Positions 1-64,000 of a stretch of 64,000 nt of DNA are shown here, piece after piece (within the stretch, counting starts at the first letter, position 1; every line of letters starts with the position of its first letter). A model generated the notes under the pieces. That model saw only the letters and a program-made list of their open reading frames with translations. It was not told the origin of the DNA and searched no databases. The position numbers were made by a program, and so were the translations under genes. Source of the DNA: Paenirhodobacter populi (GTDB lineage: Bacteria > Pseudomonadota > Alphaproteobacteria > Rhodobacterales > Rhodobacteraceae); NCBI RefSeq assembly GCF_004022215.1, contig NZ_SAUZ01000006.1, positions 1 through 64,000 on the forward strand. The letters are read 5' to 3'.

Positions 1-286
1 CGCTCTTCGCCAGCGCCGTCGAGGGCGCGACGATGTGGCTGTAGTCGCCCGCCAGAGACACGATCAGATCGGCCAGCGGCTCGGCCAGACCATGCGCATA
101 GGCGGCATCGTCCGCCACCAGCACCTTCGCCACGCCGTCGAGCGCCGCGACCGGGCCCGCATCGACCCCCTGCCCCGCCACCAGAACCGTCACCGGGCCA
201 AGCGACTTCGCCGCCGTCAGCGCCTTCGCCGTCGCGTCCAGCGCCACCGCGCCGCCCTGCACTTCCGCAATCAGAAGAACCGCCAT
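1..286 (-). CDS. etfA: Electron transfer flavoprotein alpha subunit, N-terminal part (partial)
   Basis: Only the N-terminal ~95 residues are present; the rest lies beyond base 1. The product begins [21 protein letters not shown], the typical EtfA opening. EtfA with EtfB forms the FAD/AMP heterodimer that passes electrons from acyl-CoA and other dehydrogenases to ETF-ubiquinone oxidoreductase. Its start codon shares one base with the etfB stop (TGATG), so the two genes are translationally coupled and in the usual etfB-etfA order. Identity rests on the N-terminal sequence and on the adjacent etfB. Confidence 0.93.
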   Translation of the reverse strand, partial: MAVLLIAEVQGGAVALDATAKALTAAKSLGPVTVLVAGQGVDAGPVAALDGVAKVLVADDAAYAHGLAEPLADLIVSLAGDYSHIVAPSTALAKS

Positions 287-1044
287 CAGATCGCCCCCGC
301 TTCCTTCAGTTTCGCCACCAGCTCGTCGACCGAGCCGACCCTGACCCCGGCCTTGCGCCCGGCGGGCTCGGCCGTCTTCACCACCGTCAGCCGGGGGCTG
401 ACGTCGACGCCATAATCGGCGGCGGTCTTCTCGGCCAGAGGTTTCTTCTTTGCCTTCATGATGTTGGGCAGGCTCGCGTAGCGCGGCTCGTTCAGCCGCA
501 GGTCGGCGGTGACGATCGCCGGCAGCGTGACCTCGATCGTCTGAAGCCCGCCATCGACCTCGCGCGTCACCTTGGCCTTCCCGCCCTCGACGGTGATTTC
601 CGAGGCGAAGGTCGCCTGCGGCCAGCCCAGCAGCGCCGCCAGCATCTGTCCCGTCGCGTTCATGTCGTTGTCGATCGCCTGCTTGCCGGTCAGGATCAAG
701 CCGGGCTGTTCCTCTTTGGCCACGGCAGCCAGGATCTTCGCCACCGCCAGCGGCTCGATATCCGTGCCCGCATCCTCGGAGGCCACCACCAGTACAGCCC
801 GGTCCGCCCCCATCGCCATCGCCGTGCGCAACGTCTCCTGCGCCTGCTTCACCCCGATCGACACCACCACGATCTCCGACGCGACGCCCTTCTCCTTCAA
901 CCGGATCGCCTCTTCCACAGCAATCTCGTCAAACGGATTCATCGACATCTTCACATTCGCAAGGTCGACGCCGCTACCGTCCGCCTTCACGCGGACCTTC
1001 ACATTGTAATCGACCACGCGTTTCACGGGCACTAGGACCTTCAT
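286..1044 (-). CDS. etfB: Electron transfer flavoprotein beta subunit
   Basis: 252 residues, the normal EtfB length. It starts [20 protein letters not shown] and carries the family signature near residues 120-150 ([28 protein letters not shown]). It binds AMP and, with EtfA, carries electrons from fatty-acid and amino-acid dehydrogenases to the quinone pool. It is the first gene of an etfB-etfA operon reading off the left edge. The roughly 120 bases upstream hold no gene and presumably the promoter. No unusual residues were noticed. Confidence 0.96.
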
Positions 1045-1163
1045 CGGTGGTGTCTCCCTTTCGTTTCCGCCACGGCGGGCGGCGGGTCATGGTTTCCGGA
1101 ATTTGTTACTAGAGCCACAGCGACAGGAACAGCGCAAAATCGACGCCTTTCGCCTTTGCTACG

Positions 1164-1745
1164 TCACGTTCCTTCGCGGTTCGCGCCCGGCACCCAGAGG
1201 ATGTCGGCCCTGCCTTCGTCATTGGCGATGCGCCCGGCGGTAAAGAACCAGTCGGACAGGCGGTTGAGGTAGATCAGCGCCTGATCGTTGACCTCCTCGG
1301 CCACGGCAAGCGCCACGGCCTCGCGTTCCGCGCGGCGCGCGACGGTGCGGCACAGGTGCAGATGCGCCGACAAGGCGCTGCCGCCGGGCAGGATGAAACT
1401 GCGCAGGGGGTCGAGCCGCGCGATCATCGCATCCATCTCGCTTTCCAGCCGGGCCACCTGCGCGGGCACGATGCGCAGGACGGGGTGGCCCGCCTCGCCG
1501 TCCCGCGCCATGTCCGGCCGGGCCAGATCGGCGCCAAGGTCGAACAGGTCGTTCTGGATCCGGGCGATGGCCGCGGCCATCTCCCCGCCGGCATGCAGCC
1601 GCGCCAGGCCAAGCGTGGCGTTCAGCTCATCCACCGTGCCATAGGCCGCGACCCTCGGCGCATGTTTCGGCACGCGCGCGCCATTGCCAAGCGCGGTTTC
1701 GCCCGCGTCGCCGGTCTTCGTATAGATCCTGTTCAGAACGACCAT
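1164..1745 (-). CDS. Cob(I)alamin adenosyltransferase, PduO type
   Basis: 193 residues in the ATP:cob(I)alamin adenosyltransferase (PduO/MMAB) family, which makes adenosylcobalamin. Visible signatures are the N-terminal ATP-binding strand RIYTKTGDAGETALGNG (about residues 6-22), VDELNATLGLAR, and the C-terminal active-site helix LNRLSDWFF. I use the ATG at 1745 because a GGGGGTG stretch sits just upstream; a GTG six bases earlier (1751) is possible. The gene lies 11 bases after a small membrane-protein gene and upstream of etfBA, a neighbourhood common in Rhodobacterales. The symbol varies between genomes (pduO, cobO), so none is given. Confidence 0.93.
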   Translation of the reverse strand: MVVLNRIYTKTGDAGETALGNGARVPKHAPRVAAYGTVDELNATLGLARLHAGGEMAAAIARIQNDLFDLGADLARPDMARDGEAGHPVLRIVPAQVARLESEMDAMIARLDPLRSFILPGGSALSAHLHLCRTVARRAEREAVALAVAEEVNDQALIYLNRLSDWFFTAGRIANDEGRADILWVPGANREGT

Positions 1746-1756
1746 CGCCACCCCCG

Positions 1757-1954
1757 TTAGAATTTGTGGCGCATCAGAATGAACAGCACGATCAGCCCGA
1801 AAGCAACCACCTGCGCGGCGATCCGCAACTGCTTCATGCGGCGGATGTCCTGCTCGCTCTGACCACGCCCCCAGACCAGCACCCCGGCCAGCAGAACGAA
1901 GATCACCGCCACGCAGGCGCCCAGCATCACCAGAAGATTTGGATTTTCAAACAT
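1757..1954 (-). CDS. Small twin-transmembrane protein, HIG1-like
   Basis: 65 residues with two hydrophobic helices (about 6-28 and 44-61) joined by a short charged loop, GRGQSEQDIRRMKQLR. The loop and second helix resemble the HIG1 domain of small respiratory-chain-associated proteins, where an Arg/Lys-rich loop leads into the second helix. A strong AGGAGG site precedes the ATG at 1954. It is the first gene of a pair with the cobalamin adenosyltransferase. The function is inferred only from topology and the loop; no enzyme motif is present. Confidence 0.75.
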   Translation of the reverse strand: MFENPNLLVMLGACVAVIFVLLAGVLVWGRGQSEQDIRRMKQLRIAAQVVAFGLIVLFILMRHKF

Positions 1955-2047
1955 CTTTGCCTCCTCCTTTCGGGAAGACTAGCGGCATGGCGCCGAAATG
2001 CGACCGGAAAGTCAGGCACCCAACCATCCTAAAGAACGCCCTGCTCC

Positions 2048-2112
2048 CTTCATTCTTCCATAAATATCCCGGGGTGAATTCGCTGAAAGCGAAGAGGGGC
2101 AGCGCCCCTGCA
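2048..2112 (-). repeat. Composite 3'-end repeat, copy 1
   Basis: Read on the minus strand, this starts about 20 bases after the stop of the SDR gene. It has a GC hairpin (AGGGGC-GCT-GCCCCT, 2095-2109), a ~20-base spacer, and the core CCCCGGGATATTTATGGAAGAATGAAG (2048-2074, cited in two overlapping parts: CCCCGGGATATTT, then ATGGAAGAATGAAG). The same arrangement recurs at 8036-8150 and 21281-21348, each time just after a stop codon and in the same orientation as the gene before it. It may act as a terminator or RNA 3'-processing signal; there is no U tract. Confidence 0.75.
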
Positions 2113-2129
2113 ACCTGTCCACCCGCGCC

Positions 2130-2957
2130 TCAGGCCTTGTTGAGGAACCAGTCGCGCAGACGCGGCGGGGCAAGGCGACGCAGCCATGACGCCAGATGCG
2201 TGGCCCCGGTGACGTAGTAATGGGATTTGGGGTTCGGCGCCTCCAGCGCGCGGAGCAGCGCCGCCGTTACCGCGGCGGGCGGCAGCTCGAACCTGTCGGG
2301 CTTGTCCGAGGGATGGTAGAGCCGCTTCAGCAGCGAGCCTTCGTATTGCGCCCGCCGGGCCGAGGCGCGCCAGTCTACCCATTTCTCGAAATGCGGGATC
2401 GAGTTGCGGCGGAACGCGGTCGGGATCGGACCGGGGTTCAGCGTGATGACCCGGATCGGCGTATCGCGCATTTCCAGACGCAGCACATCGGTCAGCCCTT
2501 CCAGCGCGAATTTCGTGGCGACATAGGACCCGCGCCAGCGCGCCGCCACCAGCCCGAGGACCGAGGAACAGTTCACGATCCGACCCGACCCCTGCGCCAG
2601 CATCACCCGGATCGCGCGGGTGGTCAGGTCATGCAGGCCGAACAGGTTCGTCTCGAAATTCTCGCGCAGCGCGCCCACCGGCAGATCCTCGACCGCACCC
2701 GGGCAGGCGAAGGCGGCGTTGTTGTACAGCGCGTCGAGCCGCCCGTCCGTGATCCGCATCGCCTCCTCGAACCCTGCGGCGATCGAGGCGGGATCGGCCA
2801 TGTCGATGACAAAGGACGTCAGCCCCTCGGCCCGCAGGCGTTCGCAATCCTCCTCCCTCCGGCAGGTGGCAAGAACAGTCCATCCCGCCTTGCGCAGCCC
2901 AAGCGCCGCATCATGGCCGATGCCCGAGGAACAGCCGGTGATCAGGATGGTCTTCAT
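2130..2957 (-). CDS. Short-chain dehydrogenase/reductase (SDR)
   Basis: 275 residues with a classical SDR fold. The cofactor-binding glycine motif TGCSSGIGHDAALGL is at about 8-22, NNAA lies in the middle, and the catalytic Ser plus YVATK pair follow in NCSSVLG...YVATKFALEGL. It probably uses NAD(P)H to oxidise or reduce an alcohol or ketone; the substrate cannot be read from sequence. The ATG at 2957 is chosen for the GGGGAAAG site just upstream; longer reading is possible but less likely. It is transcribed alone, divergently from the MATE gene. Confidence 0.88.
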   Translation of the reverse strand: MKTILITGCSSGIGHDAALGLRKAGWTVLATCRREEDCERLRAEGLTSFVIDMADPASIAAGFEEAMRITDGRLDALYNNAAFACPGAVEDLPVGALRENFETNLFGLHDLTTRAIRVMLAQGSGRIVNCSSVLGLVAARWRGSYVATKFALEGLTDVLRLEMRDTPIRVITLNPGPIPTAFRRNSIPHFEKWVDWRASARRAQYEGSLLKRLYHPSDKPDRFELPPAAVTAALLRALEAPNPKSHYYVTGATHLASWLRRLAPPRLRDWFLNKA

Positions 2958-3032
2958 GCTTTCCCCTTTCGCCACGCCGTGACAATGCCGCGCGCCGCCC
3001 TAGAATGAAAGCGCCCGAACGAGGAGAATTTG

Positions 3033-4505
3033 ATGAAAGCCCGCCCTTCCCTGACGACCGGCCCGATCGGCCCGGCGCTGCTGCTTTTCGCGCTGCCGAC
3101 GCTGGGGTCCTCGGTGCTGCAATCGGCGAACGGGTCGATCGACGCGGTCTGGGTGGGCCGGCTGATCGGGGAAAACGCGCTGGCGGCGACGACGAACGGC
3201 AACCTCGTGCTGTTCCTGCTGACGGCCTTCGTCTTCGGCTTCGGCATGGCCTCGACCATCCTGATCGGGCAATCGGTGGGGCGCGGCGACATGGTGGCCG
3301 CGCGCGAGGTGGTGGGCACGGCGATCGGCACCTTCGTGCCGCTGACGGCGGTGATCGCGGTGCTGGGCTGGATCTATGCGCCCGATCTGCTGGCGGCTCT
3401 GGGCACGCCCGCCGAGACGGTGCCGCTGGCGATAGACTTCCTGCGGGTGATCTTTGCCGCGATGCCGGCGGTGCTGATGCTGACGCTGCTGATGATGGCG
3501 CTGCGCGGGTCGGGTGATGCGGTCACGCCGCTGATCTTCATGGCGATCGCGGTGGTGCTGGATACGGTGCTGAACCCGATGTTCATCCTCGGGCTCGGGC
3601 CGCTGCCGGCGATGGGGATCGGCGGGTCGGCCCTTGCCACGGCGCTGGCGAATTACGTCAGCCTGATCGGGATGCTGATCTATATTTACGCCAAGGATCT
3701 GCCGCTGCGGCTGCGCGGGGCGGAAATGCGGCTGCTGATCCCCACGCCCTCGGTGCTGAAGCTGATGCTGTCCAAGGGACTGCCGATCGGGATCCAGATG
3801 GTCGTGGTATCGTCGTCCATGCTGACGATGCTGACGCTGGTCAACCGCGAGGGCGTGGATACGGCGGCGGCCTTTGGCGCGACGCAGCAATTGTGGACCT
3901 ATGTGCAGATGCCCGCGATGGCGCTTGGCGCCGCGGTCAGCGCGATGGCCGCGCAGAACATCGGCGCCGGGCGGTGGGACCGGGTGCGGCGGATCACGCA
4001 GCTTGGCATCGGCTACAACATCGTGCTGACCGGCGGGCTGGTGGTGGCGCTGTTCTTCGCCGACCGCTGGGTGATGGAGCTGTTCCTTGCCCCCGGCAGC
4101 CCGGCGATCGAGATCGGCCGGCATATCGGTCAGGTCTCGACCTGGGGTTTCATCTGCTTTGGCGTGACGATGGTGCTGTTCGGCACGATCCGCGCGAACG
4201 GTCAGGTGATCTGGCCGCTGATCATCCTGTTCGTGTCGATGTATCCGGTGCGGCTCGGCTTTGCCTTCGGGCTGCGGGACTGGCTTGGCACGGATGCCCT
4301 GTGGCTGAGCTTCCCGGCGGCGATGGTCTCGACGCTGATCATGGCGACGGCCCTGTATCTGCAGGGCGGGTGGCGCAAGGCGCCGGTGATGCGGTTCGAC
4401 GATAGCCGGATCAAGTCCGCGCCGGCCGAAATCTCGGTCGTGGCCGAGGGCGCGCCCGCGCGGAACCCGAACGCCCCCGCGACCGGGCAGGCGCCGAACA
4501 TCTAG
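3033..4505 (+). CDS. MATE family efflux transporter
   Basis: 490 residues with about 12 hydrophobic helices in the two-fold repeat of MATE exporters. The first repeat opens GPALLLFALPTLGSSVLQS and contains VWVGRLIGENALAA; the second opens LMLSKGLPIGIQMVVVS. Such proteins expel cationic drugs or metabolites in exchange for Na+ or H+. The ATG at 3033 follows a GAGGAG site at 3021-3026. The stop codon lies in a CTAG shared with the oppositely oriented DedA gene. The substrate is unknown. Confidence 0.92.
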   Translation: MKARPSLTTGPIGPALLLFALPTLGSSVLQSANGSIDAVWVGRLIGENALAATTNGNLVLFLLTAFVFGFGMASTILIGQSVGRGDMVAAREVVGTAIGTFVPLTAVIAVLGWIYAPDLLAALGTPAETVPLAIDFLRVIFAAMPAVLMLTLLMMALRGSGDAVTPLIFMAIAVVLDTVLNPMFILGLGPLPAMGIGGSALATALANYVSLIGMLIYIYAKDLPLRLRGAEMRLLIPTPSVLKLMLSKGLPIGIQMVVVSSSMLTMLTLVNREGVDTAAAFGATQQLWTYVQMPAMALGAAVSAMAAQNIGAGRWDRVRRITQLGIGYNIVLTGGLVVALFFADRWVMELFLAPGSPAIEIGRHIGQVSTWGFICFGVTMVLFGTIRANGQVIWPLIILFVSMYPVRLGFAFGLRDWLGTDALWLSFPAAMVSTLIMATALYLQGGWRKAPVMRFDDSRIKSAPAEISVVAEGAPARNPNAPATGQAPNI

Positions 4506-5017
4506 TGCCAGCGCAGGTGGTGCGCATCGACCCCGAACCAATAGGCCGCGCCGACCCAGACCGAGACCCACAGCGCCGCCCCGATCGCATTGGCGATGAG
4601 GAAGCGGCCCCAGTGCATCCCCGCCGTGCCCGCCGCGACGCCGTTCAATTGCCGCAGCACCGCGACGAAGCGCGCCGCCATCACGATCCAGACGCCATGC
4701 CGCCGGATCACATGTTCGACCCGCGACAGCCGCGCATCGGTCAGGCCGATCTTCGCCCCATAGCGCAGCACGGCGGGCCGCCCCAGCCTGCGCCCGATCA
4801 GATAGCCGGTATTGTCGCCCAGAACCGCCGCGGCAAAGGCCGTCAGCCACAGGGGCAGCAGCGCCAGATCCCCTTTTGCCGCCAGCGTCCCCGCCAGCAG
4901 CAGCAGCGTTTCCCCCGGCAGGGGCACCCCGAGCGATTCAAAGAACAGGTCGCCGAAGATCACCGGCAGGCCGTAGGAATGGAGGGTCTGCTCGACCCAG
5001 GAAAAGGAACAGCACAT
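4502..5017 (-). CDS. DedA family membrane protein
   Basis: 171 residues of the DedA/VTT family: a re-entrant segment with FESLGVPLPGETLLLLAG (about 27-44) and a later conserved helix with ARFVAVLRQLNGVAAG. Members reside in the inner membrane and support envelope homeostasis; several act in flipping undecaprenyl phosphate or phospholipids. The gene converges on the MATE gene and the two share the palindrome CTAG as overlapping stop codons. It is slightly shorter than E. coli DedA paralogues (about 200-220 residues). Confidence 0.9.
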   Translation of the reverse strand: MCCSFSWVEQTLHSYGLPVIFGDLFFESLGVPLPGETLLLLAGTLAAKGDLALLPLWLTAFAAAVLGDNTGYLIGRRLGRPAVLRYGAKIGLTDARLSRVEHVIRRHGVWIVMAARFVAVLRQLNGVAAGTAGMHWGRFLIANAIGAALWVSVWVGAAYWFGVDAHHLRWH

Positions 5018-5211
5018 GCGGGCCTCCGATCGGTTCGGGCCAGTCTAGCCCTATCCGCCGGCTGCGCGCCAGATCCCGGAAAGGCCCGGAAAAGCGGGGA
5101 TTTCCGCGAAACCGCATTGCCGCGCCGGGTCCTCCGCCCCATATTCTGGGCAAACCGATGCGCCGGTGCGATCCGGCGCGGGACCGGGCATGCGAAGGAA
5201 TGGGACGACCC

Positions 5212-6168
5212 ATGGCTGACGACAACAAGACACCATATGAGGTGCTCGGGGTGGCAAAGACCGCCTCGGACGCCGAGATCAAGAAGGCCTACCGCAAGCT
5301 GGCGAAGGAACTCCACCCCGATCTGACCGGAGGCGATGCCGCGAAGGCGGACAGGTTCAAGGCGGTTTCCGCCGCCTACGACCTGCTGCGCGACGCGGAA
5401 AAGCGCCGCCGCTACGACGCGGGCGAAATCGACGCCAGCGGGCAGGAACGGCCGCAGGAACAATATTACCGGCAATATGCGGAAAACGACCCCTCGGGCC
5501 GCTACGAATACGAAGGCGGCTTCGACGATCTGGGCGATCTGTTCAAGAACGCCTTCCGGGGCGGCGGCCGCAGCCGGGGCGGATTTTCGTCGGGCTTCGG
5601 CGAAGATTTCTCGCACATGAAGATGCGCGGGCAGGATCTGCATTTCCACATGGAGATCAGCTTCCGCGAGGCGGTCGAGGGCGGCAAGAAGGCCGTCACC
5701 CTGCCCGAGGCCGGGCGGCTGGAAATCACCATCCCGGCGGGGATCGAGGATGGCCAGACCCTGCGGCTGGCCGGCAAGGGCGGTCCGGGCGCCAATGGCG
5801 GCGCGCCGGGCGATGCGCTGATCACCATCTCGGTCGCCGAGGATCCGGTTTTCACCCGCGACGGCGACGACATCCACATGGATCTGCCCGTCTCTATCGA
5901 CGAGGCGGTGCTGGGCGGCCCGGTCGAGGTGCCCCTGCCCGGCGGACGGGTGCGGCTGAAGGTGCCCGCGAACTCCTCCTCGGGCCGGGTGATGCGGCTG
6001 CGCGGCAAGGGCGTCGTGCGCGCGAACGGCCGCGCCGGGGATCTTTTGGTGACGTTGAAGGTTGTCCTGCCGCAGACAGAGGATCCCGCGCTGGCAGAGG
6101 CGATCCGCAAATGGCGGGCGGAGCATTCCTATGACGCCCGTGCGAACTGGGAGGGCAACCGGAAATGA
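5212..6168 (+). CDS. cbpA: DnaJ-class co-chaperone, CbpA type
   Basis: 318 residues. An N-terminal J domain (about 6-72) holds the HPD tripeptide in KELHPDLTGG, a Gly/Phe-rich linker follows (GGGRSRGGFSSGFG), then two C-terminal peptide-binding domains (RLAGKGGPGANGG, RLRGKGV). The Cys zinc fingers of DnaJ are absent, which marks the CbpA type. It stimulates DnaK ATPase. ATG 5212 is preferred; an in-frame ATG at 5200 has its GAAGGA site too close. The stop overlaps the next start (ATGA), and that neighbour is the cognate modulator. Confidence 0.93.
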   Translation: MADDNKTPYEVLGVAKTASDAEIKKAYRKLAKELHPDLTGGDAAKADRFKAVSAAYDLLRDAEKRRRYDAGEIDASGQERPQEQYYRQYAENDPSGRYEYEGGFDDLGDLFKNAFRGGGRSRGGFSSGFGEDFSHMKMRGQDLHFHMEISFREAVEGGKKAVTLPEAGRLEITIPAGIEDGQTLRLAGKGGPGANGGAPGDALITISVAEDPVFTRDGDDIHMDLPVSIDEAVLGGPVEVPLPGGRVRLKVPANSSSGRVMRLRGKGVVRANGRAGDLLVTLKVVLPQTEDPALAEAIRKWRAEHSYDARANWEGNRK

Positions 6169-6497
6169 TGACCGAAACCGACATCCTGACCCGGATCGAC
6201 CGTCTGACCCATGACCGGCTGACGCTGTGCGTGACGCGATCCTGGGTGCGGCCGCGCCGCTCGCAACAGGGCGTGGTCTATGACGACACCGACCTTGCGC
6301 GGCTGCGGCTGATCGTCGAGCTGACCGAGGACATGGCCGTGAACGACGAGGCGGTGCCGCTGATCCTGAACCTGATCGACGAGGTGACCACCCTGCGCCG
6401 CGGCATGCGCACGGTCGAAGGCGCCCTGCGCGCCGAGGGGCTGGGCGAAAGGCTGCTGGCCCGGATCACCGCCATGCAGGACGACGGGCGCGAATGA
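6165..6497 (+). CDS. cbpM: Chaperone modulator CbpM-like protein
   Basis: 110 residues with a short MerR-like helical pattern: YDDTDLARLRLIVELTEDM followed by a Leu-rich helix LILNLIDEVTTLRRG. CbpM binds the J domain of CbpA and restrains it. The start overlaps the cbpA stop (ATGATG; ATG 6165 or 6168), and its own stop overlaps the cls start by four bases, so the three genes form one coupled operon. The call depends partly on position after cbpA. Confidence 0.85.
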   Translation: MMTETDILTRIDRLTHDRLTLCVTRSWVRPRRSQQGVVYDDTDLARLRLIVELTEDMAVNDEAVPLILNLIDEVTTLRRGMRTVEGALRAEGLGERLLARITAMQDDGRE

Positions 6498-7942
6498 CGG
6501 GACTGGCCGAGGCCCTGTCATCCCATTTCACGTTGCTGGCGGTGCCGGTCGGCCTGTTGCTGCTGCACGGCACCGCCGTCATTCTGGCCTTTCGCGCCAT
6601 CCGCACGGCCCGCACGCCGCAGGGCGCGGTGGGCTGGACGGTGTTCCTGATCGCGCTGCCCTATGTCGGCGTGCCCGCCTATTTCATCTTTGGCGACATC
6701 CGCTATCCGGCGATGATCCGCGACCGCAAGCTGTCCGAGGCGGCGGCGCGGCTGCGCAACGCGCCCGAGGCCGATGTCGGCGCCCCGCCCCTGTCGCTGC
6801 ATGCCTCGCATCTGATGGCCGGGTTCGAGGCGATCGCCGCCCGTCCCGCCGTCGGCGGCAATGCGGTCGAACTGCTGATCGAAAGCCGGGTGGTGTTCGA
6901 AACGCTCTTCGCCTCGATCCGCGAGGCGGAGCATTATGTCCTGATCGAGACCTATATCCTGCGCGACGACGGGCTGGGCCGGGCGCTTCAGGACCTGCTT
7001 TTGGAAAAGCGCGCGCAGGGGGTGCGGGTCTGCGTCCTTTACGATCCGGTCGGCAGCTACGGGCTGCACCGCAGCTATCTGGACCGGATGCGCGAGGGCG
7101 GGATCGAGATCAACAACTTCCATGCCCGCCACCCGCAGCGGCGGCTGTCGCTGACCCGGGTGAACTTTCGCAACCACCGCAAGATCGCGGTGATCGACGG
7201 CAATGTGGCCTTCACCGGCGGCTACAATATCGGCGACGAATATATCGGGCGCGATCCGCGGCTGGGTCCGTGGCGGGATACGATGATCCGGCTGGAAGGG
7301 CCGGTGGTGGATCAGCTGCAACTGCATTTCGCCGAGGACTGGCACTGGGCCACGGGCGAGGTGCTGGATCTGGAATGGCGCCCCGACGTGAGCGGGCTGG
7401 TGCCGGCGCTGGCGCTGGCCTCGGGGCCGTCCGACGCACAGGAAACCGGGGCGCTGTTCTTCACCCATGCGATCACCGCGGCGCGACAACGGCTGTGGAT
7501 CGCGTCGCCCTATTTCACCCCGGACACCGGGCTGATGCAGGCGTTGCGGCTGGCCGCGCTGCGCGGGGTCGATGTGCGGATCCTGATCGCCGGGGAGCGC
7601 GACCACTGGCTGGTCTGGCTCGCCGGCTTTGCCTTCATCGAGGCGATGCGCGGTTCCGGCGTGAAGATCTACCGCTATTCCGCGGGGTTCATGCACCAGA
7701 AGGTGGTGCTGGTCGATGACGACATCGCCGCCGTCGGCAGCCACAATCTGGACAGCCGTTCCTGCCGGCTGAATTTCGAGGCCTCGGTCGTGCTGGCCGA
7801 TCCGGCCTTTGCCGCCGAAGTCGCGGCGATGCTTGAAGAGGATTTCAGCCGGGCGCGGCTGTACAGCCGGCCGCTGGCCGATGCCTCATGGCCGCTGCGC
7901 ATCGCGGCGCCCGTGGCGCGGCTGTTCGCGCCGGTGCTGTGA
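6494..7942 (+). CDS. cls: Cardiolipin synthase (phospholipase D family)
   Basis: 482 residues: two N-terminal membrane helices, then two phospholipase D HKD motifs. The first is NHRKIAVIDG with GGYNIGDEY downstream; the second is MHQKVVLVDD with GSHNLDSRS downstream. It condenses phosphatidylglycerol (or PG and PE) into cardiolipin at the inner membrane. The length matches bacterial Cls. It is the last gene of the cbpA-cbpM-cls operon and is followed by a composite 3'-end repeat. Confidence 0.95.
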   Translation: MTGLAEALSSHFTLLAVPVGLLLLHGTAVILAFRAIRTARTPQGAVGWTVFLIALPYVGVPAYFIFGDIRYPAMIRDRKLSEAAARLRNAPEADVGAPPLSLHASHLMAGFEAIAARPAVGGNAVELLIESRVVFETLFASIREAEHYVLIETYILRDDGLGRALQDLLLEKRAQGVRVCVLYDPVGSYGLHRSYLDRMREGGIEINNFHARHPQRRLSLTRVNFRNHRKIAVIDGNVAFTGGYNIGDEYIGRDPRLGPWRDTMIRLEGPVVDQLQLHFAEDWHWATGEVLDLEWRPDVSGLVPALALASGPSDAQETGALFFTHAITAARQRLWIASPYFTPDTGLMQALRLAALRGVDVRILIAGERDHWLVWLAGFAFIEAMRGSGVKIYRYSAGFMHQKVVLVDDDIAAVGSHNLDSRSCRLNFEASVVLADPAFAAEVAAMLEEDFSRARLYSRPLADASWPLRIAAPVARLFAPVL

Positions 7943-8035
7943 TCGGGCAGCGGGCGGGTGTTTTCCCGTGAATCGTTGGTGCTGTGACTGGCGGCGCGGC
8001 GGGTTCCATTCATTGAATCGCCGGTTCAGACGGAT

Positions 8036-8150
8036 GGGGAGAAGGGGGCCAGCCCCCTCGCCCGTGTCCGTGCATTCGGCGGGCCGATCTTCCACCGGAA
8101 GATCGGCTTGTCCGCCTCATCCCGGGATATTTGAGGAAAGATGAAAGGGA
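8036..8150 (+). repeat. Composite 3'-end repeat, copy 2 (with inserted hairpin)
   Basis: It lies in the 372-base gap between cls and the TRAP operon, in the cls orientation. A GC hairpin GGGGGC-CA-GCCCCC (8044-8057) is followed by TCGCCCG and, after a longer spacer than in the other copies, the core CCCGGGATATTTGAGGAAAG (8121-8140). The extra spacer contains an 11-bp perfect hairpin (8083-8107). The remaining ~100 bases each side hold no gene that I can support. Confidence 0.7.
8083..8107. repeat. Perfect 11-bp hairpin inside repeat copy 2
   Basis: GCCGATCTTCC, a three-base loop ACC, then GGAAGATCGGC: a perfect stem. Copies 1 and 3 of the composite element lack it, so it looks like an insertion of a small palindromic repeat into this copy. 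Confidence 0.75.
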
Positions 8151-8257
8151 GGAAGCGGGCCGGACGGTTCTGGAATGCGCGTTTAGTGCGCATCCATACA
8201 TTTTCGTGATCGCCGGACAGGCAAAAGCGGGCTGAAGCGCCGTCTCTGGCGGGTTTT

Positions 8258-8275
8258 GTTGACTCGTCGGTCAAC
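8258..8275. promoter_or_regulatory. Candidate operator upstream of the TRAP operon
   Basis: Perfect inverted repeat GTTGAC-TCGTCG-GTCAAC, 40 bases before the dctQ start. Spacing and symmetry fit a dimeric regulator (GntR-type sites often look like this). The regulator is not encoded next to it, so this is inference from symmetry and position. Confidence 0.5.
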
Positions 8276-8314
8276 ATCACGAAACCGTTTCCGGGTAGCC
8301 GCCAAGGGGTCCGG

Positions 8315-8821
8315 ATGCCTTCCGCTCTGATTGCCTATGTGCGCTTTGTCGATGGGTTGAACGCCCGCGTCGGCAAGGTCGCCATGTATCTCATCTACGT
8401 CATCATGGGGATCATGCTGTTTTCCTCGGTGACGAAATTCCTGCATGTGCCCGCGATGTGGACGCTTGAAATGGCGCAGTTCACGCTGGTCGCCTATTAC
8501 ATGCTGGGCGCGCCGTGGACCCTGCAAGGCAATGCGAACGTCCGGATGGACCTGTTCTATGCGCGCTTCAACCGCCGCGGGCAGGCGATCTGGGACGTGT
8601 TCACCGTCTTTTGCCTGATGTTCTATCTGGGCTTCATGCTCTGGGGCGCCTTCGACAGCACCGCCTATTCGATCGCCATGAACGAGCGCAATCCAAGCGC
8701 CTGGCGACCGCCGCTGTGGCCGGTGAAGCTGATCATCACCGTTTCCTTCGCGCTGATGCTGTTGCAGGCGATCTCGATCCTGATCCGCGACATCGCGACC
8801 GTGCGCGGAAAGGAAATCTGA
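8315..8821 (+). CDS. dctQ: TRAP transporter small permease (DctQ type)
   Basis: 168 residues with four membrane helices in the DctQ pattern (about 20-45, 55-75, 95-118, 135-158). It is the small membrane subunit of a tripartite ATP-independent periplasmic transporter, which imports carboxylates and related acids using ion gradients. ATG 8315 follows a CAAGGGG site. Its TGA shares a base with the ATG of the large permease (TGATG). The symbol is the family name; the substrate is unknown. Confidence 0.9.
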   Translation: MPSALIAYVRFVDGLNARVGKVAMYLIYVIMGIMLFSSVTKFLHVPAMWTLEMAQFTLVAYYMLGAPWTLQGNANVRMDLFYARFNRRGQAIWDVFTVFCLMFYLGFMLWGAFDSTAYSIAMNERNPSAWRPPLWPVKLIITVSFALMLLQAISILIRDIATVRGKEI

Positions 8822-10146
8822 TGGATTACAATGCCATCGCGCTGCTGATGTTTGCCACCATGCTGCTGATGATGATCACCGGGCAGCGGGTCTTCGGGGC
8901 CATCGGTTTCGTCGGCGTGGTCTTTGCCTTCTTCCTCTGGGGGGACGGGGCAACGGACATGGGCTTTCAGGCGGTCATCAAGGTGATGCGCTGGTCGGCG
9001 CTGCTGACCCTGCCGATGTTCATCTTCATGGGCTATGTGATGAGCGAAAGCCGCATCGCCGACGACCTTTACCGAATGTTCCACGTCTGGTTCGGGCCTT
9101 TGCCCGGGGGGCTGGCGATCGGGACGATCCTGCTGATGGTGATGATCTCGGTGATGAACGGGCTGTCGGTCGCGGGGATGGCGATCGGCGCGACCATCGC
9201 CCTGCCCGAGCTGCTGCGGCGGGGCTATGACAAGCAGATGATCTCGGGCGTCATTCAGGCGGGGTCGAGCCTTGGCATCCTGATCCCGCCTTCGGTCGTG
9301 CTGGTGCTTTACGCGCTGATCGCGCGCCAGCCGGTGTCGAACCTGTGGCTGGCGGGGGTGATGCCGGGGCTGCTGATGGCGGCGCTGTTCGTCGTTTACA
9401 TCGTGATCCGCTGCGGGCTGAACCCGCTGCTGGCCCCCGCCATGGCGGCCGAGGAACGGGCGCGGATCACATGGTCCGAACGGGTGCATCTGCTGCGCGC
9501 GGGGCTGCTGCCGCTGTTCATCTTTGTCGCGATGATGGTTCCGTTCCTGAACGGCTGGTCGAGCCTGACGGAATCCTCGGTCATCGGGGTGCTGGCGACG
9601 CTGCTTGTCGCCGCGATGAAGCGCAAGCTGACGTGGCGGGTGATGCATACGGCCACCGTCTCGACCCTGCAGATCACCGTGATGTTCATGATGATCATCA
9701 CCGCCGCGCTGGTGTTTGGCGCGGTCTTCGACGGGCTGGGGGCGGGGCGGTCGATCCAGCGGTTCTTCACCGACGATCTGGGGCTGGCGCCGTGGCAGAT
9801 CATGGTGCTGATGCAACTCAGCTTTCTGGTGCTGGGCATGTTTCTTGACGATACGGCGATGCTGGTGATCGTCGCGCCGGTGTTCATCAGCCTGACCAAA
9901 TCCCTGGGCTTCGATCTGGTCTGGTACGGGATCATGTACACGATCACCTGCCAGATCGCCTATCTGACGCCGCCCTTCGGCTACAACCTGTTCCTGATGA
10001 AGGCGATGGCGCCGCCCGAATTCACCATGCCGATCATCTATAGATCGGTGTTCCCCTTCGTTCTGATCATGCTGCTGACGCTGTTGCTGGTCGGCATTTT
10101 CCCGGACATCGCGCTGTGGCTGCCGCGCACGGTTCTTGGATATTGA
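8821..10146 (+). CDS. dctM: TRAP transporter large permease (DctM type)
   Basis: 441 residues, highly hydrophobic, with the DctM features GSSLGILIPPSVVLVLYAL (about 150-170) and LGMFLDDTAMLVIVAPVF in the second half. It forms the ion-coupled translocation channel with DctQ. Translation starts at the ATG sharing a base with the dctQ stop. It is followed after 26 bases by the binding-protein gene, completing a standard Q-M-P operon. Confidence 0.94.
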   Translation: MDYNAIALLMFATMLLMMITGQRVFGAIGFVGVVFAFFLWGDGATDMGFQAVIKVMRWSALLTLPMFIFMGYVMSESRIADDLYRMFHVWFGPLPGGLAIGTILLMVMISVMNGLSVAGMAIGATIALPELLRRGYDKQMISGVIQAGSSLGILIPPSVVLVLYALIARQPVSNLWLAGVMPGLLMAALFVVYIVIRCGLNPLLAPAMAAEERARITWSERVHLLRAGLLPLFIFVAMMVPFLNGWSSLTESSVIGVLATLLVAAMKRKLTWRVMHTATVSTLQITVMFMMIITAALVFGAVFDGLGAGRSIQRFFTDDLGLAPWQIMVLMQLSFLVLGMFLDDTAMLVIVAPVFISLTKSLGFDLVWYGIMYTITCQIAYLTPPFGYNLFLMKAMAPPEFTMPIIYRSVFPFVLIMLLTLLLVGIFPDIALWLPRTVLGY

Positions 10147-10172
10147 AAATAATAATCAACAAGGAGTTACCC

Positions 10173-11207
10173 ATGACAACCAGACGGAAGTTCCTTACAA
10201 GCGGTGCACTTGGTGCGGCTGCGGCCGGGCTTGCGGCGCCGGCGATCGCGCAGACCACTTCGGTCAAATGGCGGCTCCAGACCTATGCCGGGGCGGCGCT
10301 GGCCGAAGAGGTGGTGAAACCCGCCGTCGAGGCGATCAACACCATCGCCAACGGCGAACTGGAGATCGAGCTGTATACCGCGGATCAGCTTGTCCCGACG
10401 ACCGAGCTGTTCCGCGCGATGCAGAACGGCACGATCGACGCCGTGCAGTCGGATGACGATTCCATGGCCAGCCCGACCGAGGTCACCGTCTTCGGCGGTT
10501 ACTTCCCGCTGGCGCTGCGCTATTCGCTGGACGTGCCCGCGCTGTTCAACAGCTGGGGCCTGAAGGAGATCTGGGAAGAGGAATATGCCAAGGTCGGGAT
10601 CAAGCACATCTCGGCCGGGTCCTGGGATCCGTGCCACTTCAACATGAAGGAGCCGATCAATTCGCTGGCCGACCTGAACGGCAAGCGGGTCTTCACCTTC
10701 CCCACCGCCGGGCGGTTCCTTGCGCAGTTCGGCGTCATCCCCGTCACCGTGCCGTGGGAAGATGTCGAGGTCGCCTTGCAGACCGGCGAACTGGACGGGC
10801 TCGCCTGGTCGGGGATCACCGAGGATTACACCTCGGGCTGGTCCAAGGTCGCGCCCTATTTCCTGACGAACAACATCTCGGGCGCGTGGATCGGGCATTT
10901 CTTCGCCAATATGGACCGCTGGAACGCCCTGCCCCCGCATCTGCAACAGCTGGTGCAGACCGCCTTCGATCAGTCGCATTACCAGCGCCAGTGGTGGTAC
11001 TGGGCGGGCGAGGCAAAGCTGCGCGTCGAGGGGACCGACATGACCCTGACCTCGCTGCCGCCCGAGGATTACAAGAAGATCGAGGATGCGGCCCGTGTCT
11101 TCTGGGATGAGGTCGCCGCCGAAAGCCCGATCAAGGCAAAGGTCGTTGACATCATCAAGCAATACAACGACGTGATGGAAAAGGCGGGGGCGCCCTACCG
11201 TTCCTGA
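10173..11207 (+). CDS. dctP: TRAP transporter substrate-binding protein (DctP type), Tat-exported
   Basis: 344 residues. The N-terminus has a twin-arginine signal (TRRKFLTSGALGAAAAGLAAP) ending near AIAQ, so the folded protein is probably exported by Tat. The mature part shows DctP features: AGAALAEEVVKPAVEAIN, then LNGKRVFTFPTAGRFLAQFG, and GELDGLAWSG, the region that usually holds the carboxylate-binding Arg. An AAGGAG site (10161-10166) sets the start. The ligand cannot be named; the TAFDQSHYQRQWWYW stretch suggests the keto- or hydroxy-acid clade but is not proof. Confidence 0.92.
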   Translation: MTTRRKFLTSGALGAAAAGLAAPAIAQTTSVKWRLQTYAGAALAEEVVKPAVEAINTIANGELEIELYTADQLVPTTELFRAMQNGTIDAVQSDDDSMASPTEVTVFGGYFPLALRYSLDVPALFNSWGLKEIWEEEYAKVGIKHISAGSWDPCHFNMKEPINSLADLNGKRVFTFPTAGRFLAQFGVIPVTVPWEDVEVALQTGELDGLAWSGITEDYTSGWSKVAPYFLTNNISGAWIGHFFANMDRWNALPPHLQQLVQTAFDQSHYQRQWWYWAGEAKLRVEGTDMTLTSLPPEDYKKIEDAARVFWDEVAAESPIKAKVVDIIKQYNDVMEKAGAPYRS

Positions 11208-11217
11208 TCCGCAAAAT

Positions 11218-11249
11218 GGCCGGATACCGCGGCAACCCGGTATCCGGCC
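11218..11249. terminator. Bidirectional hairpin terminator after the TRAP operon
   Basis: A 12-bp perfect stem, GGCCGGATACCG / CGGTATCCGGCC, with an eight-base loop, between two converging genes (dctP on + and the sulfotransferase-like gene on -). There is no long U tract on either side. Confidence 0.75.
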
Positions 11250-11270
11250 CAATCGGGCAGGCCGCGACGC

Positions 11271-12221
11271 CTAGCCCTTCAGCCGCATCGCCGCGAACAG
11301 CACCGCCTTGCCCGCCTGCAAGGCCAGTTCGGCACGGTCATGCTCGCTTGGAAAGGCGAAGCTGCCGCCTTCGCGCAGATCGTCGAAGGACAGCGTCTGC
11401 CACAGATCCTCACCGTATCTGCGGGTGATCTCGCGCAGGCCGGGTTCCAGTTCCTCAAGCAGGCGCAGCCGCGTGGTGCGATTGTAGACATCGCCCGATT
11501 TCTTCAGGTTGGGCCAGTCGAGCCCGGCGATCTTTTCATTCAGGTCATAGAACCGGATGTCCGAATTGCGCACGCAAAAGCCCATCATCTCGGACACCGC
11601 GGAGGAAAAGGTCGGGTTGTCCTCGGGCATCGAGCGCGTGGGCGAGCCGTTCATCCGCAGCCCCGTCACGTCGAGGAAATCCGCGACGATATCGCCGTCC
11701 TTCAGGTGCGGCCGCGCATAGGGCCGCACGCTGATATGCTCCCCCCCGAAGCGGTCGGCGAAGGCGTCCAGAACCGGCAGATAATCACATTCCCATTTGT
11801 TCGCGTCGAGGTAGCGCAGCGGCCAGGGCTTGATGTCGCCGGTCTTGACCCGCTGCTTGTAAAGCGCCTCCATCAGATGGTCGGGGCGGCGCAGATAGCA
11901 GACGATCCGCACCTCCATGTCCAGATGCCGGGTCAGATGGTCGAAAAGCCGGCCGGGCACGCGCTTGTGGAACAGCTCCTCGGCCGACAGGATGTATTTG
12001 TCATAGCCGCGCGCGGTGATTTCCGCGACCACCGCGTCGGCGCGCGGCGTGTCGGCCGCGTCGCTGCGCAATTCCCGCGCCAGCTTGTTGTGATCGCTCC
12101 ACTCCCGCACCGCCGAGATATAGGAAATCCCGGACTCCCGCAGCAATCCTTCGTTTTCCCGCAGGAAATGCTGGATGGAGGAAGATCCGGTCTTCTGTGT
12201 CCCGACATGGACGATAAGCAT
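11271..12221 (-). CDS. Sulfotransferase-like protein
   Basis: 316 residues. The N-terminus HVGTQKTGSSSIQHFL (about 4-19) resembles the PAPS 5'-phosphosulfate loop of sulfotransferases, and RIVCYLRRPDHLMEALYKQ (about 100-118) resembles the 3'-phosphate site. Such enzymes transfer sulfate from PAPS to sugars or other acceptors; in bacteria many modify polysaccharides. The ATG at 12221 is placed directly before the P-loop strand with a GGGAAC upstream; the reading frame extends 38 codons further but without conserved features. It is monocistronic, and the acceptor is unknown. Confidence 0.7.
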   Translation of the reverse strand: MLIVHVGTQKTGSSSIQHFLRENEGLLRESGISYISAVREWSDHNKLARELRSDAADTPRADAVVAEITARGYDKYILSAEELFHKRVPGRLFDHLTRHLDMEVRIVCYLRRPDHLMEALYKQRVKTGDIKPWPLRYLDANKWECDYLPVLDAFADRFGGEHISVRPYARPHLKDGDIVADFLDVTGLRMNGSPTRSMPEDNPTFSSAVSEMMGFCVRNSDIRFYDLNEKIAGLDWPNLKKSGDVYNRTTRLRLLEELEPGLREITRRYGEDLWQTLSFDDLREGGSFAFPSEHDRAELALQAGKAVLFAAMRLKG

Positions 12222-12339
12222 TGCTGTTCCCTTGCTCCCGTGCCGGGCGGCACGGGACCTTGATACCGATCGGATGGCCGCGCGCAAGCGGCGCGATGAT
12301 CGGCGCAGTAAGCCATCAGATGCCCCCCGCTTCAAGCCG

Positions 12340-12368
12340 CGTCCCGCCCGGCCGCGCCGGGCGGGACG
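12340..12368 (-). terminator. Hairpin terminator of the polyol operon
   Basis: A 13-bp perfect stem CGTCCCGCCCGGC / GCCGGGCGGGACG with a CGC loop, ten bases past the mtlK stop. It probably ends the smo-mtlK transcript. Confidence 0.8.
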
Positions 12369-12377
12369 AAGGCGGGA

Positions 12378-13838
12378 TCAGCGCCCGAGCCAGCCTTTCA
12401 ACGTGGCCTCGGTTCCCTGTTCCCACAGGGCCGTAAGCCAGCGCGCGAAGGGCGCGGCGAAGGCCGGATTGCGGCCGAGGTCGCCGTAGATGTCGGCCAT
12501 GCCCAGCCATGTCGCCGGATCCCCCTTGGCCAGCGCCGCCACCGCAGTCAGCCGGTCCCAGTTCGGATCGTTCGGCGCGATCGCCTGACCGGAATCGGTG
12601 ATGCCCGCGCAATAGCGGCACCACAGCGCGCTTTCCAGCGCCAGCCCCTCGACCGGCAGCCCCCGGGCCAGCCGGTCGGCGATGGTCGGCACGATGAACT
12701 TCGGCTGCCGGTTCGAGCCGTCAAGGCACAGCCGCCGGATCGTGTCGCCGATCTTCGGATTGGCGCAGCGTTCCTTGACCTTCTCGAAATAGGCGGTCAG
12801 GTCGGTGCCCGGCACCGGCGGCACGACGGGGATGATCTCCTCGGTCTCGATCTTGTCGAGGAAGGCGCGCACGAGCGGGTTTTCCATCGCCTCATGCACG
12901 AAATGGATGTCCATCAGGCCCGAGGGATAGGCGATGATCGCGTGCCCGCCGTTGAGGATGCGGATCTTCATCATCTCCCACGGCGTCACGTCGGCGACGA
13001 ATTCGACGCCCGCATCCTCCAGCGGCGGACGGCCGGCGGGGAAGTTGTCCTCAAGCACCCACTGGATGAAATCCTCGCAGAAGACGGGGCTGTCATCCTC
13101 GATCCCCATCTCGCGGATCAGCGCGCGTTCGCGGTCCGAGGTGGCGGGGGTGATCCGGTCCACCATCGCGTTGGGAAAGGCGACATTGGCCGCGATCCAA
13201 CCGGCCAGTTCCGGGTCCGACAGGCGGGCGGTTTCCACCACCGCCTCGCGCGTGACGCGGCCGTTGTGGGGGATGTTGTCGCACGACATCACGGTGAAGG
13301 GCGGGATACCCGCCGCGCGGCGCGCCTTCAGCGCGGCGACGATCAGGCCGAAGACCGTCTTCGGGATGAAGGGCGTCTTGCCGTCGGCGGCGATGGCCGG
13401 ATGGGTCGGGTCGAAATGGCCGGTCGCGGCGTCGATGAAATAGCCGCCCTCGGTGATCGTCAGGCTGGCGATCCGGGTTTCCGGATCGGCGAGTTTGGCG
13501 ATGATCGCGGGGGCATCGGCGGCGGGCAGATAGTCGATCATCGCGCCGACGATGCGCGGATTCGATGCGCCCGCCGATTGCTCGACCACCGAATAGAGGT
13601 AGTCCTGCGCCGCCAGCACGTCGCGCATCTGCGCGTCGGAGGGCAGCACCCCGGCCCCGACGATGGCATAGTCGAAGCCCTTCCCCGCATTCATCAGCCG
13701 GTCGAGGAAGACCGCCTGATGCGCCCGGTGGAAATTGCCGAGGCCGAAATGGACGATCCCGCCCTTCAGCGCCCCGCGGTCATAGCCCGGCTTCGGAACG
13801 GCGAAGGCGGGCAGGTTGGTTTCGGTCAATCTGGTCAT
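12378..13838 (-). CDS. mtlK: Mannitol 2-dehydrogenase
   Basis: 486 residues of the long-chain polyol dehydrogenase family (mannitol dehydrogenase/fructuronate reductase). The N-terminal Rossmann region opens IVHFGLGNFHRAHQAVFLD, and the C-terminal catalytic region carries KIRILNGGHAIIAYPSGL, which holds the family's Lys and the N-x2-H pair. It oxidises D-mannitol to fructose and, in Rhodobacter, D-arabitol to xylulose with NAD+. It is the last gene of the operon, two bases after smoS, with a strong terminator downstream. Gene order matches the Rhodobacter sphaeroides polyol operon. Confidence 0.95.
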   Translation of the reverse strand: MTRLTETNLPAFAVPKPGYDRGALKGGIVHFGLGNFHRAHQAVFLDRLMNAGKGFDYAIVGAGVLPSDAQMRDVLAAQDYLYSVVEQSAGASNPRIVGAMIDYLPAADAPAIIAKLADPETRIASLTITEGGYFIDAATGHFDPTHPAIAADGKTPFIPKTVFGLIVAALKARRAAGIPPFTVMSCDNIPHNGRVTREAVVETARLSDPELAGWIAANVAFPNAMVDRITPATSDRERALIREMGIEDDSPVFCEDFIQWVLEDNFPAGRPPLEDAGVEFVADVTPWEMMKIRILNGGHAIIAYPSGLMDIHFVHEAMENPLVRAFLDKIETEEIIPVVPPVPGTDLTAYFEKVKERCANPKIGDTIRRLCLDGSNRQPKFIVPTIADRLARGLPVEGLALESALWCRYCAGITDSGQAIAPNDPNWDRLTAVAALAKGDPATWLGMADIYGDLGRNPAFAAPFARWLTALWEQGTEATLKGWLGR

Positions 13839-13840
13839 GG

Positions 13841-14605
13841 TCAGCTCATCCAGTTGCCGCCATCGACGTTATACGTCTGGGCGACGATGTAATCGGCCTC
13901 CGGCGTGGCCAAAAAGATCGCCATGCCGGTCAGGTCGCGCGCGGTTCCCATGCGGCCGAAGGGGACGGCGGCGCCGACCTCCTGTTTCTTCTGGCCGCGG
14001 GGCTTGTTTTCGTATTGGGCGAATTTGGCATCCACCCCGTCCCAGTGTTCGCCGTCCACCACGCCGGGCGCGATGGCGTTGACGTTGATCCCGTGGGCGA
14101 TCAGGTTCAGCCCGGCGGATTGGGTCAGGCTGATGACGGCGGCCTTGGTGGCGCAGTAGACGGCGACCAGGGGTTCCCCACGCCTCCCCGCCTGCGACGC
14201 CATGTTGATGATCTTGCCCCGCCGCCCCGAGGCGATCATGTGCTTCGCCACCGCCTGCATCGTGAACAGCGCGCCGCCCACATTGATCGCGAAAAGCGTG
14301 TCGTAGCTTTCGCGGGTGATTTCCGTGATGGGCGCAAGGTCGAACAGCGCGGCGTTGTTGATGAGGATGTCGATCCCGCCCATCCGTTCGACCGCCTCGG
14401 CCACGCCCGCGTCGATGCTGTCCTGCTGCGTGACGTCCATGACGACAGGCACCGCGCCGATTTCCGCCGCCGTGTCGGCGACCCGTTCGGCGTTGATGTC
14501 GGCGATGGCGACCATCGCGCCTTCGCGGATATAGGCCTCGGCAAAGGCCCGGCCGATGCCGCGCGCCGCCCCGGTGATCAGGGCCGTTTTTCCAGCGAGC
14601 CTCAT
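13841..14605 (-). CDS. smoS: Sorbitol dehydrogenase (SDR family)
   Basis: 254 residues: [19 protein letters not shown] cofactor loop, NNAALFD, catalytic NMASQAG...VYCATK, and the family ending VDGGNWMS. From memory it is very close to the R. sphaeroides sorbitol dehydrogenase, which converts D-glucitol to fructose and galactitol to tagatose with NAD+. The start overlaps the smoK stop by four bases (ATGA). It works with MtlK to feed fructose or tagatose into central metabolism. Confidence 0.95.
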
Positions 14606-15600
14606 ACCGCCAACCCCTGTTCATCGAATTTGTAGATGCGCCCCTCGGCGCCCGTCAGGAACAGCTCCTCCCCCACGGTCACCGGGAATTCACCGGGGGA
14701 GCGGGCGACGATATGGTTGCCGTCCTCCAGCGTGATGTGCAGGTAGGTGTCCGATCCCAGATGTTCGGCCACGGTCACCTTGCCCTTCACCCGGCCTTCG
14801 GTGCGGGAAATCACCCAGTCCTCGGGCCGGATGCCGATCACATGCGCCCCCCGCCGCGCCGCCGTCGCGCCGCCCAGAAAATTCATGTTCGGGCTGCCGA
14901 TGAAGCCCGCGACGAACTGGTTGACCGGCTTGTGATACAGGTCGAGCGGCGAGCCGACCTGTTCGATCCGCCCGGCGCGCAGCACGACGATCTTGTCGGC
15001 CATGGTCATCGCCTCGACCTGATCGTGGGTCACGTAGACCATCGTGGTCTTGAGGTTGTTGTGCAGCTCGGAAATCTCGACCCGCATGTTCACGCGCAGC
15101 GCGGCGTCGAGGTTCGACAAAGGTTCGTCGAAGAGGAACGCCGAAGGCTCGCGCACGATGGCCCGGCCGATGGCGACGCGCTGGCGCTGCCCGCCCGAAA
15201 GCTGGCCGGGGCGGCGGTCCAGATAGGGGCCGAGGTTCAGGATCTCGGCCGCGCGGGCCACGCGCTTTTCCTGTTCCGCCTGCGGCATGCCCGCCATCTT
15301 GAGCGGAAAGGCGATGTTCCGGCGCACCGACATATGCGGGTAAAGCGCGTAGGACTGAAACACCATCGCCAGACCGCGCCGCGCGGGCGCCTCGCCGGTC
15401 ACGTCGCGCCCGTCGATCAGGATCTGGCCCGAGGTCACATCCTCCAGCCCCGCGATCAGCCGCAGGAGCGTGGATTTCCCGCAGCCCGAAGGCCCGACGA
15501 AAACGACGAATTCGCCATCCTCGATGGTCAGGTCGACGCCCGGAATCACCTCGGTCTCGCCGAAGGTCTTGCGCACGTTTTTGAGGGTAATGGCTCCCAT
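14602..15600 (-). CDS. smoK: Polyol ABC transporter ATP-binding protein
   Basis: 332 residues, MalK/UgpC-type sugar ATPase. Walker A is [12 protein letters not shown] (about 37-48), then the Q-loop [11 protein letters not shown], signature [14 protein letters not shown], Walker [14 protein letters not shown]-loop VTHD, and a C-terminal regulatory (TOBE) domain with IGIRPEDW. It energises polyol import with SmoF and SmoG at the inner face of the membrane. Ten bases separate it from smoG. No residue of the catalytic motifs is missing. Confidence 0.95.
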
Positions 15601-15610
15601 CGTGCTTCTC

Positions 15611-16441
15611 CTATTTCACCGCGCCGAAGGTCAGGCCGCGGACAAGTTGTTTCTGGCTGAACCAGCCCATGATGAGGATCGGCGCGATGGCCATGGTGCT
15701 TGCCGCCGAAAGCTTGGCGTAGAACAGGCCCTCGGGGCTGGAATAGCTGGCGATGAAGGTGGTCAACGGCGCCGCCCGCGAGGTGGTCAGGTTCAGCGTC
15801 CAGAACGCCTCGTTCCACGCGAGGATGATGTTCAGCAGCATGGTCGAGGCAATGCCGGGAACGGCCATCGGCGTCAGGACGTAGCGGATCTCGTTCCACA
15901 GGCTCGCCCCGTCCATCCGCGAGGCCTCGAGGATCTCCCCCGGAATTTCGCGGAAATAGGTGTAGAGCATCCAGATAATGATCGGCAGGTTCATCAGCAT
16001 CAGCACGATCAGCACGCCGGTGCGGCTGTCCAGAAGCCCCATCCGCTGGAACAGGATGTAGATCGGGATCAGCACGCCGACGGCGGGCATCATCTTGGTC
16101 GACAGCATCCACATCAGCACGTTCTTCGTCTGCTTGCCGGGCTGGAAGGCCATCGCCCATGCCGCCGGAATGGCGACCAGCAACCCGAGCGCCGTCGAGC
16201 CGAGCGCGATGATGACCGAGTTCATGAAATGGCTGAAATAGTCGGAACGCGCCTGCACCTCGCGGTAATTGGCAAGCGTCCAGTCGAAGAACAGGAACTT
16301 GGGCGGGGTGGCGACGGCGTCGCCCTCGGTCTTGAAGCTGGTCAGGATCGTCCACAGGATCGGGAAGAAGATGAGCAGCGCCACCCCCCATGCGAGGCAG
16401 GTGAAGATCCACTTGCGGGTATTGGTAACCTTGCGTGCCAT
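15611..16441 (-). CDS. smoG: Polyol ABC transporter permease (MalG type)
   Basis: 276 residues with six membrane helices and the EAA loop [21 protein letters not shown] (about 190-210), where SmoK docks. MalG-type inner-membrane subunit. It lies nine bases after smoF and ten before smoK inside the operon. Confidence 0.94.
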
Positions 16442-16450
16442 GATGTTCCC

Positions 16451-17320
16451 CTAGTCCAGCGTCTTGCCGATCATGCGCATCAGGAAGAAGGCGACGATAT
16501 TGGCGAGGATGACGGCGATGATGCCCCCCGCCGAAGCTCCGCCCACGTCGAACTGCAGCAAGGCCTGCGTATAGACGAGGTAGGTCAGCGTCGTCGTCTG
16601 ATAGCCCGGACCGCCGTTGGTGGTGACGAGGATTTCCGCGAAGACGGACAGCAGGAAGATCGTCTCGATCAGGATGACCACGGTGATCGCGCGGCCCATA
16701 TGCGGCAGCGTCAGGTTGGTGAACCGCGCCCAGATGCCGGCGCCATCCATCTCGGCCGCCTCGACCTGCTCGCTGTCCAGCGATTGCAGCGAGGTCAGGA
16801 AGATCAGCGTGGCGAAGGGCAGCCATTGCCACGACACGATCACGATGATCGAGAACAGCGGATATTGCGACAGCCAGTCCACCGGCTGCGCCCCGAAGGC
16901 GCGGGAAACCTGTCCGAGCAGCCCATTCACCGGGTTCATGAACATGTTCTTCCACACCAGCGCCGAAACCGTCGGCATGACGAAGAAGGGCGCGATCACC
17001 AGAATCCGCACATAGCCCTGCCCGAAGATCGGCTGGTCGATCAGGATGGCGATCGCGATGCCCCCGATCACCGTGATCGCAAGGATCCCGCCGACCATGA
17101 TCAGCGTGTTCTGCAGGGAAATCCAGAACCCCGGATCGGACAGGAAATAGCGGTAATTGCCGAGCCCGGTGAATTCCTCCATCCCCGGCATCAGCAGGTT
17201 GTAACGCTGGAAGCTGAACCAAAGGGTCATTCCCAGCGGCACGATCATCCACAAGAACAGCAGCACGACCGAGGGCGCGACCATCAGGCGCGCGAGCGAT
17301 CTTTGATGCAGAGTCGCCAT
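16451..17320 (-). CDS. smoF: Polyol ABC transporter permease (MalF type)
   Basis: 289 residues with six membrane helices and the EAA loop EAAEMDGAGIWARFTNLTLP (about 200-220). It pairs with SmoG to form the channel for sorbitol/mannitol/arabitol. It is separated from smoE by 51 bases holding a stable hairpin. Confidence 0.94.
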   Translation of the reverse strand: MATLHQRSLARLMVAPSVVLLFLWMIVPLGMTLWFSFQRYNLLMPGMEEFTGLGNYRYFLSDPGFWISLQNTLIMVGGILAITVIGGIAIAILIDQPIFGQGYVRILVIAPFFVMPTVSALVWKNMFMNPVNGLLGQVSRAFGAQPVDWLSQYPLFSIIVIVSWQWLPFATLIFLTSLQSLDSEQVEAAEMDGAGIWARFTNLTLPHMGRAITVVILIETIFLLSVFAEILVTTNGGPGYQTTTLTYLVYTQALLQFDVGGASAGGIIAVILANIVAFFLMRMIGKTLD

Positions 17321-17342
17321 GATGGCCTCCCACGAAGACGCG

Positions 17343-17365
17343 GCCGGGCGGCACCGCCGCCCGGC
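17343..17365 (-). promoter_or_regulatory. Intercistronic hairpin between smoE and smoF
   Basis: A perfect 10-bp stem, GCCGGGCGGC-ACC-GCCGCCCGGC, right after the binding-protein gene. In many ABC operons such a stem protects the 5' message from decay or partly stops transcription, so that the binding protein is made in excess. Here this role is inferred from position. Confidence 0.7.
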
Positions 17366-17371
17366 GCCGGA

Positions 17372-18694
17372 TCACTTGATGTAGCCCGCGCGGGTCATTT
17401 CACGCGTGGTCAGTTGCTGCGCCGAGGTCAGCGCCTGTTCGGGCTTCACCTGCCCCGCGACCGTGGCCGCGAACTGTTGCCCGACCGCCGTGCCGATCGC
17501 CTGGAATTCGGGGATCGAGACGAACTGGCCACCCGTGTAGGGCGTTTCCTTGACCGAGGACTGATCCGTGTTCACCCCGTCAATCGAGGCAAGCGTCAGC
17601 TTGGCGAAAGGCGCGTCCTTTTCATATTCGGGATTGTCGTAGAGCGAGGTCCGCGTGCCCGGAGGCGCGGCGCGCCAGCCTTCCTGCGCGGCGACAAGCT
17701 CGGTATAGCCCTTCGAGGTCGCCCAGGCGACGAATTCCTTGGCCGCCTCCGCCTTGGTGGTCGAGGCCGGGATGCCGAGGTTCCACGACCACAGCCAGTT
17801 GCCGTGATTGTCCACGCCTTCCTTGTTCGGGAAGCGCGCGAAGCCCACCTGATCGGCGACCTGCGATTCCCCGGGATCGGTCACGAAACTCGCGGCCACG
17901 GTGGCGTCGATCCAGATGCCGCATTTGCCCTGCTGGAACAGCGCGAGGTTTTCGTTGAACCCGTTGGTCGAGGCGCCGGGCGGGCCGGCCTCAGCCATGA
18001 TCGTGACGTAATCGGTCAGCGTGTCGTGCCACTCCGGCTGGTCGAACTGCGGTTTCCAGTCCATGTCGAACCACGATGCGCCATAGCTGTTCGCCATCGC
18101 GCTGAGGAAGGCCATGTTTTCGCCCCAGCCCGCCTTGCCGCGCAGGCAGATGCCGTAGATCTCGGCGGATTTGTCGGTCATCGCGCGGGCGGCGGTGAAG
18201 ATCTCGCCCCAGGTGGGCGATTCGGAAATCGTCACGCCGGCCTTTTCCGCCAGATCCTTGCGATACATCACCATCGCCGATTCGGCGTAGAAGGGCGCGG
18301 CGTAAAGCGTGTCCTCGACCGAAAGGCCGCGCCGGACGGCGGGCAGCAGGTCGTCGGCGTCGTAATCCTCGGGCAGGCCGTCGAGCGGCAGCAGCCAGTT
18401 CTGCTTCGCCCAGATCGGCACCTCGTAATTGCCGATGGTCACCACATCGTATTGGCCGCCCCTCGTGGCGATGTCGGTGGTGACGCGCTGGCGCAGGATG
18501 TTTTCCTCAAGCGTCACCCATTGCAGCCGGATGTCGGGGTGTTTCGTCGTGAAATCGCCGGTCAGCTTCTGCATGCGGATCATGTCGCCGTTGTTCACGG
18601 TGGCGATGGTCAGCGTGGTCTGCTGCGCAAGGGCGGGCAATGCCAGAGCGGACACGGCACAAGCTCCCAGAAGGGAGCGAATGAGCATATTCAT
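17372..18694 (-). CDS. smoE: Polyol ABC transporter substrate-binding protein
   Basis: 440 residues: a Sec signal peptide (MNMLIRSLLGACAVSALALP, cut near ALAQ) and an extracellular solute-binding family 1 fold (RMQKLTGDFTTKHPDIRLQW, VGFARFPNKEG). It captures polyols in the periplasm for SmoFGK. The ATG at 18694 follows AGGAGGAG at ideal spacing; a second ATG is two codons in. It is the first gene of the leftward operon and divergent from its probable regulator. Confidence 0.94.
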   Translation of the reverse strand: MNMLIRSLLGACAVSALALPALAQQTTLTIATVNNGDMIRMQKLTGDFTTKHPDIRLQWVTLEENILRQRVTTDIATRGGQYDVVTIGNYEVPIWAKQNWLLPLDGLPEDYDADDLLPAVRRGLSVEDTLYAAPFYAESAMVMYRKDLAEKAGVTISESPTWGEIFTAARAMTDKSAEIYGICLRGKAGWGENMAFLSAMANSYGASWFDMDWKPQFDQPEWHDTLTDYVTIMAEAGPPGASTNGFNENLALFQQGKCGIWIDATVAASFVTDPGESQVADQVGFARFPNKEGVDNHGNWLWSWNLGIPASTTKAEAAKEFVAWATSKGYTELVAAQEGWRAAPPGTRTSLYDNPEYEKDAPFAKLTLASIDGVNTDQSSVKETPYTGGQFVSIPEFQAIGTAVGQQFAATVAGQVKPEQALTSAQQLTTREMTRAGYIK

Positions 18695-18740
18695 TGGTGA
18701 ACTCCTCCTCCGATGCGGCAATTGCCCGCACCATTGGCAA

Positions 18741-18769
18741 ATGCTCACTTCGGATGGTAGATTTGTCAA
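18741..18769 (-). promoter_or_regulatory. Candidate promoter of the smo operon
   Basis: Minus strand: TTGACA (18764-18769), 17-base spacer, GAGCAT (18741-18746), 47 bases before the smoE start. The -35 is perfect and the -10 is weak, as expected for an activator-dependent promoter next to a SorC-type gene. Confidence 0.45.
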
Positions 18770-18817
18770 ACGATTTTTGGATCGCCGGTCCGGTGGCCCA
18801 TATGCAGCGGGGGAGAC

Positions 18818-19741
18818 ATGCGGGACGACAGGAAGCTGGAACAGGCGGCGCGGGCGGCCTGGCTGTCCTATGTGGCCGGGCGCACGCAGGACGAGATCGC
18901 GCAGGAAATGGGCGTTTCCCGGCAGACGGCGCAAAGGCTGGTGGCGCAGGCGATGGCGGCGGGGCTGGTCAAGGTGCGGATCGACCATCCGCTGGCGCAA
19001 TGTCTGGATCTGGCGCGGCAGGTGAAGGACCGCTTCGGCCTGCGCCGGGTCGAGGTCAGCCCGGCCCTCGCCGGAATGCAGGGCGTTGCCATGGCCGTCG
19101 CCGACCTGATCGAGACGGAGCTGTCGCGCCGCGATCCGATCACGCTGGCGATCGGCACGGGGCGGCACCTGCGGGCCGGGGTGGCGCAGATGTCGCGGCT
19201 GGACTGTCCGCAGCACCGGATCGTCTCGCTGACCGGGAACATCGCGCCGGACGGCTCCGCCGCGCTCTACAACGTGCTGTTTTCACTGTCCGAACTGGTC
19301 ACCGCGCGGAGCTTTCCGCTGATGGTTCCGGTGATCGCCACCACCGCCGAGGAACGCGAGGCGATCCACCGCCAGCCGGGCAACATCCGGGTCATGGAAA
19401 TGGCGCGCACGGCGGATATCGCGCTGATCGGGCTGGGCTCGATGGGGCCGGATGCGCCGATCGCCAAGGACGGCTTCCTGACGGTGGCGGAGGTGATGGA
19501 GCGGCGCGCACAGGGCGCCGTGGGCGAGATCCTCGGCAATGCCTATGACATCGAGGGGCGCTTCCTGCCGGGGAACGAACGTGTCGCCTCGGCCCGGTTG
19601 CCGCCCCCGGACCGGGCGCTGATCATCGCCGCGGCCTCGGGCGCGGAAAAGATCGACGGCATCTGCGGGGCGCTGCGCGGCCGCCTGATCAACGGCCTCA
19701 TCACCGACGAGACCACGGCGCGCGCGCTGCTCGACCGCTAG
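18818..19741 (+). CDS. smoC: SorC/DeoR-family sugar-responsive transcriptional regulator
   Basis: 307 residues: an N-terminal helix-turn-helix (YVAGRTQDEIAQEMGVSRQT, about 20-39) and a sugar-phosphate-binding domain (LAIGTGRHLRAGVAQMS, IALIGLGSMGP, GEILGNAYDIEG) typical of SorC proteins. It is transcribed divergently from smoE, so it most likely senses a polyol-derived sugar phosphate and controls the operon. The symbol follows the regulator of the R. sphaeroides polyol operon; orthology is inferred from position. Confidence 0.82.
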   Translation: MRDDRKLEQAARAAWLSYVAGRTQDEIAQEMGVSRQTAQRLVAQAMAAGLVKVRIDHPLAQCLDLARQVKDRFGLRRVEVSPALAGMQGVAMAVADLIETELSRRDPITLAIGTGRHLRAGVAQMSRLDCPQHRIVSLTGNIAPDGSAALYNVLFSLSELVTARSFPLMVPVIATTAEEREAIHRQPGNIRVMEMARTADIALIGLGSMGPDAPIAKDGFLTVAEVMERRAQGAVGEILGNAYDIEGRFLPGNERVASARLPPPDRALIIAAASGAEKIDGICGALRGRLINGLITDETTARALLDR

Positions 19742-19819
19742 GAGGGCTTGCAATTCCGCGCGCGGCTTGCATCGTGGGCGCCGACGCCCGCGCGGGCCGG
19801 ATGATCGAAAGGAACGGAC

Positions 19820-21271
19820 ATGTATCTGGGCATCGACCTTGGCACCTCGGGAGTGAAGGCTCTGCTGATGGATGCGGACCAGCGGGTTCTGGGCTCGGCC
19901 ACGGCGGGGCTGAGCGTCGCCCGCCCCCATTCCGGCTGGGCCGAGCAGGAACCCGCCGACTGGATCGCGGCGACGGAAACCGCCATCGCCACGCTTCGCG
20001 CCCGGCATGACCTGTCCGCTGTCGAGGGGATCGGTCTGTCGGGGCAAATGCACGGGGCGGTGACGCTGGACGCAGCCGACCGGGTGATCCGCCCGGCGAT
20101 CCTGTGGAACGACGGCCGGTCGCAGGAACAGGCGGCGCGGCTGGACGCCGATCCGCGGTTCCGGGCGCTGTCGGGCAATATCGTCTTTCCGGGCTTCACC
20201 GCGCCGAAGCTCGTCTGGATGGCGGAGAACGAACCCGCGCTGTTCGAGCGGGTGGCGATGGTGCTGCTGCCCAAGGATTACCTGCGCCTGTGGCTGACCG
20301 GCGAACATGTGGCCGAGATGTCGGATGCCGCCGGGACAAGCTGGCTCGACACCGGGGCACGGCGCTGGTCCGGGGATCTGCTGGCGGCTTCGGGGATGCG
20401 GATGGACCAGATGCCCCGGCTGATCGAGGGGACCGAGGTCTCGGGCGGGCTGCGCGCCGATCTGGCCGGCGCGTGGGGGATGAAGCCCGGCATTCCGGTC
20501 GCGGGCGGCGCGGGCGACAATGCCGCCACCGCGATCGGCGCGGGAACGGTGGCGGTGGGGCAAGGGTTCGTGTCGCTTGGCACCTCGGGGGTGCTGTTCG
20601 CCGCGACCGACCGCTACCTGCCGCGACCGGAAAGCGCGGTCCATGCCTTCTGCCACTGCCTGCCGGGGATGTGGCACCAGATGGGGGTGGTGCTGTCGGC
20701 CTCGGCGGCGCTCGAATGGCTGTCGGCGCTTCTGGGGCAATCGGCGGCGGATCTGACCGGCGCGCTCGGCCCGGATCTGAAGGCGCCGGGCGAAGTCACC
20801 TTCCTGCCCTATCTGTCGGGCGAACGGACGCCGCATAACGACGCCACCGCGCGCGGGGCCTTTGTCGGCCTGTCGGCCAGTTCCGACCGCAATGCGCTGA
20901 CGCAGGCGGTGCTGGAGGGCGTGGCCTTCGCGCTGGCCGACAACCTTGCGGTTCTGCGCGCCGCCGGATCGGACCCTGAGGCGTTTCTGGCGCTTGGCGG
21001 GGGCGCACGGTCGCAATATTGGCTGCAGGTGATCGCAACGGCGCTGAACCTGCCGCTGCTGCTGCCGGAAAGCGGCGATTTCGGCGCGGCTTTCGGGGCG
21101 GCACGGCTTGGCATGATCGCGGCGACCGGCGCGGATCCGGTATCGGTGTGCACCGCGCCCGTCATCGCGGCGGAGATCAAGCCTGTCGCGGCGCTGAGCG
21201 GGGCCTTTGCCGACCGGCTGGCGGTGTTCCGCGAGCTTTACGCGGGCGCCACGCATCCGGGGCAAGCTTAG
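19820..21271 (+). CDS. xylB: Xylulokinase
   Basis: 483 residues, FGGY carbohydrate kinase. N-terminal MYLGIDLGTSGVKALLMD (phosphate 1 loop), LSGQMHGAVTLD, catalytic Asp in ILWNDGRSQEQ, and the C-terminal LALGGGARSQYWLQVIA that places ATP. It phosphorylates D-xylulose to xylulose 5-phosphate, feeding the pentose phosphate pathway. The link to the polyol operon is direct: MtlK makes xylulose from arabitol. It probably shares a transcript with the upstream regulator gene (78-base gap). Confidence 0.95.
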   Translation: MYLGIDLGTSGVKALLMDADQRVLGSATAGLSVARPHSGWAEQEPADWIAATETAIATLRARHDLSAVEGIGLSGQMHGAVTLDAADRVIRPAILWNDGRSQEQAARLDADPRFRALSGNIVFPGFTAPKLVWMAENEPALFERVAMVLLPKDYLRLWLTGEHVAEMSDAAGTSWLDTGARRWSGDLLAASGMRMDQMPRLIEGTEVSGGLRADLAGAWGMKPGIPVAGGAGDNAATAIGAGTVAVGQGFVSLGTSGVLFAATDRYLPRPESAVHAFCHCLPGMWHQMGVVLSASAALEWLSALLGQSAADLTGALGPDLKAPGEVTFLPYLSGERTPHNDATARGAFVGLSASSDRNALTQAVLEGVAFALADNLAVLRAAGSDPEAFLALGGGARSQYWLQVIATALNLPLLLPESGDFGAAFGAARLGMIAATGADPVSVCTAPVIAAEIKPVAALSGAFADRLAVFRELYAGATHPGQA

Positions 21272-21280
21272 GCGGAGGGG

Positions 21281-21348
21281 GCGCAAGGGGGCGCTGCCCC
21301 CTCGCCCGTTCCGGGCTCACCCCCGGGATATTTATGGAAGAATGAAGG
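21281..21348 (+). repeat. Composite 3'-end repeat, copy 3
   Basis: It starts ten bases after the xylB stop, in the xylB orientation. Hairpin GGGGGC-GCT-GCCCCC (21287-21301), then TCGCCCG, a short spacer, and the core CCCGGGATATTTATGGAAG continuing AATGAAG to 21347. This core matches copy 1 base for base. It fills most of the 98-base gap between the converging xylB and gyrB genes. Confidence 0.78.
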
Positions 21349-21369
21349 CCGCAAAGGCAGCCCGCGCGG

Positions 21370-23859
<2,490 letters not shown>

Positions 23860-23902
23860 TCAGCACGGGAATGTCACGCCAAACACACAAAATATAGGGG
23901 GA

Positions 23903-24340
23903 TCATCCCTGCCCCGGCAGGGTCAGCGTTCCATCTTCGTTCAAGGGCCAGTAGGGGTTCCAGGCGATCTCCCAGACATGGCCGTCCGGATCGCCGTAAT
24001 AGCCGGAATAGCCGCCCCAATAGGTCTTGGACGGCGGGCGGATCGGATCGGCCCCCGCGGCGACCGCCGCCGCATAGGCCGCATCCACATCCTCGGTCGA
24101 GTCGAAGTTCTGCGCCAGCGTGAAGCCCCCGGTGCCAAGCGGCACCTCGGGCCGGCCCTGATCGACGGCCAGATCCCGCAGCCCGAACAGGCCGAGCGCC
24201 ATCCCCTGCATCTGGAAGAAGGTCACGGCGGGCGTCGCCTCGGCCGGGGTCCAGCCGAGCGCCTCGTAGAAGGCGCGGGATTTCGCCAGATTGCGCACGC
24301 CAAGCGTGATCAGGGTCACGCGCTGCACCGGATAGCTCAT
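23903..24340 (-). CDS. VOC (glyoxalase/bleomycin-resistance) superfamily protein
   Basis: 145 residues with two beta-alpha-beta-beta-beta units: VTLITLGVRNLAKSRAFYEA near the N-terminus and GYYGDPDGHVWEIAWNP near the C-terminus, the latter with the metal-ligand pattern. Members are small metalloenzymes (glyoxalases, dioxygenases) or resistance proteins; the exact reaction cannot be told. The start overlaps the recF stop by four bases, so it is translated in the dnaA-dnaN-recF operon, placed between recF and gyrB. Confidence 0.88.
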   Translation of the reverse strand: MSYPVQRVTLITLGVRNLAKSRAFYEALGWTPAEATPAVTFFQMQGMALGLFGLRDLAVDQGRPEVPLGTGGFTLAQNFDSTEDVDAAYAAAVAAGADPIRPPSKTYWGGYSGYYGDPDGHVWEIAWNPYWPLNEDGTLTLPGQG

Positions 24341-25404
24341 GGATCGACCTCCCGTATCGCCGAAACGCCTGCGGTTTCGGACACTTCCCAATATTGCGCG
24401 CGCGGGCCGAGCGGCTCGAACAGCTCCGCCCCCGTGCCCGTCATGAAGACCTGAGCGGAGAGCGCGCATATCTCATCATAGAGAGCGCCGCGGCGATTTG
24501 CGTCAAGATGCGCCGCGATTTCATCGAGCAGAAGCAGCGGCCTTTCGGCCGCAAGTGCCCGCGCATTCGCCAAAAGCAGCGAAATGAGCAGCGCCTTCTG
24601 TTCCCCCGTCGAACAGAGCGCGGCGGGCGTCGCCTTTTCGGTATAGACCGCCTCGAGATCGGCGCGGTGCGGACCTTCGAGCGTGCGGCCCGCCGCCATG
24701 TCGCGCCGCCGGTTCGCGGCGAGCGCGGCGGCCAGATCCTCCGGCCCCTCGCCGGTGATCGACAGATGCGCCGCCGGGAAGGCCGTCACTGCATCCTCCT
24801 GCGCCGCCGCGATCCGGGCCAGCGCCTCGGCCCGGCTGGCGCGGATGCGGGTCGCCGCCCCGGCCATGCGGGTTTCCAGCACGTCATACCAGGCGCGGTC
24901 CTGCACCTGATCCTTGAGCAGCCGGTTGCGTTCGCGCATCGCCTTGTCATAGGTCAGCGCCGCCTCGGCGTGGTCGGGATCGAAGGACAGCGTCATCCGG
25001 TCGAGGAAACGGCGCCGCCCCTCGGCCCCCTCGATCCACAGCCGGTCCATCGAGGGCACGAGCCACAGGATCCGCGCCAGCCGCCCGAGCGCAAGCTGCG
25101 GCGCCGCCTTGCCGTCGATCAGGGTTTCGCGCGATTGCCCCGGCAGGGCGGAGGTTTCCACCTCATGCCCCGACAGATCGGCCCGGACCTTCCAGCCCAC
25201 GCTTTCCTGACGCCGGATCAGTTCCTCGGCCGCCGCACGGCGCAGCCCCCGGCCCGGCGACAGGAGCGAGATCGCCTCGATCACCGAGGTCTTCCCCGCG
25301 CCGTTCGGCCCGAACAGCGCCACGGGCCGTCCGTCGAACAGGAAATGCGCCCGCCGGTGCGAGCGGAACTGCAGCAGCGTCAGTTCACGAAGCGGTAGCG
25401 TCAC
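24337..25404 (-). CDS. recF: DNA replication/repair protein RecF
   Basis: 355 residues. Walker A FGPNGAGKTSVIEAI (about 30-44), ABC-like signature STGEQKALLISLLLA, and Walker B LLLLDEIAAHLD. It loads RecA at gapped DNA with RecO and RecR. Its ATG overlaps the dnaN stop by four bases and its stop overlaps the VOC gene start. Confidence 0.96.
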   Translation of the reverse strand: MTLPLRELTLLQFRSHRRAHFLFDGRPVALFGPNGAGKTSVIEAISLLSPGRGLRRAAAEELIRRQESVGWKVRADLSGHEVETSALPGQSRETLIDGKAAPQLALGRLARILWLVPSMDRLWIEGAEGRRRFLDRMTLSFDPDHAEAALTYDKAMRERNRLLKDQVQDRAWYDVLETRMAGAATRIRASRAEALARIAAAQEDAVTAFPAAHLSITGEGPEDLAAALAANRRRDMAAGRTLEGPHRADLEAVYTEKATPAALCSTGEQKALLISLLLANARALAAERPLLLLDEIAAHLDANRRGALYDEICALSAQVFMTGTGAELFEPLGPRAQYWEVSETAGVSAIREVDP

Positions 25405-26519
25405 ACGCGCATCGGCATGACGACATAGACAGCCGAGGTGTCGTTGCCTTCACGCATCAGCGTCGGGTCGCCCGAGGAATTGAACAGGAAGACGGCATTT
25501 TCGCGGTCCACCTGGCTGGCGATTTCCAGCAGGTATTTGGCGTTGAAGCCGATCTCCAGCCGCTCGTCGCCATAGGCCACGGCCAGCTCTTCCTCGGCGG
25601 CGCCCGCGTCGGGCGCGTTGACCGACAGCACCAGCCGGTCTTCGTCCAGCGCCAGCTTCACCGCCCGCGAGCGTTCCGAGGACACCGTTGCGACCCGGTC
25701 CACCGCCTTGGCGAATTCGGCCGCGTCGACCTCAAGCCGGCGGGTGTTGCCGGTCGGGATGACGCGGGTGTAGTCGGGGAAGGTGCCGTCGATGACCTTG
25801 GAGGTCAGGGTGATCGCCGGGGTGGCGAAGCGGACCTTGGTTTCGCTGACCGAAACGGCGATGTCGGCATCGTCGTCGTCCAGCAGCTTGCGCAGCTCGT
25901 TGACCGTCTTGCGCGGCACGATGACGCCGGGCATGCCCGCCGCCCCTTCGGGCAGGGGCGCGTCGATCCGCGCCAGCCGGTGGCCGTCGGTCGCAACGCA
26001 GCGCAGGACCGGACCTTCGTCGCCCTGCGCGACATGCATGTAGACGCCGTTCAGGTAATAGCGCGTCTCTTCGGTCGAGATGGCGAATTTCGACTTGTCG
26101 AACAGCCGCCGCAGCACGCCCGCCTTGGCGGTGAAATTCGCCGCATATTCGGCGGTGGCCATGACCGGGAAATCTTCCTTCGGCAGGGTGGCGAGGTTGA
26201 AGCTCGACCGTCCCGCCTGAATCGTCACCCGCCCCGCGGCCGGATCGTCGGTCAGCACGACCAGCGCGCCATCGGGCAGCTTGCGCACGATTTCATGCAG
26301 CATCACCGCCGAAACCGTGGTCGCGCCGGGGCGTTCGACCTGCGCCGGGGCCTTGTCCACCACCTCGATGTCCAGATCCGTCGCGCGGAAGGAAACGGTG
26401 TTTCCCTCGGCCTCGATCAGCACATTGGCAAGGATCGGGATCGTGTTGCGGCGTTCGACGACCGATTGTGCCTGCGCGACGGCCTTGAGCAGTTCAGCGC
26501 GCTCGATGCTGATCTTCAT
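25401..26519 (-). CDS. dnaN: DNA polymerase III beta subunit (sliding clamp)
   Basis: 372 residues, standard clamp length, three repeated domains. N-terminal MKISIERAELLKAVAQAQSV, middle ATDGHRLARIDAPLP, and the C-terminal ending AVYVVMPMRV. It encircles DNA and tethers polymerase III. The ATG at 26519 is the conserved MKI start. It lies 103 bases after dnaA and is coupled to recF. Confidence 0.98.
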   Translation of the reverse strand: MKISIERAELLKAVAQAQSVVERRNTIPILANVLIEAEGNTVSFRATDLDIEVVDKAPAQVERPGATTVSAVMLHEIVRKLPDGALVVLTDDPAAGRVTIQAGRSSFNLATLPKEDFPVMATAEYAANFTAKAGVLRRLFDKSKFAISTEETRYYLNGVYMHVAQGDEGPVLRCVATDGHRLARIDAPLPEGAAGMPGVIVPRKTVNELRKLLDDDDADIAVSVSETKVRFATPAITLTSKVIDGTFPDYTRVIPTGNTRRLEVDAAEFAKAVDRVATVSSERSRAVKLALDEDRLVLSVNAPDAGAAEEELAVAYGDERLEIGFNAKYLLEIASQVDRENAVFLFNSSGDPTLMREGNDTSAVYVVMPMRV

Positions 26520-26622
26520 CTGTCTTCCTCGGGATGTCGCGGACGAAAGCGTGACCCCGCCCGCACCGCACAAGTTTCACCGGACTTTCAACCGCTTTGC
26601 CGGGAGCGTCAAGAGTCAGCGG

Positions 26623-27990
26623 TCACGACTCCAGCAGACGCCGCAGCAGATCCACATCCTCGGTCAGCTGGTGGTCGGAAACCATCAGTTCCTCGATCTT
26701 GCGGATCCCGTGCATGATCGTCGTGTGATCGCGCCCGCCGAAGCGGCGCCCGATTTCCGGCAGCGACCGGGTGGTCAGCTGCTTCGACAGATACATCGCC
26801 ACCTGACGCGGCCGGGCGATGGTGCGCAGTCGCTTCGGCCCGATCATGTCGGACAGGCGGACGTTGTAATGCTCGGCCACCTTGCGCTGGATCTCCTCGA
26901 TCGTCACCTTGCGGTCCGAGGCGCGCAGAATGTCCGTCAGGCATTCCTGCACCAGATCCAGCGTGATTTCCTTGCCGACCAGCGAGGCGAAGGCAAAGAG
27001 ACGCGTCAGCGCCCCTTCGAGCACGCGGACGTTGGTGGTGATCCGGTGGGCGAGGAATTCCAGAACCCCGTCGGCCATCTTCAGCCCGGAATACTGGACG
27101 CGGTAGGATTCGGTCTTGGTCTGCAGGATGCCAAGCCGCAGTTCGTAGTCGGTCGGATGCAGATCGACGACCAGACCGCATTGCAGGCGGCTCCGGATCC
27201 GTTCTTCCAGATCCTTGATCTCGCCCGGCGCGCGGTCGGCGGAAATCACGATCTGCTTGCCCTGATCGACCAGCGCGTTGAAGGTGTGGAAGAATTCCTC
27301 CTGCGTCGAATCCTTGCCGGCGATGAACTGCACGTCATCGACCATCAGCACGTCGACGGAACGGAACATCCCCTTGAAATCCATGATCTGCCGGTCGCGC
27401 AGGGCCTGCACGAAGCGATACATGAACTGCTCGGCGGAAAGATACAGCACCCGCATGTCGGGGCGGCGGGTGTAAAGCTCATGCGCGATGGCATGCATCA
27501 GGTGCGTCTTGCCCAGCCCCACGCCCCCATACAGGAACAGCGGGTTGAAGGACACCGGCCCGCCTTCGGCCACGCGGCGCGCGGCGGCATGGGCCAGCTC
27601 GTTCGGCTTGCCGACGACGAAGCTGTCGAAGGTGAAACGCGCGTCCAGCGGCGCGCCGGGAAGCTCGTCATCCCCGGTGCGGATCGGCGCGGCAGGCTTG
27701 CGCGCCGGCGCGGCGGGACGGCTGACCTCGGTCGCCGGGATCGGGCGCAGATCGGGGACCTGAAACTCGATCCGTTCGACCGCAAGGCCCGAAGCCCGCA
27801 GCTCACGCAGGATCGGCTCGCCGAAATTGCGCGACACCCAGTCGCGCATGAATTTCGTCGGCGCCTCGACAGAGGCGATCCCATCCGTGACCCCGATCAG
27901 GTTGAGAGGCTCGATCCATGTCGTGAAATTGGTCTTCCCGACATTCTTGAGAAGTTCATTTCGGACCCGCCCCCAGGATTCTTCGCTCAT
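26623..27990 (-). CDS. dnaA: Chromosomal replication initiator DnaA
   Basis: 455 residues. Domain I at the N-terminus (WGRVRNELLKNVGKTNFTTW), AAA+ Walker A YGGVGLGKTHLMHAIA (about 172-187), Walker B VLMVDDVQF, and domain IV with the DnaA-box recognition signature GGRDHTTIMHGIRKIEEL. It binds DnaA boxes at oriC and opens the duplex. It heads dnaA-dnaN-recF-VOC, with rpsT upstream. I saw no DnaA-box cluster next to it, in keeping with oriC lying elsewhere in many alphaproteobacteria. Confidence 0.98.
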   Translation of the reverse strand: MSEESWGRVRNELLKNVGKTNFTTWIEPLNLIGVTDGIASVEAPTKFMRDWVSRNFGEPILRELRASGLAVERIEFQVPDLRPIPATEVSRPAAPARKPAAPIRTGDDELPGAPLDARFTFDSFVVGKPNELAHAAARRVAEGGPVSFNPLFLYGGVGLGKTHLMHAIAHELYTRRPDMRVLYLSAEQFMYRFVQALRDRQIMDFKGMFRSVDVLMVDDVQFIAGKDSTQEEFFHTFNALVDQGKQIVISADRAPGEIKDLEERIRSRLQCGLVVDLHPTDYELRLGILQTKTESYRVQYSGLKMADGVLEFLAHRITTNVRVLEGALTRLFAFASLVGKEITLDLVQECLTDILRASDRKVTIEEIQRKVAEHYNVRLSDMIGPKRLRTIARPRQVAMYLSKQLTTRSLPEIGRRFGGRDHTTIMHGIRKIEELMVSDHQLTEDVDLLRRLLES

Positions 27991-28393
27991 CTTCTGCCTT
28001 CAGCATTGTTCGCCTGTCGTTCCTGCCGTCAGGGTGCAAGAAGCTGCCCCGCCAAGGCGGGTTGCAGGATCAAACATGGACCAAGGCCCGCCATCAACAG
28101 ACGGTCCCCATGCCGAAAACGGAGAGAGCAGCCTCCCCTCGAATCGGAATCACACCCATACTGCCCGAACGATCGGCTTTCTTCTTTGTCTGGCAGACTT
28201 TAAATGCCCGTCTGGCAGCATGGATGCGTCAAGTCCCCCAAGGCGACTGGAATCGCTCAGCCAAGCTAGCAAGCCGGCGAGGGCGGCTGCAACCGATCTT
28301 CGCGCTTGACGCGGGAATCCATGAAACGAATCCCCCGGCCGGGAAATGGCGCAACAGAAACCATTAATAATTTGATTTACCTTGCAAAAACAA
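27991..28393. other. Non-coding region between rpsT and dnaA with paired direct repeats
   Basis: About 400 bases without a gene. Two identical 9-mers GTCTGGCAG (28188-28196 and 28210-28218) are spaced exactly 22 bases start to start, about two helical turns, some 200 bases before the dnaA start. The AT-rich ATTAATAATTTGATTTACC precedes the rpsT terminator. No TTATCCACA boxes are present. It probably holds the dnaA promoter. Confidence 0.5.
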
Positions 28394-28416
28394 AAAGGGC
28401 GCCCGAGGCGCCCTTT
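28394..28416 (-). terminator. Rho-independent terminator of rpsT
   Basis: Minus strand: AAAGGGCGCC-TCG-GGCGCCCTTT followed by TTGTTTTTG. A 10-bp perfect stem plus a U-rich tail, 30 bases past the rpsT stop: a textbook intrinsic terminator. Confidence 0.93.
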
Positions 28417-28446
28417 CGATAAACATTTTCTGGATACGGGCTGAAA

Positions 28447-28716
28447 TCAGTTCGCCGACAGCGCCTTAACCCGCGCCGAAAGACGCGAGACCTTGCGCGA
28501 AACGGTGTTCTTGTGCAGCACGCCCTTGGTCACGCCACGGGCCAGTTCCGGCTCGGCGGCCAGCAGCGCGGTCTTCGCGGCTTCGGCGTTGCCGGCGGCG
28601 ATCGCTTCTTCGACCTTGCGGACGAAGGTGCGGATGCGCGAACGGCGGGCGCGGTTGATTTCGTTGCGGGTCTCGTTCTGACGGGCGCGCTTCTTGGACT
28701 GGGACGTATTGGCCAT
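28447..28716 (-). CDS. rpsT: 30S ribosomal protein S20
   Basis: 89 residues, basic and helical, starting [20 protein letters not shown] and ending with [14 protein letters not shown]20 is a primary 16S rRNA-binding protein of the small subunit. It stands alone, with its own intrinsic terminator, next to dnaA as in many alphaproteobacteria. A TAGAAT that could be a -10 lies about 75 bases upstream. Confidence 0.97.
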
Positions 28717-28858
28717 ATGTGTTTTCGAACTTCCGGTCTGTTGCAAAAATGCGCAAAGCCCGGATCCCAGTGAACCGGATGATTCTAGCCAGAGCGGGCT
28801 TCACGCGCATGTATTGGCGGGGCCTATACGGCAAAACCGCACGGAAGGGAAGCCCGGA

Positions 28859-29635
28859 TTACTTGTCGCGGAACTGCGGTTCGCGTTTTTCGAGGAAGGC
28901 GGCCATGCCCTCCTTCTGGTCCTCGGTCGCGAACATCGAATGGAACAGGCGCCGCTCGAACAGCACACCCTCGTTCAGGGTGGTTTCGTAGGCGCGGTCG
29001 ACGCATTCCTTGGCCGCCATCACGCTGATCTGCGATTTCGCCGCGATCTTCTGCGCGGCAGCCATCGCCTCGGGCATCAGCTGCGCCAGCGGCACGACGC
29101 GGGACACGAGGCCGGAACGTTCCGCCTCGGCCGCGTCCATGAAGCGGCCCGTCAGGTGCATGTCCATCGCCTTCGACTTGCCGACGAAGCGGGTCAGGCG
29201 CTGCGTGCCGCCGATCCCGGCGATGATGCCCAGATTGATCTCGGGCTGGCCGAATTTGGCGTTGTCGGCGCAGATGATGAAGTCGCACATCATCGCCAGC
29301 TCGCATCCGCCGCCCAGCGCATAGCCCGCCACCGCCGCGATGATCGGCTTGCGGGTGCGCCCGATCGAATCCGGTTCGGTGCCGAAGAAGTTGGTGCCGA
29401 ACATCTCGACATAGGTTTTCGACGACATTTCCTTGATGTCGGCGCCGGCGGCGAAGGCCTTTTCGGACCCGGTGATGACGATGCATCGGACCTTGTCGTT
29501 GCCATCCGCGGATTTCAGCGCATCGGCCAGTTCGCCCAGCAGCACCGAGTTCAGGGCGTTGAGGGCTTCGGGACGGTTGAGCCGGATCAGGGCGACATTG
29601 TCTTCGATCTCGACGATCAGGGTCTGGTAGGCCAT
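28859..29635 (-). CDS. Enoyl-CoA hydratase
   Basis: 258 residues of the crotonase family. The oxyanion-hole strand [15 protein letters not shown] (about 56-70) and [18 protein letters not shown] (about 101-118) carry both catalytic Glu positions of hydratases (GGCELA, and [18 protein letters not shown]). It hydrates trans-2-enoyl-CoA to 3-hydroxyacyl-CoA in fatty-acid or amino-acid catabolism. It is monocistronic between rpsT and mutM, a common alphaproteobacterial neighbourhood. Confidence 0.94.
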
Positions 29636-29727
29636 CTGGCTTCGCCTTTCCTTGTTTCGAGGCGAGTCCTAGCAGGACGGCCCCGTGAATCAAGCCTTTC
29701 CGGCGCAGGCCCCTTCGGACCGCTGCG

Positions 29728-30573
29728 TCAGTGCTGGCAATGCGGGCAGTAGAAGGTCGAACGCCCGGATTGCACGATCCGCCGCACCGGCCCGCCGCAG
29801 GTGACGCAGGGCTGGTTTTCGCGGTCGTAGACGCGGAAGGCGTGCTGGAAATAGCCCAGTTCGCCCGAGGCCTGCCGATGGTCGCGCAGGCTCGATCCGC
29901 CGGCTTCGATCGCCTCGGTCAGGACCGTGCGGATGACCGGCACGAGGCTGGCGATCCGGGCGGCGGAAATCCGGCCGGCGGGTCGGCGGGGGTCTATTCC
30001 GGCCCGGAACAGGGTTTCCGAGACGTAGATGTTGCCCAGTCCCGCCACAACGCGCTGATCCAGCAGCGCCGCCTTGATCGGCATCGCCCGCCCCTTCAAC
30101 CGCGCGACCAGATAATCTTCGTGGAAGTCGTTGCCGAAAGGCTCGGGGCCAAGCTGCGCCAGCAGCCAGTAGGCGGCCTCCCCCTCCGTTGGGAACAGGT
30201 CCATCGCCCCGAAGCGGCGCGCGTCGTTGAAGGTCACGCGGGCGCCGCCCTCCATCTCGAACACCACATGATCGTGTTTCTGCGGCGCAGGATGGTCGTG
30301 GTGGAAGCCGCCGATCATCGTGCCCGAGACCAGCATCCGCCCCGACATGCCCAGATGGATCAGCAGGCTTTCGCCCCGGTCCAGATCGACGAGGATATAT
30401 TTCGACCGCCGCCGCAGGCGTTCGACCCGCGCGCCGGTCAGGCGTTCGGCCATCCGCTCCGGCAGGGGCCAGCGCAGATCGGGACGGTTCACGCGGGCTT
30501 CGGCGATAATCCGCCCCTCCATCGCGGGCAAAAGCCCCCGACGGACGGTTTCCACCTCGGGCAGTTCGGGCAT
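29728..30573 (-). CDS. mutM: Formamidopyrimidine-DNA glycosylase
   Basis: 281 residues. After Met removal the catalytic Pro begins [13 protein letters not shown]; the Lys of [12 protein letters not shown] and the C-terminal zinc finger ([12 protein letters not shown]...YCPHCQH) are present. It removes 8-oxoguanine and ring-opened purines and nicks the backbone. The start must be at 30573, since the mature N-terminal Pro is the nucleophile. It is transcribed divergently from ubiE. Confidence 0.97.
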
Positions 30574-30589
30574 CTTTTTTCCTGTCGCA

Positions 30590-30617
30590 TTGTCTTGACC
30601 GAAAGGGCACCTATAAG
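30590..30617 (+). promoter_or_regulatory. Candidate sigma-70 promoter of ubiE
   Basis: TTGTCT (30590-30595), 16-base spacer, TATAAG (30612-30617), about 30 bases before the ubiE start in the 74-base mutM/ubiE divergent gap. Confidence 0.55.
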
Positions 30618-30647
30618 AAGAGGAAGATTTCGGGATCGGCAAGAGCG

Positions 30648-31400
30648 ATGACAGCGGAAAACAACAAGACCACCCATTTCGGCTTCAAGACCGTGGACGA
30701 GGACGCGAAGGCCGGAATGGTCCACGGCGTGTTTTCGCGTGTGGCCTCGAAATACGACATCATGAACGACCTGATGAGCGTCGGCATCCATCGGCTGTGG
30801 AAGGACGCGATGATGGATTGGCTGGCGCCGCGTCCGGGGCAGAGGCTGCTGGACGTGGCGGGCGGCACCGGGGATGTGGCGTTCCGCTTCCTCAAGCGCG
30901 CGCCGGGCGCCACCGCCACCGTCTGCGACATGACGGAATCGATGCTGGTCGAGGGCCAGAAGCGCGCCGAGGCCGAGGATATGGCCGAGCGGCTGTCCTG
31001 GGTGGTGGGCGATGCGATGGCTCTGCCGTTCGAGGACAACAGCTTCGATGTCTACACGATCTCCTTCGGGATCCGGAACGTGACGCGCATCCCCGATGCG
31101 CTGCGCGAGGCGTATCGCGTGCTGCGCCCCGGCGGGCGGCTGATGGTGCTGGAATTCAGCCAGATTCCGAACGACATGCTGCAATGGCTCTATGACCGCT
31201 ATTCCTTCAACGTGATCCCGGTCATGGGGCAGATCGTGGCGAACGACCGCGACAGCTATCAATATCTTGTGGAATCGATCCGCAAGTTCCCGGATCAGGA
31301 GACCTTCGCCAGCATGATCCGCGACGCGGGATTCGAGCAGGTGAAATACCGCAATCTGTCCCTGGGGATCGCTGCGCTGCATTCCGGCTGGAAGATCTGA
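30648..31400 (+). CDS. ubiE: Demethylmenaquinone/2-polyprenyl-benzoquinol C-methyltransferase
   Basis: 250 residues. SAM-binding motif [16 protein letters not shown] (about 66-81), UbiE signatures [18 protein letters not shown] (about 38-55) and [20 protein letters not shown]. It adds the C-methyl group in ubiquinone biosynthesis. It forms an operon with ubiB 18 bases downstream. Confidence 0.96.
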
Positions 31401-31418
31401 GATGCGGGAATTTCCGAA

Positions 31419-32948
31419 ATGAGAGGCCCGCACAACATCTGGCGGCTGATCCGCACCGGCGCCACCTTTGAACGCACCGGCGCGATGCGCGAGGCGCTGG
31501 AGGCGATGGACGCTCCGCCCCGGCTGCGGCTGGTCGCGCGGATCATGGGCTGGCCATTCAAATGGCTGGGCTACAAGGGCGATCCCGCCCTGCCGCCGGT
31601 CACGCGGGCGATCACCGCGCTCGGGCCGGCCTATATCAAGTTCGGGCAGGTGCTTTCGACCCGGCCGGATGTGGTCGGGCCGGATCTGGCGAACCAGCTG
31701 CGCGTGCTGCAGGACAGGCTGCCCCCCTTCCCCACCGAGGTCGCCAAGGCGATGATCGCCGAGGAACTGATGCGGCCCGTCGACGCGCTTTTTTCCGAAT
31801 TTTCGGAGCCCGTCGCCGCCGCCTCGATCGCGCAGGTGCATCAGGCGGTGCGGGCGGATACCGGCGAGAGGGTGGCGGTCAAGGTGCTGCGGCCCGGCAT
31901 CGAAAAGGCCTTCCGCAAGGATCTGGATGCGTTCCATTTCGCCGCGGCGATGATCGAACGGCTGTCACCGGCGTCGCGGCGGCTGCGTCCCTCGGACGTC
32001 ATCAACCATTTCGAGGGCACGGTTCTTGGGGAGCTGGACCTGCGGCTGGAGGCGGCGGCCGCATCCCAGTTCGCGGCGAATACGGCGGGGGATGCGCATT
32101 TTCGCGTGCCGCAGCCGGTCTGGTCCCTGTCCGGGCGCAGCGTGATGACGATGGACTGGGCCGAGGGCATCCCGATGGGCGATGTCGCGGCGCTGCGTGC
32201 CGCCGGGCACGATCTGGTCGCGCTGTCGGAACGGGTCCTGCAACTGTTCCTCAGCCATGCTTTGCGCGACGGCTATTTCCACGCCGACATGCATCAGGGG
32301 AACCTGAAGGTCGCCGAAAACGGCGACATCATCGCCTTCGATTTCGGCATCATGGGGCAGATCGACGAATATACCCGCCGCGTCTATGCCGAGATCCTGA
32401 TGGGCTTCATCCGCCGCGACTATCGCCGTGTCGCCGAGGTGCATTTCGAGGCGGGCTATGTCCCCGCCGACCGCGATGTGAACAATTTCGCGCTGGCGCT
32501 GCGGGCGGTGGGCGAGCCGATCTTCGGCATGAATGCGACCCAGATTTCCATGGCGCGGCTGCTGGCCTATCTTTTCGAGGTCACCGAGCGATTCGGGATG
32601 GAGACGCGGACCGAACTGATCCTGCTGCAACGCACGATGGTCGTGGTCGAAGGCGTGGCCCGGTCGCTGAATCCCGCGATGAACATGTGGGAGACGGCCC
32701 GCCCGGTGGTGGAGACCTATATCCGCGAAAACCTTGGCCCCAAGGCCGCGCTGCGCGATATGCGGCGCACGGCGCTGGTGCTGGGTCATTTCGGCCCGCG
32801 GCTGCCATCGCTTTTGCAGGGTCTGCTCATGCGGCGCGACGAGCCAAAGCAGGAACCGCCACCCCGGAGCCGTTCCGCCACCGCATGGCTGGTGCTGGCG
32901 GGGGGGGCTCTGGTCGCGGTCGGGGCGATGCTGGGGCAGGCCTTCTGA
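31419..32948 (+). CDS. ubiB: UbiB atypical kinase/ATPase for ubiquinone biosynthesis
   Basis: 509 residues. ADCK/UbiB family: the KxGQ motif in AYIKFGQVLSTRPD (about 70-83), the Ala-rich loop AAASIAQVHQAV in place of a Gly-rich loop, catalytic HADMHQGNLKV and DFGIMG, and C-terminal hydrophobic helix WLVLAGGALVAVGAML. It is an ATPase aiding ubiquinone biosynthesis at the membrane. Coenzyme-A gene coaBC, often next, is absent here: a flagellar gene converges one base after the stop. Confidence 0.95.
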   Translation: MRGPHNIWRLIRTGATFERTGAMREALEAMDAPPRLRLVARIMGWPFKWLGYKGDPALPPVTRAITALGPAYIKFGQVLSTRPDVVGPDLANQLRVLQDRLPPFPTEVAKAMIAEELMRPVDALFSEFSEPVAAASIAQVHQAVRADTGERVAVKVLRPGIEKAFRKDLDAFHFAAAMIERLSPASRRLRPSDVINHFEGTVLGELDLRLEAAAASQFAANTAGDAHFRVPQPVWSLSGRSVMTMDWAEGIPMGDVAALRAAGHDLVALSERVLQLFLSHALRDGYFHADMHQGNLKVAENGDIIAFDFGIMGQIDEYTRRVYAEILMGFIRRDYRRVAEVHFEAGYVPADRDVNNFALALRAVGEPIFGMNATQISMARLLAYLFEVTERFGMETRTELILLQRTMVVVEGVARSLNPAMNMWETARPVVETYIRENLGPKAALRDMRRTALVLGHFGPRLPSLLQGLLMRRDEPKQEPPPRSRSATAWLVLAGGALVAVGAMLGQAF

Positions 32949-33611
32949 TCAGGCGTTCGCCGCGCGCAGCGCGACGACATCGCCGGGCGCGATCTCCTGC
33001 CCGTTGTCGAGAAGAAGCGTCACGCCGCCCGTGCCGAGGCGCACCTCGGTGATCCCGCTGTAAACCTGCGCGGCATTCGCCGAGAGCAGTTCGCCGTTGC
33101 TGTAGCTTTCGAAGCTGAAGCTGTAGACCCCGGCCCCGAGCAGGTTGCCCGAGGCGTCGGTGCCATTCCAGGCGACTTCCGAGGCGTCGACCGGGACAGG
33201 CAGGCGGGTAACTTCGCTGCCCGAAGCGTTCTTCACCACAAGCACCGCCTGATCCGCGCCCGAAGCCACATCGAAGGCCATGGTCACCGGCGCCGTCCCG
33301 TCGAAAAGCGCCGGCGTCTGCGCCAGGGCGCGCATGCCCACCCAATCGGCATATTGCGACATGCCCGACCCGCCGAGCTGCGTTGAAAGCGCTTCCAGAA
33401 GGTCGTTGGTCTTCACCTGCTGCTCGACCTGCGAAAACTGGGCCAGCTGCGCGGCATAGTCCGAGCTGTCGATCGGGCTCGTCGGATCCTGATTCTGCAA
33501 CTGCGTCGTCATCAGTTTCAGGAAGGTCTGGAAATCCGAGCTGATGGTTTCCTTCGCCGTATATGTGTTCGTCGTCGTTGCCGCACCACTGGCGGCCGTT
33601 ATCGTGGTCAT
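32949..33611 (-). CDS. flgD: Flagellar hook assembly protein FlgD
   Basis: 220 residues. N-terminal FLKLMTTQLQNQDPTSPIDS (about 29-48) and AQLAQFSQVEQQVKTN are the FlgD capping signature; the C-terminal half has FlgD Ig-like strands (VAWNGTDASGNLLGAGVYSF). FlgD caps the growing hook and helps polymerise FlgE. It lies 15 bases after fliK, in the same operon. Its stop abuts the ubiB stop on the other strand. Confidence 0.93.
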   Translation of the reverse strand: MTTITAASGAATTTNTYTAKETISSDFQTFLKLMTTQLQNQDPTSPIDSSDYAAQLAQFSQVEQQVKTNDLLEALSTQLGGSGMSQYADWVGMRALAQTPALFDGTAPVTMAFDVASGADQAVLVVKNASGSEVTRLPVPVDASEVAWNGTDASGNLLGAGVYSFSFESYSNGELLSANAAQVYSGITEVRLGTGGVTLLLDNGQEIAPGDVVALRAANA

Positions 33612-33626
33612 GCTGTCATCCTTTGG

Positions 33627-34643
33627 TCACATTCTCAGATCCAGCCCACCCGTTACCCGAAGGGTGGCACGGGGCGGCGGGGCAATGCTTTCGGCTTCCG
33701 GCGCATCCGCCGCGGTCATCGGATCGGCGGGGCCATCCCGTCTGTCCCGCCCCTGTTCCCCGAAGCTGAAGGTGACCTCGGAATAGCCCACCTGCCGGAA
33801 ATCCTTTTCAAGCCCGTCGACATGGCGGCGCAGCAGGTCCTGGGTTTCCGGCCTTTCGGCCTGGATGGTGACGTGGAGTTTTCCGTCGTCGGAATGCAGC
33901 ACCAGCTTGAGATGACCGAGTTCCTCGGGCGAAAGGGCAAGCTCGACCGCACCCTCCGGCGTGATCTGCGCAGCCTGCACGATCTGCTGCGAGACGAGTT
34001 GCGCCTGTTGCGCTGCCGAAGCCCCCTGATGGCGGGCGTTGAGCGCCGTGGTCGCCCCATAAAGCGACTGCGCGTCGGCGGAAAATCCGCGCCCCGATGT
34101 ATCTGAAGAGGGGTCGGATCGTTCCGGGGCGTCGTGGCCATCGCTCATGTCCGGCTGCGGTTCGTCCGCGTCCTGCGAAAGATCGGCAGAGTCCGAATCG
34201 ACGCCGCCAGCCTGCGAGATATCCCCGCTGTCCCCCGCGCCCTTTTCCTTCGCCGCTTCGGGGATGACCTCGACGGTATCGTCCGGCGTCGGATCGACTG
34301 TCATCTCGGCGGCCTGTTCCCGCGTCGGGTTCTGCTGCGGCTCGTCAGCTTCGGAACCCCGCATGTCGGCTGCAACAGGCGACGCGGGCGACTCCACCAC
34401 CGGGTCGGTATTCGCAATCTCCCCGGTCGCCTGTGTCTTTGCCCCGGTTTCATCGGCGGTCGCGGGCATGGCCAACATCATACCTGCCAGAGCCGGATCC
34501 TCGTCCGCAGCCTCCTCCTCCCGCGCCTGATCCAGATAACGGGAAAAATCCTCTCCGGCCATTTCAGGCGCCCTGTTCCTGTTCGCGGGCCGTTTGCCCG
34601 GATCGGCGTCGGCGGCCATAAGATCCATCGGGGGAGCATTCAT
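33627..34643 (-). CDS. fliK: Flagellar hook-length control protein FliK
   Basis: 338 residues. The first ~200 are acidic, Asp/Glu/Ala/Pro-rich and low in complexity, as in FliK; the C-terminal domain contains AVELALSPEELGHLKLVLHS, the Flg_hook signature. The protein is a secreted ruler that switches export from hook to filament. The ATG at 34643 is used over an in-frame TTG just before it. It heads fliK-flgD and is divergent from the rod-binding protein gene. Confidence 0.88.
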   Translation of the reverse strand: MNAPPMDLMAADADPGKRPANRNRAPEMAGEDFSRYLDQAREEEAADEDPALAGMMLAMPATADETGAKTQATGEIANTDPVVESPASPVAADMRGSEADEPQQNPTREQAAEMTVDPTPDDTVEVIPEAAKEKGAGDSGDISQAGGVDSDSADLSQDADEPQPDMSDGHDAPERSDPSSDTSGRGFSADAQSLYGATTALNARHQGASAAQQAQLVSQQIVQAAQITPEGAVELALSPEELGHLKLVLHSDDGKLHVTIQAERPETQDLLRRHVDGLEKDFRQVGYSEVTFSFGEQGRDRRDGPADPMTAADAPEAESIAPPPRATLRVTGGLDLRM

Positions 34644-34750
34644 CAATGACCTCGGACTTCTGTCGTTCCGCCGATCATGACCCGGGCAGGATTACTGATT
34701 CTTTACCTCCCGCCATCATTCTGGGAAAAATTTCCACAATGGGGTGCCCG

Positions 34751-35041
34751 ATGATCAACGACATATCCGGCGGTTTCCGCCCCTTGCCAGAGGCGACCTC
34801 CCGCGGCCGGGCAGAGGAGCTGAAGGAAAAGGCCGTGCAGCTCGAAGCGAATTTCCTGTCGGAAATGCTTGGATATGCCGGGTTCAGCGCGCTGCAAGGC
34901 GAATTCGGGGGCGGCATCGGTGAAGAACAGTTCACCTCGTTCCTGCGCGATTCCTATGCCCAGACGATGGCCGAGACCGGCGGAATAGGCCTCGCCGAGA
35001 CGATCCATCACGCCCTGACGAAAGGCACCGAAAATGCGTAA
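34751..35041 (+). CDS. Rod-binding protein (FlgJ N-terminal-like)
   Basis: 96 residues with AVQLEANFLSEMLGYAGFSA and GGGIGEEQFTSFLRDSYAQ, the rod-binding domain found at the N-terminus of FlgJ. In alphaproteobacteria it stands alone without the muramidase. It caps the rod as it is built. The ATG at 34751 follows GGGGTG; the in-frame ATG at 34739 is the alternative. Its end overlaps flgN by eight bases. Confidence 0.85.
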   Translation: MINDISGGFRPLPEATSRGRAEELKEKAVQLEANFLSEMLGYAGFSALQGEFGGGIGEEQFTSFLRDSYAQTMAETGGIGLAETIHHALTKGTENA

Positions 35042-35369
35042 CACCCCGGCCACGCGGCTTTCCGGGATTCTGGAACAGGAACGCCGGGCGATTCTTTCGG
35101 GCGATTTCGCCCGGCTGCCCCAGTTGATCGAGGCCAAGGAAAGGCTGACCTCCGCACCGCTCGATCTGTCGCGGGAGGATGCCGCCGCCCTGCAACAGGC
35201 CGCGCAGCAGAACCAGCGCCTTCTGTCCGCGTCGCTGCGGGGGGTTCGCAGCGCGCTCAACCGCTTGCAGCAGATCGACGAAGGGGTGCGCGGCTACACC
35301 GGATACGACCGCAACGGACAGGCGACCTCCATCCGCCGCAGCGAGGGGAATGTCGAGCGGCGCGCCTGA
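35034..35369 (+). CDS. flgN: FlgN-like flagellar export chaperone
   Basis: 111 residues, almost wholly helical with coiled-coil character (LSGILEQERRAILSGDFARL, LQQAAQQNQRLLSASLRGVR). This matches the FlgN family, which holds hook-filament junction proteins FlgK and FlgL for export. It is coupled to the rod-binding gene and ends just before a strong terminator. The match is by pattern and position more than by invariant residues. Confidence 0.75.
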   Translation: MRNTPATRLSGILEQERRAILSGDFARLPQLIEAKERLTSAPLDLSREDAAALQQAAQQNQRLLSASLRGVRSALNRLQQIDEGVRGYTGYDRNGQATSIRRSEGNVERRA

Positions 35370-35395
35370 GCGGATCGTTACAATGCAATGTATCA

Positions 35396-35419
35396 AAGGC
35401 CGGCCGAGAGGCCGGCCTT
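35396..35419 (+). terminator. Terminator after flgN
   Basis: AAGGCCGGCC-GAGA-GGCCGGCCTT: a 10-bp perfect stem with a GAGA loop, 27 bases past the flgN stop, isolating it from flagellin. Confidence 0.9.
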
Positions 35420-35575
35420 AGCATTTCATTAGGCCCTTGAATGCAAGGATGACCCCGCATCCCGATGGATGGCGCGGTAAGCACAGCAAACCGCAACGGT
35501 CAGAACGCCGCGAGTGCCGTTTATGACGGCTCGTGAAACCATCGGCGTAAAGCGCCGAAATGAAGGACCTACAGA

Positions 35576-36430
35576 ATGACCAGCATTATCACCAATACCA
35601 GCGCCATGACCGCGTTGCAGACCCTCAAGTCCATCAACTCGAACCTGGCTTCGGCCCAGAACGAGATTTCGACCGGCAAGACCATCTCGACGGCAAAGGA
35701 CAACGCCGCGATCTGGTCGATCACCAAGGTCATGGAATCGGATGTGTCCGGTATCAACTCGATCAAGACCGCCTTGGATCTCGGAGGATCGACCGTTTCG
35801 GTCGCACGGGAGGCGACCGAGTCGATCGTGAAGGATCTTCAGAGCATTCAGGATCTGGTGGTTCAGGCTCAGGCTGAGAACGTCGACAAGGAGACTCTGC
35901 AAACGCAGATCACCAACAAGATGGACAGCATCCGGAACTATATTTCCGGTGCCCAGTTCAATGGGCTGAATTTTCTCAATACGACTGGGGATGACGTCAA
36001 GGTGCTTGCCGCGCTCAATCGCGACAACACCGGTGCCGTCAGCACGGATACGATCGATATCGAACGGAACCAGCTCTACGATGGTTCTGCATTCACGGGT
36101 GCCCTCGCCGGTCTCGAAGGTCTTGACGTGGAAACCGCCGCTGACGCAACGGCACTTCAAGCGGCTATGACTGCGATCAACAGCGTGCTTTCGGCGACGA
36201 CCAAGGTGGCCTCCTACTACGGCGCCAAGGAAGCACAGATCGCGAGCCAGTCGGAGTTCATGGGCAAGCTTTCGGACGCGATGACCGCTGGCATCGGCAC
36301 GTTGGTCGATGCGGATATGGAAGAAGCCTCCGCCCGTCTGACCGCGCTGCAAACCCAACAGCAGCTTGGCATCCAGGCGCTGTCGATCGCCAACCAGACG
36401 CCGCAGAACATTCTGGCTCTGTTCCGCTAA
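35576..36430 (+). CDS. fliC: Flagellin
   Basis: 284 residues, short as in alphaproteobacteria. Conserved N-terminal D0/D1 helix (SIITNTSAMTALQTLKSINS, about 3-22) and C-terminal D0 helix (LTALQTQQQLGIQALSIANQ, then TPQNILALFR); the variable middle is small. It forms the filament. AAGGAC precedes the ATG. The third-position GC is lower than in neighbours, common for highly expressed flagellin. The 5' leader likely carries the FlbT target. Confidence 0.96.
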   Translation: MTSIITNTSAMTALQTLKSINSNLASAQNEISTGKTISTAKDNAAIWSITKVMESDVSGINSIKTALDLGGSTVSVAREATESIVKDLQSIQDLVVQAQAENVDKETLQTQITNKMDSIRNYISGAQFNGLNFLNTTGDDVKVLAALNRDNTGAVSTDTIDIERNQLYDGSAFTGALAGLEGLDVETAADATALQAAMTAINSVLSATTKVASYYGAKEAQIASQSEFMGKLSDAMTAGIGTLVDADMEEASARLTALQTQQQLGIQALSIANQTPQNILALFR

Positions 36431-36439
36431 TGACCAAAG

Positions 36440-36461
36440 GGGGCGCCGGATTCGGCGCCCC
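36440..36461 (+). terminator. Terminator after flagellin
   Basis: GGGGCGCCG-GATT-CGGCGCCCC followed by TTAT, ten bases after the flagellin stop. It fits a terminator that ends most flagellin transcripts before flaF. Confidence 0.88.
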
Positions 36462-36526
36462 TTATCCGACCGGATCGGTCGGCCGGACTTAGATTGTCTG
36501 CCTTTTCACCGCAGGAAGGTTCACCC

Positions 36527-36904
36527 GTGAGTGTGACATTGATGGCCAAAACGGCCTATGCTGACCCCAATCAACCCACCCGGACGCCCCGAGATACGGA
36601 ATATGAAGCGTTCGCCCGCGTCACACGCCGCCTGAAGCAGGCGAGCAACCCCGATGCGCATGATTTCCCCGGTCTCGTCAGCGCGGTGCATGACAACCGT
36701 CAGCTCTGGAACGTTCTGGCGGCGGATGTCGCGTTGCCCGAAAATCCGCTTCCCGGCGAATTGCGCGCGCGGTTGAGCTATCTGGCAGCCTTCACACGCC
36801 TTCATTCCCAGAAGATTCTGGAAAGCAAGGCCTCGGTGGACATCCTCATCGAAATCAATACGTCGATCATGCGCGGCCTGCGCTGCGAAGGAAAGCCGAC
36901 ATGA
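36527..36904 (+). CDS. flaF: Flagellar biosynthesis regulator FlaF
   Basis: 125 residues, with the FlaF pattern TEYEAFARVTRRLKQA, LWNVLAADVALPENPLP, and LIEINTSIMRGL. FlaF promotes flagellin translation or secretion opposite to FlbT. The start is the GTG at 36527, seven bases after AGGAAGG; an ATG at 36542 lacks a site. It overlaps flbT by four bases. Confidence 0.92.
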   Translation: MSVTLMAKTAYADPNQPTRTPRDTEYEAFARVTRRLKQASNPDAHDFPGLVSAVHDNRQLWNVLAADVALPENPLPGELRARLSYLAAFTRLHSQKILESKASVDILIEINTSIMRGLRCEGKPT

Positions 36905-37308
36905 GCGGCCTTGTCCTGAAGCTGGCCCCGAAGGAAAGGGTTCTGATCAACGGCGCGGTGATCGAGAATGGCGAGCGTCGTTCTCGGCTGGCGATCATGA
37001 CCCCGAATGCGCATATCCTGCGCCTGCGCGATGCGATCCACCCGGAGGAGGTCAACACCCCGGTGCGGCGCGTCTGCTACATTGCCCAGCTCGTCCTGTC
37101 CGGCGATGTTTCCGCGTCCGATGCGCATGTTCAGCTTCTGCGCGGAATCGAGCAGCTCAGTCAGGTCCTGACCGATCATGACAGCCGCAAGCAACTCGGG
37201 CTGGCCACCAGTGCCGTTCTGGAAAGTCAGCATTACAACGTCCTCAAGGCCCTCCGCAGCCTGTTGCCGCGGGAGGAACGGCTTCTCGCGGCAGGATCGC
37301 GGCCATGA
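36901..37308 (+). CDS. flbT: Flagellin mRNA regulator FlbT
   Basis: 135 residues. LKLAPKERVLINGAVIENG (about 6-24) and ILRLRDAIHPEEVNTPVRRV match FlbT, which binds the 5' leader of flagellin mRNA and represses translation until the hook is complete. It overlaps both flanking genes through ATGA. Confidence 0.94.
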   Translation: MSGLVLKLAPKERVLINGAVIENGERRSRLAIMTPNAHILRLRDAIHPEEVNTPVRRVCYIAQLVLSGDVSASDAHVQLLRGIEQLSQVLTDHDSRKQLGLATSAVLESQHYNVLKALRSLLPREERLLAAGSRP

Positions 37309-38123
37309 CCTACACGCCAGCGATTCCAACGGGTGGATATGCAGGCTGGCTTATCCTCAACCGCACCATGGCCAAGCAGGAAGCCGCCTTCGTTCAGACG
37401 GCGGCTTATCAGCGCAACGAAGACTATTTTCGGGAAAAGATCGGCAGCATCACCTCGGCCGAGGAACTTGTCGCCGACCGGCGCCTGCTTGCAGTTGCGC
37501 TTGGCGCTTTCGGTCTGGATGACGATATCAACAGCAAGGCGTTCATCAGAAAGGTGCTGGCAGAAGGCACGCAGGCCTCGGATTCTCTGGCGAACCGTCT
37601 GAGCGACAAGAGCTATTTCAAACTGGCCGAGGCCTTCGGCTTCGGCGATTATGAAACGCCCCGCACGGCGGAGGCCGGCTTCGCAGACGGAATCCTTGAA
37701 AAATACAAGAATCGCCAGTTCGAGGTCGCCGTGGGAGCGGTCAACGAATCGTTTCGATTCGCCCTGACAGCGCAACGTGATCTACCCGAAATCGCGGCGA
37801 AATCATCCTCGAACAATACGAAATGGTATCAGATCATTGGATCGTCGCCATTAGCCAGCTTCATGCAGTCAGCCCTTGGCCTTCCCACGGCGATTTCAAG
37901 TCTGGATGTCGACCGCCAGCTTGAGATTTACAAGCAGAAGGCCAAAACCCTGTTCGGGACAGACGACCTCGCCGCCATTGTCTCCGGTGATGGTATGGAC
38001 AAGTTGATCAAATCCTATCTCGTCAGAACCCAGTTGACGGAGGGAACCTCTGCCACAGGGCAATCTGCCGCCCTGCAGATCCTGCAAGGGACTTCCACCA
38101 ATCTGCTCTCACTGCTTCTCTAA
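37305..38123 (+). CDS. DUF1217 flagellar-locus protein
   Basis: 272 residues with two related halves typical of DUF1217 proteins: YFREKIGSITSAEELVADRR followed by LLAVALGAFGLDDDI, and a second SLANRLSDKSYFKLAEAFGF. Found almost only in alphaproteobacterial flagellar clusters; the exact role is not established. It is coupled to flbT and is the last intact gene before the IS remnants. Confidence 0.88.
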   Translation: MTYTPAIPTGGYAGWLILNRTMAKQEAAFVQTAAYQRNEDYFREKIGSITSAEELVADRRLLAVALGAFGLDDDINSKAFIRKVLAEGTQASDSLANRLSDKSYFKLAEAFGFGDYETPRTAEAGFADGILEKYKNRQFEVAVGAVNESFRFALTAQRDLPEIAAKSSSNNTKWYQIIGSSPLASFMQSALGLPTAISSLDVDRQLEIYKQKAKTLFGTDDLAAIVSGDGMDKLIKSYLVRTQLTEGTSATGQSAALQILQGTSTNLLSLLL

Positions 38124-38381
38124 GCTACAGTCTTCGGTAACGGGACGGTCCCAATCAATGGGTTTTGCGCATGTATTATGCACCGGTGGGCAGCGGTTCT
38201 GTCCTTTAATAGTTTGATCTGCGTTCCTGTTCATGCGGCCTGCGTCCGAGGCCGCCCCGGGTGCATGCTTCGGTCCGTAGTCAACGCGACGGTGGCCAAC
38301 ATGATGCTGATTCAATGGCATTCCGGTGTGCCCATCTCATTGGCGTGCTCGGCAAGATCGGCATCAGTCATGAGCACGGCA
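38124..38381. other. Non-coding, rearranged region before the IS110 remnant
   Basis: About 260 bases with no convincing gene. Translations in all frames are broken by stops and do not resemble the flagellar genes to the left. It is probably IS110 or other mobile debris. Confidence 0.5.
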
Positions 38382-38726
38382 TCACTGGAACCGCGTCCCG
38401 TGGGGATCTCGAGGGCCCGGGATGTCGCGCTCGCCCGACTGGTTGCGAGAGGGCGTCAGACAGGCCCTCGACTCGACTTTCTTCGACGATGTGAACCGAT
38501 CAGGATCATCGACAACGGATCGATAGGTCAGCGCAACGACCGCACCGGACATCGACATGAGGCGCAAACAGGCCGGATCCTCATGGGTGAGTTGGCGAAC
38601 ATGCCGCTCAAGACCCGCCAACTCACGCCGCAGCGCCAAGCGCGCGCGGAGCATGGGTCCATGCTCACTGATCACGCAGATCGCGGTCTTCTCCAGCGAC
38701 ACATCCAGCCCGACAAACAGCTTCAT
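38382..38726 (-). pseudogene. IS110-family transposase remnant (internally deleted)
   Basis: The first ~24 residues, MKLFVGLDVSLEKTAICVIS, are the N-terminal strand of an IS110 DEDD transposase with its first Asp. The frame then jumps to the far C-terminal region: LAGLERHVRQLTHEDPACLR, LTYRSVVDDPDRFTSSKKV, LTPSRNQSGERD. Roughly two-thirds of a usual 320-400-residue protein, including the remaining acidic residues, is missing, and the tail loses homology. It is non-functional. Confidence 0.85.
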
Positions 38727-38811
38727 CCCGCAGTCCTAATCTAGAATCCGATACGGGAGCGGCGCCAGCTTGCCCTCGACTTTGCAACGATAACGGGCGG
38801 GTCGCGGCGCA

Positions 38812-39021
38812 GGCTACGTTACGGTCAAGCACTTCCACTACGACAGCCACGACCAGCTCCACAGCACCTCGCCGACTTCTGTGCAGCCTACAACTTCGCC
38901 CCTTGGCTCAAGACACTCGGCGGCCTCACGCCCTACGAATACATCGGCGAGGTCTGAACCTCAGAGCCTGATCTGTTTCATCTTAAACCCGATCCACCAG
39001 ATGCCTTTGAACCGCTCCTGA
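38812..39021 (+). pseudogene. IS481-family transposase C-terminal remnant (frameshifted)
   Basis: Three short frames together rebuild the end of an IS481 integrase-core transposase. VKHFHYDSHDQLH is followed in a shifted frame by HLADFCAAYNFAPWLKTL and GGLTPYEYIGEV, then a TGA where the family has Trp, then TSEPDLFH and, shifted again, ILNPIHQMPLNRS. The DDE core is gone. It has at least two frameshifts and one nonsense codon. Confidence 0.85.
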
Positions 39022-39089
39022 TTTGCCGGCAACTGTATTCAGGCTGGTTGAACCTCCCTGAAGCAGGTTCCGGCAAATCAGGAGCGGTT
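39010..39089. repeat. Perfect 20-bp inverted repeat at the IS481 end
   Basis: AACCGCTCCTGATTTGCCGG (39010-39029) and its exact reverse complement (39070-39089), 40 bases apart. The left arm overlaps the last codons of the IS481 remnant, as terminal repeats of such elements can. The pair may be two IS ends lying tail to tail, or a strong hairpin. Confidence 0.75.
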
Positions 39090-39358
39090 TACGGGACGGA
39101 ACAGGCCGGGTGTTGCAAAAGGAATCGAACTGCGTTCAGGACTTGAAACGGAACGGGATCTTGCAGATCAGCCCTGACCTCGGCGTGACCGCCCGGCAGG
39201 TGCGCACCTGCGGACGGCCAAAACTCGGGGCGAGGGTACCCACCCATAGACCCGAGCAAATGCGGACAGGCCCCGCATCCGGGCCCTTCCACGATGACAG
39301 GCGGCGATCGACAGACGAACCGGAGAACTTCCGGGCCGTCGACCTGCCCCGCAAAGAA
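39090..39358. other. Non-coding region downstream of the island operon
   Basis: About 270 bases between the IS481 end and the stop of the first monooxygenase gene. I see no gene, and no strong hairpin just past the monooxygenase stop. It is probably the junction of the catabolic island. Confidence 0.45.
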
Positions 39359-40717
39359 TTACTCAGCCGCGGCCTTGCAGGTGTGGCGCGCGGCGATATC
39401 GCCGAACTTCGGCAAGGGCAGCCCAAGATTTTCGCGCAGGGTCGGTCCTTCGTATTCCGTACGGAACATTCCGCGCGCGCGAAGTTCCGGCAAGATGAAT
39501 TCGGCGACGTCCTCCATGCCGTTGGGCAGGGTCGCGGGGCAGATGTTGAACCCGTCGGCGGCGCCGTTCTCGGCCCATTTCTGCAATTCGTCCACGATGC
39601 TTTCCGGCGTCCCGGCAATCGTCCAGCCGGAATTTCCGGCGGCCGCGGCCAGATAGACATCCCGGATCGAGAGGTTCTTTTCCTGCGCCATCTGGTAAAG
39701 GTTGTCGGCCAGCGACTTGACCTTGGCATTCTTCGGTTCGGGAACCGGGCCATCGATATCGTAGTCGCGCAGATCGCCGAAATGGTGATACAGGATCGAC
39801 AGGCCGACGACCGGATCGATCAACTGTTGCAGCAGGTCCTGCTTGGCCTTCGCCTTTTCCATCGTTTCATCCACGTAGAAGGTCACGCCCGGCATGATCA
39901 GAAGCTCGGCCGGATCGCGGCCATAGGCGGCGGCGCGGGCTTTCATGTCGGCATAATAGGCCTGTGCCTTCTCGATCGAATAGGCCGAGGAATAGATCAC
40001 ATCCGCCGCCCGCGCGCCAATGTCGCGGCCCGGCTCCGATGCGCCGGCCTGCACGATGATCGGCCGCCCCTGCGGCGTGCGGGCCGAGTTCAGCGGCCCC
40101 CGAACCTTGTAGAAGCGCCCCGAGTGATTGAGGATATGCAACTTGGCCTCATCGTAGAACAGGCCGCTTTCCTTGTCGCGCAGGAAGGCATCGGGCTCCC
40201 AGCTATCCCACAGGCCGGCCACGACATCGACGAATTCATCCGCCATCGCATAGCGCGTGTCATAGTCGAAATGCTGGTCACGGCCGAAATTCCAGGCCTC
40301 CTGCTCGGACCATGAGGTGACGACGTTCCAGCCCGCGCGGCCACCCGAGATATGATCGAGCGAGGCATAGCGCCGCGCGATATGGAACGGGTCATTGTAG
40401 CTGGTCGAGGCGGTAGCGACGAGCCCGATGTTCTGCGTGCAGGCGGCGATGGCGGACAGCAGCGTGGTGGGCTCCAGTTCCGCATTCTTCATGCTGCGCG
40501 CAGCGGAACCCGGCGGCAGGTCGTCTTCGCGCACCCCCACGCTGTCGGCAAAGAAGATCATGTCGATCTTCTCGGCTTCGGCCTGTTTCGCGACCTTGAG
40601 GAAGTGTTGCAGGCTGAGCGCCCCATCCGCCGGCACATCCGGATGCCGCCAGGCGGCAATGTGGTAGCCAAGATAGCGACAGGACAGGCCGAGTTTGATC
40701 TGGCGAGTCATGGTCAT
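39359..40717 (-). CDS. FMN-dependent monooxygenase, NtaA/SnaA/DszA family (LLM-1)
   Basis: 452 residues, class F two-component flavin monooxygenase. Typical segments: IKLGLSCRYLGYHIAAWRHP at the N-terminus, IGLVATASTSYNDPFHIARR, LDHISGGRAGWNVVTSWSEQ, and IIVQAGASEPGRDIGARAAD. Relatives cleave nitrilotriacetate, EDTA, dibenzothiophene sulfone or similar compounds using FMNH2 from a separate reductase; no reductase gene is in view. It is last in the operon, after a binding protein of one importer, so the imported solute is probably its substrate. About half its residues appear shared in pattern with LLM-2 at 46412. Confidence 0.9.
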   Translation of the reverse strand: MTMTRQIKLGLSCRYLGYHIAAWRHPDVPADGALSLQHFLKVAKQAEAEKIDMIFFADSVGVREDDLPPGSAARSMKNAELEPTTLLSAIAACTQNIGLVATASTSYNDPFHIARRYASLDHISGGRAGWNVVTSWSEQEAWNFGRDQHFDYDTRYAMADEFVDVVAGLWDSWEPDAFLRDKESGLFYDEAKLHILNHSGRFYKVRGPLNSARTPQGRPIIVQAGASEPGRDIGARAADVIYSSAYSIEKAQAYYADMKARAAAYGRDPAELLIMPGVTFYVDETMEKAKAKQDLLQQLIDPVVGLSILYHHFGDLRDYDIDGPVPEPKNAKVKSLADNLYQMAQEKNLSIRDVYLAAAAGNSGWTIAGTPESIVDELQKWAENGAADGFNICPATLPNGMEDVAEFILPELRARGMFRTEYEGPTLRENLGLPLPKFGDIAARHTCKAAAE

Positions 40718-40768
40718 GTCATTTTCCTTTCCGGAACGGACGACGAGGTCCGCGATAGTTGAAAGAGG

Positions 40769-40799
40769 GTTCCCGGATGCAGGCCATGCATCCGGGAAC
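40769..40799 (-). promoter_or_regulatory. Strong hairpin between the permuted binding protein and LLM-1
   Basis: GTTCCCGGATGCA-GGCCA-TGCATCCGGGAAC: a perfect 13-bp stem with a five-base loop, 29 bases past the binding-protein stop and before LLM-1. No U tract. It could stabilise the upstream message or lower expression of LLM-1. Confidence 0.75.
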
Positions 40800-40827
40800 G
40801 GGTCAGCCCGTATCCCGGTGCCGGAGG

Positions 40828-42582
40828 TCAGGCGTATTTGTAGCCGGCCTTTTCCATCAGCGATTTCGCCAGGTCGAGATCGTAGGGAATGGGCTTGAGA
40901 TAGTCGTGATCATATTCCTCGGCAGTCACCGGCATCGGAACGGTGCCGGGCTTCCCATAACCGGCGATGAGGTTCTTGATGATCTGTTCGCGCGGGATCG
41001 CATGGCTGATGGCCTGCCGCACATAGACGGCCGCTTCCGCCGCCCGCGACGGATCCTGTTTGCCAAGCGGCGTGTCCACCCCGGTGCCGAAGACCGGATG
41101 TTTGAGGTTCAGACAGGTCTGCTGCCACTTGTAGCTGTCGAATGTCAGAACCTTGCCCCAGTCCTCCTCGATGGTGCTGACCAGCGTGCCGATGTCATAC
41201 ATCGGATCATGGGCGTCGATCTCGCCAGCCTTGAGCGCCGACAGGACGGCATCCGCCCCCTGAATGTTGACGACGAAGAATTCCGTCACATTCCCCGTCG
41301 TCTCTTTCCAGTAATCCGGGTTCTTCACCATGCGATAGGCTTTGCGCATCGCGTCGAACCCGGCCGGGATCCACGGGCCGGTTCCCACGGCGCCCTTCGC
41401 CTCATAGGTCCTGCCGTCCGAGGTGGTGACCGTGAAACCGCTCGTCCAAGTCGAGATCGTGTGCTTGCGGAACTCCTCGGGGCCGATGGACGCATAGGCA
41501 TGTTTGGGCATGATGCTGATCGAGGTCAGCACGAGCCCCTCGAACAGGATCGAGTATTTCGGCAAGGTCACTTTGATTTCGTAGGGCGAGACCTTTTCAT
41601 AGGCCTCCTTGGAACCGAAGGTCGAGACCAGCGGGCTGTTCTGCACCGAGGCATAGGCCGGATCGAGGATCGTGTCCCAGGTGTAGATCACGTCATCGGC
41701 GGTGAATTCCTCGCCGCTGTGCCATTTGACGCCTTCGCGCAGCTTGATCGTCCAGACCAGACCATCTTCGGATGCGGTCACGCTTTCCGCCAGCGCGGGC
41801 ACCGCCTTCTTGGTCTCCCAGCTGTCGTATTCCATCAGGGAATTGTAGACTGGGCCGAAGATGTTCGATTCATTGTAGCCTGAGGAATACATGGGCACGA
41901 GCGTCGTCGGCGGCTGCCAGCAGGCGAATGCGGCCGAAACATCCGGCCCCGTGGCGCTGGTGATCGTCCAGTTTTCCGGGCGCGGGAAGAAGACCGGATT
42001 GTAGGTCGTCGCGTCGAAGCCTTCGAGGTCGGGATTGATCGCGATCACGTCCTCCGGATAGAAGACCATGTGCAGGGGCTGAATATCATACCAGCGGTGT
42101 TCAAAGGTCTTCAGGGCTTCGGCCCGCTTCTGCGGATCGGGCGAACTGGAATAGGTCTCCATCGCCTGTTCCAGAATATCATCCTCGACCCGGTAGAAGT
42201 TCTTGCCGAAGGGCGGGAAGGCCGCTTTGGAAAACAGCACATCGGGCAGCGGCATCATGGTGCTGTAGTAGATCCGCTCCGAATACATGTCGAAGCCGCC
42301 TTCGGTATAGGTGGCGCCGGTTTCATTCGCGCGGCGGCTGATGACTTCTGACGGGGGGACGTAGCTCGTCACCACCTCGACACCCAGTTCGGCGATGTTC
42401 TTGCCGATCAGGTCGGTCCAGATCATCCGGGTCTGCTGGTTGTTGAAGATCGTCAGATAGATCTTGAAATGCGGCTCCGCGGCGTGGGCCGGGCTCCAGA
42501 TCACGGTCGGCACGGTCATGGCGGCGGCACCGATCCCGACCCTTTGCAGGAACTCCCGGCGCGTCGGTTGATTGTTCGACAT
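40828..42582 (-). CDS. Peptide/nickel-type ABC substrate-binding protein, apparently circularly permuted
   Basis: 584 residues, SBP family 5. A Tat signal (PTRREFLQRVGIGAAAM, cut near AHAA) comes first. Residues about 36-205 look like the C-terminal lobe of the family (FKIYLTIFNNQQTRMIWTDL, GKNIAELGVEV, DPQKRAEALKTFEHRWYD, DVIAINPDLEGF). Only then, from about 214, does the usual N-terminal lobe appear (VPALAESVTASEDGLVWTIK, LREGVKWHSGEEFTADDV, YVRQAISHAIPREQI). The protein stops at YDLDLAKSLMEKAGYKYA, exactly where the normal C-lobe would start. Two normally ordered relatives at 51856 and 63038 serve as references. Partner permeases are upstream. Confidence 0.88.
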   Translation of the reverse strand: MSNNQPTRREFLQRVGIGAAAMTVPTVIWSPAHAAEPHFKIYLTIFNNQQTRMIWTDLIGKNIAELGVEVVTSYVPPSEVISRRANETGATYTEGGFDMYSERIYYSTMMPLPDVLFSKAAFPPFGKNFYRVEDDILEQAMETYSSSPDPQKRAEALKTFEHRWYDIQPLHMVFYPEDVIAINPDLEGFDATTYNPVFFPRPENWTITSATGPDVSAAFACWQPPTTLVPMYSSGYNESNIFGPVYNSLMEYDSWETKKAVPALAESVTASEDGLVWTIKLREGVKWHSGEEFTADDVIYTWDTILDPAYASVQNSPLVSTFGSKEAYEKVSPYEIKVTLPKYSILFEGLVLTSISIMPKHAYASIGPEEFRKHTISTWTSGFTVTTSDGRTYEAKGAVGTGPWIPAGFDAMRKAYRMVKNPDYWKETTGNVTEFFVVNIQGADAVLSALKAGEIDAHDPMYDIGTLVSTIEEDWGKVLTFDSYKWQQTCLNLKHPVFGTGVDTPLGKQDPSRAAEAAVYVRQAISHAIPREQIIKNLIAGYGKPGTVPMPVTAEEYDHDYLKPIPYDLDLAKSLMEKAGYKYA

Positions 42583-42647
42583 CTTGTTTCCCTGTTTGTT
42601 GCAATGTTGAAGGTGCCGCCGGTTCCTGCCGGCGATCTGTTTTCGGT

Positions 42648-43574
42648 TCAGCGGCGTCGCGCGCGCGGGTTGGCGGCGTCGGACAGGCCGTCCGCCAGCA
42701 GGTTGAACCCCAGCACGGTGATGAAGATCATGAATCCCGGCGCCAGAGAGGCCATCGGCCAGATCTTGAGCGACTGGTAATTGAAGTAGAGCATCTGCCC
42801 CCAGCTCACCGCGTTCGGATCGCCGAAGCCGAGGAAAGAGATCATCGCCTCGGCCAGGATCGCGCCGCCGATTTCCAGCGCGATCAGCACGACGATCGAG
42901 GGAAAGGCATTGGGCAGGATTTCGGACAGGACGATCTGCCGGCCGCTTTGCCCGCCACACCGTGCCGCCTGAACGAATTCCAAGGTCTTGATCCGCAGGA
43001 ATTCACCCCGCGTCATCCGCGCGATCGGCGCCCATCCAAACAGGCCGATCATCAGGATGATGACCGTCAGGTTGAAATAGGGCATGGTTTCAAAGGCCGT
43101 GCCGGTCACCGCCTTGGACAGCACCCGCACGACCGCAAGGATGATGATGAAGATCGGCACGACAAGGAAAAACTCGGCAAAGCGCATCAGCACCTCGTCG
43201 GTCCAGCCGCCGCGATAGCCCGCGATGCCGCCGATCAGGATGCCCGCGCAGCCCGAGATCAGCACCGCCCCCAGCCCCACGACAAGCGCCGTCCGCGCGC
43301 CATACAGCAGCTGGGTCAGGATGTCATAGCCCAGCCGGTCCGTGCCGAGCCAGTGGTCGGCCGACGGCCGCGCATTCGCGCCGACCGCATACATCGCCGA
43401 CTGGTCCTTGGGCGCATAGGGCGTCAGCAGCGGTCCGAAGATCGCCACGATCACCACGAACATCACCAGCCCGAAGCCGACCCGCCCCGTCATGCTCGTC
43501 CGCAGGCAACGGCCGAACAAGCCGAAGCGCGCGGGACGGGCTACAGGATCGATGCTGTCGTTCATGCTCGTCAT
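42648..43574 (-). CDS. Peptide/nickel-type ABC permease (DppC type)
   Basis: 308 residues with six membrane helices. HWLGTDRLGYDILTQLLYGA (about 72-91) is the DppC signature, and the ATPase-docking loop is EFVQAARCGGQSGRQIVLSE. Inner-membrane half of the second importer. GAGGAA precedes the ATG. It lies nine bases after the DppB-type gene and 65 before the permuted binding protein. Confidence 0.93.
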   Translation of the reverse strand: MTSMNDSIDPVARPARFGLFGRCLRTSMTGRVGFGLVMFVVIVAIFGPLLTPYAPKDQSAMYAVGANARPSADHWLGTDRLGYDILTQLLYGARTALVVGLGAVLISGCAGILIGGIAGYRGGWTDEVLMRFAEFFLVVPIFIIILAVVRVLSKAVTGTAFETMPYFNLTVIILMIGLFGWAPIARMTRGEFLRIKTLEFVQAARCGGQSGRQIVLSEILPNAFPSIVVLIALEIGGAILAEAMISFLGFGDPNAVSWGQMLYFNYQSLKIWPMASLAPGFMIFITVLGFNLLADGLSDAANPRARRR

Positions 43575-43583
43575 GGCAATTCC

Positions 43584-44573
43584 TCACTCAAGCCGGACGC
43601 GCGGATCGATCAGCGCGTAGAGAATGTCGGTCAGGGTGGTCATCAGGATCAGCATCACCGCGATGACGATGCTGATCCCCATGATCAGCGGATAGTCGAG
43701 CTGCTGGATCGCCATCACGTACAGCGCCCCGAGGCCGGGCCATGTGAAGACCGTCTCGGTCACCGGCGAGGTGCCCAGCATCAGTCCCAGCAGCAGGCCG
43801 ACATAGGTGATCACCGGCAGCATCACCATGCGCAGGGCGTGACGGCGGATGATCTCGCCCTCTTTCAGGCCCGAGGCCCGCGCCGTGCGGATGAAATCCT
43901 GCCGCAGGGTATCGATCATGTTCGTCCGCACCAGCAGGGTCAGCGTGGCGATGTTGAACATGGAAATCATCGCGACCGGCAGGACCATGTGCCACAGCCC
44001 GTCGAACAGGGCGCTGCCCCACAGAAGCCGCCGGGTCGAGATCGCGCCGTAGCTCGGAAACCATCCCAGCACGAAGGAAAAGATGTAGATCAGGATGATC
44101 CCCAGAAAGAAGGCCGGCATGGACTGACCCAGCAGAACCGTTCCCATGACGGTGAAATCCTGCCGCGAATGCTGCCTCCGGGCGGCCCATGTTCCGGCGC
44201 AGATCGCGACCGCGACCGACAGGATGATCGCCGGGATCTGGATCTGCATGCTGTGCAGACCCCAGGACCAGATCATGCCGCCGACCGGCAGGTTGTAGGT
44301 GATGCTCGTCCCGAAATCGAGCCGCAGCAGATCTCCAATCCAGATGAAATATCGCTGGATCAATGGCTTGTCCAAACCATACTGGGCCGAGATCAGATCG
44401 ACGGTTTCCTGTGACACACCCGGCGTTTCGGCCAGCATCAGCTCGACCGGATTGCCCAGAGAATTGATCAGGAAGAAGATCACCGCCGAAGTGCAAAGCA
44501 TCATGATCGCGGCATAGATCAGTCGCCTGAGGATGTAGCGGCCGGTTTCCATGTCATCGGCTCCTGTGTTCAT
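43584..44573 (-). CDS. Peptide/nickel-type ABC permease (DppB type)
   Basis: 329 residues. N-terminal helix, a conserved periplasmic YGLDKPLIQRYFIWIGDLLR, then the docking loop DFIRTARASGLKEGEIIRRH and TETVFTWPGLG at the C-terminal third, all DppB marks. An alternative start is the internal ATG at 44552 (METGRYILRR). It pairs with the DppC-type protein at 42648. Confidence 0.93.
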   Translation of the reverse strand: MNTGADDMETGRYILRRLIYAAIMMLCTSAVIFFLINSLGNPVELMLAETPGVSQETVDLISAQYGLDKPLIQRYFIWIGDLLRLDFGTSITYNLPVGGMIWSWGLHSMQIQIPAIILSVAVAICAGTWAARRQHSRQDFTVMGTVLLGQSMPAFFLGIILIYIFSFVLGWFPSYGAISTRRLLWGSALFDGLWHMVLPVAMISMFNIATLTLLVRTNMIDTLRQDFIRTARASGLKEGEIIRRHALRMVMLPVITYVGLLLGLMLGTSPVTETVFTWPGLGALYVMAIQQLDYPLIMGISIVIAVMLILMTTLTDILYALIDPRVRLE

Positions 44574-44585
44574 TGCGAACGGGGA

Positions 44586-46259
44586 TCATGGCTGCGGGCT
44601 CCCGTCGTGAGACAGGGTGATCTCGGCCCCCGGGATCGCCGCAACAAGGCGGCGGGTGTAGTCGTCGCCCGGCGACAGGAAGATCTGCGCGGGCGGGCCG
44701 GATTCGACGACCCGTCCCTTGTGCATGACCAGCACCTCGTCGCAGATCTGGCTCGCGACCCGCAGGTCATGGGTGATGAAGACCAGCCCGACCTTTGTTT
44801 CCGCCTGAACATCCGCGAAAAGCTTCAGGATCTGCGCCTGAATCGACACATCGAGGGCGGAGATCGCCTCATCCGCGACGATGACCTGCGGATCGAACAT
44901 CAACGCGCGCGCAATCCCGATCCGCTGACGCTGACCGCCGGAAAATTCATGCGGATAGCGGTCGAAGGCCGAAGCGGACAGGCCAACCATGTCGAGGTAA
45001 CGCCGTGCGGCCGCGCGGGCGACGCCGGGCGTTTCGCCATAGGTCACCGGCCCCGCCGTCAGGATGCGCCCGATGGTGTGGCGCGGGTTGAGCGAGGCGA
45101 ACGGATCCTGAAACACCATCTGGATGGTCTTGCGGTAGGGGCGGAACGCGGCCTCGGGCATCGCCGCGACATCCGCGCCATTCAGGATGATCCGGCCGCC
45201 GTCGCAGTCGATCAGCTTCATCAGCAGCTTGCCGAGCGACGATTTGCCCGAGCCGCTTTCCCCCACGACCCCCAGCGTCCGCCCCTTGCGCAGCTCAAAG
45301 CTGACGTCATCGACCGCGACGACCCGGCGTTCCTTTGACAGAAATCCGCCGCCGGAACGGTAGACCTTGCGCAGGTTCTCGACCTTCAGGACCACGGGCG
45401 TGCCCTGCATCCCCTCGCGCGTGTCGCCCCGCATCCGCGGCACAGCGGCGACAAGCCGCTGCGTATAGGGGTGTTCGGGCCGCGTCAGGACCTTTTGCAC
45501 GGTGCCCGCTTCGACCAGATGCCCCTTTTCCATCACCAGAACGCGGTCGGCGATTTCCGAAACCACGCCGAAATCGTGGGTGACGAACATCACGCTCATC
45601 CCCTTGCGGCGCTGAATATCCCGGATCAGTTCGAGGATCTGCGCCTGCGTCGTGACATCAAGCGCCGTCGTCGGTTCATCGGCGATCAGGATCTGCGGCT
45701 CCAGCGCAAGCGCCATGGCGATCATCACCCGCTGCCGCTGCCCGCCGGACAGCCGGAAGGGATATTGCAGCAGCATCAGTTCCGGATCGGGCAGCCCGAC
45801 CTCCCTCACCAGTTCCAGCGCCCGCGCCCGCCGCGTCTGCGCCGTTCCGACACCATGCGCGCGCATCACCCCGGCGATCTGATCGCCCACCGTCATCAGC
45901 GGATTGAGTGCGGACAGCGGGTCCTGAAAGATCATGGAAATCGCCCTGCCCCGCAGATCGCGCAGCGCCTCGGGCGGCTCGGTCAGCAAATCGCGGCCGT
46001 CAAAGACGATCCGGCCCGCAACGGGTTTCAGTTGCGGCGGCAAAAGCCCCATAACCGCATTCGACATCACCGACTTGCCGGACCCGGATTCACCGATCAC
46101 GCAAAGGATCTCGCCACGGCGCAGCTCCACGCTGATATCGCGGACGGCATGGTCACGGTCCATTCCCGCCGGCAGGGAAACGTTCAGACCCTCGATCGCC
46201 AGAATGACATCATCCGTCGAAATCACATCCGATCTTTCGATTTGAGCAGAGGCATTCAT
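44586..46259 (-). CDS. Peptide/nickel-type ABC ATPase, two ATPase domains fused (DppD-DppF)
   Basis: 557 residues. Two complete ATPase cassettes in one chain: Walker [16 protein letters not shown], signature [18 protein letters not shown], Walker [13 protein letters not shown]; then Walker [15 protein letters not shown], signature [15 protein letters not shown], Walker [13 protein letters not shown]. So a single protein can supply both sites of the second importer. The ATG at 46259 follows AAGGGAC. It is followed at 13 bases by its DppB-type permease. Confidence 0.95.
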
Positions 46260-46411
46260 TTTGCGTCCCTTGTCGATTTCGTCGTGATTTTCATCTGTCT
46301 TCCGTGCCGGCCCGGAGTTTCCGGGAAACGGGGCAAGCCTCACCCGCCGCCCGGAACCTGTCGTTCCGGAACGCATTTCCTGCCCCGACGCGGATCACCG
46401 GGGGTTTTGCC

Positions 46412-47797
46412 TCAATGCGAAATGGCTATCCGATCCTCGCTTTGCGAAGCAGCCACGCCCGGTTGCGTCTTCTTGTTCGGCACCGGGTCGAGCCCGAGGC
46501 TTTCCCGCAACGTCTTCCCCTCATATTCTGTGTGGAACAGTCCGCGCCGCTTCAGCTCCGGGATGAGCTTGGTGATGAAATCCTCGGCCCCGCCGGGGAA
46601 ATAGGGCTCCATCAGGTTCCATCCGTCGCAGGCGCCGTTCTCGAACCATGTCTGCATGTGATCGGCGATCGTTTCGACGGTTCCGCTGACCACGCAATGC
46701 CCGGAGGAGATGGAGATCTCCTCATAGACCTGCCGCACCGTCATCGGCGTTTCCCGCAGGCGGCGTTCCCATTGGTCACGCGCGCTCTTCACCCCGTTCG
46801 ATTCCGGCAAAGGCAGCGGCACCAGATCGTCCGGGTCCAGATGGCTGAGGTCGCCGAAGGTCTTGGAAATGAGCTGCATCCCGACCTGCGGATGCACAAG
46901 GGATTTCAGCTCGGCCATCCGGGCCTCGGCCTCGGCCTCGGTCGCGCCGATGACCGGCATCATGCCGGGCATGACCAGAACCTTTGCCGGATCGCGCCCG
47001 GCGGCGGCCACCCGCGCCTTCATATCCGCATAGAATTCCTGCGCGAGCTTCAGATCCTTCTGGCCGGTATAGATGATGTCCGCGACGCGCGCGCCAAGTT
47101 CGCGCCCCGGACCCGAGCTGCCCGCCTGCGCGATCACCGGATGCCCCTGCGGCGAGCGGCGCAGGTTCAGCGGGCCGCGCACCTTGTAGAATTCCCCCTT
47201 GTGGTTCAGCACATGCATGCCTTCGGGGCGGAAATACTGGCCCGTCTCCTTGTCGGCGATGAAGGCGTCATCGTCGAAGCTGTCCCACAATCCGGTGACC
47301 ACATCGACGAATTCATTCGCCCGTTCATAGCGCTGCGCATGTTCCATCAGCGTGTCGCGATTGAAGTTCTGCGCCTCATCCTCGCTCCATCCGGTCACGA
47401 GGTTCCAGCCCGCACGCCCGTGGCTGATATGATCGAGCGAGGCGTATTTCCGCGCCAGCGTGTAGGGTTCGTTATAGGTCGTGGAGGCGGTGCAGATCAG
47501 GCCGATCTTCGATGTGACCGCGGCCAGTGCGGACAGCAGCGTCAGCGGCTCGAACCTGTCGATATGGCCGTGATAGCTCAGTTCCTCGGCATCGCGATGC
47601 GGGATGCGCACGGCGGCGCCATCCGCCAGAAACATGAAATGGATCTTGGCATCCTCGGCCATCTTGATGATGCGGGCATAGCCTTCGAAATCATTCGCGA
47701 TATCGGGATCGGCGTCCGGGTGGCGCCACCCCGAATTGTGCGCCCCATTCTGCACCATGTTGATGCCGATCTTCATCATGCGTTTCGGTTCCGTCAT
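46412..47797 (-). CDS. FMN-dependent monooxygenase, NtaA/SnaA/DszA family (LLM-2)
   Basis: 461 residues, same family as LLM-1: MKIGINMVQNGAHNSGWRHP, IGLICTASTTYNEPYTLARK, LDHISHGRAGWNLVTGWSED, VIAQAGSSGPGRELGARVAD. It needs reduced FMN from elsewhere. The ATG at 47797 has GAGGGAG upstream and lies 11 bases after the DppF-type gene, so it is cotranscribed with the first importer. Two paralogues flanking two importers suggest two related substrates or two steps of one path. Confidence 0.9.
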   Translation of the reverse strand: MTEPKRMMKIGINMVQNGAHNSGWRHPDADPDIANDFEGYARIIKMAEDAKIHFMFLADGAAVRIPHRDAEELSYHGHIDRFEPLTLLSALAAVTSKIGLICTASTTYNEPYTLARKYASLDHISHGRAGWNLVTGWSEDEAQNFNRDTLMEHAQRYERANEFVDVVTGLWDSFDDDAFIADKETGQYFRPEGMHVLNHKGEFYKVRGPLNLRRSPQGHPVIAQAGSSGPGRELGARVADIIYTGQKDLKLAQEFYADMKARVAAAGRDPAKVLVMPGMMPVIGATEAEAEARMAELKSLVHPQVGMQLISKTFGDLSHLDPDDLVPLPLPESNGVKSARDQWERRLRETPMTVRQVYEEISISSGHCVVSGTVETIADHMQTWFENGACDGWNLMEPYFPGGAEDFITKLIPELKRRGLFHTEYEGKTLRESLGLDPVPNKKTQPGVAASQSEDRIAISH

Positions 47798-47808
47798 CTC
47801 GGTCTCCC

Positions 47809-48930
47809 TCACCGGCCCATGACCGGCGTTTGTGTTTCGAACCGCTCCACCGCCTGCGGGCGGAGAGGATAGTGGCAAAGGCAGTTTTCGGGCGTGGCGT
47901 GCACGCCGCCCGTTGGGCCCGGCTGGGGGCGCATCTCGACACAGAGGCGGGGAAGGCGGTGGCCGCCCTCGACCACCACCCCATGTGGGTCCATCGTCCG
48001 CGCCAGGGCGCGGGCATGGGGGCAGCGCGTATGGAAGGCGCAGCCCGTCGGCAGGGCAAGCGGGCTTGGCACCTGCCCGTCGAGCAGGCAGACGGGTTTC
48101 GCACGGGCCTCTTCGGGATCGCCCTCCGCCACGACCGACAGCAGGCTGTCGGTATAAGGATGGGCGGGCGCGTCGCAGATCCGCCGGGTCGGCCCATGTT
48201 CGATGAACCGCCCCAGATACATCACCCCCGTCGCATCGGCGAAACGGCTGACCAGTGCCAGATCATGGGTGATGAACAGATAGGTCAGCCCCAGTGTTTC
48301 CTGCAGATCGACCAGCAGGTTGATGATCTGCGCCTGAACCGAAACATCGAGCGCGCTGACAGGTTCGTCCAGAACGACGATCTCGGGTTCGCAGATGATC
48401 GCGCGGGCGATGGCGACACGCTGTCGCTGGCCGCCCGACAGCTCATTCGAATAGCGATCCAGATGCGCGATGTTCAGGCCGACCTGACGGATCACCTTTT
48501 CGATCCGCATCCGCTGACCCTCGCGGGTGCGGTCGATGTCATGGACGATCAGCGCCTCGCGCAGGACGTCGTAAACCGTCTGGCGCGGGTCGAGCGAGGC
48601 GCGCGGATCTTGCAGCACCATCTGCATCCGGCGCCGCAACCGGCGCTTTTCCCGCGGCGGCAGGGACTGGATCGGCTGTCCGTCCAGCAGGACCTCGCCC
48701 GATGAAACCTGCACAAGACCCGTGATCGCGCGGGCGAGCGTGCTTTTGCCCGACCCGGATTCCCCCACGATGCCGAAACAGGATCCGCGCGGAACGTCGA
48801 AACTGATGTCATCGACGGCCAGCACATGGCGGGTCGGCCCCTTGCTGAACAGCGGGCGCGACAGGGGGAACCGGACCGAGAGGTTGCGGATGCTCAGGAT
48901 CGTGTCCGATCCGGTGACGTCGAAGGGCAT
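47809..48930 (-). CDS. Peptide/nickel-type ABC ATPase (DppF type)
   Basis: 373 residues. Walker [15 protein letters not shown] (about 52-65), signature [15 protein letters not shown], Walker B IVVLDEPVSALD, and the C-terminal oligopeptide-transporter extension GCAFHTRCPHA with its Cys residues. It supplies the second ATPase of the first importer; the other is fused to a permease just upstream. GGAGG precedes the ATG, one base after the preceding stop. Confidence 0.94.
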   Translation of the reverse strand: MPFDVTGSDTILSIRNLSVRFPLSRPLFSKGPTRHVLAVDDISFDVPRGSCFGIVGESGSGKSTLARAITGLVQVSSGEVLLDGQPIQSLPPREKRRLRRRMQMVLQDPRASLDPRQTVYDVLREALIVHDIDRTREGQRMRIEKVIRQVGLNIAHLDRYSNELSGGQRQRVAIARAIICEPEIVVLDEPVSALDVSVQAQIINLLVDLQETLGLTYLFITHDLALVSRFADATGVMYLGRFIEHGPTRRICDAPAHPYTDSLLSVVAEGDPEEARAKPVCLLDGQVPSPLALPTGCAFHTRCPHARALARTMDPHGVVVEGGHRLPRLCVEMRPQPGPTGGVHATPENCLCHYPLRPQAVERFETQTPVMGR

Positions 48931-48931
48931 G

Positions 48932-50902
48932 TCAGACCTCCTCCGCGAAATGGCAGGCGACCAGCTTGCCGCCGACGGGGCGCGGCTCGGGCGTCTGCGT
49001 CTGGCACAGCGGGCGGCCATGCGTCCGGCCGCAACGGGGCGCGAAACTGCATCCCGGCGGAAACTGACCCAGCATCGGCGGATCGCCGGTGATGGCGGAC
49101 AGGCGCTTGCCCTCGCCGGCCGCATGAAGCCGCGGCGCCGCCGCGCGCAGGGCGCGGGTATAGGGATGCGAGGGGTTGCGGAAAACCTCCTCGACGGTGC
49201 CGGTCTCGACGATGCGGCCACCGTAGATCACCGCCACGTCGTCGGCATAGCGCGACACCAGCCCCAGATCGTGGGTCACCAGCATCATCGCCATCCGGCT
49301 TTCCTGCTGCATCCGGCGCAGCAGGACCAGAATCTGCTGCTGGATCGTCACATCGAGCGCCGAGGTCGGTTCATCCGCCAGCAGGATGTCCGGATTCTGC
49401 GCCAGCGCGATGGCGATGACGATCCGCTGCTTCATGCCGCCCGAGAACTGATGCGGATACTGGTCAAGACGTTCCTGCGGGTCGGCGATCTGCACGGCGG
49501 CCAGCAGCTCCGCCGCCCGGCTGCGCGCCTGCGCCTTCGGCATCGGATTGCCTGACAGGATCGCCTCGATCAATTGCGCGCCCACGGTCATCACCGGATT
49601 GAGCGCGCTGGACGCATCCTGAAACACCACACCGATATGCTTGCGGCGCAGTTGTTGCAGGCGCTCGGGCGTCATCGCGCTGACGTCTTCGCCGCCGATG
49701 GCAAGGGTGCCGTCGCTGATCAGCGCCTGACCGCGCGGCAGGATGGTGCCGACCGCGCGCAGAAGCGTGCTCTTGCCCGAGCCGGATTCCCCGACGACCG
49801 CCAGCATCCGGCCCCGCCGCAGGGTGAAGTTGACGCCCCGCACCGCGGGCAGTGCCCCGGACGCGGTCAGATAGGACACTTCCAGATCACGGCCGGCGAC
49901 CAGCACATCCTCCGGCATGTCGGGGATGGCAGTCGGCGCCGCCACGGGCTTGCGCCGCGCGGCTTTGGCAAGCCCGCCGAACCAATGCGCCCGACGCGTC
50001 TTTGCGGCGGTGGGGTCGTAGATATTCCGCAGCTCCTCCCCCAGCAGGTTGAAGCCAAGCGCCGCAATGGCAAGGAACAGCCCCGGGAACGTTGCCATGT
50101 AGGGGTGGCTTCGGATGTAGGACCGGCTCTCGCCCAGCATCGTGCCCCATTCCGGTTCGGGCGGCTGCGTGCCGAGGCCAAGGAAGCTCAGCCCCGAAGC
50201 GGTCAGCAGCGTCGAGGCGAACAGCAGGCTCGACAGCGTGACAAGGATGCCCGCCATGTTGGGCAGCACATGCCGCGCCATCACCCGCAACGGCGAACAC
50301 CCCAGGGCGACGCTGCCCTCGACGAACGGCTCGGCCAGCGTGCTCAGCGCGACGGCCCGGGCGGTGCGGATGAAGACCGGGATCGACACCGTGCCGACGG
50401 CGATGATCACGTTCATTGTGCTCGGCCCCAGCAGGGCCACCAGAGCCAGTGCGAAGACAATATCGGGAAAGCTCAGCATGATGTCGACGGCGCGCATCAC
50501 CAGTTGATCGAACCAGCCGCGGAACCATGCCGCCGCAAGGCCAAGCGGCACCCCGAACAGGAACGCGACCGCCACACCCCCGATCCCGATCCCCAGCGAC
50601 GAATGCGCCCCTTGCAGGATCCGGCTGAAGACATCGCGGCCCAATTGGTCCGTGCCAAACCAGTGGGCGGCCGACGGCCCTTTCAGCGTCGCCATGAAAT
50701 CCTGCTTGTAGGGATCGAGCGGCGCGATGAACGGCCCGAACAGCGCGATGAAGATCATGACGGCGACAATGCCAAGGCCGATGGCCCCCTTGGGCGACGA
50801 CACCAGCCGCCGCAGGACCCGGAAATGCGGCTTGCGGCGCGTGGCAGGGGCGCTGGCCGCGATGCGCGTGCCGGAAAACTCGTTGGACATCGGAAGGGTC
50901 AT
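48932..50902 (-). CDS. Fused ABC permease-ATPase (DppC-DppD)
   Basis: 656 residues. Residues ~1-310 are a DppC-type permease (HWFGTDQLGRDVFSRILQGA, TASGLSFLGLGTQPPEPEWG); after a linker, ~335-656 are a DppD-type ATPase (Walker [15 protein letters not shown], signature FSGGMKQRIVIAIALAQ, Walker B ILLADEPTSALD, C-terminal GCSFAPRCGRTHG). Such fusions are a known variant. The ATG at 50902 overlaps the preceding stop (ATGA); another ATG lies at 50890. Confidence 0.93.
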   Translation of the reverse strand: MTLPMSNEFSGTRIAASAPATRRKPHFRVLRRLVSSPKGAIGLGIVAVMIFIALFGPFIAPLDPYKQDFMATLKGPSAAHWFGTDQLGRDVFSRILQGAHSSLGIGIGGVAVAFLFGVPLGLAAAWFRGWFDQLVMRAVDIMLSFPDIVFALALVALLGPSTMNVIIAVGTVSIPVFIRTARAVALSTLAEPFVEGSVALGCSPLRVMARHVLPNMAGILVTLSSLLFASTLLTASGLSFLGLGTQPPEPEWGTMLGESRSYIRSHPYMATFPGLFLAIAALGFNLLGEELRNIYDPTAAKTRRAHWFGGLAKAARRKPVAAPTAIPDMPEDVLVAGRDLEVSYLTASGALPAVRGVNFTLRRGRMLAVVGESGSGKSTLLRAVGTILPRGQALISDGTLAIGGEDVSAMTPERLQQLRRKHIGVVFQDASSALNPVMTVGAQLIEAILSGNPMPKAQARSRAAELLAAVQIADPQERLDQYPHQFSGGMKQRIVIAIALAQNPDILLADEPTSALDVTIQQQILVLLRRMQQESRMAMMLVTHDLGLVSRYADDVAVIYGGRIVETGTVEEVFRNPSHPYTRALRAAAPRLHAAGEGKRLSAITGDPPMLGQFPPGCSFAPRCGRTHGRPLCQTQTPEPRPVGGKLVACHFAEEV

Positions 50903-51840
50903 ATGCGTCCGTATCCCGTGGCTGCCGACTTTTCGCGGGTGCGCGGATCGAGCCATTGGCCGATCAGGTCGGTGGCAAGGTTGATGACAATGAAGACGGC
51001 GGCGAACATCAGCACGCAATACTGGATCACCGGATAGTCGGAGCTGCCGACCGCCTCGACCAGTAGCCGGCCAAGGCCGGGAATGCCGAAGACCGTCTCG
51101 GTCACGACGGAGCCGCCCAGCATGCCGCCGAACTGCACGCCGGCGACGCTGACGGCGGCGACCAGCGAATTGCGCAGCGCATGGCGGACGATCACGCGGG
51201 TCTCGCTCAGGCCTTTCGACCGCGCGGTGTCGAGGTAGTCCTTGCCCATGACCTCCAGCAGGTTGGCGGTCACGAGACGGCTGAACAGCGCGGCCGGGCG
51301 TGTCGCCACCACGATCACCGGCAGGACGAAATGCCAGGGCGTCGCCGCCCCCGCCGCCGGAAGCCAGCGCAGCTCGACCGCGAAAAGCCAGATGCACAGC
51401 AGGCCCAGCCAGTAGATCGGCATCGAAATCCCGGCAAGCGTCACGATCGTCACGATGGCATCGAACCAGCCGCCCTGACGCAACGCACAGATCACGCCCG
51501 TCACGACGCCGAACAGGATCCCCAGCAGCAGGCCGCCCACGGCAACGATCAGCGTCTTTGGCAGACGTTCGCCGATCTCCTGCACGACCGGCCGGCTGGT
51601 GCGGTAGGAAACCGCGATTTCCGGATCGACGACGCCTTTCAGGAAAAGGCCGTAACGCGCGATCGGCGACTGATCGAGGCCAAGGTGGCTGCGGATGGCC
51701 GCGACTTCCTCGTTCGTGGCCATGTTCCCTGCAAGCTTGGCGGCAGGATCGCCGGGGATCATGTCGACGAACCAGAACGCAAGGATACTGACCGCAAGAA
51801 GCGTCGGTATCGCGACAACGAAGCGTCTGAGGACATACAT
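50899..51840 (-). CDS. Peptide/nickel-type ABC permease (DppB type)
   Basis: 313 residues, six helices. N-terminal MYVLRRFVVAIPTLLAVSIL, loop LGLDQSPIARYGLFLKGVV, docking segment DYLDTARSKGLSETRVIVRH, and TETVFGIPGLGRLLVEAVG. First permease of importer one; it follows its binding protein by 15 bases. Confidence 0.94.
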   Translation of the reverse strand: MYVLRRFVVAIPTLLAVSILAFWFVDMIPGDPAAKLAGNMATNEEVAAIRSHLGLDQSPIARYGLFLKGVVDPEIAVSYRTSRPVVQEIGERLPKTLIVAVGGLLLGILFGVVTGVICALRQGGWFDAIVTIVTLAGISMPIYWLGLLCIWLFAVELRWLPAAGAATPWHFVLPVIVVATRPAALFSRLVTANLLEVMGKDYLDTARSKGLSETRVIVRHALRNSLVAAVSVAGVQFGGMLGGSVVTETVFGIPGLGRLLVEAVGSSDYPVIQYCVLMFAAVFIVINLATDLIGQWLDPRTREKSAATGYGRI

Positions 51841-51855
51841 CCGCCTGCCCTCGGC

Positions 51856-53409
51856 TCAGTTGCTCGACACGGTGAGGTTGTCGAAGATCATGGTTTCATC
51901 CGGACGTATGGCGAAACCGTTGACCCGGTTCGAAACGCCCAGCGCCTGCTTCTGATACCAGAGGAAGACATAGGGATCCTGATCCCAGATGATCTTCTGG
52001 ACTTCGCCGTAGATCTTTTTCTGCGCCTCCGGATCGACGGTCGCCCGCCCTTCGGCCAGCAGCCGGTCGACTTCGGGATTGCTGAAGCCCGAGATGTTGG
52101 TGCTGACGCCCGTCTTGAACAGGCGATAGAGGGTGAAGTCGATGCCCGCCGTCGCGCGGCCGACCATCGTCATGTTGTCCTTGCGCTCAGACAGCGGCAG
52201 GCGGCTGTTCGCCGACCAGTTCGACAGATCCATCACCTGCGATTTCGCGTCGATGCCGATCGCCTGCCACTGGGCGACAAGCGCCTGACAGACCTGCGAA
52301 TCCTTGATGTAGCGGCCATTCGGGCAGGTCACGACCAGCGACAGCGGATTTCCGGGCCCATAGCCCGCCTCGGTCAGCAGGTCCTTGGCCCGCGCCGGAT
52401 CGAAGGGCTTCGGCGGGAAGGTCGCGCGCAGCTCGTCCTGCGTTCCGGGGCCGACCATGCCGACGGACGGCGTCGCCAGCCCGCCCAGAATCCCCTGGAT
52501 CATGCCGTCGCGGTCGATCGAGATGTTCAGCGCCTCGCGCACACGCCGATCCGCAAGCACCCCGGAATTGATCAGCTCCATGCTGATCGAAAACATGCTG
52601 TCCGGCAGGATCACCTTGGCGAGGCCGGAGTCGTTCACCGCGTCGATCGCATCGGCGGGAACGCGATCGACCACATCCGCCTCGCCCGTTTCGATCAGGG
52701 CCATGCGGGCGCCGTCCTCGGGCACCGACATGAAGGTGATCTTCTCAAGCGTGGCGGGCAGCGCGCCCTTGTAGGTGGGGTTCGGGATCAGGCTGAACCG
52801 CTCGCCGCCGATGAATTCGTCGATGACATAGGGACCGGATCCGACGGGCTTGCGCCCGTATTCGGCGCCCATCTCGGCATTCGCCTTGACGTCGATGATC
52901 CCCGCGGCGCTGTTCGCCAGCAGCATCAGGATATGGCCGTTCTGCTCGGCCAGATGGAAAACAACCGTGTCGTCGCCCTGCGCCTCGGCCCGCCCGAGCG
53001 AGGCATAGAGACCTGCGTAGATCGAGCCGCTCTTGGGATCGAGCAGTTGATTGAACGAGGCGGCGACCGCCTCGGCATCCAGCGGATTGCCGTTCGAAAA
53101 GACATGCCCCGTCTCGAACCGGACGGTGAAGGTCATCCCGTCTTCAGACCAGCCCCATTCCTGTGCCAGCTGCGGGACCACCTTGCTGTCGGCCCCCATT
53201 CGGAAAAGCTGCTCGAAAACCAGCATGTCGACGGCATTGCCGACCGGCAGCGCGTTGACATGCGGATGGAAGGTCGTCGCATCGGCCCCCACGGCGATGG
53301 TGATGGTGCCTTCGGCTGCCGCATTCGCCACGACAGGCATCGCCGTCGCGATCATCAGCGCGGCTGCCATCCGTCTGACCGAGAGTCCAAAAGAAAGAAG
53401 CGGTTGCAT
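51856..53409 (-). CDS. Peptide/nickel-type ABC substrate-binding protein (normal order)
   Basis: 517 residues. Sec signal peptide (about 1-31, ending VANAAA) and the usual SBP family 5 order: N-lobe (TITIAVGADATTFHPHVNAL, VPQLAQEWGWSEDGMTFTV), hinge region with REALNISIDRDGMIQGIL, then DPARAKDLLTEAGYGPGNPL and the C-lobe (DPEAQKKIYGEVQKIIWDQD). It begins the ten-gene leftward operon, divergent from a LysR regulator. No lipobox Cys, so it is soluble in the periplasm. The ligand is not predictable. Confidence 0.93.
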   Translation of the reverse strand: MQPLLSFGLSVRRMAAALMIATAMPVVANAAAEGTITIAVGADATTFHPHVNALPVGNAVDMLVFEQLFRMGADSKVVPQLAQEWGWSEDGMTFTVRFETGHVFSNGNPLDAEAVAASFNQLLDPKSGSIYAGLYASLGRAEAQGDDTVVFHLAEQNGHILMLLANSAAGIIDVKANAEMGAEYGRKPVGSGPYVIDEFIGGERFSLIPNPTYKGALPATLEKITFMSVPEDGARMALIETGEADVVDRVPADAIDAVNDSGLAKVILPDSMFSISMELINSGVLADRRVREALNISIDRDGMIQGILGGLATPSVGMVGPGTQDELRATFPPKPFDPARAKDLLTEAGYGPGNPLSLVVTCPNGRYIKDSQVCQALVAQWQAIGIDAKSQVMDLSNWSANSRLPLSERKDNMTMVGRATAGIDFTLYRLFKTGVSTNISGFSNPEVDRLLAEGRATVDPEAQKKIYGEVQKIIWDQDPYVFLWYQKQALGVSNRVNGFAIRPDETMIFDNLTVSSN

Positions 53410-53536
53410 CGAAAATCCTGTTGCTGTGGATGTTCCGCCGTTTTTCCGGGCCAGACGGCCCCGCTCCCACGGCTTCTTGTTTCCGGATGCGGCGACCCGT
53501 TTCGGGGCGCCCTCATGAGGAAACGTTGTCGTCCGC

Positions 53537-53551
53537 TTGACTTTGCGTCAA
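53537..53551. promoter_or_regulatory. Candidate LysR operator
   Basis: Perfect inverted repeat TTGAC-TTTGC-GTCAA followed by AT-rich ATTATAAATT, in the 182-base gap between the divergent LysR gene and the island operon. LysR proteins usually bind such interrupted palindromes. The half-site also recurs in the TRAP upstream site at 8258, with a one-base-longer spacer. Confidence 0.55.
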
Positions 53552-53591
53552 ATTATAAATTCCTGATGCACATATCCTGAGGTTATGGGTC

Positions 53592-54485
53592 GTGAACTAC
53601 CGGCAGTTCGAAGTTTTCGTCGCGGTCATCGAATGCGGCTCCGTCACCGCGGCGGCCGAAAAGCTGAACCTGTCGCAACCGGCGGTCAGCAAATCATTGA
53701 AATTGCTGGAAACGGAGCTGGGCATCCGGCTGTTCCTGCGTGGCATCAAAGGTTTGCAGGCAACGGATGAGGGGCGATCGCTCTATCTGGAAGCATCGCG
53801 GATGACCGACAACTATGCCCATCTCGAAGGGTTCGCGCGCAACCTGCCGCAGATGGAACACGCCCGGCTGGAAATTAGCTGCATGCCCGCCCTGTCCATT
53901 TTCTGGCTGCCACAGGCGACCGCGAAGTTCATCCACAGCTATCCGGATGCCACCCTGGCGTTCCGCAGCCGCAGTTCGCCCGAAACCGTGCAGCTTGTCG
54001 CGCGGGGGGAGCTTGACCTTGGTATTTCACAGGCGCCTTCCGAGGATGCAAGCCTCGAAAAGATCAAACTTTTCGATCTGAATGCGGTGTGCATCCTGCC
54101 GATCGATCATCCTCTGGCGGAAAAGCGTGAAATAGACTTTGCCGATCTGAACGGCCGGCGGATCATCACGCTCAGCGCCCCGGACGAATTGCAGCGCAGC
54201 TTTCAGGCGATGATGCTGATGAGGGGCCATTCCTACTCCAGCAAGATCGAGATCTCGCTCGGCTCGATGATGTGCAAGGTCGTCGAGGCGGGCGGCGGCA
54301 TCGGCCTCGTCGACGAGGAATCGGCGCGCCTGCACGATCCGGGGAAATCGCGGGTGCTGCGCTTCTCGACCCCGATATCGACGCCGATCTATCTGCTGCG
54401 AAACGTCAACAAACCCAAGACACTGGTCTCGAAGCTGTTTTCCGAACATATCATCGCGATGGCCGGTTCGCGTGATCCGGGATAA
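53592..54485 (+). CDS. LysR-family transcriptional regulator
   Basis: 297 residues. N-terminal winged helix-turn-helix (FEVFVAVIECGSVTAAAEKL, NLSQPAVSKSLKLLE, about 6-43) and a C-terminal effector domain. The GTG at 53592 is the only fitting start; a nearby ATG is out of frame. Divergent from the island operon, it is the likely activator. Its effector is unknown, perhaps the transported compound. Confidence 0.92.
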   Translation: MNYRQFEVFVAVIECGSVTAAAEKLNLSQPAVSKSLKLLETELGIRLFLRGIKGLQATDEGRSLYLEASRMTDNYAHLEGFARNLPQMEHARLEISCMPALSIFWLPQATAKFIHSYPDATLAFRSRSSPETVQLVARGELDLGISQAPSEDASLEKIKLFDLNAVCILPIDHPLAEKREIDFADLNGRRIITLSAPDELQRSFQAMMLMRGHSYSSKIEISLGSMMCKVVEAGGGIGLVDEESARLHDPGKSRVLRFSTPISTPIYLLRNVNKPKTLVSKLFSEHIIAMAGSRDPG

Positions 54486-54879
54486 GCGCATGTTCCGGTT
54501 CCGGGCTCGCATTCGCCGGCGATCCTTCCCCGGAATTCGGGGGGAGGAGGATGGCGGAAAGATCGCTTCCGAGAGATTTTGAAAGCTGCCCCGGGCATCG
54601 GCCTGCATAAATCGCAGTTATGCAGAGTGGAATCCGGATGACTTCAGCTATGCCTGCATGCCGGTTTTTAAGGCAAATGGACAACTGAGATTTATCTTTC
54701 CCCTGTTTCCGGCGGGTCGCCCGACTTGGCCGCACCCCTGCGCAGCAAGGGGAGGCAGCGAATCGCGGCGAAAACTCTGCGGTCGGAATCCTTCCCTCTA
54801 CATTTTCCGTCGAAGGTTGCGCCGGACCGGAGGGACCGGCGCAAAACCGAAGCTAGGCCCGAAATCCGCGGCGCGGACA
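54486..54879. other. Non-coding region after the LysR gene
   Basis: About 390 bases with no supported gene. A GC hairpin around 54523-54548 (TCCTTCCCCG / CGGGGGGAGGA, one bulge) may end the LysR transcript. A 7-bp inverted repeat TGCATAA-ATCGCAG-TTATGCA is at 54604-54624. The region from about 54760 leads into the stress promoter. Confidence 0.5.
54604..54624. repeat. Inverted repeat TGCATAA-N7-TTATGCA
   Basis: Perfect 7-bp arms, AT-rich, in otherwise GC-rich sequence. The symmetry suits a protein-binding site; no gene starts within 250 bases on the plus strand. Confidence 0.4.
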
Positions 54880-54904
54880 GGAACAAAACGCCGCGCCCGC
54901 GGTT
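54880..54904 (+). promoter_or_regulatory. EcfG-like stress promoter 1
   Basis: GGAAC, 16 bases, GGTT (then C), 74 bases before the start of the small basic protein gene. This matches the alphaproteobacterial general-stress sigma factor pattern GGAAC-N16/17-(C)GTT except for one base, and is identical in pattern to three more sites at 56410, 56445 and 57879. Confidence 0.65.
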
Positions 54905-54978
54905 CGCCTCAGACAAGGCAACAACGCGCCGACCGCCACGTCTCGCCCGGATGCGGGACCAAACGCAAGGAGACGGAA

Positions 54979-55299
54979 ATGCCACGCGGAGACAAATCGA
55001 AATACACCGACAAGCAGGAACGCAAGGCCGAGCACATCGCCGAAGGCTACGAAAAACGCGGAGTCCCCGAAAAAGAGGCGGAGCGCCGTGCCTGGGCCAC
55101 CGTGAACAAGGACGATGGCGGCGGCAAGAAGCCCGGCGGTTCCGGCAGGGGCGTGCATACCGGCCATCCGGCCGCCCACAAGGGCGGCGAAAAGGGCGGC
55201 GAGGCCTCGGCCTCACGATCCGCGGCCGAACGGTCGGCCTCGGCGAAAAAGGCCGCGGCGACCCGCAAGCGCAACGCCGAACAGCACACCGGGGGCTGA
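54979..55299 (+). CDS. Small basic Lys/Gly/Ala-rich protein (annotated elsewhere as plasmid stabilisation protein)
   Basis: 106 residues, highly basic and probably disordered. The N-terminal half is well conserved in many alphaproteobacteria: MPRGDKSKYTDKQERKAEHI and KEAERRAWATVNKDDGGGK; the tail is SASRSAAERSASAKKAAATR. Databases often call it plasmid stabilisation protein without evidence. AAGGAG precedes the ATG. It sits under a stress-type promoter with the PPC gene five bases downstream; a DNA-binding or desiccation role is a guess. Confidence 0.8.
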   Translation: MPRGDKSKYTDKQERKAEHIAEGYEKRGVPEKEAERRAWATVNKDDGGGKKPGGSGRGVHTGHPAAHKGGEKGGEASASRSAAERSASAKKAAATRKRNAEQHTGG

Positions 55300-55304
55300 G
55301 CATC

Positions 55305-55757
55305 ATGGACTGGAAGCTTTTGAAGGAAACCGACGGCCTGCGGCTATTCGCCGTCGTGCTCGACCGGGATGACGAAGCGTTCGGCGCGATCCAGGACTTC
55401 GCTGCGCGGCAGAACATCACCGCCGCATCGGTCAGCGCGATTGGCGCGTTCGAGCGCGCGGTCGTCGGCTGGTTCGACATCGAGACGGAAAGCTACCGGC
55501 GCATTCCGGTCGAAGAGCAATGCGAGGTCCTCAGCGCGCTTGGCGACATCGGGGTGGACAAGGAGGGCAAGCCGAGCCTGCACCTCCATGCCGTGCTGGG
55601 TCTAGCCGACGGGTCGACCCGCGGCGGGCACTTTCTGGAAGGCACCGTCCGCCCGACGCTGGAGGTCATGGTGACGGAAACCCCGGGACACTTGCGCCGC
55701 ACGAAGAAAAGCGAGTTCGGGATTTCCCTGCTGGACCTGTCCGCCAGAGAGGCGTGA
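55305..55757 (+). CDS. PPC/DUF296-domain protein
   Basis: 150 residues. PPC (plant and prokaryote conserved) fold: LFAVVLDRDDEAFGAIQDFA, NITAASVSAIGAFERAVVGW, and LHLHAVLGLADGSTRGGHFL (about 91-110) with the conserved His residues that bind metal in relatives. In plants the domain is attached to AT-hook proteins; bacterial single-domain forms have no settled role. It is cotranscribed with the small basic protein. Confidence 0.85.
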   Translation: MDWKLLKETDGLRLFAVVLDRDDEAFGAIQDFAARQNITAASVSAIGAFERAVVGWFDIETESYRRIPVEEQCEVLSALGDIGVDKEGKPSLHLHAVLGLADGSTRGGHFLEGTVRPTLEVMVTETPGHLRRTKKSEFGISLLDLSAREA

Positions 55758-55767
55758 CAGGGCAGCG

Positions 55768-56376
55768 TCAGCCTGCCAGCTCCCAGCCGCGCATGAGGTC
55801 GGCGACGAAGGCCGCATGTTCCCTTTCCCGATCGGCGGAGTCGCGGATGCGCAGCAGATAGGACGGGTGAACGGTCGCGATCATCGGCGTGCCGTCCTCG
55901 AGTTTCCCGACCCTGTCCCGCAGCGAGGAAATGGACACAGCCCGCCCGAGCAGGCTCTGCACCGCCGTCGCGCCCATCGCAAGGATGACCGCTGGCGCCA
56001 CCAGCTTGCGTTCCTGGCCGAGCCACCATTTGCAATGCCGGATCTCGCCGGCGTTGGGGCGTTTGTGAAGCCGGCGCTTGCCGCGCTGCTCGAATTTGAA
56101 ATGCTTGACGGCGTTCGTCAGAAAGATCGCGTCGCGGGGAATCCCGGCTTCCGCCAGAGCGGCGTCGAAAAGCCGCCCGGCCGGTCCGACGAAAGGACGG
56201 CCGGCCAGATCTTCCCTGTCGCCCGGCTGTTCGCCGACAACCATCAGGCGCGCCTGATCGGGGCCTTCGCCCGGAACGACCTGCGTGGCGTCCCGGTAGA
56301 GAGGACAGCGCGTGCAGGCGGCCTCCGCCCGGGCCAAGGCCGACAGGGACGAGGCTTCCACTTCCGCGGTCGACAT
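55768..56376 (-). CDS. udgX: UdgX-type uracil-DNA glycosylase
   Basis: 202 residues. Motif A GEQPGDREDLAGRPFVGPAG (about 48-67), the UdgX-specific loop GKRRLHKRP (99-107, His at 104), and motif B ATVHPSYLLR (167-176). Cys21, Cys24 and Cys115 are likely Fe-S ligands. UdgX binds uracil in DNA very tightly; in the mycobacterial enzyme the loop His becomes covalently linked to the abasic sugar. AGGAGG precedes the ATG at 56376. A stress-type promoter is just upstream, back to back with that of the Cys-rich gene. Confidence 0.9.
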   Translation of the reverse strand: MSTAEVEASSLSALARAEAACTRCPLYRDATQVVPGEGPDQARLMVVGEQPGDREDLAGRPFVGPAGRLFDAALAEAGIPRDAIFLTNAVKHFKFEQRGKRRLHKRPNAGEIRHCKWWLGQERKLVAPAVILAMGATAVQSLLGRAVSISSLRDRVGKLEDGTPMIATVHPSYLLRIRDSADREREHAAFVADLMRGWELAG

Positions 56377-56409
56377 TCCGGCGCCCTCCTGAACGAAACT
56401 CCCTGTCCG

Positions 56410-56434
56410 AACCGATGGCCCCCGCCTTTGTTCC
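56410..56434 (-). promoter_or_regulatory. EcfG-like stress promoter 2 (udgX)
   Basis: Minus strand GGAAC-N16-GGTTC, ending 34 bases before the udgX start. Same pattern as sites 1, 3 and 4. It lies ten bases from the diverging site 3. Confidence 0.65.
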
Positions 56435-56444
56435 CGATCCGGGC

Positions 56445-56469
56445 GGAACATAACGCGCGCTGACAGGTT
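56445..56469 (+). promoter_or_regulatory. EcfG-like stress promoter 3 (Cys-rich protein)
   Basis: GGAAC-N16-GGTTC, 30 bases before the ATG at 56499, with AGGAGAGGAG between. Position and pattern fit well. Confidence 0.65.
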
Positions 56470-56498
56470 CGGTTCTGAACAGGAGAGGAGATCAACCA

Positions 56499-56732
56499 AT
56501 GGCCATATGCGACCAATGCGGCAACGACTATGACAAATCCTTCGAGGTGATCATGGCGGGGGAGACATTCGTCTTCGACAGTTTCGAATGCGCGGTCCAC
56601 AGGCTGGCACCGGCCTGCACGCATTGCGGCTGCCGGATCGTCGGGCATGGCGTCGAGCAGGCCGACGTCATCTATTGCTGCGCCCATTGCGCGGCGCAGG
56701 ACGGCGCCACCGCGCTTACCGACCGGGCCTAG
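56499..56732 (+). CDS. Cys-rich putative metal-binding mini-protein
   Basis: 77 residues with nine Cys and several His: C4-x2-C7, C31, C40-x2-C43-x-C45, C60-C61-x2-C64, plus His34, 42, 50 and 63. The pattern suggests two treble-clef or ribbon zinc sites. The N-terminus MAICDQCGNDYDKSFEVIMA resembles uncharacterised alphaproteobacterial proteins. A strong AGGAG site sets the start. Its end overlaps the 3' end of the topoisomerase gene by 17 bases. Function unknown. Confidence 0.82.
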   Translation: MAICDQCGNDYDKSFEVIMAGETFVFDSFECAVHRLAPACTHCGCRIVGHGVEQADVIYCCAHCAAQDGATALTDRA

Positions 56733-57795
56733 CCCCGCCGCCTTCGAGCGTTAAGAGCCAGCGCAGGACAAGGGATTCTCCGGCGTCGAGGCCTTTGAAC
56801 GGGCGGGAAAAGCGCCGGCGGATTGCTTTCATCTCCGCGCCCAGCCGTCCCTGCGCCCAAGCGTCGATCACGGCGGGATGCACATAACCGCTGCGGCAGA
56901 CGGCGCGGGTGTTGCGCAGCATCCCCGCCACGTCATCCAGCACCGCGTTGAGCGCCCTTGCCTGTTCGCGCTTGGGTCCGGGCAGATCCGTTGCGCCAAG
57001 CGCCAGCGCCGCGGCGACCGTCGCGCCCCAGGTGCGGAAATGCTTGGAGGTGAAATCCGGCCCCGCTGCCGCGCGGATGTAGTCGTTCACGTCCTGCGAG
57101 CGGATGTCGTGCCGGCCGCCATCCTCATCCAGATACTGGAACAGGCGCTGCCCCGGCAATTCCTGTATCGCCCGGACGACCGAGGCGATCCTTCTGTCCG
57201 ACAGCTTCAGGCGCCACTTCCGGCCCGATTTCCCGGTGAAGGAAAAGCGCAGGCGCGATCCCTCGACCTCCAGATGACGCGATCGCAGCGTCGTCAGGCC
57301 AAAGCTGCGGTTGTCCCGGCGATAGGCTTCGTTGCCGACGCGCATCAGCGTTTCGTCCAACAGACGGACGACCGAGGCCACCACCCGCGCGCGAGGCAAC
57401 CCGTGTCGACGCAGGTCCTGATCCACCTGCCGGCGCAGCTTTGGCAAGGCGCGGGCAAAGGCGGTCAGGCCGGAGAATTTCGCCGCGCCGCGACGGACCG
57501 TCCAGTCCGGATGGTAGCAATATTGCTTGCGGCCGCGATCGTCCCGGCCCGTCGCCTGAATATGACCCGCCGGATCGGGGCAGATCCACACATCGGTCCA
57601 GGCGGGCGGAATCGCCAGCGCCCTGATCCGGGCAAGGACGTTCCCGTCGCGTATGGCCTCGCCCTGCTCGTCGCGGTACAGGAAACCCTTGCCGGCACGC
57701 TGGCGCCGATAGCCGGGCTCGGTGTCGCTGACGTAGATGAGATCGGCCTGCTGTCCATCCGAAGGCAGGGAATGATCCGGCGCCGCGCGGCTCAT
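56716..57795 (-). CDS. DNA topoisomerase IB
   Basis: 359 residues, the bacterial/poxvirus-like type IB enzyme. The N-terminal domain binds DNA; core motifs include LMRVGNEAYRRDNRSFGLTT, KHFRTWGAT (251-259) and the catalytic Tyr304 in CRSGYVHPAVI. It relaxes supercoils through a 3'-phosphotyrosine link without ATP. The ATG at 57795 begins the conserved part; the open frame extends further but past a promoter. A stress-type promoter lies 84 bases upstream. TopIB often clusters with stress genes. Confidence 0.94.
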   Translation of the reverse strand: MSRAAPDHSLPSDGQQADLIYVSDTEPGYRRQRAGKGFLYRDEQGEAIRDGNVLARIRALAIPPAWTDVWICPDPAGHIQATGRDDRGRKQYCYHPDWTVRRGAAKFSGLTAFARALPKLRRQVDQDLRRHGLPRARVVASVVRLLDETLMRVGNEAYRRDNRSFGLTTLRSRHLEVEGSRLRFSFTGKSGRKWRLKLSDRRIASVVRAIQELPGQRLFQYLDEDGGRHDIRSQDVNDYIRAAAGPDFTSKHFRTWGATVAAALALGATDLPGPKREQARALNAVLDDVAGMLRNTRAVCRSGYVHPAVIDAWAQGRLGAEMKAIRRRFSRPFKGLDAGESLVLRWLLTLEGGGARPGR

Positions 57796-57878
57796 GGCAG
57801 AACCGTTTGCGCATTGCGGACCGGGCCTTTTGCGACGCCTTGCCCCATCGCAGACTCCCTCATAGGACTGAAGTCTGG

Positions 57879-57903
57879 AACCGCTGACATCGCGCATTGT
57901 TCC
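57879..57903 (-). promoter_or_regulatory. EcfG-like stress promoter 4 (topoisomerase IB)
   Basis: Minus strand GGAAC-N16-GGTTC, 84 bases before the topoisomerase IB start. Same pattern as sites 1-3. Confidence 0.62.
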
Positions 57904-57998
57904 CCGGAAAGGTCGTCCCGGGCACCGATGGTGCCCGGATCACGGGACCAAGACGCAATACAGCGCTGCCGGCGATTACCGGGCGATCGCGGCAATCG

Positions 57999-59492
57999 TC
58001 AGTCGAAACCCCTGAACCCCGGCAGGGTCGCAATGGGCGGGCGCGCGGCCAGTGCCGCCACATCCACCTTCGGGAAAGCCATCTCGGGGCTTGCGGCGCA
58101 GATCGCCTCGATCTCGCGGGCAAAGCTCAGCAGGGCCGCATCCTCGTTGCGCCGCCCGATGATCTGCAGGCCAAAGGGCATTCCGGTCTCATCCCGCCCG
58201 ATGGGCAGCGTGATCGAGGGATGCCCCGCAAGGGTGGAGGCATAGGCGAGCGACAGCCAGTGGTAATAGCTTTCGGTCTTCTGCCCGTCGATCTCTTCGG
58301 GATAAAGCTCGTGCCAGTCGCGCGGGGAAATGGTGACGGCCGGGGAGAGGATGAAATCCGTCGTCTCGAAGAACTGCTGCCAGCGGCGGTAATAGCTGGT
58401 CTGGTCGGTCAGCGCCCGCGTCACATCCTCGACCGAGAAGGAAAGACCTTCCTCGACATTGGCATGGACGTTGGGGCCATAGGCCTCGGGGGTTTTGCGC
58501 AGGCCGTCCAGATGGCCGCCCAGCATGACCACGCCGCGCAGGACGGCAAAGATGCGGTCGGCGCCGGTACAATCGGGATGCGCCTCCTCCACCCGGCCCA
58601 GATGGGGGCGCAGATAGTCGATGCGCTTGGCAAAGGCGCGGCGGATGATGCCTTCGGTCAGGGTGAAGCCGAAATCCTCGGTCACTGCCACGCGCCAGCG
58701 CGCGGCATCGGTGCGCGCGGGCCGGGCCAGCGTCGCGGGAGCCAAGATGGTATGGCCGTCCACGACCGGGGTCAGCGGATCGGCCCGGTCGGACCGCGCC
58801 ATCACGGACAGCATCAGCGCCACGTCATCGACCGTCCGCGCCATCGGGCCGGAGGTGGAGAAATGGAAAAGCCCGATCCCCCGCCCGTTGCCCGGCACCA
58901 CGCCGGGCGATGGCCGGTACCCCACCACCCCGCAGAAGGCCGCCGGATTGCGCAGGCTGCCGCCGGTATCCGACCCGGTGCAGAGCGGCGCCATCCCGCA
59001 GGCCAGCGCCGCCGCCGACCCGCCCGAGGATCCGGCGGCGCTTTTCGTCGGATCATGCGGGTTGCCCGTCGCACCATAGACCGCATTGCGGGTATTGCCG
59101 CCGAGCGAGAATTCCGGATTGTTGGTCTTGCCCAGCACGATCCCGCCCTGTCCGCGCAGGGCGGCGACGATCGGGTCGTCGGATTTCGCCACATTGTCCC
59201 TGTAGATCAGCGAGCCGAAGGTGGTGGGCAGACCGCGGACATTGATCATGTCCTTCACCCCGAAGGGCAACCCCTCCACCGCGCCAAGAGGTTCGCCCGA
59301 CATCTGCCGGGTCTCGGCGGCGCGGGCCTCGGCCAGAACGGCATCCTCGTCCATCGAGACCACGGCATTGACCACCGAGTTCAGCCGGTGCAGCCGGTCA
59401 AGACAGGCCCGCGTCAGCTCGACGGGGGACAGTTGCCGGCGCCCGATCAGGGCGCGGGCTTCGGTCGCGGAAAGGTCTGCGGGATCGGTCAT
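57999..59492 (-). CDS. Amidase (amidase signature family)
   Basis: 497 residues. The Ser-cisSer-Lys triad is visible: Lys80 in GLPFGVKDMINV, Ser155 in AAGSSGGSAAAL, and Ser179 in GSDTGGSLRNPA. It hydrolyses amides to acids and ammonia; the C-terminal half is variable and does not identify the substrate. The ATG at 59492 begins the conserved part. It lies 23 bases after the ATPase gene of a peptide-type importer, so it probably acts on an imported amide. Confidence 0.93.
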   Translation of the reverse strand: MTDPADLSATEARALIGRRQLSPVELTRACLDRLHRLNSVVNAVVSMDEDAVLAEARAAETRQMSGEPLGAVEGLPFGVKDMINVRGLPTTFGSLIYRDNVAKSDDPIVAALRGQGGIVLGKTNNPEFSLGGNTRNAVYGATGNPHDPTKSAAGSSGGSAAALACGMAPLCTGSDTGGSLRNPAAFCGVVGYRPSPGVVPGNGRGIGLFHFSTSGPMARTVDDVALMLSVMARSDRADPLTPVVDGHTILAPATLARPARTDAARWRVAVTEDFGFTLTEGIIRRAFAKRIDYLRPHLGRVEEAHPDCTGADRIFAVLRGVVMLGGHLDGLRKTPEAYGPNVHANVEEGLSFSVEDVTRALTDQTSYYRRWQQFFETTDFILSPAVTISPRDWHELYPEEIDGQKTESYYHWLSLAYASTLAGHPSITLPIGRDETGMPFGLQIIGRRNEDAALLSFAREIEAICAASPEMAFPKVDVAALAARPPIATLPGFRGFD

Positions 59493-59515
59493 GGCGGTTC
59501 TCCGGAAAGGGACAA

Positions 59516-61156
59516 TCAGGCGGAAACGGGCGGCAGGGTGGAAATGTCGGGAACTTCCCACCCCTGCCCCGGCATCGCGGCCAGAAGCTGGCGCGTATAG
59601 GCATGTTGCGGATCGTTGAAGACCTGCGCAATCGGACCGCGCTCGACGATCTCGCCCTTGCTCATCACGATCACATGGTCCGACACCTGCGCCGCGACGC
59701 GCAGATCGTGGGTGATGAACAGCATCGAAAGACCCATGCGGTCGCGGATCTCGGCCAGAAGGCGCAGAACCTCCTTCTGCACCGAAACGTCGAGCGCCGA
59801 GACCGCCTCGTCCGCCACCAGTATCTTCGGTTCCACCATCAGCGCGCGGGCGATGCAAAGCCGCTGGCGCTGCCCGCCCGAGAACTGATTGGGATAGCGG
59901 CTCAGCGCCTCCTCCTCCAGCCGCACGATGCGGACAAGCTCGCGCGCCCGTTTCATCGCCTCCGACCGCGACATGCCGAAGTTGACCGGCCCTTCGACAA
60001 GCTGATCGCCGATGGTGCGGCGGGGGTTCAGCGAGCCATAGGGGTCTTGAAAGACGATCTGGATATCGCGGCGCAGCGACCGCAGGCTCGATCTCTGCGC
60101 GCTGGCGATGTCGCGCCCGTCGACAAAGACCTGCCCGCCCGACGGATCGATCAGCCGCAGCATCGCGCGCACCAGCGTGGTCTTGCCCGAGCCGGATTCG
60201 CCGACGATGCCCAGAGTCTCCCCCTCGCGCAGCTCGAAGCTCGCGGGTTTCAGCGCCGCCACCTCGCGCGCGGCACGGCCAAAGCTTGCCGGCACGCGGT
60301 AGATCTTTTCCAGCCCCTCGACGCGCAGCACGACGGGCCGGCCGCTGACATCCTGCGTGACCTCCGCCTGCCGGCGCGGCACCGCGTCGATAAGCTGGCG
60401 CGTATAGGGATGGCGGGGACGGTTCAGAACCTCTTCCGCCGTGCCCTGTTCGACCACGCGGCCCTTTTGCATGACCACGACCTTGTCGGCGACCTCGGCC
60501 ACCACGTCGAAATCATGGGTGACCAGCATGATCCCTGCGCCCCGCGTCTTGCGGAGATCACGGAACATGGCAAGGATCTGCGCCTGCGTGGTCACGTCAA
60601 GCGCGGTCGTCGGTTCATCCGCGATCAGCAGCGACGGGTTGAGCGCCAGCGCCATGGCGATGACGATGCGCTGCCGCTGCCCGCCCGAAAGCTGATGCGG
60701 GTAGGAGGCATGGATGCGCGGCGGATCGGGCATCCTGACTTCTTCCAGCAGGGCGATGGTCTTCGCCTTGCGCTCCGCCTTCGGCATGTCGGTATGGGAA
60801 AGGAAGACCTCCTCGATCTGATCGCCCACCGTGTAGCAGGGGTTGAGCGCGGTCATCGGTTCCTGAAAGATCATTGCCATGCGATGGCCGCGCAGCTTGG
60901 CGTGTTCGGATTCCGACAGCGTCAGGATATCCCGGCCCTCGAACAGGATGCGCCCGGAGGAAACCTTCAGCGATCTGGGCAGCAGCGACATGGTCGCGAA
61001 AGAGGTGATCGACTTGCCGGACCCGGATTCGCCCACGATGCAGACGATTTCTCCGGGTGCCACCTCAAGCGACAGCCCCTCGACCGCATGGGGGCGATCG
61101 CCGCCCCGGGGCAGATCCACGGTCAGGTCGGTGATGGAAAGGATCGGTGCGGCCAT
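59516..61156 (-). CDS. Peptide/nickel-type ABC ATPase, two ATPase domains fused
   Basis: 546 residues. Two cassettes: Walker [16 protein letters not shown], signature [17 protein letters not shown], Walker [13 protein letters not shown]; then Walker A GESGSGKTTLVRAM, signature [16 protein letters not shown], Walker B ILVADEAVSALD. Same domain plan as the protein at 44586. It shares one base with the permease stop (TGATG) and serves the third importer. Confidence 0.95.
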   Translation of the reverse strand: MAAPILSITDLTVDLPRGGDRPHAVEGLSLEVAPGEIVCIVGESGSGKSITSFATMSLLPRSLKVSSGRILFEGRDILTLSESEHAKLRGHRMAMIFQEPMTALNPCYTVGDQIEEVFLSHTDMPKAERKAKTIALLEEVRMPDPPRIHASYPHQLSGGQRQRIVIAMALALNPSLLIADEPTTALDVTTQAQILAMFRDLRKTRGAGIMLVTHDFDVVAEVADKVVVMQKGRVVEQGTAEEVLNRPRHPYTRQLIDAVPRRQAEVTQDVSGRPVVLRVEGLEKIYRVPASFGRAAREVAALKPASFELREGETLGIVGESGSGKTTLVRAMLRLIDPSGGQVFVDGRDIASAQRSSLRSLRRDIQIVFQDPYGSLNPRRTIGDQLVEGPVNFGMSRSEAMKRARELVRIVRLEEEALSRYPNQFSGGQRQRLCIARALMVEPKILVADEAVSALDVSVQKEVLRLLAEIRDRMGLSMLFITHDLRVAAQVSDHVIVMSKGEIVERGPIAQVFNDPQHAYTRQLLAAMPGQGWEVPDISTLPPVSA

Positions 61157-62034
61157 CAGTTGCGTCCCTCCGGTGCTGTGACATCGCGGATGCCGTCGCC
61201 GAACATGTTGATGGAAAAGACCAGCAGGAAAAGCGCCACGCCGGGGATCATGATCAGCCAGCTGTCGAAAAGCAGAAGCTCCTTGCCCTCGGAGATCATG
61301 AGCCCCCAGCTTGGCGTCGGCGGCTGCACGCCAAGGCCCAGGAAGGAAAGCCCGGCCTCAAGGATGATCGCATGGGCCATTTCCAGCGTCAGGATGACGA
61401 TCAAATGGCTCATGACGTTCGGCAGCACGTCCTTCCACAGGATGCGGGGCTGCGTGGCGCCCAGCATGTCCGCCGCGGCGATATATTCCATCGACCGCAC
61501 CTGCATCGTGGCCGCGCGCAGCACCACCGCGAAACGGTCCCAGAGCAGAAGGCCCATGACCATCGTCACGATCAGCAGAGACCCGCCCAGCAACGAGACC
61601 GCCGCCAGCGCCACGAGGATCACCGGCATGGCAAGGCGCACGTTGATGAGATACTGCACGAAGCTGTCCACCCGGCCGCCGAAATAGCCCGCCGAAATGC
61701 CCAGGACCGTGCCGATCACCATGGAAACCCCGGCAGAGATCAGGCCGATCATCAGCGACACCCTTGCGCCGTAGATCAACCGCGAAAGCATGTCGCGGCC
61801 AAGCGCATCGGTCCCCAGCGGATATTGCCATGTGCCGCCCAGCCAGACCGGGGGGCGCAGGCGCGTGACAAGGCTTTGCCTGTAGGGATCATGCGGCGCG
61901 ATCACCGGGGCAAGGATCGCGATGAGCACGATGGCCAGCAGGACGGCGCCGGAAAGGATCAGGCCGCGGTGGCGGAGCGCGCGTTGCGCCATCTGCCTGC
62001 GGGGCGAAAGCGGGAGTGTCCGGGTCATGGTCAT
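61156..62034 (-). CDS. Peptide/nickel-type ABC permease (DppC type)
   Basis: 292 residues, six helices: YPLGTDALGRDMLSRLIYGA (about 76-95), docking loop YIAAADMLGATQPRILWKDV, and ILEAGLSFLGLGVQPPTPSW. Importer three; four bases after the DppB-type gene. Confidence 0.94.
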   Translation of the reverse strand: MTMTRTLPLSPRRQMAQRALRHRGLILSGAVLLAIVLIAILAPVIAPHDPYRQSLVTRLRPPVWLGGTWQYPLGTDALGRDMLSRLIYGARVSLMIGLISAGVSMVIGTVLGISAGYFGGRVDSFVQYLINVRLAMPVILVALAAVSLLGGSLLIVTMVMGLLLWDRFAVVLRAATMQVRSMEYIAAADMLGATQPRILWKDVLPNVMSHLIVILTLEMAHAIILEAGLSFLGLGVQPPTPSWGLMISEGKELLLFDSWLIMIPGVALFLLVFSINMFGDGIRDVTAPEGRN

Positions 62035-62038
62035 GGCC

Positions 62039-62953
62039 TCAATCCCTCAGCCGCGGGTCGAGCCACGCATTCAGGGCATCCGCGAGGAAAGTGAAGATGA
62101 TGTAGAAAAGCGAGAAGATCAGGATCAGCGCCTGCATCGTCGGCAGGTCGTTTCGGGAAATCGACTGCCACGCCAGATAGCCCGCGCCATGCAGCGCGAA
62201 GACGCTTTCCGTCACGATCGAACCGCCGAGCATGAAGCCCATCTGCACCGCGGCCAGGCTGACCACCGGGATCACCGCGTTGCGCAGCGCGTGCTTGAAC
62301 AGGATCTTGCGCGGCGGAACGCCCTTGGCCCGGGCGGTGCGGATATAGTCCGACCCCAGCACCTCGATCATGCCCGTGCGCGTCAGCCGCATGATGGCGG
62401 GGGTGGCGTAATAGCCCAGAACGATGGTCGGCAGCACGAAGCCCTTCCAGCTGTCGGCACCCGAGGCCGGCAGCCAGCCAAGGTTCACCGCGAACAGGAC
62501 GATGAGGATCAGCCCGAACCAGAACGAGGGGATCGCCTGCCCCACCACCGCGATGAAAAGCGCCGCCCGGTCGATCATCGAATTCGGCCGCATCGCCGCC
62601 AGAACGCCCATCGGCACGCCCACGAGCAGCGCGAAGGAGATGCCCAGCACCCCCAGCGTCATGGTGATCCGCAACCGGTCGGCGATCAGCGTTGCGACCT
62701 CGATCTTGAAATAGGGACTGACGCCGAAATCGCCGCGCAGCGCATGGGCGAGCCAGTCCAGATATTGCACCGCGATCGGCCGGTCATAGCCGTGCTGGGC
62801 ACGGATCTGGGCGATGATCTCCGGCGTCGCATTCTCGCCCGCCAGAGCCACGGCCGGATCCCCCGCCATATAGATGAGCCCGAAGCTGATGACCGAGACG
62901 GTCAACGCCACCAGCGCCGCCATCCCGAGCCGTCCCAGAAGATATCTGAGCAT
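62039..62953 (-). CDS. Peptide/nickel-type ABC permease (DppB type)
   Basis: 304 residues: MLRYLLGRLGMAALVALTVS, docking DYIRTARAKGVPPRKILFKH, and TESVFALHGAGYLAWQSISR. First permease of importer three, 85 bases after the binding protein. Confidence 0.94.
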   Translation of the reverse strand: MLRYLLGRLGMAALVALTVSVISFGLIYMAGDPAVALAGENATPEIIAQIRAQHGYDRPIAVQYLDWLAHALRGDFGVSPYFKIEVATLIADRLRITMTLGVLGISFALLVGVPMGVLAAMRPNSMIDRAALFIAVVGQAIPSFWFGLILIVLFAVNLGWLPASGADSWKGFVLPTIVLGYYATPAIMRLTRTGMIEVLGSDYIRTARAKGVPPRKILFKHALRNAVIPVVSLAAVQMGFMLGGSIVTESVFALHGAGYLAWQSISRNDLPTMQALILIFSLFYIIFTFLADALNAWLDPRLRD

Positions 62954-63037
62954 TGCCGCCCCTGTTGTCTTGATTTTCCGGTTCCCGACAAAAGGTGCGC
63001 CACCCGCCCTGACGGCGGGGGCGCACAGGATGTCAGG

Positions 63038-64000
63038 TCATTTCCACGACATGTCGAAGAAGCGAACGAATTCGTCCGGCGTCGGCTCGAAATCGAGGTC
63101 GGACGCCATCACGTAATTCGACGTATAGGTCCACAGCGGCACCCAGTAGGCCTCGTCGGCGATGAGCTTGAGCGCCTTGGAATAGTTTTCCTTGCGAACC
63201 TCGGGATCGGTTGTGGTGTCGCCGGTCCGCAGCAGGGCCGTCAGCTCCGGGTTCCGCACATCATCGATGGCCGAACCGTCGAAGAATTTCGAGGTGGAGG
63301 CGGAGACATCGGCGATGGATCCCGACCCCCAGGTCATGAAGGACATCGGGATCTCGTCCTTCAGCACCTTTTCGGCCAGCGCCGAATACTGCAGGAAGGT
63401 CAGGTTGGTCCTGATCCCCACTTCCTCAAGCATCTGCGCCATCGCCTCGGCCGCCTGACGGTCGCGATAGGCATAGAAATCGACGCTGAAGCCGTCGGAA
63501 TAGCCGGCCTCCGCCAGAAGTGCCTTGGCCTTTTCCGGGTCGTAATCGTAGGTGGTCACATCCTGTTCGCAGCCGAACTGGACGGGATTGCAGATGGAAT
63601 TGATGATCTCCGACGTCGGCGCGAAGAAGGCGTCACGGATCGCCACGCGGTCGATCGCATGGTTGACCGCCTGACGCACGCGGATGTCGGTGAAGGGTTT
63701 CGTGCCCGTCCGCCCCGCAGCGTCGAGCGAGAGATAGCCAAACCGCACCGTTGGCGCCTGTGTGACGGTATAGCCGCCGCGCTGCGCGATACGCTGAGCC
63801 TGATCCTCGGGCACCTGCCACATGAAATCGACGGCGCCCGAGAAGAGATCGGCGATCTGGGTGTTCACATCGGGGATGGAGCGCACCTCGACGGTGCCGA
63901 TATGGGCTTTGCCGCGCGGGCCCGCTTCATGATACCCGTCGAAGGCCTTGAGCGTATAGCCCCGGCCCGGGTCGATCGAGGCCACCGCATAGGGGCCGGT
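63038..64000 (-). CDS. Peptide/nickel-type ABC substrate-binding protein, C-terminal part (partial)
   Basis: The last ~320 residues are present; the N-terminus lies past base 64000. Family 5 order is normal: VRQAVNHAIDRVAIRDAFFA, then DPEKAKALLAEAGYSDGF, and the C-lobe with FYAYRDRQAAEAMAQMLEEV, DPEVRKENYSKALKLIADEA to the end. Periplasmic receptor of importer three. It is the first gene of the five-gene operon ending with the amidase. Confidence 0.93.
   Translation of the reverse strand, partial: TGPYAVASIDPGRGYTLKAFDGYHEAGPRGKAHIGTVEVRSIPDVNTQIADLFSGAVDFMWQVPEDQAQRIAQRGGYTVTQAPTVRFGYLSLDAAGRTGTKPFTDIRVRQAVNHAIDRVAIRDAFFAPTSEIINSICNPVQFGCEQDVTTYDYDPEKAKALLAEAGYSDGFSVDFYAYRDRQAAEAMAQMLEEVGIRTNLTFLQYSALAEKVLKDEIPMSFMTWGSGSIADVSASTSKFFDGSAIDDVRNPELTALLRTGDTTTDPEVRKENYSKALKLIADEAYWVPLWTYTSNYVMASDLDFEPTPDEFVRFFDMSWK

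Follow-up and report, generated by a model that had tools for sequence, protein, structure and literature searches.

The gene P0001 is a minus-strand frame (42582-40828) in the window, that is, the whole stretch of 64,000 nucleotides that was analysed. It encodes 584 residues in one intact open frame without an internal stop, has its own start and stop, and is separated by 65 bases from the upstream permease gene and by 110 bases from the next gene downstream. In the same gene run, also on the minus strand, we found genes for a DppC-like permease (42648..43574; BPD_transp_1, 1.5e-28; OppC_N, 6.8e-7) and a DppB-like permease (43584..44573; BPD_transp_1, 3.1e-41), which bears out the initial annotation in assigning partner permeases to P0001. 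A fused double ATP-binding subunit of the DppD/F type is encoded beside them (44586..46268, minus strand; ABC_tran in two stretches, 1.3e-59); its start is not settled, and the open reading frame extends to 46376. Genes for NtaA/DmoA-family FMN monooxygenases lie on both sides, one being the next gene downstream of P0001 (39359..40717, minus strand; TIGR03860, 531.9 bits with a cut-off of 279.7) and the second lying upstream (46412..47878, minus strand; 542.4 bits). Since TIGR03860 is a broad subfamily named after NtaA and DmoA, these matches do not fix the substrate. Flagellar genes (flagellin, 35576-36430; DUF1217, 37305-38123) are located beside the downstream side of the transport operon. 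A short minus-strand frame between them and the operon (38382-38726), which by eye resembles the start of an IS110-type transposase, is possibly the edge of an inserted block.

P0001 begins with a putative N-terminal signal (residues 1-35; 42478..42582, minus strand), judged by eye to be of the twin-arginine type from the motif RREFLQ. The Pfam TAT_signal model gave no match to P0001 at 1e-3, and in two relatives it matched with E values of 0.054 (L072, P0004) and 5.5e-5 (L073, P0005). Residues 36-205 (41968..42477, minus strand) correspond to the C-terminal part of the family, placed first; they were assigned by a C-part model, a normal-order profile and the Pfam matches of relatives, and sequence comparison indicates that they comprise the latter part of lobe II and the stretch that leads back to lobe I. 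Residues 219-584 (40831..41928, minus strand), assigned by Pfam SBP_bac_5 and the normal-order profile, correspond to the N-terminal part, placed last and ending in AKSLMEKAGYKYA; by the same comparison they represent lobe I and the first part of lobe II. Residues 191-218 (41929..42012, minus strand), which lie between the two HMM domains and are unmatched by the profile, would link the old C terminus to the old N terminus. When four stretches were compared with L072, a relative of about 75%, positions 206-213 in this linker showed the lowest conservation, 3 of 8 residues being identical.

SBP_bac_5 (PF00496) was the sole Pfam match of P0001 at 1e-3, with no homology to MglB or cluster B. Its score of 204.6 bits, with a cut-off of 32.4, places the protein in the family by profile; the match covers only residues 260-582, equivalent to profile positions 2-279 of 368 (E 3.4e-60). 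Collinear family models thus see only part of such permuted proteins. In NCBIfam, ten models matched P0001 at 1e-3, all under their cut-offs; for five relatives searched at 1e-30, three had matches, likewise all under the cut-offs, and two had none.

Order of the two parts in P0001

The normal-order profile comprised 529 positions, was made from 55 full-length collinear relatives and P0002 (56 rows), and was split at position 360. P0002 (51856..53409, minus strand), a normal-order family 5 binding protein encoded in the same window, served as the control. The C-part model, which included normal-order rows only, matched residues 36-205 with 39.4 bits (E 1.9e-13), whereas the best score for shuffled sequences was 8.6 bits (774 of 1000 shuffles reported). 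When the whole of P0001 was compared with the normal-order profile, residues 39-190 aligned to positions 363-513 (32.1 bits) and residues 219-582 to positions 42-358 (246.0 bits), so that both the N-part and the C-part of the SBP_bac_5 family are present and the collinear N-to-C order, on which the Pfam model itself does not insist, is not. Reordered, P0001 gave one collinear domain over profile positions 43-513 with 296.9 bits. P0002 in its native order was a single collinear domain of 512.8 bits, and when cut likewise it yielded two of 131.4 and 358.6 bits. The normal order that the initial annotation had read for the homologues at 51856 and 63038 was seen in both, in the second (P0003, cut by the window end) for the part inside the window, which is collinear with the normal-order models.

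The N-terminal segments of four same-order relatives matched the Pfam positions missing from P0001 (289-366, 295-366, 291-355 and 289-355), with E values of 1.1e-6, 4.2e-6, 4.7e-4 and 0.035, all below the Pfam gathering score. These matches support the permuted order independently of the profiles built for this purpose. Residues 36-205 of P0001 alone had no Pfam match, and a single-sequence phmmer search of the PDB with them returned six matches (E 0.035-1.9), none of which was a substrate-binding protein; the order is therefore demonstrable by family profiles only. The reading of the initial annotation could thus not be demonstrated by Pfam or single-sequence search of the segment on its own.

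The absence of such matches would also be expected if the N-terminal segment were a different domain or came from another gene, the true C-part having been lost or being supplied by another protein; a similar possibility is raised for the permuted part of TpMglB-2 by the authors of its description (PMC4990184). This explanation is countered by the score of the normal C-part model over the best reported shuffle and by the relatives' segments that match the missing Pfam positions. In addition, when positions 38000-45000 were scanned in six frames, the only C-part match lay at 42016-42435, N-terminal to the N-part, and nothing matched beyond the stop of P0001. No second C-lobe therefore follows by frameshift; such a lobe would, according to the initial annotation, have refuted its reading. 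The other C-part matches in the whole window (51868-52344 and 63044-63490) belong to the two normal-order binding proteins. Taken together, the profile scores, the Pfam matches of the relatives and the scan make a different domain or a lost C-part very improbable and, we consider, close to refuted.

A second alternative is that the order is an artefact of assembly, frameshift or fusion involving two tandem normal-order genes; a split gene was likewise considered and rejected. Tandem genes for such proteins do occur, for instance the two in L068; however, P0001 is one intact frame with the start, stop and spacing described above, and the same order was found in complete records of plasmids from Neorhizobium, Salipiger and Halalkalicoccus, as well as in numerous unrelated genomes. 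These independent complete records refute an artefact, to which we assign a negligible likelihood, and uphold the earlier view that the intact 584-residue frame with its own start is not an assembly break. We conclude from these alignments that P0001 is, as originally proposed, a circularly permuted substrate-binding protein of family 5 (SBP_bac_5, cluster C): descent and sequence make it a member of the family, and chain order makes it a variant.

Position of the new ends and relation to known systems

The N-part of P0001 ends at AGYKYA, directly after the AKxLLxEAGY helix. Positions 214-536 of the permuted profile (N-part) mapped to residues 2-339 of 1dpp, which puts the cut at about DppA residue 339 of 507. 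Domain III of EppA, which forms lobe II, occupies residues 303-530 of 563 without interruption (PMC7312458), and by a crude count back from the C terminus the cut falls about 90 residues past the first lobe crossing and about 135 before the second. Because domain III is contiguous in EppA and the cut maps to about DppA residue 339, the new ends appear to lie inside lobe II, in the loop that connects the AKxLLxEAGY helix to the strand after it, and not at the lobe boundary, where the initial annotation had put them.

Structure prediction gave models of low confidence. With an alignment of N-part rows only, AlphaFold2 returned a pLDDT of 61.9 and a pTM of 0.57, and confidence was low over much of residues 36-205; an alignment of C-part rows plus two N rows gave 52.8 and 0.35, the weak region now being much of residues 214-584. 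The second alignment (A8, two N rows) was picked by a search over 680 subsets, and a combined N and C alignment misaligned the C rows. In the low-confidence second model (pLDDT 52.8), residues 39-172 form a strand, helix, strand, helix, strand, helices at 112-117, 135-146 and 150-167, and a short strand, an order of elements like that of the second half of lobe II; both models are too poor to superpose. A Foldseek search with the first, low-confidence model listed 50 matches with TM scores of 0.37-0.43 of the query. By name they are binding proteins of the peptide, nickel, opine and glutathione types, which is what family 5 would give.

P0001 shares the sequence of both of its parts with DppA, OppA, NikA and EppA (PF00496, cluster C), and its locus resembles those systems in the DppB/DppC-type permeases, the DppD/F-type ATPase and the N-terminal signal. 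What sets it apart from them is its chain order: the last third comes first, which would open the chain in lobe II and close it across the former termini. A PDB search with the permuted profile gave 108 matching sequences; in the best 60 of these 108 the alignment begins no earlier than profile position 208, which shows each of the 60 to be unpermuted. The closest precedent is TpMglB-2 (Tp0684), a solved, naturally permuted glucose-binding protein of cluster B for which the name 'Cluster Bc' was proposed; its natural permutation, like that of P0001, occurs in several lineages, and TpMglB-2 is described as still binding its ligand and closing upon it (PMC4990184). According to the same source its cut is different, since the first three strands of its N-lobe were moved to the C terminus, and it belongs to cluster B and not to cluster C. 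P0001 thus resembles TpMglB-2 in being permuted, and is not a member of Cluster Bc.

With regard to gene content, the locus resembles the EppA/EmoA system for EDTA, in which the genes for a cluster C binding protein and two permeases are described as lying together with that for an FMN monooxygenase active also on NTA (PMC7312458). An NtaA/EmoA-type FMN monooxygenase gene, as in an aminopolycarboxylate operon, does lie alongside P0001, with the substrate left unfixed by TIGR03860. Unlike P0001, EppA is described as having the normal domain order (I, 27-256; IIa, 257-302; III, 303-530; IIb, 531-563; PMC7312458).

A literature search by titles and the starts of abstracts returned no natural permutant of family 5; subscription papers fell mostly outside this search, which leaves such a report's absence unproven. 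A word search of CIRPIN (PMC12667903) for solute, periplasmic, transporter and SBP found none of these terms. On the model of Cluster Bc, natural permutants of family 5 could be called 'cluster Cc'. 

Family 5 proteins are among the commonest binding proteins of prokaryotes, and the source genome alone has 21 places that match a search for them. Natural permutants would provide ready-made, evolutionarily tested ends in lobe II, useful for relating lobe connectivity to the Venus-flytrap motion and also for the design of sensors.

Distribution of the permuted order and the genes beside it

The order was classified in 177 non-identical family 5 frames that passed a completeness filter among the loci fetched. 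Of these, 122 were normal, 52 permuted with the lobe II cut, and 3 had another order. In the 52 permuted proteins the N-part ends at profile position 357-358, except in L172, which ends at 334 at a contig end; on reordering, 50 of the 52 gained more than 10 bits and 50 of the 52 became one full-length domain, compared with none of the 52 in native order. The 52 come from alphaproteobacteria, haloarchaea, Bacillota and Chloroflexota, and ten more were found in the draws from Deinococcota and Actinomycetota. P0001 is not unique: it is one of a widespread permuted set, found by the search of other genomes that the initial annotation had suggested. Full-length orthologues with the same order are encoded on the Neorhizobium plasmid (74.7%) and on the Salipiger plasmid (57.5%). 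Window positions 39000-54000 matched plasmid pNCHU2750b of Neorhizobium sp. NCHU2750 at 78.1% over 78% of the 15 kb, suggesting horizontal exchange of the operon block. Seven of seven haloarchaeal plasmid loci (L074, L113 and L115-L119), picked from long-coverage matches, were permuted. Matches in S. meliloti and S. medicae (80-87% query coverage), which seemed permuted, proved on reading to be of normal order and were not flagged in the order classification; the name of a PDB entry suggests that they are AgpA-type.

Genome surveys, in which a few best candidates per genome were scored, gave lower bounds. In the source's own class, called alphaproteobacterial from the nearest DNA and protein relatives, at least 13 of 385 genomes have a confirmed permuted protein; 17 genomes matched, the other four being three with normal-order loci only and G211, with a contig-end fragment and a normal one. 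The remaining draws bear inferred phylum names. The own phylum gave 1 of 299 genomes among the matches listed, the source genome itself; the phylum of 'Clostridiales bacterium PH28_bin88', at least 16 of 199, including 15 cut in lobe II; that of a Chloroflexi genome, at least 3 of 201; that of Leifsonia, at least 2 of 246; and that of a Deinococcales genome, at least 8 of 111, two further genomes matching over 62-547 and 6-548 and being unclassified by order. In the phylum of Treponema, 0 of 149 matched at E 1e-80, a threshold at which an empty result says nothing about absence. When 147 relatives were searched with P0001, no other genome gave a full-length match among the matches listed, and a scan of a viral collection gave one relative, not flagged as permuted.

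Of 14 annotated permuted loci, 13 have two permease genes in the gene run of the binding protein, and in a further 13 of 13 loci examined by blastp, two of which have the other cut, DppB- and DppC-like neighbours are encoded on the same strand; permeases thus adjoin permuted proteins in 26 of the 27 loci checked. The exception is L118 (4908-6701) of Haloarcula sp. JP-L23, where ABC permeases are not annotated nearby and genes annotated as arylsulfotransferases are close. This one locus would fit a real permutant that no longer works in transport, such as a decayed or sensory protein. Against such a loss stand the permeases beside the other 26 copies and the purifying selection on both parts of P0001, for which the NG86 dN/dS values, with L072 as reference, were 0.155/0.798 for residues 36-205 and 0.169/1.443 for residues 214-584; we regard it as quite improbable.

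In our preferred explanation, to which we give a probability of about 0.9 as a whole, P0001 would serve a Dpp-type ABC importer as its binding protein, with a chain that the sequence shows to be circularly permuted. The linker would join the former termini and the new ends would lie in lobe II, with the three-dimensional fold and Venus-flytrap binding presumably kept. The new N terminus, bearing the secretion signal, would direct export, and the ligand, judging from gene order, would be handed to the adjacent DppB/DppC-like permeases, only the connectivity being altered. The position of the NtaA/DmoA-type FMN monooxygenases on either side faintly suggests that the ligand may be a small organic substrate of theirs. 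P0001 would belong to an old permuted group spread across alphaproteobacteria, haloarchaea and other phyla. Separate origins, for example through duplication and trimming of tandem genes, are most likely for two further groups, one sharing this cut and one cut elsewhere.

In haloarchaeal and alphaproteobacterial loci (L074, L110-L113, L115, L117 and L119), M28, M20 or M81 peptidases, creatininase, hydantoinase or racemase are encoded nearby, a hint of modified peptides or amides as ligands. As the neighbouring genes vary among the relatives, the ligands probably differ within the permuted group.

A second cut and the number of origins

The three proteins with another order share a second cut: L178 (2099-3988), L179 (2014-3768) and L180 (2013-3821), all on the minus strand, begin at profile position 221-224, continue almost to its end and resume at 33-34, running to 222-223. 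Pfam independently agrees for the two that were scanned: the best stretch lies near the N terminus (145-364 in L178, 135-364 in L179), with a second stretch elsewhere. The new end follows an NPNYW/NPDYW motif and, by a crude count, lies at about the end of EppA domain I. DppB/DppC-like permeases adjoin the second-cut proteins in both wider loci checked (L190 and L191).

Trees were made from both parts together, with FastTree on 154 rows of reordered sequences and with a mixture model on 75 rows. Several permuted rows were flagged by the tree program for long branches and unusual residue composition, and the division into groups A and B was made only once a tree was at hand. On the FastTree tree the permuted label needs four changes, three of which are forced by starred branches alone. 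The P0001 trio (100, starred) and group A (32 rows, support 81) stand apart in one weakly resolved region, group B (8 rows of the Bacillota draw; 100, starred) stands beside a normal-order protein (97, starred), and L182 lies among others. The mixture-model tree also needs four changes, with L182 among normal-order rows at 98 (starred).

These trees bear on whether a single ancient permutation gave rise to every protein cut in lobe II, the split being produced by long branches and uneven sampling. In favour of a single event, groups A, B and L182 share the cut to a precision of a few profile positions, the deepest forks have supports of only 52-54, the mixture-model tree places B among normal-order rows at 82-83 and its starred branches force only two changes, and A with B as one clade was rejected only at p 0.016. 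However, one clade of all 25 sampled same-cut rows was rejected (p-AU 4.06e-5, 101 log-likelihood units), the starred placements of B and L182 oppose it, and in 12 same-cut proteins the stretch between the matched parts differs, with 2-11 residues in B (n=4) and 17-28 in A and the L182 type (n=8). A clade of A including the P0001 trio (p 0.44) and one of B with L182 (p 0.106) were not rejected. We therefore consider a single ancient event rather unlikely; the rejection of a single clade suggests that permutation occurred probably at least twice at one loop.

Permutation at least twice at the lobe II loop and once at the other site is thus likely. Duplication, fusion and trimming of tandem genes, a model described for circular permutation (PMC3320104), is a plausible route, and the short gap of 2-11 residues in the four B proteins is as expected of it; an intermediate of the C-N-C-N type was not seen among the proteins examined. 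On balance, we lean towards the broader view that permutation is a recurrent, unrecognised route in family 5, with at least two independent events in the loop of lobe II and another close to where domain I ends, that the resulting proteins persist in archaea and several bacterial phyla under generic annotation, and that the loop after AKxLLxEAGY is a natural hot spot that can be opened without loss of function. If origin at one loop was repeated, the predictability of permutation sites becomes directly testable. More than one permuted type also occurs within single genomes (those of L140/L173, L141/L174 and L177/L179/L180), as groups A and B or as group B and the second cut.
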